Below are positions 1 through 64,000 of a stretch of 64,000 nt of DNA, one piece after another (position 1 is the first letter of the stretch; each line of letters opens with the position of its first letter). The notes below the pieces were generated by a model. It was not told the origin of the DNA. It was given only the letters and a program-made list of their open reading frames with translations, and made no database searches. Both the position numbers and the translations under genes were made by a program. Source of the stretch: Sanghuangporus weigelae. Lineage: Eukaryota > Basidiomycota > Agaricomycetes > Hymenochaetales > Hymenochaetaceae. The stretch covers positions 558,001 to 622,000 of the forward strand of contig CP137321.1 in NCBI GenBank assembly GCA_033182465.1. The letters are read 5' to 3'.

Positions 1-1201
<1,201 letters not shown>

Positions 1202-1581
1202 CGTTGGTGGTGGTTGAAAGGAGAGAGAGGAGCGCAACTTGCCTACTTGAGGGTTCCCATCCTGCCGCCTGCGGAGACGCGTCACAGCATCATTACGTAA
1301 AATTTAATATCCAAAATGGGGCGATTGGGGCTCTTGCTGCAATGGGAAAGACGATTCTCTGTCAAGAAGATCCTCGGACTACAAATTCCATCTAAAAAGA
1401 AAATAATAATAGTAAAGACTTATCTATCAGCTCAAGTTAAAAACAGTATATTACATGAATAATCATACTGGTCTCCTTTGCGCCCGTTCATTAAAATACA
1501 TACATGCTATCGAGCCTGAATGTAGGAGGACAAAGAAAACAAACGCATCGAAGACATATCATAGAGTAACGACACGATCAC
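1202..1581. other. Intergenic: protease promoter and 3' flank of the zinc-cluster gene
   Basis: No coding signal is visible. The part near 1202-1300 is the expected promoter and 5' leader of the protease. The AT-rich part from 1390 to 1560 is the likely 3' UTR of the minus-strand transcription factor. Confidence 0.6.
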
Positions 1582-4500
1582 TCAAGGTTGTCCGTTGGGA
1601 GTTCCCACCGTAACCGACCCGTACCCGAAAAATCGCGAATCCGTCAGAATAGTGCGGCAAGCAGCCAGGTCCTCCGAAATATGCGATAAAACACTCTCGT
1701 TTCCGAGACCTGCAGCCGTGCGCATGTCATAGCTAATGTCAAAGTCCGTATTGAAGAACGACTCCAGCGGAAGATTCGATAATGAATCAAAGCTGAGTGA
1801 GGGATCTAATTGCATTTGCGTCTGCTCGCTGCTTCCTTGACCAGACATGAAGGATTCTAAATCAGCACTGGATGATGCGTGAAGGGTACTGTTGCCCTCA
1901 TTTTCACTCGTACAGTGTGAGCTCGGGACCGGGCGTTGAGGAACACCAGAGTTTTGACCCCCAGCTTGGCCGCTGGCCAAGTGCGTTAAGGATGGTGCTT
2001 CGCTTCGACCCACATTGGCTTGCATCATTAGCGGTCGGTGAATTGCGCTTTGTTGTTGCATGGTATCAGCCCCCGCATCTCCAGGAGTACCTTGCAAACT
2101 CTCAGATCGCAGACGTGTGTGTAAGAGCTCCTGGTAATCAGGCGCAACACCACATGGAGATGGCACGAATGCAGATCGATTAGGTAAGCCACGACCAACT
2201 GGATACTCATGGTTGAGATTGAGCAAACTGGAACTCGAACTACTCCTCGACGTCTCCGGGTATTGATGAGAGCATGCTGATACCGGCTGCGTCCCAGACG
2301 ATGGTGTTGTCAAAGAGGTAGGAGTCATCATTTGGCTTATTTTTCCATCAAGAAATTCATATGTCATCTCCTGTACATCATCAAAGTGACTATCGTTGTT
2401 GGTTTGAGGTATCCCTCCCGCATTGATGACCGTACCATGCTCAAATGCGCTTCTCGTTGCGGGCATGTCCGGTTTCTGGGGTTGAGTATATGGTACACTA
2501 ATGTTATGTCGAACGAGGACTTCATATGCTCGATGACGCAATTGCAACACGGTAGGCTGAAGAACATCAATTTCCGAAATTTCAGGAAGGTAAAGCTAGG
2601 CGTACCATCAGATCTTTAATAAGCGGATGAATCTGCATTTCCTCAAGCATTTCAATGGAATTGTTGAACTCTTCAAATGCCTGGGGTGCAAGGGACGATA
2701 CCCCACAAGCAGCGACCGAGCCGAGAATTACGCTTGCAGAAAGTGCGTGAGCCCAGAATGGCCAGGCTCTAACGATTACATGGGGTCGATCATTCACAAG
2801 AGCTCGTACAGTGCGTAATATCGTTGATGCAGTCCGGTATGTGGACAAGAAAGAGGGAGCAAAACGACTTCGCGTTGGATCCGACGGATTCTCAATCAAC
2901 GCACGCACGAAAAAATTACGGTGCAACAGAAGCAGACCTGGACCGGATAGTCACTCCATGCGTCTAAACATGATCAAGAAACGGACTCACTTGCGTCCTT
3001 TATTAGAAGCATCAATAGGTGCCCTAAATGTCCTGGACCTTCATCCCGGCCACATGCTGGTGAGAAAATATTTAAATCAAAACCACGGATCTTCTGATCC
3101 ACTTTCAGGATCTCGGAGTACTTCAACGGTCGAACTGAGGTGAATTTATCAACTATGCCAGCCATGATTTCTTTTGAATAGGTGTAGCGGATCCTCCAAA
3201 CTGTTCGATGAGTCCCAGAAGTTAGATGACAGCGCATATAAATGATTAGAATGCATACAGCTCGGTAACTTGGTGCCGTCTTTAGTGATCGTGGCCTCCG
3301 TATCTTCGGGAAGTTCACAGTCAACGACAGAGGGATACAACGCCATAGGCCTGCCTGTCCCAACACTCTCAACTCGAAGTTAGTCTCTGTAATCAATAAA
3401 TCATTCGACGTGACCTACTTTCCATACGTCCATAGAATGAAGCTCCCATAGCAGCCTCCTTCTGCGCTGTACCTGCTTTGCAGAAAGATCAAAATGAGTT
3501 GGATCTCGGTCTATCTCCGAGAGCAAGCACGTCAGAAAGTCGGCCAAAGAAAAAATGGTTATGTTTTACTAACGCAAGCCAATCTAAAGGACAGACGAAT
3601 ATGAGTACATACTTTGCAGAGACAGACTTACTTACACTAGCAGCAAGCGACAAGCAAAAGCTAATGATTTTCCAACTGTTCTCGAGAGTAGATGTTCGGC
3701 AAGAGAAAATATCATAGCCTCCGAGAACTGCCAATGCTTGTATCGTATACAGATTGGTACTGTTGAATAATGACTCGAGGCCCATGGCTGTCCAAGATAA
3801 ATGATAATATAAATCCGCTTCCTCATTCCACGGAGGCAGTGTCAAATCTGCAACTGCTCCGGTAGCGAAGACTGCTAATAATAAAGCAAGTGCATGAGGA
3901 TGCGTGGGACGTGTCTCGTGAGAAGCGCTGCTGCGGCCAGGACGTTTCCTGCGATAGATCTGAGGCATGAGTTCTTCCGTGATTTGCTCTCGATCAACCA
4001 TTTTCACGAGCCAAGAAATGTTCTGGAGGTATGCTTCGATAAGAGCAGATCCTCGCTCGTATGAGGGAAGTTTATCTTCAATCTGAGCCTGAATTTCCTT
4101 CGCTGGAAGAAGGAGAGGCTCAAAGGGAAAAGTTGCTGGAGGTGGGCATTCGAGTGATGCCTGTGATAGACTGACCCTGGCGTGCATGACTTCAGCCGAA
4201 CCAAGGTGTTCCTGTCGTTGGTCAGACTTAAACTCTATCGTAGTTATTATCACTAGAAACTTACAATGACAAACTTCTACCATGAAATGTGAGCGAAAGT
4301 TCAAACTTACAGTAGAAAAGATACCTACGTTCGCGCTCAGATATGACTCTACTCCGCGTCCCATGTTTACCAAAGTCCCAACCATGTCTATTGTCTCCTC
4401 ATCGGAAGCATCGCTCTCATTCTCCGTGGGAGGCGATGTATTGGTGACATTCTTCACTTTAAACAACTCCTCGGAAAGCAATGGATGCGTCGTTGCTCCG

Positions 4501-5025
4501 GGTACGGAACTATGAGCTATCTGAAGAGCATCTTCAAGTTGACGGACCCGCTTGGCCATTTGAAGTAACTTATGCATTCGCAGATCCGTATGTCCCGAAG
4601 CAAACTGAGGAACATGAACAGGCGCCAATGTCCCTGTATGTTCTTTAATTAGAACGAGACTTTACGGCAATCTGAAAATAACACACCGTTCGGACAAATA
4701 GATTCGCATCCCTTACGTCTGCATGTTCCGCAAGGCACCTGTAGTCGAATTTTGTTTTGTAGTGCAAGCATCGGTAAGTTGTGCTATTGACCAGTACGTA
4801 CTGCTTTATCGCATCTGAGTTTTTGTCTATACAGCCCATGAATAGCTCGGCTGGCCACAAATATGAATAGATGCTCACCGCCGACATTCTGCACATGAAA
4901 TCTCGCCGTTTTCCCTTCGTTTCTAAACACTAGAGTTTAAAATATGGCGAAACATTATAGAAGAGACGCACTTCGATGGATTCTTTGGTTTTGATGCTCT
5001 TCCGTGAATTGATGGATGACAACAT
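1582..5025 (-). CDS. Zn2Cys6 zinc-cluster transcription factor, copy 1
   Basis: This is a nuclear DNA-binding regulator with a fungal-specific transcription factor middle domain. The start ATG at 5025 gives MLSSINSRKSIKTKESIE. Exons then give ISCAECRR, a 25-nt microexon (4802-4826) and VPCGTCRRKGCESICPNG. Together they make a complete C-x2-C-x6-C-x5-C-x2-C-x8-C cluster. A coiled coil follows (MAKRVRQLEDALQIA), then the middle homology region, including DPHALALLLA-like text, IDRDPTHF and VQRRRLLWELHSMDVWK. The C-terminus is polar and ends LESFFNTDFDISYDMR...CRTILTDSRFFG. A full-length paralog lies at 45884-49374 on the other strand with the same exon structure. The target genes cannot be read from sequence. 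No frameshift was seen. Confidence 0.9.
4802..4826 (-). other. 25-nt coding microexon in zinc cluster, copy 1
   Basis: It lies between a donor reading gtgagc (after codon fragment CG) and a donor reading gtacgt. Both flanking acceptors end in tag or cag. It supplies the third cysteine of the zinc cluster (QKLRCDKA). Without it the reading frame shifts, because 25 is not a multiple of three. Confidence 0.85.
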
Positions 5026-5885
5026 TGTTAGTTAGCACTTATGCATAGCGTAACAGATGCGAGACATAGTCATGACAAATACAATAGTTGGTATTACTGT
5101 CCGAAGTAGTAAGCATGAAATAAACTGTAGTAATTATTATGTAATATAAGAGTTCTCGAGCTTACGTGATTAGTGGTCTCTATATGCATGATGGCCTTTA
5201 TCTTCGTGGATAAAATATACACGGTATTTTCAAACGCATCAGCAATCACGACGCCAAACGTATGCCACCGTCGCAATCGCGAGACCGGCTGTCGACCGAG
5301 TGTCGGCCGGTTGCCTGGGTGATGCGAATGGACACGGTATATGATAGTCAGATCCTTGGTTGCCGGTAAGTCTGTGAGCTGTGCTCTCTCCAGTCAGGAC
5401 AACGTCGACCGCCTTTCGTTCTCTTCTGGTCTCTCCTTTCTCTTCGCTCCTTAGTTTTCGTTCGTATTCGTCTCAAGGCCGGCCCTTCTTCACACACAGG
5501 TGACTAAGTCAGGGACACGGAGCGTTACCAGGGCTTTCCAGGATATCCTCCTCCACGGACGTGATCAAATCACAGACCTCAGATTCGCGCTCATTTTGTT
5601 TGTTCTCACCGTTGGGACTCTGATACCTCTTAAGTCTCTCAAGCTTGTCTGCTTTCCTGTCCTTTTTGTCCCCTTTTATTCTGTCTCTCCGTCTGAAAAG
5701 TCTCTGCTCTACGATCGCAACACATCTTGTCTCCTGGAGAGCAGCCAACGTGCCAGTATCCGACGAAAAATTACGCTCACTATTTTGGGCCGTTAGTCAC
5801 ATAGCAACTTTCTGTCTGCGACATCTCGAACCAACCAGGATTAGATCTATTCGCTTAAGCTACAAAACGGCTTCGCACCTCCTCC
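5026..5885. other. Divergent intergenic region
   Basis: It separates the zinc-cluster gene (minus) from the YP-repeat gene (plus). The part from 5390 to 5880 is rich in C+T tracts typical of basidiomycete leaders. Short open frames here show no recognisable protein features. I see no other element. Confidence 0.55.
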
Positions 5886-8800
5886 ATGTCCCGTTTTACC
5901 CGACCCCCGTTCCACAAGCCTTCGCCTTTCGATATACCTCGTCCAGTCAATCCCCATCCACCCAGTCCGCCAGAGACAGAAATCACGGCCGATTCGGTGC
6001 CGTTACCGCCAATGAGCATCGTCTCTCGGGATTTACACGCCTATACTGACATTGGAGCATCCTCATCTTTCACAAGGGTCGACGCGCCAGAAATGTATTA
6101 TCATTCGACAGCTGGATTAGAATCGCAGACGCAGGCGTCGACGCCAAATATGAATGGACGATTTCGCCGACCTTCAAATCTTTCGTATCTGCATCCGGGA
6201 TCTCTGCGGAATGATCTGCGTGCAGCGCCTCGCTCGGCGACGCGCTGGCTCGTGATGGTTATTCCTCCGACTGCGGTCGCCCGTGAACACGGGAACGGCA
6301 CGTTCCTGAGTGCGTCGCTACAAACATCCCAAGGCGTGCTGCTGCCCCTTCTGCCAAGTGTAAGTTTTCTTCTCAAGTTCCTAATGCGTAATCTTTCTCG
6401 GGTGCAGTCATCAAGCTGATTCACTCCTTTCATTTACGTTGACGAACCCCTCTCATTAATTTTTCGCCTTGGCTCCGCCTCTCATATAAATATGTAGCTA
6501 TCTGGCCAACTGACTGCGATCGCCCGCGAGTTCGCTTTTCCGAGTACAACGGGCATCTGTATCTATCTTCAAATGTCGGAAGGAGGCGTTCAGTTCGCAC
6601 CTCGCATCTCAGACGAATCATGGTCGATCCTCTGGGCTTCCGCGTTCGACGAGCGACAATCACTACACACAATGGGTGGCCTCCCTATCGCAGGGCGTAT
6701 CGAGTTTGACCTTGACCTGCGAAAAGCACGATGGTTTGACATGTGGTTAAGTTCGGTCCGAAATTCTGTAGACATCGGCATGGGCTCTGTTGCTTCCGCT
6801 TCGGTCCCTGCTTCCCTCGCTGCTAATACTAACCACCGGCGCGAGGATAGCCGGACGACGAACTTCGATCATACTGAGGAGTCATTTGGGGCGGGAGACG
6901 ATGTGTCTGTAACTATCCAACGGAAAACTCCTGTGGTAAGGCACGTCCCAAGGAAGCTGTCCCTTCTAGACCGCATAGATGTTTCATCTGTCAAGCCTCT
7001 GGCCATGCCTCGACCCGTCTCTCGGATCGCTTTGTCTCCGACAGATGCCGAGCAGCCGCGTCTTGTGCTCTCTCCCGTCGCGCAAACGCCAATTTCAATA
7101 CCAGTCCCTGTAACTATCGCAGTGGAAGGCGATGAACCTCAAACAGCGACTCAACGACGCTCCGATGTCGAGAAGAAGGTTGAAAACTGGCGCGCGTCTT
7201 CGACATTTGCTAAGTCACCTCTTGTCGCATCTACTGGACAAGTCTCGCTCGACCCGGCAAATATGCCGAATAACCAACCCCTAGTTGAGTCTGATGTTGT
7301 CGCAGCGAACGAACCGCTTAATTTGGATGACTTCACATGGAGCATCTCCTCTGCAGGCCCACTCTCCGCAGACTACGTCGATCCTATCCCACCTTATGCA
7401 GAAATATCTCGACCGCCTTCTGTGCACCTTGATGCACGTCTTGAAGGTTCCGTGTGCCTCACACCGACGACTTGTACTTCTTTCGGTCCTCCGGATTACG
7501 ATCCATTCTCGCCTGTAGTGAGCTTGGTCGACCGCTTACCTTCTCCGGATATTGCTGCGCGTCAACTTGAGGACGTCCCACCCACACCGACTACCGCGAC
7601 GAGCTGGGGACCACCCTCTGAGTGGCCTGGGAGCCCTGTGTCGGAAATGCGAGCCCCTTCAGTTGACATTGCTATGCGTGGATTGGGAAGTAGGCCAGTT
7701 ACGCCTACTACCGCAACAAGCTGGGGTCCACCTTCTGAGTGGCCTGGGAGCCCAGCTCGGTACTCCCGTGCTCCTTCTGTCGATCTCGCAATGCGTCAGC
7801 TTGGAAGCAGACCCGTAACTCCAAGCACGGCAACAAGCTGGGGTGCACCATTGGAATGGCCGAGAAGCCCTGCGACGTCTTTCTACTTACCCACGCCTGG
7901 CGTTGGAAACATGTTCTTTGATGGTCATGATGAAGAGAGGGCGTTGCTTGAGCCAAGACGCAATCTCCGGTCGATCAATGCGGGCGACAAAGAACCACAT
8001 TTGATGGTTCTCATGAATGATGATGCAATCCCAAAATCACGCCCGTGGAAATTCGTCTGGCCCTATACTGAATCCTCCGATTCGGATACGCAAGAGTCGA
8101 TTTCAGTATGCATACAATCAGTGTACCCTTGCATCTCTCTTTGTAAGTTCGTTCTATTATGGGAATGATTGGTTTCTGATTTATACGTTTACAGACCCTG
8201 CTGTCTACCCTCACTTCGATTTGTATCCTGCGGTTGCGGTACCTGTCAAGACTGCTAGACAACCCAGCCATCGACGAGATTTGCGTGCCCATACAGGTGT
8301 GACGGTAGAGCGTACCGCGAAGCCTTTGAATCATGACCGGCCCTATCAAAAGGTTGAGGATGTCACTTCGCCAATTGAAGTTCGGCTGCCATCGGTCTAC
8401 CCTTCGCTCGATCTTTGTGAGTTTCATCAAGCTTCGAGGATATTTCAGTGTTATTCACGTTTGAGACTAGATCCAGCGGTCTATCCTCACTTTGATCTCT
8501 ACCCTGTGAAATTGGTCGCGGTCGGCACTACTCGAGAGATTGACGTTCATCTTGAACCTAGATATCCGACGTTTAGTATCTGTGAGCTATCCAACTTCGT
8601 TTTGTAATGCTTTTACTGATCAGACACACGTTTCAGATCCAGCTGTTTACCCGACCTTTGAGATCTATCCTGGTCATGCCGTAGAACCTCAGCGAAACCA
8701 AGAAGGCATTTCAATTCACTTGGAACCAGCATATCCATGCCTTCGTCCCTGTGTGTCTTCTTTCCTCTTTTTAAGAAAGTCTATCAATTTCTGACATTGT

Positions 8801-11145
8801 TCCAGATCCGCCAGTGTACCCGTACTTTGACTTGTATCCTGCATCGCTCGTGGTGAAAACCAGTGGAGATAGATCACCCCCTCAAAAGCGTGCTTTGCCT
8901 TCCAACTCTGGCACTCTGCAGAAACGAAAAGCATCCCCCTGGAAGCACGTGTGGCCGTATCAGCAAGTCGAAGATGTCACTCGCCCGATGAATGTCCGAT
9001 TGGAGGCAGTGTACCCATCTTTCAATCTTTGTAAGTATTAATTGGATTATTGCTAAGTTAACAGTTTGTTAATTATGGTTTTTAGACCCTGCTGTTTACC
9101 CCAACTTTGAATTGTACCCTGCGTCTTACAGTGTTAAAAGCACCGCTGTCGTCAAAATTGCTCCTGTAGTGAGAACCAGAAGCGAAAGACCACTTCCCCA
9201 GCCGCACAGTGTCCCGAAATCCGATGTCGTAAGGTCGCAGAAGGCCTCAACTTGCAGGCATGTATGGCCTCATCAGCAAGTTTATCAGCAAGCTGAAGGT
9301 GTTACTCATCCGGAGAATGTTTCGCTGCCGGCGGTGTACCCTCGGTTTGACATCTGTGAGTTCTATGAAGTGAAGCGTGTTTGAATCTTTCTGAACTGTG
9401 TTATCTAGATCCGGCCTGCTACCCGCACTTCGATCTGTACCCCGAAGGGCCTGTTGTACACGGTCAGACTAAGGAGGTCGATGTCAAACTCGGTGCGAAG
9501 TATCCAAAATTTAGTATCTGTAAGTAATCATATTTTCTTTTATTGATTTCAACTAAGTTCTTTCCCCCTGAAAGACCCGGCTATCTATCCGGACTTTGAG
9601 ATCTACCCGGGTCATGTCGAGGAGGCGCAAAAGAATCTATATGATCTGCTGAAGGTGAAACTAGCAGGCTCTACGTACCCGAACTTTGATATCTGTAAGA
9701 TTCATTACGTTCCAGCTCTGATATTTGACCGGGGTACTGAAGCTCTTTCAGATCCAGCCGTATATCCATACTTCGACATTTACCGTTCCGGTGTAGCTTC
9801 TACCCCTGAGAATTGGCGCGAGGCCTGCCGTGTTGAGTTAGGTGCAAAGTATCCCTCAATGGTTATCTGTAAGTGTCATGTTCACTCTCCGGTCATTTTT
9901 GTCTCTGATCGCGTGCTTTAGATCCTGCGGTCTACCCTTACTTTGACATCTACCGCTCAGGTGTAGCTTCTACTCCTGAATACTGGCGTGAACCTTGTCG
10001 AGTTGAGTTAGCTGCGAAGTATCCGGTAATGGATATCTGTAAGTGGCATCAGTATGCTTGCATATTGCGTACTTCCGACTTGATTCTTATCCCGCTTGTA
10101 CTGTAGATGCTCCGGTCTATCCCCACTTCGATATCTACAGATCAGGTCACATCTCTGACTCGGCCCCTTTATCGAGGACGTTGTCAACGAAGCTAGAAGC
10201 AAAGTATCCGGCTTTTGACATTTGTAAGTTTCCAAATTACGGGTAGAAGATTTGCCTAATTCATTTTCCACAGATGTCGCCGTATACCCCCACTTTGAGC
10301 TTTATCCGTCGATACAAGTCGTAACTGTTTCGCCTAGGAGACGTCTACGCAAGACACACCGAGAGCTCATTGATCTCGTACTATCACAAAGCAGCAAGCC
10401 TGCGCCGACGGTGCAAACGCGTGTAGTACCTCGCATTTCCATCTCTTCTCACGAGACGCGTCGACGACCGAGGCGAACGCACAAGGATCTCGTCGAACAT
10501 GTCTTTCCTCAGAATGCTGACGAAGTGACACAGCCAGAGACGAGAAAAGAGTCGGTGGATATTCCGCGAGTGCGCAAAGCAGCGGACGTACCGCAAGATA
10601 CTCCAGGAGAGGGAAGGGCACGTATACGTAGAACTCCAAGTACAGGTGCCGCGAGACTGTCGCATATCCCCATACGGCCTTCAGAGATGCGGAGGTCCAT
10701 GTCCCTAGGTCAAGCAACGATGTCGTCCTCATCTGGAGTATCGCGCTCTCAATCTTTGAGACATTTGTCATCTGTTCGCGAGGAGAGTACTGTTGCCCGA
10801 AGCTACGGGGGAAGTGCAAGTCAATTGCGTCGTGTCGCCGGTAGCGAGCGAAAGCCTACTAGGGATAGTATCGTGCTGGAGAAGGCGAGGCTCTGGGGTT
10901 CTCCTGGTTCGTTATTTCCATTCTTCGTCATAAATTACGTCCTAATACATATTCATCCAGCCTCGAAGCCTATATCGCAAATAGACAATCCTTCACCAGT
11001 CTCAATGAAAGACCTTTCCGAATTCCCCATGCCTCCTCTGCCATCCCTTCCGAGCTCCAACGGCGTTCCCGGAGCTGCAGTTTCAACAGGCAAAATGGAC
11101 AGACCAGTATCGAAACTTGATCGAACCAAATTTCCCTTTCGGTGA
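5886..11145 (+). CDS. Large YP-repeat protein with one repeat per exon
   Basis: I do not recognise a named family. My model has 14 exons: 5886-6359, 6498-8142, 8195-8416, 8471-8581, 8637-8750, 8806-9030, 9086-9355, 9409-9519, 9575-9694, 9752-9868, 9922-10038, 10107-10223, 10274-10906 and 10961-11145. They sum to 4461 nt, an intact 1486-residue frame. The N-terminal part (to about residue 240) looks folded (LTAIAREFAFPST, ISDESWSILW). A disordered part with a 39-residue repeat (SWGPPSEWPGSP) follows. Next come about ten repeats in which YPxFxI-Y and PAVYPHFDLYP meet across each splice junction. The C-terminus is basic and Ser-rich. I see no signal peptide or membrane segment. The first intron (6360-6497) is less certain than the others. 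The function is unknown. Confidence 0.8.
7419..7871 (+). repeat. Protein-coding tandem repeat, about 117 bp unit
   Basis: Four successive units of about 39 residues each carry a motif like TPTTATSWGPPSEWPGSP, then a segment like APSVDIAMRGLGSRPV. The last three are closest to each other at DNA level. The first unit (SVHLDARL...TPTTCTSFGPP) is diverged. Confidence 0.85.
8195..10273 (+). repeat. Tandem array of ten phase-1 repeat exons
   Basis: Ten exons of 111-120 or 222-270 nt, all multiples of three, are separated by introns of 50-68 nt. Each exon opens with the end of a Tyr codon followed by a motif like PAVYPHFDLYP. Each closes with YPxFxI and the first base of the next Tyr codon before gtaagt or a close variant. 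Exons 9752-9868, 9922-10038 and 10107-10223 are all 117 nt. The first two are the most alike (GVASTPENWREACRVEL versus GVASTPEYWREPCRVEL). Confidence 0.9.
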
Positions 11146-11430
11146 GAGTGTTGGCAATGTGCCGAGTTTTTGCTGAGGATTTTCGGGTCATGGATGATGT
11201 ATTTGGCATTTGGAGATCTTTATTTCGCTTTCTTGCTTGTGCTATTTGTAATATTCGATTGTTAATTCTTGCTTTCGTTCGATATGCTTTGTCTTCGTTA
11301 TGATATGCACCAGTCGTATAGAATTTACAGCAATGCGATAGAACGTTATTACAACACAGGTTTCTTGGACAGTTGTGAAGCATCCAGGAGTCGTATCTTT
11401 TGATACAGCAAGAAATACACCAGGTACAAA

Positions 11431-12468
11431 TTACTCGTCTTCATCGTCGTCCTCATAAGGTACCCTCCGCGTCGGACCTTCAGCAGTAGGCTCAACATGC
11501 CCGCTCAGCGTCATGCCTCCAGTTGGAATGCGTGAAGTGCTAGCCGTGGTCGGCGTTGGAGGTGTGGTCTCCCCCGCAGCTTGACGCGCAGCTCGAAGCT
11601 CTGCTTCTCGTTTGTCACGCTCCTGTTTCTCTAACCGATCTTCATGGAATTGGAGTTGGATCTTTACAGGTTATGGAGAGGCGTCCGCGGGGGGGAGGGG
11701 GGTCAGAAAGGTTACTCTACGAGATGAATTCTGAAACCGAAACTGACTCGTTGTCTTTCAATTTCTTGCTGCTCCTTAACAGAAGGGAGCTTGGAATGCG
11801 AAGCCCGTGCGGCCTTCTCGGCTTCCCGAGTCAAGGTCTCTTTGAGAATTTCGTTCCCGATTCGCAGTTCCTCGAGATGACGGTCGTTGAATACGTATAA
11901 GGGCTGGAAATTTTCAACCTTCGGATAGTTATTAGGGATAGTTACTAAAGACTGAGCCCTGAAACTATATGCGCTACCGGACACCGACTTTGTGATGAAA
12001 ACCCATCTAGAATACGGGTCCAATGAGACGCACATTCAAGGAAATCGAGAAGAATCACGCACGGCTACAGCATACTCCAAAGCACCCTTGACATCTACCA
12101 GTCGTTTTTTAATAGCATTATTAGTAGGCTTGAATCTCTGGAACTTCTCGTTCTCGGGTTCTCGGAGGAGGTTAGATGAGATTGTCTCTAGAGTCTGGAA
12201 GTCGCAACCAGACGGCTTGGAATTTCTGTCAGGCACAAGAAATGAAGCATAGCAAACATACCCCCAAAGCCAATAATGCGTTTTCATGATTATTGGGACG
12301 CATAATGCCCGGCTCGATTAAGCGCCGGAACTGTTGCTTCAGGTCGTGTATATGCTGTAATTGTCGGATGCTAGGAGCTGGGTGCTCCTGAACGCGAAGC
12401 TCAGCTGCACGGAGCATCTCTTCTCGCTGTTGCGAGTGACCATCCCATGTACTTTCTGTAGTCGTCAT
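11431..12468 (-). CDS. PUB-domain protein
   Basis: The start ATG at 12468 gives MTTTESTWDGHSQQREEM, a helical N-terminus. A later exon has NLLREPENEKFQRFKPTNNA followed by IKKRLVDVKGALEYAVAVGF-like text. This resembles the PUB/PUG domain, which in PNGase- and UBX-type proteins binds the C-terminus of the p97/Cdc48 ATPase. The C-terminal exons are a charged coiled coil (LEKQERDKREAELRAARQAA) and an acidic tail ending VPYEDDDEDE. I see no PNGase transglutaminase core or UBX domain. A role as a Cdc48 adaptor is inference. It is divergent from the fructosamine kinase gene with a gap of 194 bp, and convergent with the YP-repeat gene. Confidence 0.75.
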
Positions 12469-12662
12469 TGAAATGTGGTGGTGGTGTGATCGAAAGAGGA
12501 AGAGCAATGCATGGATCTTGCTGGTAAGGTAACACAGTGCCCTTTATGGACTCGTCTGAAGTCTTCCCAATCCCACGGAATAAGATCGGCATGATCGTCG
12601 ATCGTTTGTTCAGTTCAGTCACATTGGCATGATGTGAGTACAACTTGAACTTGAACTTCACA

Positions 12663-13899
12663 ATGGTTGCCCGAATTCTGAGCCAGAAGCTCTCAGAAAT
12701 AGAGCCAGGAGCAAATTTTCTTTTCAACCTTCCCATCGTCACTTCCACCTCCTCCGGAAAGAAGTATTACGCGAAATGCGGGCGACGCTCAGAACTAGAA
12801 CAATATATCGGCGAAGTAGAGTCACTCAAACACATATACCGCGCCGCTCCAGGCTTAGCTCCTAAGGTGTTCCAATCTGGAGTGGACGATGATGGGAATC
12901 CGTATATGATCTCGGATTACCTTGATATTAGAAGACATGATTCGAAGACGCTGACAAGACTTGCGACGAAGCTTGCTACGGAGCTGCATAAGTACAAGAG
13001 CGAGAAGGGCTTCGGTTTCGATGTGCCGACTTTCTGTGGGGCGACGAGATTGGAGAACGGGTGGTATGAAGTGCGTATCGCCGGCTCAATATTGCAGAAG
13101 GATACGTTCTGAGGCTGTATGCTCCTCCTATTTGATTATCGTGAGACCTGGGAGGATTGCTATGATGCCCTAATCGGTGGCTTACAGAAAGGTCTACAGG
13201 AGCAAGGGGACTACAATGCACTCTGTCCAAAGATACGTAGAGTGAGAGAGATGTACGTCTTCTGTCCTCTGTCGCATTCAAGTTCCCATTATTGTCTAGA
13301 CATGCATGTATATTGATTAAACTTCTTAGCGTCATTCCTCACTTGCTTCGCTCTCTGAAGATTGAGCCAGTCCTGCTTCACGGTGATCTCTGGGTTAGCA
13401 CTTAGGCTTTAAACGAGGTACTTGAAGACGGCTGACACGAGACCGTAGAGTGGAAACACAGGAGTAGATTCATCTACAGGCGATTCCGTCGTATATGACC
13501 CCTCTTCTTTTTATGGGCACAACGAAGCAGAGTGGGCTCAACGCACATCTATTTACCTGTGTCCATTGGTTATTCACATTTACTTCCTATTTTTATTATC
13601 CAGTCTTGCTATTGCTCGTATCTTTGGTGGTTTCGGCTCTACTTTCTTCAACAAATACCACGAACTCCATCCAAAGACAGAACCCGTCAATCAATATGAA
13701 CTTCGTGTGGACTTGTACGAGCTCTTCCATTATCTCAATCATGCGCTACTATTCGGGGGTGTACGTCCTTTCAGTTCACTTATTTGCGTTGGAGGATTCA
13801 CTAAGTGCGCCTGTATGAATTTTGTTTTGTTTTTTATAGGGTGGTTACGCTGCAAGTGCGTCGCAGAAGATGGATCGTCTTCTGAAAGCCTGCTCTTAG
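12663..13899 (+). CDS. Fructosamine/ketosamine-3-kinase
   Basis: This is a cytosolic protein-repair enzyme. It phosphorylates C3 of sugar moieties on glycated lysines so that the adduct breaks down. The N-lobe is seen in KKYYAKCGRR, EVESLKHIYRA and PKVFQSGVDDDGNPYMISDY. The catalytic loop is HGDLWSGN, spanning a splice junction at 13393/13449. The metal-binding region is VVYDPSSFYGHNEAEWA, and IARIFGGFGSTFFNKYHEL follows, as in the family. Exons read 12663-13070, 13146-13252, 13330-13393, 13449 onwards, ending at TAG 13897-13899. The donor near 13550 is the least certain. It is convergent with the lipase gene, 259 bp away. Confidence 0.9.
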
Positions 13900-14158
13900 C
13901 CACTTTCACAATGCAGGAGAAGACGAATCGCCGCTGTTGCATTGGAGCAGTTATATTCAAGTAAGTCGTATCGTATATCTCCGACACAAGATATGCAGCA
14001 CATTAAGTAAGAACAAGATATGGATGAGTGACGTATTTTTACAATGCACGAGACAGGAAGGAAGAATAGCAGTAGTCATTAGCTCTGAAGATCCGGCGAC
14101 CTGTTTATGCAGCCATGTAATCAATCATGTACACGAGTAGTTTGGAAGAATAGAAGAC

Positions 14159-17100
14159 TCACAGCTCTCTACTCGACGACATGACAGGGCTACGGAATGG
14201 GTTAACATTCTCGTCGCGGAAGTCGTTCTCGGGTAGGTCAAGTTCATCTGTCAACTCTGAGCTGTCACTGCTCCACGCCAAGTCCATTGGCTCCTGTTGC
14301 AATTGTTCCTGCTGGTCTGAAGGTATTTCTTTCCCCTTCCCGTAGGGAGATTTAAACGGAGAAGACAATCTCCTGAACGAGTGTTCGCGTAATGAACGCA
14401 AGACTCCTGAGGGGAGATGCGCAAAGTGCATGAATCCCGGACGTTCTGGTGCTGAAGTGTTGACCGCAGGGTACTCCTCAGGTACAGTTTCGGGTTCTCC
14501 AAGTCCATAATTCCTCTTCGCACCATCCGTTCCAGCATCTCGTTCCGCACTCTGGAGCAGCTGTGAAGTCCATCTTCTTCTCCTCGCAGCAGATTTCAAC
14601 GGATCTTGACTGTCTTTTAACTCTGTAGGTGTCGATGTCCCCGAGACCGGCTCGTCTTGCATCCGAGGCCACAATCGCAATTTCCCATCCTTATTGTCAG
14701 ACCTGAACGGAGACGTATCTGTATCTGTATCCATCGGCCAAGTAACTTCTCCGTGTTCATTGTCGGGAGTTAACGCCCCACCCATACTGACGTCAGGCGC
14801 ATTCCCCGGATCCACGTCCATGGGCGGTACAGGCTCGCGAGGTAGTATTGCCCTCCGCACTGCTCGACGGCCTTTGAGAACTTCATGCTCAAGACGTAGC
14901 CGGTTTTCGATCATATGCAACTACGAGACTGTTCAGTATATAGAGACATAGAAAAAACGAGAGCGTGCCTTTGGCCAAGTCACAGCCTGTCCTACTCTCA
15001 TCATTCTTTCCAATTCAGTTCTCGACGGATCGCTGAGGATGTTAATCCAGTCCTGCTCACAGTATTAGCACCAGTAGCAAGATACATCTGATTGCAGAAA
15101 ATTTACGTTGATGCGCGTCCTTGGCCAAATTCTATACAACCCGTCAGCAGCACTCCTTCATCTATGTGATTAGGCAACTCACGTTACGGTACCATCAAAC
15201 CTCTGCAGGAAGACGCTCGACCAATCCTGACCCAGAAGCTGAGGAAGCAGGTCCAGATCACGAATGACTTTGAAGTTCTTCGTAAGCTCGAGCTTCAACC
15301 ACTGCTCCGCTGCTGAGAGTAGGAAGTTTCCTCTCCAACCTGTACACACTGTCTGAGCCAACGGAAAACACTGTTGAGAGACCACATGCCTTTACCTTTG
15401 CCCTTCCTATGAGCGACCGGTTTCCCAGCTGATCCTCGAGGAGCAAAGAAAAATAGATGGATGTGAGGGTTCACTTGAGACACGACGGGATGGGTAACTA
15501 TCAGACGAAATGTTAGCCGGCTGAATGTGGAAGATGCTCCAACTGAAACCTAATACCATTGAAGTAATGATTGAGCAACTGAAGTGGGATATCGGACCTC
15601 AGCGAACCATCCTTGAATTTCGAGCCCCAGTCCCAAGGAATTAAATTTCCTTCCTTCGTCTTTTGCATGAGTACAACAGGGTTCAAGATGCCAGGAACTG
15701 CCGCAGAAGCCTATTATCAATAAGATCGCGTTAGCCTGTCGCCTCTTAATATATATTATTCTACTGAGCTCACAATGAGAGCGGTCCAGATGACCGTATC
15801 AGGAGCAGTGAGGTAGTTCAAAAGTTTCGTTGGGCTATGTCGATCGGCAGGAATGACGGATACGTTCAAGATGCGACCTGTCTTCTGGTATGCCTCGCGG
15901 AACGTAAGGGAGCCTCTTGTGAAGAAACATGCCTATCACAATACTCTTCAGTGTCAAACAGCCTGCTCTAATTCGTTGAACCAACTTACCTTTCTCGCCC
16001 AATCAACGCTATCGAACCTTGCACCAGTTTTCCAAAATCTTTTGAACCACTGACGGAAAGGCTCTTCGCATGCCGTGATCCTGTCAGCCAATTCCGGAAC
16101 CAGCAAAGCCTTTAGCTCGGCGTCTGTTCGAGTGGCGGCTAGTGCAGCGACCAATCCACCCGCCGAAGTCCCGGTGACTACTCGTGGAAGAAGGTCAGCA
16201 TCTACAAAGGCCCTGATAACTCCAAAGTGATCTTGCACAACGTCATTGAACCAAGAATACATTGCATACGATGTATAACTAGCTTACAGTATCCAAAGGT
16301 TGCTCCGCCTGACAGACAAAGCGCAGAAATGCCGAGGTTCATGTTCACGCTCTTAAAGAAGCGGCGCTTCTCTTCAATTGACAGAACCGAAGATTCTCGA
16401 ATGTAGGCTAGCGCTTTCTCCACTTCCGTAATGTAAGCTGTGCCAGGCTGCTGAGTCTGATGAATGCTGATTCCAGCCATAAATTGCTCACCTTCTATAA
16501 GGTCCTTCGTCCCATAGAAGGTCTACCCAAGTGTGCATTGAGTCAAGCAGAACGCACATGTGCAGCCCAAGACGTACCTCGCTATAAACTCTGCAAGTAG
16601 AAGATTTAGCTTCGGATGTTTGTTTTCAAGTCTTGAAGTAGCTCACCGTGCGCTCTCTACACCAGCAAAGTTCGTCCGTAAGCAAGTCTCCAATACACCA
16701 AGTACCCCTCGCGCATCATCAGCTCTTCTCAGACTTCGAAGAGACCTGAGCACCTTGCGAACAAGTCGCCAATCATAAAACGGATCTTCATCTACCCGCT
16801 TCCATTCATCAAACCCAAGATATTCATCCAATTCCAGAGCAGCTTCCTTCCATTCTTCATATGTAGACGCCGCATGGAGCTTCTTGCGGAGCCGACCCTT
16901 CCTGCCACGCCCTGTTACATATGTCAATCAGTCATTCATGTAAGTGTGTGTGTGCGGTTGTGAGGAAGAAACGCACACGCTGTGAACCATTCCTTTGCGT
17001 TTACACACTGCCGAACAGCCACGTACATGCCAAACTCGAAGAAAATAAATAGGAATATAAGTATCTATACACAAGAAGCCGGTCATTAAGGGAATTAGAG

Positions 17101-17561
17101 GTATATATGGAGGATGTGCGCACCAATAGCGGCCATCGGACAAGCACGAACAACCATTCCTGTCTCCTTTCATGCACATGATGCTGATGCTTCGTTCCTT
17201 TCCGTCGTTTCCGCACTCGAAGGTTCACAGGCGCGAAATCAGATAATGCAGACACCTTCCGTATGCGAGGCGTCCTGCCTCCATTAACATACCCCTGTTG
17301 TGAAAGAAAGGAGTTCGAATTATGTTGCTGGTGTTGTTGACCACTGGCAAGACTGAGAGTGCTGGGCGAATGATTTGGGGTATCCAACAGGTCGGTGTCT
17401 ACGAAATACTCTGCGCTGAGCGCGTGCGCAAAGGCTTCCATGTGGCTGCTAGGCATGAGCACACAGTTTGCCTTGAGCTGAGTAGGTACGAACCTTTCGT
17501 CCACATAGTTTGTATATAAGTCCTCATGAGCTCGACTTGAGGATGAAGGCAGCTCTGTCAT
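14159..17561 (-). CDS. Triacylglycerol lipase with DUF3336 and patatin domains (Tgl3/4/5 type)
   Basis: This is a lipid-droplet-type lipase that mobilises neutral lipid. The ATG at 17561 opens a disordered N-terminus (MTELPSSSSRAHEDLYTNYV). Then come RQEWLFVLVRWPLL and a hydrophobic segment (ILIFLFIFFEFGMYVAVRQ). The DUF3336 region reads YEEWKEAALELDEYLGFDEW. The patatin core shows the oxyanion loop LSGGATFGY, the nucleophile elbow GTSAGG (GxSxG) and the dyad Asp in FKDGSLRSDIPLQ. The dyad is complete, so activity is likely. The C-terminal exon (14159-14920) is polar, Ser/Pro-rich and ends NPFRSPVMSSSREL. Introns are about 50-60 nt. I cannot separate Tgl3, 4 and 5 from sequence alone. Confidence 0.9.
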
Positions 17562-17898
17562 TGTTGCCCCATCTTGATAAACCGCAGGCATAGCACAGAA
17601 CACGACGAGGAGAACTGATGTAGATGAGGAGAATAGGAAAGAATGAATTTGAAATATATTGGGGCCAGTGATTCAAGTTTTGATCGACCTTTGGGGCGCA
17701 CGGCACGACGGAAGGACGGATCAACTGAATCCTTGATCCGCACCGCACAATATCCTTTCACGTGCTCGCATCTTGTTGCTTTTACTTCCGTGTTCCCAGA
17801 TTGCATCATGAAAAATTCATAAAAACACGCTAGAGGATTACATTTACAATATAAAGTCCCAATATAATGCAACCAGGTACAGTTTAACTGCTCTTACT
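17562..17898. other. Intergenic
   Basis: It contains the promoter of the minus-strand lipase and the 3' flank of the bromodomain gene. Open frames here are short and uninformative. Confidence 0.5.
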
Positions 17899-19932
17899 CT
17901 AACCGCGTGTTCGAAGATTGTACGCCTCCGTCTGTTGGAAGTTCTGAATCTCAGCTTCGCTATCCTGCATCATCTGAGATCCTCATAAGTAAGGTATACT
18001 GGAAAACGAGAGAATAAACCCCTACTCACCTCTTCAGCCATCATATAAATATCTGAATTTGGTCGATTATACATCAACGAATTAGCAAACATGAGATAAA
18101 TGTCTCGTTGGTATTCGCTCGACGAACTGATTCGTCCATCTTTCACCCGGTTTTTGATCGTCTTCAAGTCCATGGGTCGTTTCACAATGTCTTGATAGTC
18201 CGGGGCTTCGGAAGGCTTGATAGGATTATGGAAGATCGTGCCATTTCTGTGCGCTGTTATCTGAGCATGCAACATTAAAATGACACTTTGGAAGCGCTTG
18301 CGTTCTATTGGCCTGAAGTCAGTACCAATGCATGAACGCAGCTCAAAACATCACAAACCCTTGGCATCTCTCGTTCCAGCTGTTGATAGAATCGCAGACG
18401 GTGTCGCGGGTGCAGGAGACTCCGCGGTCTCCACAGGCTCAGACTTGTCCCTTGCACGCTTCCTGTCTCTAGAAGACTCGGCTCCATCGGCGTCTGATGC
18501 ACTCCGTTTACCTGGTGAAGCCTTGGTAATCAGTACAAAACCAGATAATTGCATAATTCTTACCTTCCAGTCGTTCTTGAAGAGCTGGAGTCCATTCGCG
18601 CGATACCAGTTCCGTAGTTTCGTCTTCTCTTGATACGGTTTGGTCAGGAGATACGTCGCCAGGAGGTGTCTCTGGTGCAGCTTCCGCGTCCTCTTCCATC
18701 TCCTCCTCCTCGGCCTTCGTTTCTTGTACCTCTTCATCTGCGTCTGGCATCTCTTCATCCTCATCAGGAGCCGGGGTAGGAGATTTGATGGTCTCCGCAG
18801 GCTCCTTGCGCGTCTGGGAACGTGTCTTTGGCACATGCTTTGGAGATGCCGGAGGTTGCTCTTCTGAAACGGGAGGTACTGGACTAAGCTCGGATTCAGT
18901 TGACATGGATTCTGTGGGATGTTCTTCTGCAGCTTTTGGTGTTTCTTGCCGAGGCGAAGATTCCGGTGGTGGGGGTGACGATGGACGAATTGGCGACGAC
19001 ACATCCATTGGCACTTCACCGTCTGAACTGGGCATTTCTACTGGAACCTCATCCTATCACGACAACGTGAGTAATCATTCGCAAGCCTGAAAGAGAAAGG
19101 GTGTACATTTTGTTGGTCTTCCACAGGTCCCTCCGTTCGCGCAGTGGCAGTATCTTCTCTGACAGCCTAAGAACCGGAAGTAAGCATCAGTAAGGTACGA
19201 GAGTAACTCTACATACCACTGGTTCTATAGCCTCTGAGAAAAATCATCATCGTAAGTTCGTGCAATATATTGTTCAGCCATGGCTAGTCTTACCAGGTGT
19301 TTTGGCCGGAACAGCGGGAGGTAAGTCAAATGAAACTTCCGCTCCGCCGAGCTTAGCTCTTATCCTGTCATCCCATTTTCCAGCTCTGATTTCTTCGATT
19401 TGCGTCACTAGGATTCTACAAGCAACTGAGTTCCTCAGAACCACACATTCACAGTATGTACTCACTTAAATCGCTCCTCCTCAGTAGCAATTTGATTCCG
19501 TAGTTCCGCGACTCGGTCACGGTAGAACCTCTGAGCTAGTTGAGCATGTATCGGAGCTATGAGAACGTCAGGATCATATGTCAATTCTAGCCTGTTAAGA
19601 CCAACATTTCTTCGCCTCACACAAATCCGTCCTAGTCTGAAGTTCAGTCAATTTCCAAGTGGGCCAGCCACAGATCGTACGTACCTCTCAATATCAGCCT
19701 CCTTCATCAGATAGTTATATATCGCGATGCAAGATTGGACGGTAGAGAAGTTCTTCGGTTTCGAGATGAGAGGGTGTTTGGACAAGACTTTCGCGATCTC
19801 AGTCCAGGCCGACTGCCGTGCCCCATACTCGTATACGGCTTGAGCGAAGATTAAGCGGTCGCGCGAAGATAAAGAGGCGAAATCTTCTGCTGCTGCAAGA
19901 GCTCCACGGGTGACGCGACCTGCAGGAGGCAT
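17899..19932 (-). CDS. Bromodomain protein, BRD8-like
   Basis: The ATG at 19932 gives MPPAGRVTRGALAAAEDFAS. A SANT-like helical segment follows (LIFAQAVYEYGARQSAWTEI). A central coiled coil is followed by a long acidic Pro/Ser/Glu-rich linker (around 18508-19035). A bromodomain is near the C-terminus: FHNPIKPSEAPDYQDIVKRP, MDLKTIKNRV, and MFANSLMYNRPNSDIYMMA. The acetyl-lysine Asn is present in the YNRPNSD motif. The last exon ends NFQQTEAYNLRTRG with TAG at 17899-17901. The order SANT-like, coiled coil, bromodomain resembles BRD8 of the NuA4 acetyltransferase complex. That assignment is inference. It is divergent from CstF-64 with a 220-bp gap. Confidence 0.85.
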
Positions 19933-20152
19933 TGTCCTGGTTTCGGACTCGCAGTGCGTATTTACTGAACGTGTATGGTGGGGACCAACTTTCATTTTTT
20001 TTGGATTTTTGGTGAACAGGAGAGCACGTGACTCACAAAACCAAAAATATTTCCGAATAAAATTCAGCATTTCTTGCTTGCTTCAACCTGTCGTCCTTTC
20101 TGGCCTCAGTTCTTTACTTCAAAAGAAAATCACCGCTGTTGGTATAGTCAAG

Positions 20153-21907
20153 ATGAGCAAAGTCGTCTTCGGTATGTGTTCTGTCGGTGAAGACATCAGG
20201 TTCCGTGAATCTCAACGTGTCGTACTCTCAGTTGGAAATGTACCGTACCAGATGGGAGAAGTGAGCGTGTGCCGCTAGTCAAAGCAATGATCTCTTGGAC
20301 TCATACTTGCTTCAGGAACAGCTGATAGATATATTCAAGACCGTTGGACATGTGGTGGGCTTCCGGTACGTCGTACATCGATGCAAGTGGTGGTGGTGAC
20401 TCTGACAAAGCTCTTCGTATCGTCCGTCTCTTTGTTATCCTTAGACTGGTATACGACAGAGAGACAGGCAAGCCCAAAGGATATGGGTTCTGCGAATTCG
20501 CGGGTAGCTATTATGTTTCTCAGAATAGACGAATGGCTAGACTCAGTTAAACTAACAACCACTCGTTTGATTGTGTCCATTGTCCGCTCGTGCATTGTCC
20601 GAACAACATTCATCTCGTCTTGCGGTTGTCTGAAATGCGTGACTTTATTATGAATATACCGGCACTTGGCTCTTCCTGCTACAGACCATGAGACAGCGAT
20701 GTCAGCCGTACGGAACCTCAACAACACGGATTGTGGCGGTCGGAACCTGCGTATCGACTTGGCAGACTCGGATCCATACCTTGAAGGCAAGACTACTGTA
20801 CACGGCGAGATCATCGACGCCGGCGAAACACGAGCGCAATGGCGGCAACGCGAATTCAAACGCGATGATGACCGCTCGCGCGGTCCTGATAGGGAGTTCT
20901 TGAAATCGTTGCCACCTGGTGTCCCATTGGCGCAGGGAGTTACGGCGCTTGACGCGATTAGCCATAGGCTTGCGACTATTGACCCAGCCCAGTTGACGGA
21001 AGTGCTTGCCCAGATGAAGGTGCGGGGGTATAACTGATTTTCGTCTTCTGATTGTCACTGAGTGTCATGACCTTAGGCGTTCGTTATAAACCATCCTGAA
21101 CAGGCTCGCCTCCTTCTCGTCGCCCATCCACAGCTCGCATACGGTTTCTTCCAAGCACTATTACTCAACAGAATTGTCGATCCGGCAATTCTCCAGGTCC
21201 GTAGATTTTGTCTCAACTACGCTTGAATCGACGCTGATGTTTTTCGTCTCTCTCACATAGAGAATGCTAGCAGCCACCCAAGCGGCCACCTCAACCCCTA
21301 CGCCGGGAGGTGTTCCAGGTCCAGGCGCATCGACGCCGCGCCCACCCGCTCCTCCTCAGACCCTACAACATACAGCAGCACAAATGCCTCCCTCGTCGTC
21401 TATACCAGCACCTCCGGCTCCGTCTCAATTCCCACCATTCCCACCGAATCTTCAGCAACAGCAAGCACCTGCTCCAGTCCCGCCGGCTCAGCATCAGGCT
21501 TATTATCACCAGCCCACTCCGCCTCACCAGCCTGCGCAGCCCGTGGTCCCTCCACCTGTGCAATCGTCTACTCCTATCGCGGTAGCACCCGCCGCTTCGT
21601 TGGCTCCTGTTCCTTCAGCTGCTTCTGCTGCTCCGCCTCAGATCAACTTACCAGATAACATTGATCCCGCTCAAAGAGTACAGTCTTTCGAGCATGAAAT
21701 ATTATAATTTGCCGGCTAACTTTGTATTTCTTTGTAGGCGATGCTGCAACACGTACTTGCCCTTCCATTGGAGCAGGTCCAAAGCTTGCCGCCAAGTGAG
21801 CGGGAGGCTATTATGTTACTGGTCTGTATAAATTCTTTCTAAGGGCGGTCGGGATGCTAATTATTTAACTATAGCGAGCACAATTCTTAAAGCCACCGGC
21901 TGCTTAG
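20153..21907 (+). CDS. Cleavage stimulation factor subunit CstF-64 / Rna15-like
   Basis: This is a nuclear mRNA 3'-end processing factor that binds GU-rich downstream elements. The N-terminal RRM is split over several exons: MSKVVF, VGNVPYQMGE, LIDIFKTVGHVVGFR (RNP2 is VFVGNVP), VYDRETGKPKGYGFCEF (RNP1) and AMSAVRNLNNTDCGGRNLRI. The hinge domain reads VPLAQGVTALDAISHRLATI, FVINHPEQARLLLVAHPQLA and LLLNRIVDPAILQ. A Pro/Gln-rich region follows (21264-21680). The C-terminal helical domain is MLQHVLALPLEQVQSLPPSE with EREAIMLL. It ends FLKPPAA, TAG at 21905-21907. The intron near 20503-20685 is unusually long for this locus. Confidence 0.93.
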
Positions 21908-22129
21908 CAGAGTTGAAGGTGTATAAGGAACTCCTTTAGTCTGACCTTACTTCCCAATCATGTACCGTTGGCAATGTAGTGACTCGATCAAGGAATAGTC
22001 TACAAATCCACATACTAATGCAAGTACAATTTAACCTTCGGTTTTAAATCGATGAAGATGAAACAGAAACCCGAACAAGTAAGACTCTCTTTCTTAGTGT
22101 TGTGTTGCGAACGTTTCAGGTCGGCGAGC

Positions 22130-22722
22130 TTATTCAGTCGGAACGTAGTCCTCATCGTCAGCGTCATCCATTTCCTCGATGGACTGTAGAAAATGGACGT
22201 TCAGAAAATATGAACGCAGAAAGCCATAAGAAACTGACCTTGTCGAGTAAGACTGCAGTGGATACTTCCTTTACGTAGTAGATGGGATAATCGTAAATCA
22301 TTCGGCCAAGAAGGTAGCAGTGATGAGGCTTACCGTTGATTTCTCCTCCTCGATTTCATCAACCTCTTCGTCATCCTGCACATTTATGGTCATGTTAAGC
22401 ACGCAGTGCACGATGTAACATACACACAACTACTCACATCCTCATCTCCGCTCATCTCCGCTTCTTCTTCCTCGAAATCCTCCGGAAGATCCAATCCTGC
22501 TACGAGATGCGGCTGTCCTGGGACTGTAACCGCCTTGTAAGGACTCATAGTTGCAGCAGGGACCTCAACAGAAATAGATGATGCCCTTTAGACAAAGACA
22601 ACCTCGCGCACATCGTGCGTACTCACTTCATCAACGTCCATACTATCATCCACGCGTTCAACTGGCTTGGGAGGCTCAGACGACGCATTTGACGCGTCAT
22701 TCACGTTCATTGGCGTAGCCAT
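22130..22722 (-). CDS. Small acidic protein, unknown
   Basis: I do not recognise this protein. The ATG at 22722 gives MATPMNVNDASNASSEPPKP, VERVDDSMDVDE. Later short exons give SPYKAVTVPGQPHLVAGLDL, PEDFEEEEAEMSGDED, DDEEVDEIEEEKSTV and IEEMDDADDEDYVPTE with TAA at 22130-22132. It has five or so exons and is about 120 residues long, strongly acidic and probably disordered. A nuclear histone-binding role would fit the composition but is not shown. It is convergent with CstF-64. Confidence 0.65.
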
Positions 22723-23137
22723 CTCGCGTCGTCTCCTTGTTTTGCTTGAAAGTGCCTAGAGGAAGAAGAGAGAAGATGGTGGTCGAAAGTAAAACGCGTT
22801 GTGGTTTATTCTCTTGCATAGACCAGTATTTATACCGGCACGTGAGTGCGTGACTCTGTCGGCTAATGAGGAGAGACATTTATTCGAGGTCCCGCAGGTA
22901 ACAGGAAAAGCTATGCTAGGTAGTTTAGATTAGAAGTATCAGGTGCATTACAAACCATCTGATGGCCCTTGAATCGAGTAGAATTGAGATCGCACTCTCT
23001 ATGAGCCTTTGACGAATTGTCCGGTTGGTTGCTTCGGATGAATCCAGAAAGTGAATCGCGAAGCATGAAAGGGATGCTCTATTGTACATCATGCATAGCC
23101 AGACAGCACACGAATAGGTGCAATACATGATACATCT
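22723..23137. other. Intergenic
   Basis: This is the promoter side of the acidic-protein gene and the 3' flank of RBX1. Nothing else is visible. Confidence 0.5.
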
Positions 23138-23910
<773 letters not shown>

Positions 23911-24731
23911 CCTTGCTCGAGAAACGAACTTTATGAGATACAATGAAACGTGGTCTTGTTGCGAATGGGAGGTCGACGAAGAGTATGAGTTATGACTTGA
24001 CAAGAGACGCGTTGATGTCTTCATCTGGCGTAAGCATCAGTGTACGTAAGAACTTCCCGTAATGGTAATGATCTTGTTGTGTGTTCAATTCAAGTATTGG
24101 CCCTCAAATCAAGAGAACGAAAAGAAAGATGGGATGGGAAGTATGTGAATCGCTTGAGATGCGTTATGATATACACGGAGACGTTGTGATCTTTTCAACC
24201 AGTGATACTCTATTTGGACGTCCTCTTCAACTTGCTTCTCTACTTAGACACTTTATTCAAGTTTATTAAACAAAAATTCAATTCACAAATATTCTGACCA
24301 GAATAAAATTTCAATACATTCGAACTTGCATGATAAGAATTAACTACCTGAATGCAGTTGCACTCAAGAATTAGGAAAACTGAATGGATGACATTCAAAC
24401 TCCGCTTGAACCGCTCAATTAGCGAGACGCGCCGCGACCCGTGCGTGTTACTTACTAGTAATTGCTTCCGCATTCCCTTGCGCATATATTCAAAAGTCCA
24501 TTTCTCATATAATCTCTGTCGAGGTCATCTGTGCACAATCGTATCGTATCAGAACTTCTGCTTATCTCTACCCATTTAACTCGACGATTCGATTCGGCCG
24601 AAACCTGTAAGCCGGAAGACTCATCAGTCCGAACGAGATTAATCTTACTATGTAGTGCTGTGGCATAGACACAGTACGGAGATTAAGTCTCCTTCTTCAT
24701 TTCCGGTGTGTAAGTGTGATCGTTCATTACC

Positions 24732-24807
24732 GAGGTGTAAAGAACGAAACGAGGTGTAAAGAACGAAACGAGGTGTAAAGAACGAAACGAGGTGTAAAGA
24801 ACGAAAC
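24732..24807. repeat. 19-bp tandem repeat, four perfect copies
   Basis: Four head-to-tail copies of gaggtgtaaagaacgaaac read without mismatch. A partial unit (cgttcattac) precedes them. They lie in the gene-poor region and code for nothing obvious. Confidence 0.95.
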
Positions 24808-25211
24808 ACGTAAGAGCAGCTTTCCTCTCTCAGACAAATCCTCCGAATCACCCTTATCTACTCGGGACGGATCACGCAAGCCACATGAAATTGAAGGAAG
24901 AAGGAGGATCTTAGAGCGGATCTCTAGGGTTGTAGAACTTAGAAGAGGCGATTCACGCCACTCGGAGCTTACCTGGCCTATTAGTCAAAATCCGATTCCT
25001 CCTTCTCTTCTGAGAAAGCCAGCTTCGGAATCAAAACAAGGGGATGAGGACATACAAGGTCCACACCTAGGTCCACCTTATCACTTCTACACGCCCACGC
25101 TCTATCGAGGAAGAAGTACCAATGCTTATTGCTTCAGTACTTTCCGGACAACGATACGCCACGATAAGCAATAGTCCTTCCAAAGGACACGTCACGCGTA
25201 CTCATCTTGCC

Positions 25212-25713
25212 CATGTGTTGGCTTCGAATGACTCACGAGGGTAGGTCATCCCTACTCATCTCCACCCATTCATTTACCTCTTTAGGATTCCCCGAAGGCA
25301 TCGACGCGCTATACGGTCTTCGCATGACTACCGAGTTACTCACCCAGACCTGCTCTACCCCACATGCGTGCGCGCGAACCCGCCAAGCCATCGGTCTCAT
25401 CACACACTTCCACCTAACTTCCCTTCCTCAATTTGAGACTGCTCTAATTCACGCCTTGCGATACTTACGTGTCCCCTTCCCGAAGCGCCACCGCTTCTCC
25501 GACAATGCCGTGCGAACGCCCGCAGCTCTCATACCGCCCACGCGACCACCTCCCGCTCCGCATCAAGATCAAACACTTGAAAATCTCCGGTCAGGCTTAT
25601 CACTTATCTCGAATCCACACGAGCAGATGATCAAGTCCTTTTTATTCCAGAAGCTCACAAAGTGCAAAACACAGATCACCTGCTCACAAGCTTTCCCAGC
25701 GTTGTTGATTTAA
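25212..25713 (+). CDS. Doubtful open reading frame, unknown
   Basis: A single open frame begins MCWLRMTHEGRSSLLIST and ends ITCSQAFPALLI. It is Pro- and His-rich in the middle (IPPTRPPPAPHQDQ). I recognise no domain, catalytic motif or membrane segment. It has no clear intron signals, unlike its neighbours. It may be a fragment of an old mobile element or chance. Confidence 0.25.
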
Positions 25714-25867
25714 AACTTTTAGTGTCATGACAATCCCACTGTATCACGGACGAACTAACCACACATTTGCATTCATACAAACTGTAGTAAACATCTATGT
25801 ATGTACACACAACAATTCGTATGATACAAATACGAACAACGCAACGACAATGACAACAACAAGGCGC

Positions 25868-25906
25868 AGTCGTCGTCGTCATCGTTGTCGTTGTCGTTGT
25901 CGTCGC
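25868..25906. repeat. GTCGTT/GTCGTC microsatellite
   Basis: A short run of degenerate trinucleotides (gtcgtcgtcatcgttgtcg and continuing) is seen in non-coding DNA. Confidence 0.8.
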
Positions 25907-26875
25907 CAAAGAGATCTGTCTGTGAGACAAGAAAACAAGAAACGTCGAAACTAGCTAAATACTCAGTAATCGGAAAGAGACAGGGAGAAAAGATACGGAA
26001 TAAGGTAGGCGTTAAGAGTAAATAGAAGGAGCCTCGCCAAGGATATTGTGAGGGTACAAGACCAAGGCAGATGACAAGATAAAAAAGGCCGAAAAGACCG
26101 ATATAGAGGAATTGAAAAGAAGAGAAGAAGAGACATTGCAGCATTAGAATTGAACGCAAAGGAATCGAGGGAGGATTGATTTGATTGGTCGTCAAAGATT
26201 GCCTGTATATGGAAAGGATGGATTGCATGCGGGAGGGTTGTGGAGAAAATTGCAGCGTGTAGGGTTGGTGCAGCCGTGATAGGGTATAGAATAGATAAAA
26301 AAGCGTAAAGTCATGGGTCGAAAGAATAGAAAAACGAGATAAGAAGGCGAGCTTGCGAGAAGTCAAGAGAAGACATAGTCATAAGAACACAGAACAAGAA
26401 CTTTTGGGGGTGGCATGAAGAAGTATAGCGTAAGAGGGAAAGTGAATCCATCATCCTTCGATCGTCATGTGCATGGACCGCACGCCAGGAAAGCGGCAAA
26501 GGTTGAACATGTGAGACATACTGATACGAGCACGGGCACGAGCACGGGCTGCAATAGCGTTTGACAATGGAGCGAGGGAGCAGTCTGTGAAAATTCCGCG
26601 GAAGAAGGAAAGCAGAGCGACAGGTGGATGAGGGGTGAATCGCAACAGGAAGCGACCAACAGAAACAGCAGTTAGGCAATTCCGTTTTCCTCAACAAGTA
26701 CAGAGACTGCACGTAAGCATGATCTTATTTCGGTTGTCGCTTTAGAGTAAGATGAGCAAGAGTGGCGGAGCGTAATCTTAAATGAGAACTGTGGTATCCG
26801 TACAAGCGGATAGAGAGAATGCAAGACGGTGATTGGCCGACGAGAACCTCGAATCTGATGTCGAACGCACGGAAC

Positions 26876-28526
26876 TCAAGTCTGGCAACAGCTCCACGAA
26901 CTTTGCTTGCTCATACGCGCTTTCTCCTCTTCCTCGGCCTGCGCCGACCAGGCAGGGGTCGGGACACTCGAAAGCATAACACTATCGCGTTTCTTCAGTT
27001 CATTCTCCTTCTCGATCAAGTCCTTCCGCTCGATTATCGCGGCAATCAGTGTGTCAAATAGATTCTTCACGCCTGTTAATGGTAGGAAAAGATGCGTCAG
27101 CAATCGAGGTACATGGGTAGATGGAACGACGCGTTGACGTCACAACGGGTGCTGTAAAGAAATGAACTTACCAAAGTCGTCTTTCGCAGACACTTCGAAG
27201 AGACTCATTCCCTTCTCTAGTCCCCATTCATCGTCATCCCATGAATCTTCATCCTCATCTTCCTCAGGAACACTGTTACTAGAACCATCTAGACCATCCA
27301 TAAAACCTCCAGCTCCGGCCTTGAGCCCAAAATGACTTGCGAAGCGCGATTTTGTCGATGGCTGAACCGATCGATCCCGATCGCGTTCAAGCAGTTTCTG
27401 GCGAATTGGTGAGCCGGCAGCATTAGAGGACTTTGCTCGTCGGAGAGGGCCGCTCTCCACGGCAAGTCCATTGCCGAAACTCCAATTCACAGCCTGACGC
27501 GGATACGCGGTCGTCGAACGTCGCAAGTCGGCTGGCCGAGCTAAGCTGCTGTCATCAAGTGCTTTAGGGGTGAGTTGTTCCGGGGGAGAAGGTCGTAATG
27601 TCGTAAAGGACGTGAACCGGGGTCGGATGTAAGAAAGCGTGGACGGTGGAGGCTGTTCAGGTGGGGGAGGAGGTGGTGGAGGCGGGAACCAACGAGCTAT
27701 GGATAGCCGCACTCTGTCCGAGGTGACTTGGCGATTTCTGTGTAGATCCGCTTTCGCGCCCACGATGTAGATAATCAAATCAGACGAACAGTTCTTTTTG
27801 AGCTCTAAGCACGGCAGATATTAGCCCGATGACTCGCATATAGTATAGGCGTTAAGGGAGGAAAAGAGTAAAAGAAGAGTGGAGCGGAAACGATAATTGA
27901 ATTACTCGGAACGATTGAACAGACAGAGGTGATAGCATGGAAGGGAAACCTGTCACGCACCTTCGAGCCACCCACGGACTGCCTCGAATGTAGCGAGGTT
28001 CGTGATGTCGTAGAGCAATAAGGCGGCGTTTGCACCACGATAGTACATTGGAGCCTAAGCGCCGGGAGACAATAGGATGTCAGTTAGTCAAGTCAGAAAT
28101 CCCGGTGATGAACTCGCGCCGGAGTGCGCGGCGAACCAAGGGCCCGGGGAATAATGACTCGCTCGAGTACGTACCATGCTCCTGAATCGTTCTTGCCCCG
28201 CAGTGTCCCATAGCTGGAGGCGTACCTTCAGTCCATTTACATATACCTTCTTCGTGACGAAGAACGCGCCGGTGGTGGAGGTGGTGTTTCGGGGATCGAA
28301 CTTGTTTTGGGTGTATCGTTGAAGGAGACTGGTTTTGCCCACACCTTGTTCAGAGCGTCAGCCCTAAGCCCCAGAAGCGAAGTATAACGTGCAGGAGAGC
28401 ACGATGAGATGCATTACACTCACCAGTATTGCCCATAACGACTATCTTAGCGTCGATGGAGTGGGAATCGTAGGAGTAACGGGACTTGCCATAGCCGTTG
28501 AGAGGGGCATATTCTGAGACGTTCAT
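26876..28526 (-). CDS. Rab/Ypt-like small GTPase with a large insertion
   Basis: The ATG at 28526 gives MNVSEYAPLNGYGKSRYSYD, then KIVVMGNTGVGKTSLLQRYT (P-loop split by an intron). Switch I region: NTTSTTGAFFVTKKVYVNG. G3: LQLWDTAGQERFRSM. Then APMYYRGANAALLLYDITN. G4 is VGAKADL, where most Rabs have GNKxD. G5 is LFEVSAKDDF. The C-terminus ends SSWSCCQT, a possible prenylation site. Between G4 and G5 lies about 155 extra residues (27224-27688), Pro-rich at first and acidic at the end (PEEDEDEDSWDDDEW), in one open exon. A role in membrane traffic follows from the Rab family; which Rab is unclear (Rab5/21-like). Confidence 0.88.
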
Positions 28527-29026
28527 GGAGGACGTAGCAAGGGAGCGACGCGCGCAGAGAGCGGCGGCGACGAATAGCCCGTGTTATAAGGGAACGTGGG
28601 GGGCGGAATGAAAGAGGAAGGAAGAGGCGAGATCGAGAAGCTTAAGGCGAGTTAGGAGTCCTCCGTGGACGAAGCACTAGCATCACCAGCAGGCGGGCGG
28701 GAAATTCAACAATCTTGGTCACGTGTGCCATCTCATCTTTCGGACCGAATACCGGCAATTTGGTTCCATACACGCCTTCGTCCTTACTGGTCAATGCCAC
28801 TTTCCCATTCAGACAGGAGGGTATCAGAGATAGCTGTTTAGTGTGCTGTTTCATCGCGTACAGCACCAAGCGCGCAACAAATAGCGCATCGCTCAGTGCA
28901 GGGCAGAAGCCACAGTCATGAAATGGTATACATAACAAGGCATGAAACCTTCATTTTGTGACGATCGCATCAATGCCTAGTATATAACACACGATAAGAA
29001 AATGCCTATGGTGCAATCATATCAAT
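28527..29026. other. Intergenic
   Basis: This is the GTPase promoter and the RPS7 3' flank. A minus-strand open frame of 98 codons (28642-28938) crosses it but has no recognisable feature and no neighbouring exon. Confidence 0.5.
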
Positions 29027-29763
29027 CTAATCTGTCGTCCCAGCAGTAGCATCAACAGCAGGGAATTCGAACACCACATCCTTCCCGGTCAACCGGCGGT
29101 ACACGGAAGTAAACGAGTCAAGCTTGTACTCCAGCGATGTCGCGTCCTTGGAGTCGAGGAAGCTAGTTTAGGCATCGTGTCAGATATCACTTGTCGCAAT
29201 TGGAAAATCATCAAGGTGGTTACATACACTTTGAGCAATTTTGATCCATCTACGCTGAAACGTGTGCGCTTCCCGACAATCTCGGTCGGGAAGACGAGAT
29301 CCTCCAGCAGCTTTTCGTGCACATTAGTCAGCGTCCTGCTGCGTGGGCGCTTCTGTTGCACACGGGAAGTACGTGTGGGCTTGCGGAGGATGCGGCGCTG
29401 ACCGATGAACACGACATGGCGGTCCGAGAACTTCTTTTCGAGTTCACGTGTAAGTCTAGCGCGGGACGCATGAAATCGTCACTATCCCAGAATAAATGAA
29501 TGAATTGTAAAGAAAACGCACCTGGCCTGAATCTTGTGGAAGGCCTTTAATTGGGGTACAGGGACGAAGACAACGATAGCCTTCTTGCCTCCACGAACGT
29601 CAACTTCACGAGCAGCTGAAATCTGAAATGGGCGCAGCTCCGTCTTCCATTCGGGTACATTGGTCTCCAAGTCGATAAGCGCCTGTGCGACGGACGTCTC
29701 GACTTCGTCAGGAGGTGTTAAAGGCGCGTTTGCAATACGCAGGAATTTGTGTTGGACGGACAT
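29027..29763 (-). CDS. RPS7: 40S ribosomal protein S7 (eS7)
   Basis: This is a structural protein of the small ribosomal subunit. The ATG at 29763 gives [20 protein letters not shown]. Later: [79 protein letters not shown], and [20 protein letters not shown]. The last exon gives [35 protein letters not shown] and ends VDATAGTTD with TAG at 29027-29029. It has three coding exons. A 5' UTR intron is likely between about 29773 and 29935, because a cag acceptor lies just before the ATG and a gtgagc donor lies further upstream. Such leader introns are common in ribosomal protein genes. Confidence 0.97.
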
Positions 29764-30589
29764 GGTGGTGACTGCAAAAACAGCAAGTTAACGTTAGCGT
29801 AACCCAATCTCTCGAATTCCAATCCAATCGATATTCGTTCATTCCACAACATTCCAACATTTTAAAGGCCATCCAACGCATTCAAATCAACGTCCCGACA
29901 ACGAAAATACGATGAAAAGTACTGACCTGCTCACCAAGGACGGGGATCTCGACGTTGCAGGCCTGTGGTGAGCTTAGCCGTTGGACACGGGAAACGTGAC
30001 TATTGAGGCCGAGGCCGCGTCTTCAATTCGTCAGCAGGGCAAACTTTATTCTTAAAGAATATTTTTCCTAAATTACATCAATATATACCTTTATCACCTC
30101 GTATCCAGAATCTGTAGCTGTGTCTGGGATAGATACGCAGGCGCAGGAATAATACGTTGAGGCCTTGGATAGATTTATTTGATGTTGGGATGAATTGGTC
30201 AATATTAATGCTGGATCATATCCATGATGTGTTGTCAAAGGAGCGATGACGACGAGAAGTGAGAACCAGCACCGGTGCACTATCTTTGAGCAAACAATGA
30301 TTCATTTCGTTGCTACAAGCTATGTCTTTTACGATAAATTTTTGAGGATGAATTGATGGAATGGACCGTTGAGGCTGGAGAATGATCCGGAGCGAGTAGG
30401 GTTTATAAATTGTATTAAATTAGCGTGGATGCTTCGAAAAAAGAAGACTGTACCCTTGCCTATCCTTCCGCTCGATGTCCTGACCTGACAAGCTCAACCG
30501 GCTTTCCTTCATTTCTTTTCCTCCATCTCCCAACACCTCTCTCACTCTGGCGCGTATTCGACGAGCTCTACAACTGCTGTTTCGTCTCG
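29764..30589. other. Divergent intergenic region
   Basis: It holds the RPS7 leader intron and promoter (to about 30000) and the leader of the plus-strand hydrolase gene, which is C+T rich from 30470 to 30585. The part 30040-30420 is AT-rich and featureless. Confidence 0.55.
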
Positions 30590-32973
30590 ATGCCGTACAT
30601 TGACTTCGTGTCCAAGGACGACCGCGTATCCCTGTGGTACACCACAAACTCGCGTATAGGCGGCGTGGGCGATTTCGAGCCAGACAAACCCATCGTCGTC
30701 ATGTACGTCCCTTTCATTCAACATCTACTTCCTCAAAACGCTTAATCTTATTTCTGCTCTTTGAATCTCATCAGGCTGCATCCTTTGTTTCTTGACTCGA
30801 CGTGGCTCACAAACCAGTTCGAGGACCCGCGTCTCACTTCGCGTTATAACTTGCTTGCATTCGACATGCGCTGCGCTGGGCGTAGCAACGCGCGTCCCAG
30901 CGGCGCTCACGATACTTGGGTAGACGCCGCGGACTTGGCTTTTGCGCTCCTGGTACGTACGCACACACATTATATTATGCAACCTCCCATGCCTTGCGCG
31001 TATTTCATGCTGCACCCCATTGCGTGTCGTTCTGATAATTTCTTACTCTCTTTTCTTGGTCCTTTTCTCTGTTTTTTTTTTCAGGCGCTCGGTCTCCCAC
31101 CGGCACATATCCTGGCTATTGAAAACATTTCGGTCAACACGGCCCTTCGGTTAGCCGCCCTGTGAGTTCTTGCAGCCATGTCCATTGGTTACGTCTTCGA
31201 GCGAAGATGTTCTGATCGTGTGTACTTCTGTCCTAGATTCCCGGAGTTATGCCTCAGCCTGACGCTTGTCAACGTGCCTCCACCGACCGAGTGTGTCTAT
31301 TTTTCTTGCATATATGCACCATTTTCTAAACCAACTAATAACTCCGACATATCAGACTGGAATGGGTATTCGATACGTATGGAGAGCTTCTTAGCCTCTG
31401 GTGTCATCCTACGGATCTTGATGAATACGAGCACGCATTGCTGGAAATGACTACTTATTTCCTCGGGAAGGTATTTTTAGCTGTTAAATTTCCTGCTGTG
31501 CCCGGGGGCGCTTTCTCACACATCACATCACTGCCATTTCCTAGGATGCGGCACCCGAGCTCAAAGACGAACTGATCGCCTATTGGTCAACGCAATATCC
31601 ACCCTGGAGACGATCACGAGTCTATGAACTATTTCATTGTGTTCTAAATGTAGGTTTTGTGTTTCTCCCTCCATTTCATTCTCAGAATGCCGAGGAGAAG
31701 TTGTCGTGTGCTGAATATCACTTTTTTGAAATAGCGAATACCATTGTCTGATCCTATCCTTGCATGCATCACACAACCCACGCTGATAATCCAGGTATTT
31801 ATTCGAGCGCATCTATCAGCGATCGTTGGAACGATGGATTCTGATCTCCCGTTTTTTTGTGATAGTCGGACAAGACGGAGATCAATCCAATTAGGTATGC
31901 GAATAAGCTGGCAGCGAGCTTGCTCAATGCCGAGGGGAAGGCGCGGGTGCATACTATTAGGGGTGAGTTGAGCCTCGGACTTTCTCGCGCGATCCTTTGC
32001 AATGCAATACATACAATGCATTTGGAGATGATACCATCGCTTCTTCCGCATTTTCGGCTTGCTTCTTTTCTGCCTTTTCTCTCCGAATATCGCGGCTAAC
32101 TGATTCATTTGTCTTGATTCTTTTTTAACCTTGGATCTTTGAATCAGGCTCTCCGGAATACGTGACTGTCGTACCGACATGTGCAACTATCGTTAACCGA
32201 GTCGTCGCTGAATTCCTCTCGCGGCAGACTCGTCCGCATGTATCATCACGGCCTCAGAGTATACCAGCGGCAAAACGGCGGGAGAGGCTGCAAGAGGCGT
32301 TGATGAAGCTGAGCGAACTGATGGATGATGCGAGCATTGCAACACGCGACCCTTCGAGTCCACTGAGCTTTTCATGTGTGACTCCTGAGGTGTTGCAGAG
32401 TCAGAATGATGTTCTGAGGAGACAGATGCTCGATGAGCATCTGGCGTTCTCGCCTCTCGGGATGGACGGGCGGCCGCGTCGGAGGCGAGTATACTTTTCC
32501 GTCATTTCGCGTATCACGTCTAAAGGGAACGTGAAATTAATATGTGGAACGATTATACTTTGTAGGTTTTCCGAGCGGTACAACGATCATTGGTTCCAAG
32601 CCGAAAAGGACGAAGATACTGCTAAACGTACGTCTTATCTCCCCCTTTTCCCTAGCCACATAACATGCAACATCTCATCCTTATTCTTTCCTCTTCACTT
32701 TTTCCAGCAACGAACCTCAATAAAGAAGAAAAGCTCAAAGCACTCGAGAACCTCGTCACTCAGACCGAAGTCAACTCTGCAGTCGCTCAAAAGGGCGGGA
32801 CGTACCTCTCAGCGCAAGAACCTGTATCGAGTGAGGTTGCAAGATCGGGGAGGTTACGACGCTCGACGATTTCGAAACATGTTGTCGAGAAGGCTACTAT
32901 TGGAGGATCGAATAGTAACTTCGCGCCTGCGCTTATTTCGAATACGTTGCACATGAGCAAGTTGAGGTTTTAA
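30590..32973 (+). CDS. Alpha/beta-hydrolase fold protein with degenerate catalytic sites
   Basis: The ATG at 30590 gives MPYIDFVSKDDRVSLWYTT. Successive exons give VVMLHPLFLDSTWLTNQFED, RYNLLAFDMRCAGRSNARPS (the usual DxRGxGxS strand-turn), LPPAHILAIENISVNTALRL and ALFPELCLSLTLVNVPPPTE. A cap region and then ACITQPTLIIQ, SDKTEINPIRYANKLAASL and ARVHTIRGSPEYVTVVP follow. Aligned by the flanking helix (TALRLA), the nucleophile Ser of GHSxGG falls on Asn of ENIS, and the usual GH near the end is absent. A polar C-terminal extension (32160-32970) ends NTLHMSKLRF. The fold is clear; hydrolase activity is doubtful. Introns are short, with about ten exons. Confidence 0.82.
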
Positions 32974-33958
32974 GCCCTTGCTTCTGAACGTGTCGAGCGC
33001 TTTCGGCCTCGTTGATTTTCTTCTCCCTTTCTTTCGCACAACGTTTCCTTCATTTACCACTTCATTCTCAAAACCACGGATGTGCCAGGTGTGCTCATTT
33101 CTTTCATCAATGTTCATGGTCTCCCGGAGGATCTATTGCCTCACGCATAAACATATTCCAGTCATAATCCTCGTCTGCTCCTCAACGCTGATCCTTCTCC
33201 TTCTCACCCTCTCACTTCCAACTCTTACGACTCCCATTCTTACCCGTCTTAGCTATTCTTTTTCACATCCTCAAGGGCAACTACGCTGGCGCGGTGGGTT
33301 TTTCTTTCTTTTTATTTTCTCTTCTCGTTCTTCTGGTACTCGACTCCTAACTCATGATCGCATAATACCCCATATACGCCTTCGTTTAAATTACTCATCA
33401 TACATTCATACTTTCCTAACTCCCTTTTATCCCGTCTGTTCTTTCATCCCTTTTAACTTTGGAGGAATTTAAGCTCCGGATCCAATTCTATCATCCTCAT
33501 TCTAAACTTTTCTGATCCCTCATGAGTAGTGATCATGATCATGTATGTATATGTATGTATGTACAGAGATTCAGTACTGTTGGTGCCATCCAAAACCTAT
33601 TTATTCGGACTGGATTACGATTAAAGAGAGCTGTGATTGGTTGTTTTGATGGCTTATGTGAGCGGCTTGATCCAATACCGTCAGACGCGTCTTGTTCAGA
33701 ATTTCTTGCTTGTTCAAGCGACTTGGATGCCGCCCTCATAAACGACGGTGCGACGACCTACACAAGTCTTATAGTTTTTTTCAAAGACGAGCGTGTAGTT
33801 GACACTTGAAGGACATCTGGCGGCAAGAGTGTGCGTTCTACACGAGGAGCCTGGGCAGTGGTAAGGAGAAATTCCGCCAGCTGGCACAGCGAGGTCTTTG
33901 GCTACAGTTCTGACCTTTTATTTCATCCTTCTTAGGATGGTTAGAAGACAAAAAGTTG
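32974..33958. other. Intergenic
   Basis: C+T-rich DNA runs from 33000 to 33450 and a short TGTA-type microsatellite lies near 33540-33562. Open frames lack an ATG or recognisable content. The promoter of the PPR-like gene is expected near its right end. Confidence 0.5.
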
Positions 33959-36115
33959 ATGCTCAGGGCGTCCTCATCGGGCATCGTCCTCCTCAAACAT
34001 TGCCTCTCAGAGTCTCAAACTCGTGCAGCACAACGACGCGTCGTTTATCACGCTCTGCAATGTCATTGTCTTTTTCACACACATGCCCCTGCGAACTCGA
34101 GGTTCTCGACGCGATTTGGATCGCCTCTGTCGACTCTTATCAACCCACCTGTGGAAGCCAGCAAAGCCGAAGGAGAGGGAATACGAGAAGGAGAGCAGCG
34201 GGAAGAATTGTTGCCTCCGGGACTAGGATTAGATACACTGGGAGAATTGGACGGAAAATCGATTCGGAAGAGGATGAGGTATTATTATTTGCCTTGGGCG
34301 CGTCCTCCGCCTCCTCGGACGAGTACTCGACGCATTGGTCAACGCGAAGGTGCAGCTGGTGTCAACGGAAGGAGCACCCGGGCTGGGAGGAAGAAGAGGC
34401 TGGTCGAGAAACGCATGGTAAATGCTTCTTCGGAACGTCGTTCTCGTGTCAGAACCACGAAACCACGAAGACACAAGCTAGGAAAAGTCGACTATGCCGA
34501 AAAAACAAAAGAGGAAGTCATTGCGTCAGAAGTAGAAGGAGACGCAGTAGAAGATGCGATACTCGACCGTGTGGAATCAAGCATTTCGCATCAGGTACCC
34601 GACGACCAAGTGAAAATACAGGAGGAGTCTATCGACAGCTACGAACTTCACCCCGAGGGAGTGATCCATGTAGAAGATCTATCTACAAAACAGCTCCAGG
34701 CAATCATCCTGGACAAGAACTCAGATCTCATGGGACTCACTTGGGATGCGTACCAACGACTCATCTCTCTCGACGCCGAATTTCATTATCAAACACTCTC
34801 CGACAGCCAGCAAGGAGCGGCATCACTCAGCTTCATCAGCCCTGGCCTACTCATCACACTCGCCAACCGACTCATCGCACAACGCAAACACCATCACAAA
34901 AACTCCCGAGAGATATTTCTCCGACTTATATCGGTTTACGCTCGTCTCCGGAAAGAACGTGCTAGAGGCGGTGGAGTGCCCTATCTGAGGACTCCCGAGT
35001 GGAATTGTTTGATTCATTTTGCCGGGACGGGTTTGCGTGGGAAGATGTCTCTCGAGGCCTACAATGCGTCTGTAGACGTCTATGAGGATATGCTTCGCGG
35101 TGTAGAAGACGCGCGTTCTGCTGGTCGCGATTCTTTGCTGAAAGAAATCGAGCCTGACATCTATACGTATACCTCGCTTCTCAACATCGCGTTACGAACG
35201 GAGCACCAGCCCGCTATCGAGCATGCCATGAAGCTTCTACAAGAGTCAGGCAAAGAGCCGACGCGAATTACCCATTTATGCATGATTCGTTATCGGTATA
35301 AATATAGTGGGCTCGTCGGCGTACGTGCCTTGTTGTCCTCGTTAAAGCCTGAAGATATTGGCGCGGATGGCGTGACGGCGTACATGGCATGTGCGGGGAA
35401 CGATGGTTACTTGGATATTGTCCGGAATATCTACGATGCGCTTCGGAGGAATGTCGAGATGCACGAGGATGGGACGTACGGGCCTTTCGCCAATCACAAT
35501 CGACATACGGAAGGCAGCGACTCTCTCGAAGCACCTGCGGTCAATGACGGGAATAGCGATACTGACTCTGAGAAGTACATGCTAGTCGAAGGTATCCGGC
35601 TTCCGCGTTCACTGGTCCCCTCCGCCTCGATATACAACTACACCATTCAAATTTTCGCGTACTACGGACGTCTAATCGACGCTTTGCAAGTCTTTATGGA
35701 CATGCTCGCTACGCGTCAACCAGGTCTCCGGGGGACGGCGAAGTTCTTCCAGCCCAACTTTGCAGTCTTTCGGGGCTTGTTTCTTGGCTTTGCACGGCAT
35801 GGATGCAGGACGGATTCCAAATCATCATCCTTTTCCCCGTCTACTACATCGCCGACTCCTCTCACCGAGATCTCGCAAATACCAGAATGGAATTGGGACC
35901 GATTCAACATCATACTAGATGCATTAATCGAGCACAGCGATTCAATCAGACCACCGAGCGATAGGATGGTGTACTGGATTATGACTGCCGTGCGGCGGAT
36001 AACGGGCGACGAGCGACTTATGCGAGATGTCTGGAGAAGACTGAACGAGCGTTGGTACATCCGCAAAGGCGGGAGGTTAAAAGCTTTGGATCTCAAGTAT
36101 GGGCGGACTAAATAG
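33959..36115 (+). CDS. Mitochondrial pentatricopeptide-repeat-like protein
   Basis: A single open exon of 718 codons starts at ATG 33959 (MLRASSSGIVLLKHCL). The N-terminus is Arg/Ser/Ala-rich and lacks acidic residues (AAQRRVVYHALQCHCLFHTH), as in a mitochondrial presequence. A basic segment follows (GRKKRLVEKRMV). The C-terminal two thirds carry helical repeats in PPR style: IEPDIYTYTSLLNIALRTEH, IEHAMKLLQESGKEPTRITH, GADGVTAYMACAGNDGYLDI, SASIYNYTIQIFAYYGRLID and ALQVFMDMLATRQPG. PPR proteins bind organellar RNA; the target is unknown. The absence of introns stands out against its neighbours. It is convergent with AMMECR1. Confidence 0.8.
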   Translation: MLRASSSGIVLLKHCLSESQTRAAQRRVVYHALQCHCLFHTHAPANSRFSTRFGSPLSTLINPPVEASKAEGEGIREGEQREELLPPGLGLDTLGELDGKSIRKRMRYYYLPWARPPPPRTSTRRIGQREGAAGVNGRSTRAGRKKRLVEKRMVNASSERRSRVRTTKPRRHKLGKVDYAEKTKEEVIASEVEGDAVEDAILDRVESSISHQVPDDQVKIQEESIDSYELHPEGVIHVEDLSTKQLQAIILDKNSDLMGLTWDAYQRLISLDAEFHYQTLSDSQQGAASLSFISPGLLITLANRLIAQRKHHHKNSREIFLRLISVYARLRKERARGGGVPYLRTPEWNCLIHFAGTGLRGKMSLEAYNASVDVYEDMLRGVEDARSAGRDSLLKEIEPDIYTYTSLLNIALRTEHQPAIEHAMKLLQESGKEPTRITHLCMIRYRYKYSGLVGVRALLSSLKPEDIGADGVTAYMACAGNDGYLDIVRNIYDALRRNVEMHEDGTYGPFANHNRHTEGSDSLEAPAVNDGNSDTDSEKYMLVEGIRLPRSLVPSASIYNYTIQIFAYYGRLIDALQVFMDMLATRQPGLRGTAKFFQPNFAVFRGLFLGFARHGCRTDSKSSSFSPSTTSPTPLTEISQIPEWNWDRFNIILDALIEHSDSIRPPSDRMVYWIMTAVRRITGDERLMRDVWRRLNERWYIRKGGRLKALDLKYGRTK

Positions 36116-36389
36116 TGATTTTAGTAAATTGTGTAGATTCTCAATTCGCAACTCTCGTTCTGTACAAGCAATTCCGGATCATCTATCTGTTCTGTTTACA
36201 TCTAATGCATTGATTCCAATGATAGTACAAAGCGTTCTTCTTGATACACGTTCTGATTTAATTCTTGCGACTGAGTTTAAAGCAAGGAAGGAGAGTGCTC
36301 AATAACTCCAGGACCAGCGCACTTCTTCCAGATCTAGATGCTACCGATGACGATGGCGATGATGGAGGTGAAATTGTGCCCGAGGGTAG

Positions 36390-37404
<1,015 letters not shown>

Positions 37405-37677
37405 TTATCCTCGAGGTGTGAGACGAGGAGACGCTGGTCCTAGCCGAGTGAGGCAATGCTACTTGGGGCACGCGGCTGATCGATCGTATGAACAACGGCT
37501 TACGACCGCATTTAGTCACCTCACATTTCATGCTGACGAATTCTTATCACAACATCCATAGCGTGCTTGTTTTTGATTCGTGCGTGTAGAACATAAAAGA
37601 AAGAAAAAACCACATAACAGGATGCATGCTCAGAAAAAACAAAACGCAATATGATGACGACAGAAAAGACGGAATCT

Positions 37678-39131
37678 CTAATCCCGAAGCTTGAGCGGGC
37701 CAAGGAATGCAGCCTTCTCTTCGAACGTCTGGAATGCACCGTGCTACATTCGAAACAAAGTTAGCCTGTATACCATTTTGAAAAGTAGTACAGATACATA
37801 CGCCGAACTTTGAGGAAGTGTCGATGAACTTGAGAGTGACCTTCTCGAGGTCCCGCCGAGACGTGTGCGTCATGAGTGACTTGCGGAGTGTGATCACACG
37901 CTTCTTGGTACCCGGGATGGAGCCCTTGAGCATCAAGAAGTCGTTCTTCACGATACCGTAGTGAGGGAAACCACCCATGGGCGTGATGGTCTTCTTCGTC
38001 GCGTCCGACTCTGTCGTTGCATTGCCGTCATCGTCGCCCTTACCAATGCGGTAGATTTTTTTGTTGAGTTCTGTACGGTGGTGGTAGCCGTCTAAAAGCA
38101 AATGAAATAAATGACTATCGCGGCGGAGGAAACGCAACACTCACTTTGACCAGCGCGAGCGACGGAGAACATGACCTTCGATGGATGCCAAGCACCGATA
38201 CAAGCGACCTTGCGGAGACCCTTGTGAGTCTTGCGAGGAAGCTTCTTCGTGCCCCAACGGTGCGTAACACCCTCGAATCCATGTCCCTTCGTGACAGCAA
38301 TAACGTCGATCACCTCATCCTGCTCGAATACAGTGTCGATAGAGACAGGCTTTTCGAACAATCCATGTGCGAATTCGACCTTGTCTGCGACTGAGCCACC
38401 ATTAATCTGGATCTCCATGAGGTGAGCCTTCTTTTGCTTGAGACCTGTCTTGCGGATCTGAGTGTGCGCAAGAACGCGGACGACGGTGCAGTATTTGCGT
38501 ATACGCTCGAGCTCCCGCGCGACGGACTTGCCACCATCCTCGGCATGCTTCTTCGCGTAGCGCGTGAAGGCCTTCTTCTTCGAGCGGTACCAGTTTTTGT
38601 AGAATCTGCGCTTGACTTCGTCGGAGAGGTGAGAAGCCCAGACGGTCGTAAGTGTACGCAGACCACGAGGGGTCTCGACGTAGCCGACAATACCAACGAC
38701 AATCAATGGTGGGGTCTCAACGACGCTTACAGCTTCGACGATTTCACGCTTGTTCATCTCTGCACCACATTCAATTTAGCAGTCAATAACGATTGAACAG
38801 TTCGAATAAGACGCACTGGAGCCAGGACGGTCAAGGTCACGAACAATGTGTGTCATACCCGCCTTGTAACCCAGGTAGGCAGTAAGATGCACCGGCTTCT
38901 TGGGGTCATCCTTGGAGAAGGACTTGACCTTTCCACGGTGACGAGCAGCGCGCTTGCGTGGCAAGAAGCCCAGAGAGCCGTGGCGGGGAGCTTCGTACTG
39001 TTAACCATTCAACGAAACCCTTTCAGTTCAGTACTTCATTTCATTTCTTTTGTTTACAGACCTTACGGTGACTACAAAGCGTGCAATTAGATTTGGATAT
39101 GTGCTAGACGTGGATGATACACCCACCTCAT
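37678..39131 (-). CDS. RPL3: 60S ribosomal protein L3 (uL3)
   Basis: This is a large-subunit ribosomal protein near the peptidyl-transferase centre. The first coding exon is only ATGAG (39127-39131). A 10-nt exon (39062-39071) follows, and the third exon starts at 38997, together giving [20 protein letters not shown]. Then: [92 protein letters not shown] and [20 protein letters not shown]. The protein ends near FLGPLKLRD with TAG at 37678-37680. The conserved W of the [12 protein letters not shown] loop is present. It is divergent from the unknown gene at 39294 with a 162-bp gap. Confidence 0.97.
39062..39071 (-). other. 10-nt coding microexon of RPL3
   Basis: The exon tcaccgtaag lies between acceptor tttgtag and donor gtctgt. 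With the 5-nt first exon it encodes MSHRK, the conserved RPL3 N-terminus. The flanking introns are 55 nt (39072-39126) and 64 nt (38998-39061). A CTAAT branch-like site precedes the acceptor. Confidence 0.85.
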
Positions 39132-39293
39132 TTTTTGATGTCTTGAAGTTGGTCGCAGTCCTCAACAAAAGTTGGAGAACGTCAATCCAATCCAAATGTG
39201 TCCCGATTTGGTATGTGCTGTATAGTTGCTCGCCCTTCGCCTCGGCAACTTCCGACCGTCTCGCTTCTGTTCAAGTCCTGGTGAATAATCATA

Positions 39294-40391
39294 ATGAGCT
39301 TTACGAATATCAATGCAAGTCGTCCTTGGATCCTGACATTAGCTCTTGGATCTAATGAATGGTCTAATTGCAGGATCCTGCAGGTATATCTGCATTACTA
39401 GAGCAACTGCGCTCGTCGCAAGCTTGGACTGATCTGCAGGCTCAGCAGATCGCACCGGCATCAGGTCAACCCGTACCCAAGTCTGAGCCTCCCAGTCAAT
39501 CTCCGCCATTAGAAGATGCTGCAGACGCTTCAAAGAATGTATCACAGCCTTCAGTTGCTAGTCTTCTCTCCCAGCTCGGTTCTGCCTCTGCCTCGAGAGC
39601 GAGTTCTGCTCAAGGCACCTCGATAAGTTCCTTGCCCTCCTCGTCTTCGATGTCTGCTCCTTCACCTGAGCCATCCACGAAATCTGTAAAAGACGTCCGA
39701 AATTATACTTTCCAGCAAGCTCTACCCCATCTTGCTCAACTTTCTGATGATCCTAAATTTATCGACGCTGTCCTCAAAGTACGTTATTAATGAATTTCGT
39801 TCTGCACCGGGGTTGTTATTGAATAGCATTCCATTGTGAAAAGGTACGCCGTGACCAGAACACTTTGGAAAAGCAGCTGTGGGATGAACGACAGGCCCTA
39901 CATGCTAAACAGGCCGAGAAAGTGAAGATCGCCGTCACGAAGCAAGTTTGCCTCCCTATTTAAATAAACTTATATGTTAACCTCATGTGTAACCATCATA
40001 GAGCAATTATGCTAGGAACGGGGATCTCAGAACGCGAGGCAAATGTCAGTACTTCCTTTACTCATATTCTAAGTATAGCTTGTGCTGAAATATCCTGTTG
40101 TTCAGGCGATGAAACAGGTATTTGAAAATGAGTTGAACAAATTCGATCGGGAACGAGTGACGCCTGCTTGGGAAGGACTCATCGCCCGTCAACAAGCCGC
40201 GCTCGAGAAACTGGGTGTGCCTGCGATGTTCGTAACTTCTGAGAAGCCGGATATGGAGGTAAGAAGAGCTTCATTAGGGTCGTTGTAGTTTGTTTCTGAT
40301 TGGTTTGTGCGATTTTGAACGTGTTTAGCGTCAGCAACGTATTGTTCAGGTCCTGGAGGGTATCGTCGGGCCAAGTCAGGGGACGTCATAG
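39294..40391 (+). CDS. Uncharacterised protein with two GC-AG introns
   Basis: I do not recognise this protein. Exons are 39294-39314, 39374-39778, 39844-39941, 40002-40044, 40106-40258 and 40329-40391. They sum to 783 nt and 260 residues. It starts MSFTNINDPAGISALLEQLR, then a Ser/Pro-rich stretch (SQPSVASLLSQLGSASASR). The second half is helical and charged: DVRNYTFQQALPHLAQLSDD, NTLEKQLWDERQALHAKQAE, KAIMLGTGISEREANAMKQV and VTPAWEGLIARQQAALEKL. It ends IVQVLEGIVGPSQGTS. It is probably soluble with a coiled-coil part. The first and third introns begin with GCAAGT instead of GT. It shares a short upstream region with RPL3. Confidence 0.75.
39315..39373 (+). other. GC-AG intron
   Basis: The donor is gcaagt and the acceptor is attgcag. 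Splicing joins MSFTNIN to DPAGISALL in frame. A second GC-AG intron lies at 39942-40001 (gcaagt to catcatag). A GT alternative there (gtttgc) would break the frame. Confidence 0.7.
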
Positions 40392-41163
40392 TCCAAGGCA
40401 CAGGCAAAGTACTAGTAGGTACTAATGGATCGTTGACCCCTAGTGACTCTTATGTTCTCCAAGACTGAACTTTTGTACATAAGAAATAGCATATGAAAGG
40501 CAATGAAGCGACATCGACCTACCTCGGATTCTTTTCACGTCGAGTAGGCTTGGCGATTTATCGACGTTCGTTGAATAGAACCTTTCTGATCAGGATCCGT
40601 CTGTCTAAGTAATTTGTTGAAATTGTTGTGGATGGAGGTCCTTTGTGTCGACAACGGAGAATTGCGAGCTGAACCAGTTTTTGCGGGTCGGCCTCGTGTA
40701 GTGATACGTCTCTGAAAATCGGTCGATAGTCAGTTGGATAGATAGAAGCGTTGAATATCATTTCAGACATTTCGCGTGATTTTCTTTCCCCTCAGTCGAA
40801 ATTATTGGATGTTAGAAATTAAACTCGGTACGTAATTAATATTGTCGTTTTTCACCTTGCTAGAGAGTCAAAGATGTTTATTTGTTTCTCCTTGTCGCGG
40901 TCTCTCATATGAATACTTGGCACATAACATGTGAGCAGGGTTTTGAAAAGAAGGCGGAAGAAGGTCTTCTTGGCCGAAATGATTGGCGATGAAGGTAGCT
41001 TAAATTGGGGGCGTTCCTGACCCATTGCGGAATTCCGCCGGTTGGCCCGGATCAGTTACATACAGAAATAAATAGCATTCTCCGCCACTCTTTTGAATGC
41101 CCGTCCTCCCCCTTTCTCTCTTACCATCTCCACACTTAGCTGCTCACAGTGTCGGGAGGTATC
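40392..41163. other. Intergenic
   Basis: No supported gene is visible. A minus-strand open frame of 70 codons starting at ATG 40770 (MSEMIFNASIYPTDYRPIF) cannot be supported or excluded. The antiporter promoter is expected from about 40900 on. Confidence 0.45.
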
Positions 41164-44157
41164 ATGGGCCAGTTCACGGAAGATGTTATTCTTCTCGCCA
41201 AGAGAGCTGCCGCGGAGCAGGTGTGTTATTCCCCATTTCATATATAGCCGTCTTATAGCTGATTACCGTTACATCAAGGCCGGCATCATCTCAGGCGACA
41301 ACCCCGCAGAGTACAATGCAAGCAACCCCTTCAGACTATGGGTCATCCAGGCTGGCATCATTATTATCTTCACCCAGCTCCTATCCATCGTCCTGGGTCG
41401 TATTCGACAGCCTCGGGTGATCGCCGAGGTCATTGGAGGTGTCCTCCTTGGACCCTCCGTGATGGGTCAAATCCCGGGATTTTCTGACAACATATTCCCG
41501 TCTGATTCTATACCAATTCTCTCTCTGACTGCAAATGTGGGCTTGGTGTTTTTCTTGTTCCTTGTGGGCTTGGAGGTGGACATAAGCATGGTGAAGCGGA
41601 ATGCCCGTGCAGCGTTCTTCATCAGTGCGACCGGCCTGATCATTCCGTTGGGACTTGGTGCTGCTTTAGCCGTCCCTATCTATCATGAATTTGTCGATGT
41701 AAGCATTTCATAAAGTTAATCTTCTGTGATAGACGTGCTGATTATATCACAGTCTGACGTGAATTATGGGCATTTCATCTTGTTCGTGGCGGTGGCGGTA
41801 GGCATTACGGCCTTCCCTGTTCTCTGCCGTATCCTTACGGAGACTCGGCTACTGGAAACTCCTGTTGGTGTTGTTACTCTCGCTGCAGGCGTTGGCAACG
41901 ATGTCGTGGGGTGGATTTTGCTTGCCCTGGCCGTCGCGCTGGTAAACGCTTCGACGGGTCTCACTGCACTCTGGGTTCTTTTGACTGGTGTTGGATGGGT
42001 GCTCTTCATGTTATTTCCTGTCAAATGGGCCTTCCGCTGGCTCGCCCGGAAGACAGGAAGCCTTGAGGGCAGTCACCCGAGCATGCTGATGATGACCATT
42101 ACGTTCCTCATGGTCCTTGTATCTGCCTTCTTCACTGACATTATTGGCATCCATGCTATTTTTGGTACGTGATTTCTCAGCATCAAATTATCTGGTAGTT
42201 CTTGAGCGCTCTTTCTTGTAGGTGGTTTCCTTGCTGGACTAGTTATCCCACACGAAGGAGGGTTTGCTATCGCTCTCGTCGAAAAACTGGAAGATTTCGT
42301 GTCGCTTGTCTTCTTGCCATTGGTAGGTTCTCATCTCGTCTTCCTTTGAGCAAACGGTCATTGATTGGCGTGTAGTACTTCGCATTCTCGGGTCTCAGGA
42401 CCGACCTTGGCTTACTGGACAACGGCAAGACTTGGGGATATGTCGTCCTTATTTGTGTCATTGCTTTCGTTTCAAAATTCTTCGGCTGTGCCATCACTGC
42501 CAAACTCAATGGGTTTAGTATTCGCGAATCTGGCGCGATCGGAACTCTCATGAGCTGCAAGGGGCTCGTGGAACTCATTGTATTGAACGTCGGGTTTCAA
42601 GCAGGCATCCTCGACACACGATTGTTCTCGATGTTTGTGCTGCATGCGATTGTTTTGACGTTCATTACAACTCCGTTGACGCTTCTCTGGTACCCTGAGT
42701 CGAAGCGAAGTCGGTATGGCAGGGTCAGTAAGGAGAAGCCTGTCCAGCCACCGCCGAGAGATTCAGGCGCGACGCAATTGCCTTATGATGAAACGATGAA
42801 AACGAAGTTCGCAGTTGTTCTAAACAGAGTCGAACATCTTCCCGCAATCATGATACTTACTCAACTCCTTCAACGCCATGCGGCAACCAAACGCACATCC
42901 TTTGGTAGTATAAGCGAGAGCGATGAGAAGACCATCGAGCATTCAATGCCAATCGTTCAATTGTCGGCTCTTCGTCTTGTCGAGCTCACTGAGCGTACCT
43001 CAGCTGTGCTTCGCTCGCAGGAATCAGCTGCTCTCGCAGCCGCAGATGCACTTTTGAGCGTTGTTCGCACGTGCGGGAGAATGTATCGTCTGCCTGTCTC
43101 CGGAGAACTTTCCGTTGTATCTTCTGATGGATTCTCTCGAGAAGTCACAAGCTTCGTCAATGAGCAGGCCGCACACATGGTTGTTATTCCGTGGTCACTC
43201 AGGCCCACAAGTGTATCTGGTTCAGACGCGAGTGAGGAACAGAATGTGTCGTTTACGACTCCCTTCGCGGTGGGTTCGTACAATCCTTTCGAGGGTCTCT
43301 TTTCGGCCGCTTCGGCCGTTGGCTCGGGATCCGTCGTATATTCTACGTTTATTCGGAAGGTCTTCGCAGAGTCACCTGCTGACGTTGCGCTTGTTATTGA
43401 TCGTGAATCCTCTTCTCCCGATGTGTCTAATGGAATGGGCGATGTGGATGGACAGCACTTGTTCTTACCATTCTTCGGTGGGCCTGATGATCGTCTGGCT
43501 CTGGAACTACTCGTCCAATTATGTACGAACCCCACTGTCTCAGCGACAGTCGTTCGCATTCGCGTTACCGAGGAAAGTACAGCAGAGGATGCCGGAGTGG
43601 AGAGGATGGATACGATAGGAGAAGAGAAAGCTGTAGCGCTCTCAAACTTCACCGTAGCGGGACCGGGGACGACCACTGCCGATACACACCATGGTGCTCA
43701 GACGACGCAGACGCGTATGCAATCTGACACTGTCGACGATCTCGTATGGAGTCGGTATGCTTCGAAGAATACTTCGTCTTCTCCCCTTCCACCGTCTACA
43801 CTCGACGCTCTCTCGCGCATCACCTTCCAAACTGTCTCTTCATCACAGCCGCTCCATGCTGCACTGACGCGTGCCGCACAAGTACCTGAGACCATCATCA
43901 TTGCTGGGCGCGGGCGACGGCTTGCTCGTGAATCCCACCGTGCTGAACTTAAACGTTTGCTGATCGCTTCTGGGCACGCTGCTCGAGACGCTGGAGCCGC
44001 AGGTGGAGAGATGAGTCGTACAGTGGGTGATGTGGCCGCTGCTTTTCTTCTCGTCCCTCACGGTAGCACGACTGCTGCTTCTACTTCCGCGCCGGCGCCG
44101 AAACCTGGCGCGGTGTTTGTCGTTCAGGCTGCATTTCCTCGTGGTCAGGCAGTATAG
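41164..44157 (+). CDS. K+/H+ antiporter, Kha1 type (CPA2 family)
   Basis: This is a membrane cation/proton exchanger of endomembranes. The ATG at 41164 gives MGQFTEDVILLAKRAAAEQ. The next exon begins at 41279 (AGIISGDNPAEYNASNP). About twelve membrane helices follow, such as IIIIFTQLLSIVLGRIRQPR, VIAEVIGGVLLGPSVMG and VGLVFFLFLVGLEVDI. The ion-binding region reads ILLETPVGVVTLAAGVGNDV-like text (GVGNDVVGWILLALAVAL). Then IIGIHAIFGGFLAGLVIPH, YFAFSGLRTDLGLLD and MSCKGLVELIVLNVGFQAGI. A long cytosolic tail (42700-44157) has two universal-stress-like segments (AVVLNRVEHLPAIMILTQLL) and ends FPRGQAV. Introns lie near 41700-41755, 42165-42220 and 42323-42375. It is convergent with HIS6. Confidence 0.93.
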
Positions 44158-44344
44158 AATGACATTTTGACTGGGTTCGTCATAGTGGAATCTTTTGATT
44201 TTTATTTGTCTCCATGTATACATATATATATATATTTACTGTGTTGGATTCATCAAGCGTCTGCACTTCGTTGTGGTCTTTATTCGCCTTCAGATCAGTG
44301 GCAACATATCCCACTTCGTCGGCAATAGACCATCCATCTCGAAC

Positions 44345-45518
44345 TCAAGGTATTCCCAAACTGGTATTCATCTCTGTGTGCGTCTTGCTCTCATCTACGA
44401 GTTCATCGAACTTGACGAGCGTCCCGCCGAAGATGTCAAGGGCGCTTCCATAAGTGAGGTCGACGCAACCGTTCGAGAGGCGGTCGACGAGCGCTAGATC
44501 TGAAATATCCTTTGCGCCGCCGGCGTATGTCACGGGGATGGTAGCCCATTCTCCTAGTCCTGTGGAAGAAGTAGAATTAAGTTGACAGCAGTTATTCGGA
44601 AGAAAGGAGGAAGAACGTGCGGGAGACGAGCTCCTCGTCGATGCCTTTGCATAGACCTTCGACGTCGGCAGCGTGAATGAGAAATTCGCTAGTACGCATG
44701 AGATGTAAATTTAACTGATAAGACGCCGACGGTCAAAAATAACGCACCTACAGTACTCTGCTAGCAGATCGAGAGTGTCTTTACAGACTTCCATGTCTGT
44801 GATGTCTTGCCATTTGTTCACGGCCACTAGCCATTTGTTTCCTCTTCTTCGACAACTTCCATCGGGTAAAAATCAATATGCACGATGCTTGGATGGTGTA
44901 TATCTACGATGCTCACCTGATATCTACAACAAGCTTCTCCTTCCCGATAATTTGAGATATTGATCGGAGCCGGTTGAGAGAGAACCGTGATGAAGGGAAA
45001 AGAAAGGACGTAACGATGACCTATCGGGGACTAAAGTAAGTAAATCAGATGAAGGAGAAAACCAAGAATCTCGAACTACCTTGCTTGCGCCATATTTTAA
45101 CCATTCAGAAGCATTCCGATCTGTTACGCCGCCTCCAATTTGGAGACTGTCTGAACGCACAGCTATGAATACTCCAGTCCTGCGATTAGACTATCCATTT
45201 CAAACAGACCTGGCCAGGCTTCCAGAGCCTCCTTTGCTGCAGCGTCATTCCCGGGTCCAAGCTTTATGACATGTCCTCCAGTTAAATTGTACTTCTTATA
45301 AAGGCGTGCAAAATGAGCAGGCGTCTCACTTAGGTGCACTTGAGCATATTTTTCATCGGCCAGACGTGAAGGGGAACGCGCCTCGACACAAAATTTGTCT
45401 TGAGAGCAGACGAATCATCTGATAAGGTGCCGCCTACAATTTGCTTCACTTTGCCATCGTGAATGTCAATGCAGGGACGGAATATGCTGTGTCGTCTTTC
45501 CTGCTGCGAGTCTGTCAT
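44345..45518 (-). CDS. HIS6: Phosphoribosylformimino-AICAR ribotide isomerase (histidine biosynthesis)
   Basis: This is a cytosolic HisA-type isomerase that converts ProFAR to PRFAR in the fourth step of histidine synthesis. The ATG at 45518 gives [20 protein letters not shown]. Asp in [18 protein letters not shown] is the catalytic N-terminal acid. Later exons read [90 protein letters not shown] and [20 protein letters not shown]. The last exon gives [14 protein letters not shown] and ends SLGIP with TGA at 44345-44347. The barrel is complete at about 270-280 residues. Exons are short and introns about 50-70 nt. Confidence 0.95.
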
Positions 45519-45883
45519 TGCATTGGATTGGATCCTGGAATGCTGGAAGGAAATGAAATATTACAATACATACATACAATGATACAATCACGGAACGCCA
45601 CGGAGGTCACATTACTTGTCCGATCAGACCCAAATACGGCAGTCCGTTCTGATCTTATGTAACTTCGGATCGGGCAATTCGCGCCGATTCGGGCCTAATT
45701 CATTTTTTTGACTCGGATTGATGACGTTGGGCGATTAATCAGACAAAGAAATTATGATCGCAGCAGTCGGGGAACAAACTTGGCGGCAAATTGATTACGA
45801 TCGAAGACGGCACGAACAGCAATAAGAAGTAGAAATGCTTTAGGGACCGTTTCGCGTTTCTCACCTCAGGGGATAACTCTCAA
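45519..45883. other. Divergent intergenic region
   Basis: It is AT-rich and lies between HIS6 and the second zinc-cluster gene. No gene is seen. Promoters of both neighbours are expected here. Confidence 0.5.
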
Positions 45884-48800
45884 ATGCCTCCATCTCGGAA
45901 TATCTCGAGGCATAAAGATTCTGTCGAGGTTCGTTTGTTATGTTGCATCCTCCGCATCCTCGGTGTGACTTGAAGATCCAAAGGTACGCCGCGCTAGAGG
46001 CGAGATCTCTTGTGCCGAATGCCGCCGGTAAGCATCTATTCCTGATGTTTGTTCCAAAATATTAACCGTAGTGCATAGACATAAGCTAAAATGCAATAAA
46101 GCCGTAAGTGCTGCACTTACATGCTTCGGTAACGCTAACCTGGCAAGACATCGGTTATAGATTCCTTGTGGAACATGCATACGAAAGGGATGTCCAAATA
46201 TTTGTCCAAACGGTATGTCAACCTGGATTCGAAAACTCACAATATATATCCAAGACAACATAATGCGCAGGAACGTTGACGCCTGGTCAATCGGCTCGTC
46301 ATGGTCTGAAGGACACAGATGCGGATGTACAAACTCAGAAGCTAACGCAAATGAGCAAAAGAATTCAGCAGCTCGAAGATGCTCTCCGGATGGCCCACAG
46401 CTCACTCACGATATCGACACACCCTCTACTATCCGATGAACTTCTTAAAATAAAGAATATCATTGAGGGTCCGATGCATGTGAAAATGGAGACTGACGCT
46501 TCAGACGATGACACCGTGGATTCTATCGGAACGTTGAGAATGCTAGGACGTGGCATAGAATCGTATGTCGGTGCGAATGTACGCGTCTTTATCTGTCTGT
46601 AGGCTCAACTGGACTTATCTGCATCAACAGAAACTCGTCATCGTAAGCTCTCATTGCTAAGCACAATATTCTTGTAATTAACGATGCGAAGGATAGTTTT
46701 GGTCCTGCGGATGCCATGCATTTGTTGGCGAATCCACTGGCTTCGCCAACAATGACTCTTCCAGGAGAGACATTTCCTTTTAAACCTCTATATCTCCCGG
46801 CCGACGAGATTCTTGCGCAGATCGAAGAGAAGCTTCCTTCGTTTGAGCGAGCATCAGCGGTTGTAGAGGCATATCTCGAGAATACCACATGGCTCGTAAG
46901 GCTAGTTGATCGAGAACAAATCATGGAAGAGCTCATACCACAAATCTACCGAAGACGACAATATGCGAAGAACGGCGCAACGGGTGAGACTCAATCGACG
47001 GATCCTCATGCTCTTGCTCTATTGCTCGCGATATTCGCATGCGGAGCGGTAGCCGATCTAACACTTCCCCTTTGGAACGAGGAAGCGGATGTATATTATC
47101 ACCTGGCATCCACAGCCATCGGAGTGAGATCCGTTTTCGATGGCACCAGTCTTCATACCATACAAGCATTAGCGGTTCTTGGCTCGTATGATGTTTTCTC
47201 GTGCCGCAAGAATTCACTCGAGGGAACATGGAAGTTGATCAGTTTCTGTATATCGCTGGCTGCTAGCGTAAGCATCTCCTTCCGAAGTCTAATATGGCTG
47301 ATAACGCTGATAATACTCGTACGGATTGTTCAGATTGGCTTGCGTCAGTTCTAAATTGTCATTTTGCTTTGAAATGCTTCTGATGTTTTGTATGACCGGT
47401 TGTCGACTTAGATCGAGACCCATCACATTTCAAGTTTTCTCCAAAGCAGATACAACGCAGAAGACAGTTATTTTGGGAACTTTATTGTCTGGATACATGG
47501 AAAGTACGTTGTTTCTATTACTAAATGGACTGCACAATCTCCTTAGTTCATATTGAGAGTATTGGATCTGGAAGACCAAGGTCTCTGAATCGGGATGCCA
47601 TTGACTGCGAGCTTCCTGAGGATACGGAGGCAACGGTTCTCGATGACGGAACGAAAATACCAAGTGGTATGACTCGCTTCCTTCGGATTCTCTGGTGCTT
47701 AGCTCACATGGACTTGGATTTCAGTCTGGGGTTTACGCCACCGGTTCACAAAGGAAATTGTCTCTGATTTGGTGGATAGACTCACTTCGGCTCGTGCACT
47801 GAGATATTCAGAGATCTTGCTGCTTGATCAAAAAGTCCGCGACTTTCGCTCCGACGAAATTGTCAAGGTGGAAACAAAGTCCAGAGTCAGGACGGATCCA
47901 AGCACTCGGGAGCTGTTGGAAAGACTGATGCTTATTCTACTGAAAGAACCGAGTACGTTGATTTTGTATGCTACGTCACTGCTTGACATTTTACCATTTA
48001 TTCCAGCATTACTTCTATTGCATCGTAATTTCTTCCTCCGTGCATTGGTGGAGAATCCCACGGATCCGATGCAGAGCCATTTTGCACCTTCTTTTCTTGC
48101 TACTTATCGCAGCGCGACCATGATATTACGTGGTCTAAGAGGACTTATGGATGAGTGCGGCCACTTCGTCGTGAGAATATGGCCGATATGGGCACACGCG
48201 CTTTCTGCGAGCGTAATGCTTGGCTCGGTCGCCGCATGTGGGACGCGAGCCGCATTTGCACCGGAGGCATATATAGAATTCAACCATTCGATCGATATGC
48301 TCGCAAAGGTGCAGATGCACCCGCTTATCAGGAACTTATTGGTTCGTCTTGCTTATGCTGCGCAATGACCTAGCGGACTGATGCAACTCCGTTGCTCTCC
48401 AGCCCACAGTGTTGCAACTGCGAGACCGAGCATACGATGCGCTCGTTAGACATGGCAATGTTGTACCGAACACTCGATCTCCCGTGCTGATCCACCCTCC
48501 TAAGATTGAGGGAAGGAGCTTCAATCCCCTCAATAGCATGGGTTGGATGGTTCGAAAACGGCTCCAAGGCCACTTTGGTACTCATGGCACTCCACACCAA
48601 TCCATAAGCGACTACTTAGACGAGTCGATGTCTGGACCGGATACTCCTTCGGCCAGTACTTCTACGTCTTCGGGAACGGTGGGAGGTGCTTATTCTGGAG
48701 GGGTCACCCACCAACAATCGGATTTGACGGCCAAGACCAGTTTGGACAGAATGTTCAACCATGATCAAAAGAATACTGCTCAAGCCACGAGCCCAACTTT

Positions 48801-49374
48801 ATCCGATATGATGGTCGGTCCCCAGGATTCCTTACTTTCGCAAATCAACACCGCGCAATATGCATCCGGAACACCGCGAGTTTCATCCACCAATCAATAT
48901 GGCCTTTATCTGCCATCAGAAGTGCAAGTCGACTACGGACAAGGCACAGAACGACTTCCTTCTCACAATACCAATGGGCAGACCTCCAACCATGACCTCG
49001 GGATCCTACAGAACCCGCAAATGAGCTCTTCGAGTCGAGCCGAATATCACAATAGCCTTCAAAGCGCGTCTAACGCCGGCTTTGGAGTTTATTCCGCGGG
49101 TCTAGATGGTGGGGAGCATGTACAAGTGCAAATGGATAACGCGCAATTCCCAATGGACTTCGACTCATTACCGGATTTCTCGCTCGAATCATTGCTCAAT
49201 ACGGATTTCGATGTGAGCTTTAATATGCGTTCGTCTACCGGGGACGAAAACATCCTGCCATTGATATCCGACGACCTTGAGCCATGTCGAACTATTTTGC
49301 AAGATTCGCGATTTTTTGGAATAGGGCCGGATATTTCAACTCCGGGTAATGAGAACCAGGTCGGAGGAGCTTGA
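45884..49374 (+). CDS. Zn2Cys6 zinc-cluster transcription factor, copy 2
   Basis: This is a paralog of the gene at 1582-5025. The first exons are 45884-45928 (MPPSRNISRHKDSVE), 45984-46027, 46079-46103 (25 nt), 46161-46212 and 46271-46578. They join to ISCAECRRHKLKCNKA and IPCGTCIRKGCPNICPNG, a complete Zn2Cys6 cluster. A coiled coil follows (MSKRIQQLEDALRMAHSSL). The middle homology domain includes DPHALALLLAIFACGAVADL, LDRDPSHFKFSPKQIQRRRQ and VWGLRHRFTKEIVSDL. The C-terminus is Ser/Gln-rich and ends with LESLLNTDFDVSFNMR and CRTILQDSRFFGIGP. Residue differences between the copies are spread evenly and both frames are open, so both appear functional. Targets are unknown. Confidence 0.9.
46079..46103 (+). 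other. 25-nt coding microexon in zinc cluster, copy 2
   Basis: It is flanked by acceptor gtgcatag and donor gtaagtg. It encodes the end of an Arg codon and HKLKCNKA, including the third zinc ligand. It has the same length, phase and position as the microexon in copy 1. Confidence 0.85.
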
Positions 49375-49584
49375 AATCGTTATATTTGTTTCTTTTTCTC
49401 CCCAGATTTTCTATCCAATCTCTAGTAATAATAATGTTCATTTCTAATCTACTTACTTACAAGTACCAGTACCAATCTCAAATGACGTCCCGGAAAGGAA
49501 ATCTGCTTACGTATTCCTCATGCTCTCTCTAACTTTTTTGTTGAAGAGAACTACTTTGTTTTTCTCACATCTACCATCTACATA

Positions 49585-52245
49585 CATGGACCCGCACTCG
49601 AGGTTCTCACAGTATAACAATCAGCAGGGGAGGCCCAAGTCAGGACCTCAGATGCAAAGTCTGCGTCAAATGGAGGTCAAAACGATGAACGTGTTTGAAC
49701 AGTTTAAGAGGCCTCAGTCAGACTCATTCTCGTCTTCGAGGTCGTCCTCATCCAAGAATCTGATGGACCTATCAACTCGACCTATCGCCACGAATTCGCG
49801 TGTCCGAAGGGATGAGAAGTATATGCGGGACATGTACCTTGCATTCGTTGACAATGCACTGACACAAAAAGCTCGTGTGCGTCCATCTCCCTGCATTTCG
49901 TTCGTGCTCACTGATGTCGGAGCTTGGTTTAGGGGGTGAACGAGCATTACGATGATCTCGTACGTCAATTCAGCCCGAGCGCACTCTCGGCTGTGGGGCA
50001 AACTGCGCAGCCCGCTCATCAGCAGCAACTGCGCGCTTACTTGACTGCCCTGTCGCATGTCGTCTCAAAATTAGACCGTTCCCACTTTTCTCTTGTGGAT
50101 GCAATCATAAGTATGCCATGGACGACGATGGAATCGGCATTTGTGAAACCATACATATCATTTGTTGGTATGCTGGTCAGTGCCCGGCCAGAGTATCTTA
50201 CACTTGTCCTAGAACGCGCTGCTCAAAATCTTACTTTCCGTGAGTATCGAGGTTTAAATTGAGACTCGTGACCAAACACTGATAAACTTCATGATTGATC
50301 AGATTCTGCTCGTAAAACGCTTAATTCTGGATTCGTCGAAACTTCTTCGGCACCGTTAACTAGACGGATGGTTTATGATCGAGTGCACACCCTTGTGGAA
50401 CAGCTCATCGAGCTCATTCCTACTTTACCTTCCACGCTTTATCCTCTCCTCGCAAGGAACTTCCCTCATAAGCGGCAGAAAGAAGCAGAACATGTTGCAT
50501 ACATACGAAATCTGCTGCGACTATCTGATTATTGTCCCGAGCTGTGGGATCGTATCCTGAGCTTGATTGTCGACAGGACACTGCAGATTGATGTACGTCA
50601 GCATCACTTCTTAGACGGAGGCGACTCACTGACTTCTGTTAGGTCGAGATTCAAGTCGAGCTTGAAGAGCTTGAAGCAGAGAGCGCAGGAGATGAGCCGG
50701 ATGATGTTTTCCAACTCGACTTGTTTGACACTATTATTGGTCAAGAGGGCTACGATGCCGATTCGGATGAGGACGAGGATGGTGACGATGGCGGTCTTAG
50801 CGATTTGTCGTCAGACGCGGAGACCGACAGTGACGAGAGCGTAAAAGATGAACAGATGGATACGAGACACATCCAAGAAATGGTGTCCAAGCTAGACAGC
50901 GTCCTTGAAGTCATATTCAAGCATCTTGACCGTTTACATTTCACCATTTCAAAGCCATCTCTAGACTCTACAGACTCTTCGTCGTCTTCCGCTGACACAT
51001 CGCCTCTGGCCCCTAATGCGGAAGCGGAAAAACCTAGCCCAGGTTCAACTAGCCTCCCAATATTGGATTCTAAACGAGCTGCGCTCGCAGAAGCACGATT
51101 CCATTCTCTCCTTTCTATCTTTGAACGTACGATTCTACGTACGTTCAAGTCTCGCTACACGCAATTTCTGGTCTTCTGGTATTCGTCGCTCGACATGCAA
51201 TTCCGAGATCGTTTTCTTGGTGCCATTGTCTCTACAGCTCTGCTTGAGCCTGCGCAGCCCGTTGTTACGCGTGCGGCTGCAGCCAGCTACGTCGCGAGCT
51301 ACGTAAGTCGCGCCTCGTTCGTTGCCCGCGATGAAACACAGATGGTTGTCCGCGTGCTTTGTCAATTCCTTCAGACCCACTTAGACGAATTCGACGAATA
51401 TATGAAGCAGCAGGCGGCGAGTACAAGGAACTCGTATTCCCAGCTGCCTATCCAACAGAGCGCGGAACAACATGCCGTTTTCTATGCGGTTGCCCAAGCG
51501 GTTTTCCTGATATTCTGCTTTCGGTGGCGTGATTTGACGCTGCATGATGAGAAGGAAGCAGTGTACGATGAATTTGGGGATACTGTTATCATTGGGAACG
51601 CTATACATCGTGCCTGGATGCCAGAACTTAATGTCATGCAACGTGCTGTCAACTCCGCTCTGAATCCTCTGAAGGTGGTTATCATTTTGATTTACTTCTA
51701 CTCAATGTACTCACAAATCAACACAGATCTGCTCGTCAAATGTTGTGCATCAGTTCGCTCGAGTTGCGCAACGTGTCGGTTTTATTTACTGCTTCTCCAT
51801 CATGGAGGCTAACAGACGATCTGAATATGCTTCCGATCCAAAGTACAATTCGAACTCTGACCTAGCGACTGCAGTGATGGCTCAATCCTTTGACGCTGAC
51901 CTCACGACGTTCTTCCCCTTTGATCCATTCAAACTTCCGCGATCCTCTGTATACATTGATGGCATCTACAGAGAGTGGAGTTCTGTTGCCGTTGAGGATA
52001 GCGAAGACGAGGATGATGAAGCTGAGGAGGAGGAGGAAGAAGAGGAAGAGGAGGAAGAGGAGGCGGCGGCAGACGAGAATGAGGATGCTGATGTCGTTTT
52101 TGGCTTACCTGTCGCACGGAAAGCGGGTGCTGACGAGCACATGCGTGGTCCGGCGAGCTTTATTGACGATACCGGAGGATTAGGGGAGTCGTTCGGTGGA
52201 ATGAGTATTAGTCCTACTAGACCTCGGGAGGTTGTTATTGTTTGA
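49585..52245 (+). CDS. RRN3: RNA polymerase I initiation factor Rrn3 (TIF-IA)
   Basis: This is a nucleolar factor that bridges Pol I to the rDNA promoter-bound complex. The ATG at 49585 gives MDPHSRFSQYNNQQGRPK. Family features in order: RRDEKYMRDMYLAFVDNALT, VNEHYDDLVRQFSP, LRAYLTALSHVVSKLDRSHF, MVYDRVHTLVEQLIELIPTL, PELWDRILSLIVDRTLQIDV, VELEELEAESAGDE and an acidic insert (ADSDEDEDGDDGG). Then FKSRYTQFLVFWYSSLDMQF, ASYVASYVSRASFVARDETQ, VAQAVFLIFCFRWRDL and FARVAQRVGFIYCFSIMEAN, then FFPFDPFKLPRSSVYI. The tail has a run of 14 or so Glu residues and ends RPREVVIV. Introns are few, near 49880-49930, 50240-50300, 50590-50640 and 51675-51725. Confidence 0.95.
52018..52083 (+). repeat. GAG/GAA poly-glutamate tract in RRN3
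   Basis: A run of gag and gaa codons encodes a stretch of consecutive Glu residues followed by EAAADENED. It is coding and lies in the acidic C-terminal tail. Confidence 0.9.
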
Positions 52246-52856
52246 TTATGATCTCCCCGTTTATTTCAGTGTACTTTTCTCGTGTCCTTTGTGCTCTTGT
52301 CACATTTACAGTCTTGAGAGCCTGGTTTTCATATATTGACTGATATTAGAGATTCTTACCAATTGTATCACTGTGCATTTTCCTTTTAATTTCATGATTT
52401 CATGCTTTGTTGCACCACGGATTTATTTCACTTCCTCGAGTTTCATCACATGGTTCCATCATCTCGTTCCACGTATACAGGACAAGCTGTCCTTTCGGTT
52501 CCGAAACGTGGATACTTACTCCGCCAATTCAGCGAGAATCAGGCGATTCCTTACATGAACTCCCAAAGAAGGTCGCGCTAGGTCTTGCATCGACTTATAA
52601 CCTACTTTTAATTAGATTCCGTAAGTACGACTACAAGAGCCCCGAGAACGGAAAATTAGAGTTGCTACCAGAGAGTACCTCTGCGTCATACGCCAGCTGG
52701 CCGTCGCACTGGCAAGTTTACACATTAGCATTACCTCCGCAGAAAGTATATAATACAACGAGCATAAGTTATAGCCGCCTCTTCTTGGGCAACTAGACCT
52801 CGCTCGAAAGGCCAAAACTACTGCGTTCATTATCGAACGGATATCCGACCATTACG
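52246..52856. other. Intergenic
   Basis: This is the RRN3 3' flank and the promoter of the secreted-protein gene. Overlapping short plus-strand frames (52373-52796) are Ser-rich, poorly coding and have no recognisable feature. Confidence 0.5.
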
Positions 52857-53610
52857 ATGCTTTGTGCACCCTGGCATTTCATCATTCTCCTCCTCACATT
52901 CATATTGGAGTTAGCGCAGGCCTTGCCGCAATGGGACGGCTTCTGGGGAAGCTCGCCACACATCTCGGTTGGTTCGCTCGTCCCGGGTGCGACTGTCATT
53001 GAAGCAATTACGGAGGGGATTGATTCAAATCAGTATAGACCAAAGTATTTGAGCATCCCAGCTGAGAAAGGTTGGCGCATCGATTTTCTTCGGAAGAGTG
53101 ATTTCGGCTGAAAATGATTCTTTTGACCTGTAACTTGCTTGGACTTTGCAGGAGTTTCTGGACCGGCAGCCATTTTCGAGCACAACTCTCCTCCGCTCTT
53201 TTACATCCACAACGATCAACTCTGGCAACCGACAAATCTCACATCCATACTCCGCGCCAACGTCTTGAACGTCACTTCTATCGAGCAAAAGGGAATTATC
53301 CACCCTGCCCCACTGAAAATCGAGCTTTCCGAAGAGCCCAAGGGTTTAGATGGGACTTGGCGTTGGTCCGGAACGAAATTGTATTTCGAGATGGGAAATA
53401 GATCGAACAAGGGGTTGTACTTTTCGTGCGTAACAAACGGTGGCGCAAGGGCATTGTATACCGCCTTGGAAGAGTAAGTGGATTTCACCATGTTGTAGAT
53501 TATTCCTGACTATCTGATTTTCTCGTATTTCGCATAGTATGCCTGTGCCGTACGGTTGCAAGTTCACGACATTACACAGCTTTTCGGATAGACCAGAGAG
53601 GCCTCGATAA
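52857..53610 (+). CDS. Secreted protein of unknown function
   Basis: I do not recognise this protein. The ATG at 52857 gives MLCAPWHFIILLLTFILEL and a likely signal peptide ending near AQALPQ. Exon 1 ends at AEKG, intron 53072-53150 approximately, and exon 2 gives VSGPAAIFEHNSPPLFYIHN, QLWQPTNLTSILRANVLNVT, EGLDGTWRWSG-like text and KLYFEMGNRSNKGLYFSCVT. The last exon gives MPVPYGCKFTTLHSFSDRPE with TAA at 53608-53610. The mature part is about 180 residues, has two Cys (possible disulfide) and three possible N-glycosylation sites (NLT, NVT, NRS). It looks like an extracellular or cell-wall protein. Confidence 0.8.
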
Positions 53611-53740
53611 CCACGGACCTGACCATGTATCGTGTATCACCACTGCCCATCTCTTCGTTTTGCATTGGCATGCTTAAATCAGTGTATATCAGCTCCATTG
53701 TAAATAAATACCAATTACAAAGCGATTAGGTGTAGCGACA

Positions 53741-55526
53741 TTATTGCTTCTTGTCACCATTACGACGGAGATTCGAGTCTACTCTTCGCACAGCGGACGA
53801 TACGACGAACAATCCGAAGAATACAGCGGCAACGGTCACGGGTTTCCTCAAATGCTCGATAAAAGGAACTTTGTATGCCACCTGTCACAAGTAGATCAAT
53901 TTACGGTCGAGGGAAAGTTGATAAGGGACTAACGTAGATGAATCCAGCGTGTCTATCGGTCAAGTTCTTGTAGAAGAATGAAACTGCAGGGCGGCCTTTT
54001 GAGTCTAGGTACGTCTTGTGGATGGACTTTTTAATTGATAATGGAGAGAACGGCGGGTACACCTCAACATCACTTATAACAGTACAAGGTAATCAGCGCA
54101 CACTATTAATCATCAGCAAGGAACAAGACCTACGTTGCTCCCTCAGGTAAGATAATTTTGATTTCTGCCTCATCGACGACAGTATCAGGGAATTGCGTCA
54201 AAATCGGCACGGAAACAATGTGCCGCCCATCACGACTATCATACGCTTCCCAATCTTGCAAAGGCGCATCGAAGCCCAATGTAAAGCTGTAGTTCCAACC
54301 GCCCATAAGCGGATAACGTGGCCGAAGTTCAAGCATGCTGGTCTGCTTCGGGCGTGTACCCTTCGGGACGGACGGAGTTTCGCGAAGACGCGAAGTTGAG
54401 ACGTTGCCTACGATATCGGTGTAGTAGACGTTACGGATTCCGGGGGGCAGAAAGAGATTGACGGCGCGCATGACGTGTCCCGCCGGCTGGTTTGTGAAAC
54501 TCTGGCGTTGATGGTCCAGGCGAGAGAAATGTCCCTTGAGCCTAGAGAATTTAATATAAACTTCCTGTTGAGTCTAGTCCATTAAACCAAGAACAGCGAC
54601 TTACTCTGGGCCAGCGTTGTGCAACCAGATATCATCTTGGATATTTATGTTCGCTCCCCAATGGCTGACCTCAGCCGCACGTTTCATTTCTGTGATCTCG
54701 AGGACCGGAAGATCGTGCTTATAGTGAACAGTGATGCGTTGCTGGGTGTCATTCATGAAGGCCGCATTCGTAGATGGAGAAATATTGTTATAAGGGCCAT
54801 AAGTAATTGTAGCTCCAGACTTTGTCACGGGAGCATCTAACGTGAAAGCTTCTACGTTCTTCGGTTCGGTGTACGAATTGATTTTCGGGCTGGACGCTCT
54901 AGATACAAGGATTAGCCACCAGAACTAGTAAATTGATTGGTGCTTCAAGTTACACTCGCCTAACTTTGGTGCGCTGGACGTTCGTAGCATACGGACTCAA
55001 AACGAACAGATCTGTTTCGTACTTGAGAGACATTTCCTCACTCTGAGCTATCGAAGCTGGCCAAGGATATGTCGCGTGCGTCTGGACCGTCTCCAGTTCT
55101 ACTGTGACACTCTCGTTCTTCTTCAGACCCTTTGGAAGCACAACGGCATACAGATAGACGTTCCTGTATACAGTCATCCAAGACCATAGTCAGAAACTGA
55201 TCCAGAAATGTGAAATACTAATTGAACACGCACGACTGCTTGTCAAGTCCAAATTGCTGGATCTCAAGCGTTTCCTGTTCGCCCTTAAGACGCGCCTCAA
55301 GGAAGCTCGTCCTCTCGCCATCTTCCTTCCCAAGTGCAAATGCATAGATCATCGCACCAGTTTCCAGAGCCTTCGTAGCAAACGTCGTGCGGACGTGCAC
55401 GAGAGAGCCTGCGAGCTCAACTGTCCGCACAATGGCGGTATTTTCAAAGGAATGCTCGGCGAGTACGAAGGAGAATAGAGAACATAATAATGAAATGAAC
55501 AGAGCTAGATAATAATGTCTAGCCAT
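53741..55526 (-). CDS. OST1: Ribophorin I / oligosaccharyltransferase subunit
   Basis: This is a subunit of the ER oligosaccharyltransferase complex. The ATG at 55526 opens a signal peptide (MARHYYLALFISLLCSLFSF). Then: HSFENTAIVRTVELAGSLVH, VRTTFATKALETGAM, NVYLYAVVLPKGLKKNESVT, SLKYETDLFVLSPYATNVQR, TKSGATITYGPYNNI, RITVHYKHDLPVLEITEMKR, EVSHWGANINIQDDIWLHN, HFSRLDHQRQSFTNQPAGHV and LELRPRYPLMGGWNYSFTLG. The last exon has a hydrophobic membrane segment near HLRKPVTVAAVFFGLFVV and ends SNLRRNGDKKQ, a KKxx-like ER-retention tail, with TAA at 53741-53743. It has about seven exons. Confidence 0.95.
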
Positions 55527-55722
55527 ATTTTGTTAAGCACGTCCTGGAGCCGAACGCGCGTTTTGGTGGTCTGGTCTCTGAGTAGACGTGTCACTTCGCG
55601 GATCCCTCTCAACTTAACTGCGCGTTTGATGACTAATATCACTATTTATAGACAATCAAAAACATGGCAAAAATCCAATTAATGTTGCAATTTTATTGAA
55701 TCTGCTGTAGAATACGAGGAGA

Positions 55723-56790
55723 TCACCAGGCCCATTGAGGAGCAGGATTCCTCAAAGGGACATCCTCCCTATTCAATCCAGCTGAAACAATCCTCTTTAG
55801 TTTTACCTCACGGTCTCGCTGTCTCTTTTCTTCAAATGTCAAGCCCTCACGAAGTTTCACGACCATCCGAGCTTGGTACCTCGTCTGAACACCAACTTTA
55901 CCACGGCCTTTGATTTCAACACGCTTGTTCATGATCCCACCTGGGCCTTTGTTTACCCATGCCTCGGCTAGATAGAAGTAAAAAATCAGAATGAATGCGA
56001 CGCAGTGATGGAATTGTGACAAGAACGAGAGAGAGAGGAGAACCCACCGACTATGAGCCTTTCTGGGTCCATTCCTCGACCGACGGCACTACCCTTGGCC
56101 TGAGCCAGCATGCTCTTGATACGTCCCGAAGCGCGTTTCTCGCTGAAGATCATCTGAAGGATGGCTGAATCTACAGGCTTTCCAGCAATTTGTCGCGCCA
56201 GCTTATTCAATTTCCGATGCGAGATTCTAAAGTCCTTGGTTGCGCCTTTATGCTACATTCAGAAACAGATTGACTCAGAAAGGTCAAACCTCTCTGAGAA
56301 CAACTCAAAGTACACACCTCAAGAGGTCCAGGTCCTTTTTTAATCCCAGCTACACCCTGCACTTCCTCCACTTTTGTTGTCGCCACCTTGACAGGCTCTG
56401 TATCCTCATACTCAAACACGCTCGCCTCGCCGCTCTCCTTTGCCTTCTTCCGCGCTTCTTCAATCTCTTTTTCGTTGTCCTTTTCGCGCGTTTGAGGTGT
56501 TAAAGTTCTACGGAACCAGTCCATAGGGGACCATGCTCTGAGAACAAAATCATCGAATTAGATAGTTTACATGACGATTTTGGTAGCAGCGAAATGATAC
56601 GCACGTTCGACGCTGTTCCCATTGGATAGGAGAGCGCGAGGTCGAAGCAATGGGGTTCGGTTGTACTCGCAGGAGAGTTTTCGCTTGCGTGCGCGATGCT
56701 GATCAACAATGTTTGTCAACTAAATATATCGAAAGAGCACCGCAACAGAAACGAACCAGTCCTCAGCCCATTAGCAAATGGTGACTGCAT
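55723..56790 (-). CDS. MRPL22: Mitochondrial ribosomal protein uL22m
   Basis: This is a large-subunit mitoribosomal protein at the exit tunnel. The start ATG at 56790 was chosen because short exons then join in frame: [52 protein letters not shown]. This gives a basic mitochondrial presequence. A charged linker follows ([19 protein letters not shown]). The uL22 core is [60 protein letters not shown] and [20 protein letters not shown]. It ends [11 protein letters not shown] with TGA at 55723-55725. It is divergent from YOS1 with a 163-bp gap. Confidence 0.92.
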
Positions 56791-56953
56791 GGAGGATTGT
56801 ATCTTGGCCACAGTCAAACTTTGATTTTCGAGTCGTACTTCATCACGTGCATGATTTCTTCTTCCACCACGTACGCGCGACGACAGAACTTCCAAAAGGC
56901 TTCCTCTCCTCCCAACCTCTTCCACCTCTTGACCGAGGTCCTCATATGCAGCC

Positions 56954-57390
56954 ATGGCCAACTGGCTTGGCGCAATAATCAAATTCACGCTTCTCCTCAT
57001 CAACGCAATGGCAATCCTCAACGAGGAGCGCTTCTTAGCACGAAGTGCGTGTCCCTCCGAAGTTCCATTTGTCGGTCTGCATTACTGAATTCATTTCCCT
57101 GGATTCATCTTTCAGTCGGTTGGACAGCACAAGCCCAACCAGCTTTCGCCCAGCCATACGATCCCTATTCAGGCATAGGCGGGAATCCGCCAGAGTTAAG
57201 CGTGAAAGCAAAACTTGTCAATTTAATAGGCGCGGTCAGAACGTTGATGCGAGGTATGTGCTACTGTACAAATGTCTGGGAAATGGAACAATATGCTAAA
57301 AAAAGAGATGTACATATGCGAATCGCAGTGCCGCTCATATTCATAAACGCCATGGTGATCGTTTACGAACTCATCTTTGGAGGTCCGTAG
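56954..57390 (+). CDS. YOS1: Yos1-like ER-Golgi transport protein (IER3IP1 family)
   Basis: This is a small membrane protein of the Yip1-Yif1 complex in ER-to-Golgi vesicles. The ATG at 56954 gives MANWLGAIIKFTLLLINAMA, then ILNEERFLARIGWTAQ spanning an intron. Exon 2 gives AQPAFAQPYDPYSGIGGNP, SVKAKLVNLIGAVRTLMR, and exon 3 gives VPLIFINAMVIVYELIFGGP with TAG at 57388-57390. The length, about 95 residues, and the two membrane segments at either end match the family. Both introns are phase 1 (57043-57115 and about 57255-57332). Confidence 0.93.
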
Positions 57391-57459
57391 CTATGGAGGA
57401 TCACTGTTTGTTCGGAGAGATGTAGGATAGAGAGGTTACGACGGGTCGTGCGTCCGCGT

Positions 57460-58383
57460 TTAGACCATATTGAGCTTTTCGTACTCGGCGTTGATTTGTT
57501 TGATGAAGTCTTCTGGCGCATGGCCATCCTGAACGTTGGATTAAGCATCGAGAAAAGCAGGGATTCGCAGAAACCATAGACTACCTCGCATTCCTTCCAT
57601 GCACCATCGTGGATGCAGACAGGCTTGTAATTTATTAATACCGTGCAGCTCTTCCTGTTAATGTCAACTACATTAATGTCATCCCGCCGGATCGAAGTCG
57701 GAAACACATACTCAATGCCAAGCTCCTCAGTCCTTCGTACACTGTCTTTCAGAAGCTGTACACCCTCCTCACCTTTACCAGACCCGTCCTCGCCAGCACA
57801 CAATCCAACACCACTGCCTAACCAATCAAACTTGGCCGTATCCGCGCATTTGAGAGCGATGTCTGGTTCGCCGACTTTTTTGCGACCATTGAAATTCTGG
57901 CACTTGAGATATGCCCACCATTGCTGTACGTCAAGGTACTTCGTTGCACATAGTTCTTGCACGTTCCCAGCACATTCTCCAGGCCCGTGCAAGCAAGTCA
58001 CGCCAAAATCCGGCTCTGAATCATTGATCCTATGTTTTTGCCTTTGTAAATCAAGGAATAACATTGCTATTGAAAGTCACGACTCACTTCCCGATAAATT
58101 CCAACGAAAGATCAATCTTATCCGCCACTTGCGGTACTACTTTGTCAAACGTCGCTTCACATATGAGAGCATCGGGGCAGCGAGACATGACACCGAGGGT
58201 CACAGGTACCTTGACGTCCTCATCGCCCACAGCAAGCGTACTCTGCTGCTGGGCGCCACCTGGCCAGAAGTTGGGAAACTGAAGCATCAGACGGCCATAC
58301 GCTGTCGCTGCTGCGATGGCAGTCGGCGCGAGCAGCAGCGCAAGGGAGAACATGGAGAGTACTCTGAGTGCAATGGACGGCAT
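57460..58383 (-). CDS. GILT-family thiol reductase-like protein
   Basis: This belongs to the gamma-interferon-inducible lysosomal thiol reductase family. The ATG at 58383 opens a signal peptide (MPSIALRVLSMFSLALLLAP). The active-site strand reads VPVTLGVMSRCPDALICEA, so the CxxC of animal GILT is replaced by C-x5-C. The middle exon has CLHGPGECAGNVQELCA, CQNFNGRKKVGEPDIALKC and WLGSGVGLCAGEDGSGKGEE. Later come LGIEYVFPTSIRRDD, DINRKSCTVLINYKPVCIHD and GAWKECE. The last exon gives DGHAPEDFIKQINAEYEKLN and ends MV with TAA at 57460-57462. The CQNFNG-type and CxHGxxECxGN motifs support the family. It is expected in the secretory or vacuolar pathway. Reductase activity is not certain. Confidence 0.88.
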
Positions 58384-58657
58384 AGTGGGAGATAATAGTC
58401 AGCAAGAGCGTCGCCACGCGTGCGTCCCCTTTGCAGTTGCAATGCTCACTTCGGAAAGCAGCTCAGTCGAACATCCCCTTGCGTCATTGATGTCGGCAAA
58501 CTCCGAAGAAAAGATATTCGATGGGGATTTACTGCAGTAGAGAAAGAAAAAAAGTAATTTAGAGGAACATGCGCATTATATGCTAGTAGTGCGATAGTCG
58601 GATTGTTTGCAGAATTATAACACAGTAGTAAAGTCGCACAGCAAGGCCTTTTCAACC

Positions 58658-59474
58658 TCATCGTCCTTTCAAAGCTCTGTCCCACCACATCCGCGCCTCC
58701 TTGTCTGTCAGTGGAGGTACGAAGAACCTACATCGGTTTTTGAACGCTGCAGAATACATCAGTCACGAATGAAAATCAAGCAATGTAGAAGGTATTACTA
58801 TCAAGCGATCTTTGTCGAATGATAGCTTCGACAGTCAGTTCGTTGTGGATCTGGTTTCGCTGACAAAATGAAGCCGTATGATTGGTGTCGAACTCTACAG
58901 AAGCCAATCATCGCCAGCATACCTTTACTTCTTCCGCGTACGAAGCTTGCTTCAGACTCGATTTGTCCTCAGCACTGAGCTGTTCGCTTTCGATAGCTTT
59001 TCGTTTGCCGTCGATACTCTGGTCAACGACGTCCACACAATACTGAATGATCTCGGTTCTCTTTCTCCAGTTTGCTACACTTCAGTAATGAATATTTCAA
59101 TGCTAGAATAGGTGAAATCATGCCTACGCACAGACAAGGTCTTTCCAGAAGTACTCGCATGCCTCATCCTCTGGTCTGCGCGACGTGACCGACCCAGACG
59201 CCGTCCGTTCCCGATCACGAAATTGAGCAACAGTCCTATTCAACCGCATCGTCACGTTGTCGTCCACTTTGCGGTATTCTCGCATGAGCTCTGTCAACGC
59301 GCATCAGATCAAGGGTCAGTGAATTACGCAAAAAAAAAGAAACGCAATGCGATATGTACCTTTGAAAAGCGAAAGGTTATGACATGTCGCAGGATCAACG
59401 TGGATTGTTCTTGTTGCATCGGCGGAAGGAGAGAAAACAGCCTGGCTCCCAAGCGCTGGCTGTCTTGAAGGCAT
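58658..59474 (-). CDS. MIX23 / caffeine-induced death protein 2 family
   Basis: This gene is broken into five short exons, so no single frame is long. The ATG at 59474 gives MPSRQPALGSQAVFSPSADA and ATCHNLSLFK. The next exon is ELMREYRKVDDNVTMRLNR and EDEACEYFWKDLV. Then NWRKRTEIIQYCVDVVDQS, IDGKRKAIESEQL and SLKQASYAEEVK follow, then RNQIHNELTVEAIIRQRSLD, and the last exon ends FFVPPLTDKEARMWWDRALK with a TGA at 58658-58660. The order C...MREYRKxDD, RLN, WxxRxxxIxxC and Cterm FxPP matches Cid2/MIX23 proteins, which in yeast are mitochondrial intermembrane-space factors linked to import. That role here is inference. Confidence 0.82.
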
Positions 59475-61522
59475 GAACTGAAAACTCTCGGCAATGTTGT
59501 AAAATCTCGATGAATTATGTCGAAGTTTTGTCTTGCAAAGGCGTGTGCCTCAATGCGAACCGTGTTGGTCAGTGCTAATTCCGCCTTCGAGCGCGTGCGC
59601 ACGCACGCACGGAGATCAGTGCCGAACGGGCTGATCGGGCGCAATTCACGGCTTCGACGGTCCTACCGCATAAGGAATCTGACATCATCATCTCGTCACG
59701 ACCACTGGCAGTCTAGAAAAATCGGAGAAAAATCCCGGTTTATTCATCCAAGCTTAGGCATAAGCGAGAAATCACAAGATATATGCTAACTGCTTAGCTA
59801 CCTTGTATTTTCTGCAGGACATTCGTTAAAGGACCCCGATTACGATCAGCCACTTTATCAAATGCGAAAACGATGCGATTGTCTCTTTTACCCTGTATCA
59901 AAAACGAAATCCGTGTTCCTGCCTGCATTTCTAATTTTCCTCGGGCTCGTTTCTTTTTGTCTTCTGGTGAATAAATGCTGTATTCTGCTACCCACAATAT
60001 AAAATACCACGTGGGGCAAGAGGGATTCACAGCAGCATAGCTTGCACAGCTGTATATCATTTCAGTTAGTATCCCATTCACCACCGGAATGCAAATAACC
60101 TTAGACGTGCAATGATGGACGAACAAACCTGACCGTTCACGCGATCATTTTTCAATACCATATTCAGGGTATGTTGCACAGGCATGGTTGTATGCAGCTA
60201 TGCATCTCATCCTTTCAAACTTGATGATCATTTTATCGTGCAACAACGGGGTCGGACTGAGAATTCGGTGATTTGGTGCCACACCGCCGCCGAAAGCTCC
60301 TGAATATCCGCCGCATTCAGCTTTCCTCGGGGAGGATATGAAGGGGGGCGCAATACAGAGAGACAAATTTGAAAATTAAGCGGGCCGCCGCCAAAGCGCA
60401 AATTCCTTGTGCCCATTTCCCCCGACTAGCCCTTTGTCATTCTAGCCTAATTGGTATCCCAGTCCTTCTCCGCCGCAAAGTAGAGGGTGGCTGCTTCTAA
60501 CTGACTGACCCAGCTTTGCTCCGAGAAGTCCCATGGTCCTTCCATTCGCTACTATGCAGCATCGTAAATTTCAAAATGCTGCTATTTCTTACTGTAGTAA
60601 ATCCACACTTGGCCGACCAATTTCCGGATCACGTCTCGCAATAGACACGCCATGGCCCGACCGAACTGACCGCCTCGCCGTTCCATCTGAGGTGCATCTC
60701 TAAGGTGCCTCTCGCACCTTTTTGCGCCAAGGATATCTGCAACAAAAAGAAGGCAGGCCAAATTTACCTTCAAACATCGAAGAGACAAGAAATGCAAATT
60801 CACAAATTCGCATCTCCGCACGACAGCCCTTCTCCTAATATTTCGCGAAGTCTCATCATTGTACTCCGCTGTTCCCAACCTTATCCTGATATGCCCCAGA
60901 CAAGGGGAATAAGTTTTCAGGTGACTACCACACCTTGTTGATGATCATTCGAAGCTCTTGTACTCCACAAGTTACCTTCGCGCAAGGCCAAAGGACTCGC
61001 CTTATAAGGTGAATCAAAGCTCGTCCCTTTATCAATAGAAGCCACAGCACAATAGTGTGGGCGATGCACAACAATAGCAATAGAGCTGTATTCCCTTAAG
61101 TAGCAAATAAATAGTACAGTGTAATTTCCCAGGCGCGATGCTTTTTGTAGTAGAGGTCATCTTCAATCAGATGGCGAAAGCAATATCCAGAAAGACAAAT
61201 GATAGATTCCATAGCACAAAAAGTCTTCGATGGCTGCCGAAGACTAATAGGGCATAAAATACATGTATATGACGAACGAAATGGTAAACCGTGATTAAAA
61301 GCTTTCAGGGTGGCCAGGAATAAATATATGACTGACATGAGATAATGAGATGACATACGACAGCAAAGTGAGTGAGAAGCGATTGAGGACAGGAATACCA
61401 CGCGTACTCGCATTAAAAATAAGGCTACAGCAGATAACAAAATGCGGCGTAAACAGTCATGAACAAAAAGGCGCACACAATCCCGAAATTCGAAAGCAAA
61501 GAGAAAGAAGAGAATTATTCGC
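59475..61522. other. Gene-poor region of about 2 kb
   Basis: No convincing gene is present. A minus-strand frame from ATG 60060 to 59794 (IYSPEDKKKRARGKLEMQAG, ending NVLQKIQGS) is charged and could be a small exon or gene. The region from 60900 to 61520 is the likely 3' UTR of the zinc-finger gene. I see no repeat or RNA gene. Confidence 0.45.
59794..60060 (-). CDS. Possible small protein, unknown
   Basis: An open frame of 88 codons from ATG 60060 begins MIYSCASYAAVNPSCPTWY. Its second half is charged and looks protein-like (VAEYSIYSPEDKKKRARG, FLIQGKRDNRIVFAFDKVAD). A tgggtag acceptor candidate lies just before this second half, so the true gene may have an upstream exon. No family is recognised. 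Confidence 0.25.
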   Translation of the reverse strand: MIYSCASYAAVNPSCPTWYFILWVAEYSIYSPEDKKKRARGKLEMQAGTRISFLIQGKRDNRIVFAFDKVADRNRGPLTNVLQKIQGS

Positions 61523-63584
61523 TTATGATTTGGCCACAGCATCTTTTATAGCTTCGTCCTTAGCCGTCCATGGCGCCAGGCTCTCAAAATTTTTGTTTGT
61601 GTGGTAGGAGTCGACAGTCCGATGGCGTTTACGAGGGCCTTGGGGATTGTAACCGTGGGCCTCTACCATGTGCTTGTGTCGACGAGCTGGATCACTGAAG
61701 GTCTTGTCACAATCGACATAGCGGCAAGAATGAGGTTTAGCTCCAGTACTTCAGACCACAGTCAGCACAATATGCCAGAGACTAATACAAAGGGATTACT
61801 CACTGTCTATTGACGTGGATCATGAGCGAAACCCTCTGCGGGAACGCTTTGGCACAATACGGACAGATATGATCTCTGTGATTTGTAAATCGAGTCGTTA
61901 GACTGGGCATGCGAAGCGCAAAAAAATCATGGAAACCCACTTGAATTGCAGATGCCGAGTCTCGATGTGGCGTTTCACCAGGTGTCGTTTCGCAGTGTAC
62001 CCACAGTGATCATTCACCTCACCGGTGTAGCCGGTAGGCCAGATGCAGCGGAACTGAGTTTCCTCGTTCTCATTCGTAACCAGTTGCGCGTAATCTTTCC
62101 AAGCGTTCTTGTCCCTTGTGCGAGTAGCAGCTGATGGCATTGGTGGCGCAACGGATACAACAGGCATAATGCCGGGCGGAGGACGAGGTGGAGGATAGGG
62201 CTGAGCCATCATTTTAATGTGAGGTAATAGAGGAGGGAGAGACTGAGGAGAAGCCGTGGCAGAGCGAAAATCGGTATATTCATCTGGATAATCACGACCG
62301 GACCTGAATTTTTTGGCTTGATGTGGATCCGAAGATTCGCGAAAGCGCCAATGCATAACGCCAGGCGTATTACCGGTGTTGACCGGTAAGGTCGCATTGA
62401 GATGATGTATCGGCGGAAGCACTGGCGGCGGGCTTGGAGGAGCCGAGGACGAAGAGATTGAAGGCGAATAATGCAGATACGACGAACGAGGTGAGTCGTA
62501 TGCGCTATAGGAGAGGCTAAGAATGTCAGCCGCGTAGACCCTATAGAATTCACAGTCACTAACCTTGCCACGCCATACTGCCCTTGATTATGATTGTATA
62601 ATCGGTCCTGCACCGTCGATTCAGCGCGCCATGATCCAACGCGAGCTAGTCTTTCACGTCGTAGTAGAGGCTTATCAATTGTGTTGAGATGAAGACCGAG
62701 GGAAGACGATGGTTTTCCATTTTCTGATGGCCAACAGTTTCTGTAGGATCTAGTCAGTACTGTTCGCCGATAAATCGAGAGCAGCTTGAATGACTGACCC
62801 TACGTCGCTCACTGGCGAAGGAGTTTCCAGCTCGGCACTGTGCTGCGTCGGTGGGCTAGGGCTCGTGCTGAGGAAATGGCTGTCAATAATGTCCCTGTTC
62901 CCGGGAAAATTTGGTTGACGTCTCTCCGTGTCGGAAGAATCTGAGTGAGAAGGACTCGAATGGCTGCGGTCGCTGACAGACTCGTTGCCCCGGAGAGCAC
63001 TCGAAGGATGCAAATGCGAAGACATGCTGAACAGAGCATAAGTACGTGCTGGCGATACAATCGTTTCTCGCTTACCCAGTAGAAGGACGACTGCTTTCAG
63101 GAGGCTGATCATCATCACTGATTTATGGAACGGTCAGTTGAGAGAAGACCATAGGGGACCGACAATGTGAACATACTCAGATTGCACCAGTTCGTCGACT
63201 TCCGATTGTACCGGAGACATACTTACATCCCGTTCAACCGCTATGGTGTCGTTCACGGTGTGTACGGTGTCTTTACCGGGAGCACCTCTGAGTAGTGCAC
63301 CAGGTTGTCAGCAAAGGCGAAATCAGATGAGTGACTATGGAGGGCTCACCTTCCGTTGGTCCATTGAACCCGCGAAGTGAGCGTGGGTGCATTGTGCACA
63401 TGGTCGACATTGCACGGGTTGTAATGTGTGAGCCTCCGACTGTGTGATTTGTCAATACTTGCACATGGTGAGAACAATCATGGACCCACGTTGTACATTC
63501 TCGAAGAGACCGATGGAGAGCCTGCTCCCTCTTGAGGCTCTGGTAACTAACGTCCTTCAGGGACGGTGATCGTCGAGTAGACAT
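61523..63584 (-). CDS. C2H2 zinc-finger protein
   Basis: This is a probable nuclear DNA-binding regulator. The ATG at 63584 gives MSTRRSPSLKDVSYQSLKRE. A disordered Ser/Pro-rich part follows with SPSPPTQHSAELETPSPVS and PPRPPPGIMPVVSVAPPM. Three C2H2-like fingers lie at the C-terminus. The first has a long C-x12-C spacing (CIWPTGYTGEVNDHC) with H-x4-H in KRHIETRH. The second is CPYCAKAFPQRVSLMIHVNR plus H, with linker TGAKPH. The third is CRYVDCDKTFSDPARRHKHM with a further His (MVEAHG). It ends AKDEAIKDAVAKS with TAA at 61523-61525. A 52-nt intron near 63445-63496 interrupts the first exon. The target is unknown. Confidence 0.85.
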
Positions 63585-64000
63585 GATAAAGACGACTGCG
63601 AGGTGTGGAAGTTGGATAGAGTTAAAGTATGGGAGGGGGCAACCTGTGAGGTGAGGCCTGGGGAATAAAGGACCTCGGGATTGTCTGCTTTATGAAGGGC
63701 TGGAAGGGACTCTTTAAAAAGAACTAGAATATAAGTGGCGTTGCTAGTATATATTTCCTGGTTAAGCTATTTTTCTCAAAAAGGCGAATCGGCTAAACGC
63801 GTACCCTAGGAGAAGATCAAGAGTTTTATTCTTCCGAAGCCCCCAGCCCACCGTGACCACGAATACCGGAGTCGAATTTGAGTGAGTTTGCTGAATGATG
63901 AAGGATCTACACAAAGCTGAGGCACAAGCGCTGGTCGACTTAAAAAGGGCGCGTGCGGCGTTGCCTATCCGCTAGCCGTTACGCGCTAAGAAAAGTACGA
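63585..64000. other. Upstream flank of the zinc-finger gene
   Basis: This is the expected promoter of the minus-strand zinc-finger gene. No coding signal is seen to the end of the window. Confidence 0.5.

What the first reader, a model, noticed from the sequence alone, without database searches (positions are those of the whole stretch)
8142..10273. Protein built from tandem single-exon YP repeats, with all eleven introns splitting the same Tyr codon
From 8142 to 10273 eleven introns of 50-68 nt are all phase 1. Each splits a Tyr codon after its first T, so every exon is symmetric and a multiple of three. Each unit joins YPxFxI, Tyr and PAVYPHFDLYP across the junction. Symmetric exons with a fixed split codon can be gained or lost without breaking the frame, so this looks like exon-by-exon expansion. 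The repeat motif matches no family I can name.
Basis: seen in the sequence. Interest (0 to 1): 0.75.

Follow-up and report, generated by a model that had tools for sequence, protein, structure and literature searches.

The report
Fungal protein grown by exon duplication
A gene of a bracket fungus makes a long, mostly floppy protein whose tail is a row of Tyr-Pro repeats, one per exon, and comparison with relatives indicates that it grew by copying whole exons, a known way to build a repeat protein seen here in a family with no known function.

Summary
Window 5886-11145 carries a 14-exon gene (1486 aa). Its repeat region has eleven introns of 50-68 nt, all phase 1, all splitting TAC/TAT after T; the ten exons between them are multiples of three. 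A Sanghuangporus weigelae database protein of the same length is identical at 1471 of 1486 residues. The double motif YPx[FL]x[IL]-Y-PAVYPxFx[IL]Y occurs in 118 of 120 listed homologs; no Pfam family matches. In 109 unannotated ORFs of relatives, 98 first-half motif sites read into Cys (the TGT of a T|GT donor) and 38 into Tyr; second halves, 0 and 20. The intron site is therefore old and specific to one half of the motif, though 14 ORFs run through some units without it. A unit tree shows a multi-exon block duplicated before Sanghuangporus and Fomitiporia split, and points to a one-exon duplication within Sanghuangporus. The introns themselves have diverged beyond recognition. The only confidently modelled part is a small N-terminal domain, perhaps beta-grasp. 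Most likely a disordered multivalent scaffold grown by exon duplication, partner unknown; YPX3[LI] spacing hints at an ALIX/PalA-type adaptor, untested. Known mechanism, uncharacterised family.

The parts
5886..11145 (+). whole coding region, 14 exons, 1486 aa
   Evidence: database protein of equal length identical at 1471 of 1486 residues
6222..6758 (+). N-terminal conserved domain (about residues 113-245), interrupted by the phase-0 intron 6360-6497; beta-grasp-like in models of relatives
   Evidence: same domain in a paralog; boundaries approximate
7590..7849 (+). 117-nt tandem repeat (2.2 copies) coding TPxTATSWG.PxEWPxSP units
   Evidence: translation
8046..8069 (+). PWxxVWPY motif at the end of exon 2 (WKFVWPY)
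8143..8194 (+). repeat intron 1, phase 1, splits TAC
8195..8416 (+). exon 3, 222 nt, long unit (type A)
8417..8470 (+). repeat intron 2, phase 1 (54 nt, no in-frame stop)
8471..8581 (+). exon 4, 111 nt, type B
8582..8636 (+). repeat intron 3, phase 1
8637..8750 (+). exon 5, 114 nt, type C
8751..8805 (+). repeat intron 4, phase 1 (donor GTGTGT)
8806..9030 (+). exon 6, 225 nt, type A with PWKHVWPY at 8937-8960
9031..9085 (+). repeat intron 5, phase 1
9086..9355 (+). exon 7, 270 nt, type A
9356..9408 (+). repeat intron 6, phase 1
9409..9519 (+). exon 8, 111 nt, type B
9520..9574 (+). repeat intron 7, phase 1
9575..9694 (+). exon 9, 120 nt, type C
9695..9751 (+). repeat intron 8, phase 1 (57 nt, no in-frame stop)
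9752..9868 (+). exon 10, 117 nt, first of a recent pair
9869..9921 (+). repeat intron 9, phase 1
9922..10038 (+). exon 11, 117 nt, second of the pair (79% nt identity to exon 10)
10039..10106 (+). repeat intron 10, phase 1
10107..10223 (+). exon 12, 117 nt, groups with the last unit of Fomitiporia and Phellopilus
10224..10273 (+). repeat intron 11, phase 1
10274..10906 (+). exon 13: last half-motif and C-terminal region
10907..10960 (+). last intron, phase 1, splits GCC (Ala), outside the repeats
10961..11145 (+). exon 14 and stop

Best explanation
This is the gene of an uncharacterised protein found in many mushroom-forming fungi: a small folded N-terminal domain followed by more than a thousand residues that are probably mostly disordered and carry several kinds of short repeated motif. 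The last and largest array, YPx[FL]x[IL]-Y-PAVYPxFx[IL]YP joined by variable linkers, lies one period to an exon, because an ancestral unit was bounded by phase-1 introns in the middle of the motif, and tandem duplication and loss of whole exon-intron units (single exons and blocks) then changed the number of units without disturbing the frame. Shown here: the exon layout, its recurrence in relatives, unit orthology, purifying selection on one duplicated exon pair. Inferred: that the introns are spliced as drawn in this species; that unequal exchange made the copies; that the motifs are docking sites which make the protein a multivalent scaffold. Most speculative: that each half-motif, which has YPX3[LI] spacing, binds a V-domain adaptor of the ALIX/Bro1/PalA kind.
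For: Gene model and phases; equal-length S. weigelae protein, 1471 of 1486 identical. Motif in 118 of 120 (both halves, strict pattern) and 120 of 120 (single half). In 109 unannotated ORFs of relatives: first-half sites 98 Cys and 38 Tyr, second-half sites 0 Cys and 20 Tyr, Fisher p 2e-10; 86 of the 87 ORFs with such a site have at least one first-half Cys; 69 of 98 are followed by K or E, as a GTAAG or GTGAG donor would read; 78 of 86 end within 40 residues. Six annotated homologs (P0067, P0076, P0081, P0084, P0104, P0106) carry in-frame intron-like inserts at the same site, YPxxxxC...DPxxYP. Unit tree: type C of Fomitiporia unit 3 with Sanghuangporus unit 3 (0.98), Fomitiporia unit 6 with Sanghuangporus unit 7 (0.74), all apart from Coniferiporia unit 3 (0.79); type B Fomitiporia 5 with Sanghuangporus 6 (0.85). 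Exons 10 and 11 share 34 of 39 residues, against 30 and 32 of 39 with the single Fomitiporia unit; their dN is 0.07-0.09 and dS 0.76-2.0 by two methods. Motif residues are better kept than linkers (95% and 78% to S. baumii, 74% and 46% to Fomitiporia), though the motif set was defined on one of the two sequences. Model of a relative: 935 of 1161 residues below pLDDT 50.
Against: No RNA data for this species. 38 first-half sites read on into Tyr; by eye 5 are not repeat units and 2 are second halves, leaving 31 uninterrupted sites in 14 ORFs, among them P0342 on a 99.7-kb contig with five. 22 of the 109 ORFs hold no such site, and 9 of these end in ...CK at another motif, so their first intron is elsewhere. 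Type A units do not fall in register in the tree (Fomitiporia unit 4 with Sanghuangporus unit 1, unit 1 outside), so the copied block is safe only for B and C. The tree does not itself resolve whether the exon 10/11 pair arose in Sanghuangporus. No intron homology remains to show that introns were copied along. The scaffold role and any partner are inference.
Confidence: 0.6

Rival explanations
1. The repeats came first in one exon, and introns were inserted again and again into the same sequence context (a proto-splice site in the motif), as introner-like elements do.
For: Every unit offers the same context; intron sequences show no common descent (mean z 0.44, 5 of 55 pairs at p<0.05, about 3 expected). 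Some relatives have uninterrupted units.
Against: The second half of the motif has nearly the same FDLY context but no Cys read-through in 20 sites, against 98 in 136 for the first half; introner copies would be expected to resemble one another; units in register across genera point to copying of whole units.
Confidence: 0.08
2. Symmetric exons are kept because exon skipping makes isoforms with different numbers of units, as reported for brown algal LRR exons.
For: All ten exons can be skipped in frame, and two of the eleven introns can be retained in frame without a stop. In brown algal ROCO genes, one LRR per exon in one phase goes with alternative splicing (PMC11378527, passages seen).
Against: No transcript data here. 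From general knowledge, exon skipping is rare in fungi and intron retention common. The in-frame inserts in six annotated homologs may be annotation errors.
Confidence: 0.12
3. The repeats form a structural or secreted material (adhesive, silk-like or amyloid-like), as the borrowed name 'salivary gland secretion 1' on two homologs would suggest.
For: Tyr-Pro-rich tandem repeats; short strands predicted in some units. Name on P0025 and P0074.
Against: No hydrophobic stretch like a signal peptide or membrane segment (highest 19-residue Kyte-Doolittle mean 1.41, internal; no signal-peptide program was run); conserved N-terminal domain and other motifs; strands have pLDDT mostly under 55. The name is an automatic label with no paper found for it.
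Confidence: 0.1
4. The array is an artefact or decaying gene.
For: Only that no RNA was seen.
Against: One open frame across 13 junctions; near-identical database protein; purifying selection in the exon 10/11 pair; homologs in many genera.
Confidence: 0.01

Closest known systems
Brown algal ROCO (and NB-TPR) genes: one LRR or TPR per exon, equal phase
   Same: One repeat period per exon, all introns in one phase, copy number changed in whole exons (PMC11378527, passages seen).
   Different: There phase 2, 72-nt exons, folded LRRs, diversifying selection and alternative splicing reported; here phase 1, exons of 111-270 nt, probably disordered motifs with variable linkers, purifying selection in the pair tested.
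Animal class 1-1 exon modules (EGF, fibronectin, Ig and the like; recalled)
   Same: Phase-1 symmetric exons duplicated in tandem.
   Different: Those exons usually hold a whole folded domain; here the intron cuts the conserved motif in half, and the host is a fungus.
YPX(n)L / YPX[LI] ligands of ALIX, Bro1 and PalA/Rim20 V domains
   Same: Tyr-Pro followed by Leu or Ile; YPX3L spacing is known from PAR1 and P2Y1 (reference titles in PMC5037681); YPXL/I is bound by Aspergillus PalA (reference title in PMC2171039).
   Different: Here an array of up to dozens with further fixed residues (F or L at position 4, D/N at 5, Y at 7) that the adaptor motif does not ask for; no binding shown.
Ubiquitin-like (beta-grasp) domains: PB1, RA, ELMO RBD, ubiquitin

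Membership tests
Repeat array grown by symmetric-exon duplication | Same phase on both sides of every repeat exon | tested here: met
   ten of ten exons
Repeat array grown by symmetric-exon duplication | Intron at the same place of the repeat in every unit | tested here: met
   11 of 11 in the window; in relatives 98 of 136 first-half sites
Repeat array grown by symmetric-exon duplication | Copy number differs between relatives by whole units with traceable orthology | tested here: met
   clean for types B and C, not for type A
Repeat array grown by symmetric-exon duplication | Introns copied along still share sequence | tested here: inconclusive
   no similarity left; dS of the youngest pair is already 0.76-2.0
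Repeat array grown by symmetric-exon duplication | Splicing as predicted | not testable with these tools
   no RNA reads; 11 of 11 full-length homologs known only from unannotated contigs lie on contigs under 8 kb, as transcripts would, which is indirect
Introner-type repeated intron gain | Introns alike in sequence | tested here: not met
ALIX/PalA-binding YPX(n)[LI] ligand | YP with Leu or Ile one to three residues on | tested here: met
   Leu/Ile at the sixth position in 0.426 of 5271 YP sites against 0.115 background; next offsets 0.222, 0.081, 0.035
ALIX/PalA-binding YPX(n)[LI] ligand | V-domain partner encoded in the genome | not tested
   The genome search with PF13949 did not complete
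ALIX/PalA-binding YPX(n)[LI] ligand | Binding | not testable with these tools
   needs bench work
Ubiquitin-like / PB1 / RA domain (N-terminal part) | Beta-grasp fold | tested here: inconclusive
Ubiquitin-like / PB1 / RA domain (N-terminal part) | Sequence profile match | tested here: inconclusive
   no Pfam match for the window protein at E 0.09 or better other than a spurious viral one, none for 7 homologs or 7 paralogs
Salivary gland secretion 1 (label on two homologs) | Secreted glue protein with signal peptide | tested here: inconclusive
   no hydrophobic N-terminal stretch by hydropathy; no dedicated predictor run

The most novel reading that the evidence does not exclude
A scaffold found across mushroom-forming fungi carries dozens of YPX3[LI] docking sites for an ESCRT-type V-domain adaptor, with its valence set in exon-sized steps, by duplication over evolution and perhaps by exon skipping within a fungus.
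Probability: 0.07. Interest if true: 0.8.

Novelty: new variant of a known kind. Interest (0 to 1): 0.45.

Why it matters
It is a clear fungal case of one repeat period per symmetric exon, with the intron cutting a conserved motif in half and an internal control (the other half of the motif, never cut) that argues for unit duplication over repeated intron gain. It also brings to notice a conserved Agaricomycete protein family without name, domain model or function, in which the number of motif copies differs between genera. If the motifs dock a partner, the exon layout offers a natural series of valences to test.

Tried and rejected
Chance as the measure of eleven equal phases: dropped, since the units are copies. 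Intron homology between units: none found. Pfam for the window protein, 7 homologs, 7 paralogs and 5 further homologs: no acceptable family. Solved structures by sequence: only a chance hit to a haemoglobin (E 0.12), none for the paralog profile. Foldseek against viral models: one hit at E below 0.001, over 981 columns with rmsd 48.9, meaningless. Autophagy idea: the PWxxVWPY motif holds a W-x-x-V core like an Atg8-binding motif (recalled), and one homolog bears an 'Autophagy-related protein 1...' label; no domain supports it, so it stays a lead. Literature: no paper with any of six motif strings, none joining the 'salivary gland secretion 1' name with Moniliophthora; searches on exon duplication with fungi or basidiomycetes gave no such fungal case in their listings; septal-pore idea gave nothing. 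In one search my pattern split one unit in two and merged others; one search corrected the short piece and widened the pattern. In one search a loose rule put four sites into the second-half Cys class; the stricter rule has none. The loose C-terminal pattern (SKLDR-like) fits only 33 of 120, so I make no claim on it. Limits: one search lists 120 of 242 hits and one search lists 120 of 276, two were already known, and I dropped the 9 named ones of the 118 new before counting; could only return ORFs of about 306-973 aa, so fully uninterrupted genes could not show there. The genera of the named homologs are taken as Agaricomycetes by recall; only S. weigelae was looked up.
Full report
What is there. 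The window lies in a 33.9-Mb genome of 13 contigs. The gene runs from ATG 5886 to a stop ending at 11145, 14 exons, 1486 aa. A protein of the same length from Sanghuangporus weigelae is identical at 1471 of 1486 residues, and those of S. vaninii and S. baumii at 90 and 89%, so the window is from that genus or very near it. The first intron (6360-6497) is phase 0; the next eleven, in the repeat region, and the last (10907-10960) are phase 1. All eleven repeat introns split a Tyr codon after T. The repeat exons 3-12 are multiples of three.

The motif. In 120 listed homologs of 242, every one holds the half-motif YPx[hydrophobic]x[ILVM] (8-32 copies) and 118 hold the strict double motif (first tally). 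Anchored only on YPA[VA]Y[PA] (496 sites), the flanks are Y 0.99, P 0.97, then F/L/I 0.97, D/N 0.77 and L/I 0.96 before it; behind it F leads at 0.63 and the last position is L/I at 0.72, with a minority form one residue longer. Two neighbouring arrays belong to the protein: TPxTATSWGPP units (117-nt tandem repeat at 7590-7849) and PWxxVWPY, found in 112 of 120 homologs, 333 copies in all. In the window, PWxxVWPY stands in exon 2 and exon 6, with decayed forms in exons 3 and 7.

Is the intron site old? Fungal genomic DNA of relatives could not be reached, so I used a protein database that holds mechanically called ORFs. Searching with exon 2 read into its intron gave 276 hits, 120 listed, 118 new; I dropped 9 named ones and kept 109. 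87 of 109 hold a half-motif followed by Tyr or Cys. At first halves the next residue is Cys 98 times and Tyr 38 times; at second halves 0 and 20 (Fisher p 2e-10). Cys is 1% of residues in these ORFs; here it is what T|GT would read, and K or E follows in 69 of 98, as GTAAG or GTGAG would read. 78 of 86 ORFs stop within 40 residues. This is what an intron at the same place gives. Against it: 22 of 109 hold no such site, and 9 of these end in ...CK at another place; 31 first-half Tyr sites in 14 ORFs are truly uninterrupted by my reading, for instance the first unit of P0281, P0283, P0300, P0301, P0305, P0309 and P0332, five sites in P0342 on a 99.7-kb contig, and several in P0348. The search could not return ORFs above about 973 aa. 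The complementary search could: its 11 listed homologs known only from unannotated contigs all lie on contigs of 3.9-7.9 kb, as transcripts would, so no long genomic contig with a fully uninterrupted array was listed; 122 hits were not listed. Six annotated homologs carry in-frame intron-like inserts at the site; a seventh, P0062, reads into Cys without returning in frame; the P0015 row is a false match.

How the array grew. Units of S. weigelae, S. baumii, Fomitiporia mediterranea, Coniferiporia weirii and Phellopilus nigrolimitatus were cut by pattern, aligned and put into a FastTree tree (47 units, last half-units left out). Type C units fall into two groups, each with one Fomitiporia and both Sanghuangporus copies (0.98 and 0.74), apart from the single Coniferiporia copy (0.79). 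Type B behaves likewise for the second copy (0.85). A block of at least B and C was therefore copied after the split from Coniferiporia and before that of Fomitiporia and Sanghuangporus. Type A, which would make it a three-exon block, is not in register and stays open. The unit of exons 10 and 11 is single in Fomitiporia, Coniferiporia and Phellopilus and double in Sanghuangporus; the two copies share 34 of 39 residues in S. weigelae, against 30 and 32 with Fomitiporia, which favours a copy made within Sanghuangporus, but the tree does not settle it. Units present in Fomitiporia (7 and 8) have no counterpart in Sanghuangporus, so units are also lost. Between S. weigelae and S. baumii all ten units correspond one to one. 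Exon pair 10/11 has dN 0.07-0.09 and dS 0.76-2.0. The eleven introns share no sequence beyond chance, as expected at such dS; direct proof that introns were copied with exons is thus gone.

Comparison. One repeat per exon in a single phase is known: brown algal ROCO genes have one LRR per 72-nt phase-2 exon, with exon shuffling, diversifying selection and alternative splicing (PMC11378527, abstract and passages), and animal modules are the textbook case (recalled). What differs here is the host, the cut through the motif, variable linkers, and conservation in place of diversification. I found no print on this family. I therefore call it a new variant of a known kind.

Noticed in passing
7590-7849: 117-nt tandem repeat inside exon 2 coding TPxTATSWGPPxEWPxSP units, a second repeat class of the same protein that recurs in relatives' ORFs.
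   Followed up: partly
24731-24807: Perfect 19-bp tandem repeat, 4.1 copies, 100% matches.
   Followed up: no
1585-2595 (-) and 48382-49371 (+): Two ORFs 46 kb apart on opposite strands are paralogs, 31% identical over 326 aligned columns, no Pfam match; the first lies beside a fungal transcription factor domain ORF at 3492-4661.
   Followed up: partly
33914-36112, 42376-44154, 50643-51809 (+): Neighbouring ORFs with PPR, sodium/proton exchanger and RRN3 domains.
   Followed up: no
L002:460-2418 (own genome, contig 1): Paralog with the N-terminal domain but a long insert in it and no YP array; its family has at least 120 listed members and no Pfam domain.
   Followed up: partly
homologs P0067, P0076, P0081, P0084, P0104, P0106: Annotated proteins with in-frame inserts that look like retained introns; probably annotation errors, possibly isoforms.
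   Followed up: partly
homologs P0320, P0321, P0322, P0334, P0335, P0338, P0343, P0356, P0357: These ORFs end in ...ACK or ...SCK before any YP unit, so this lineage has its first intron at another place.
   Followed up: no
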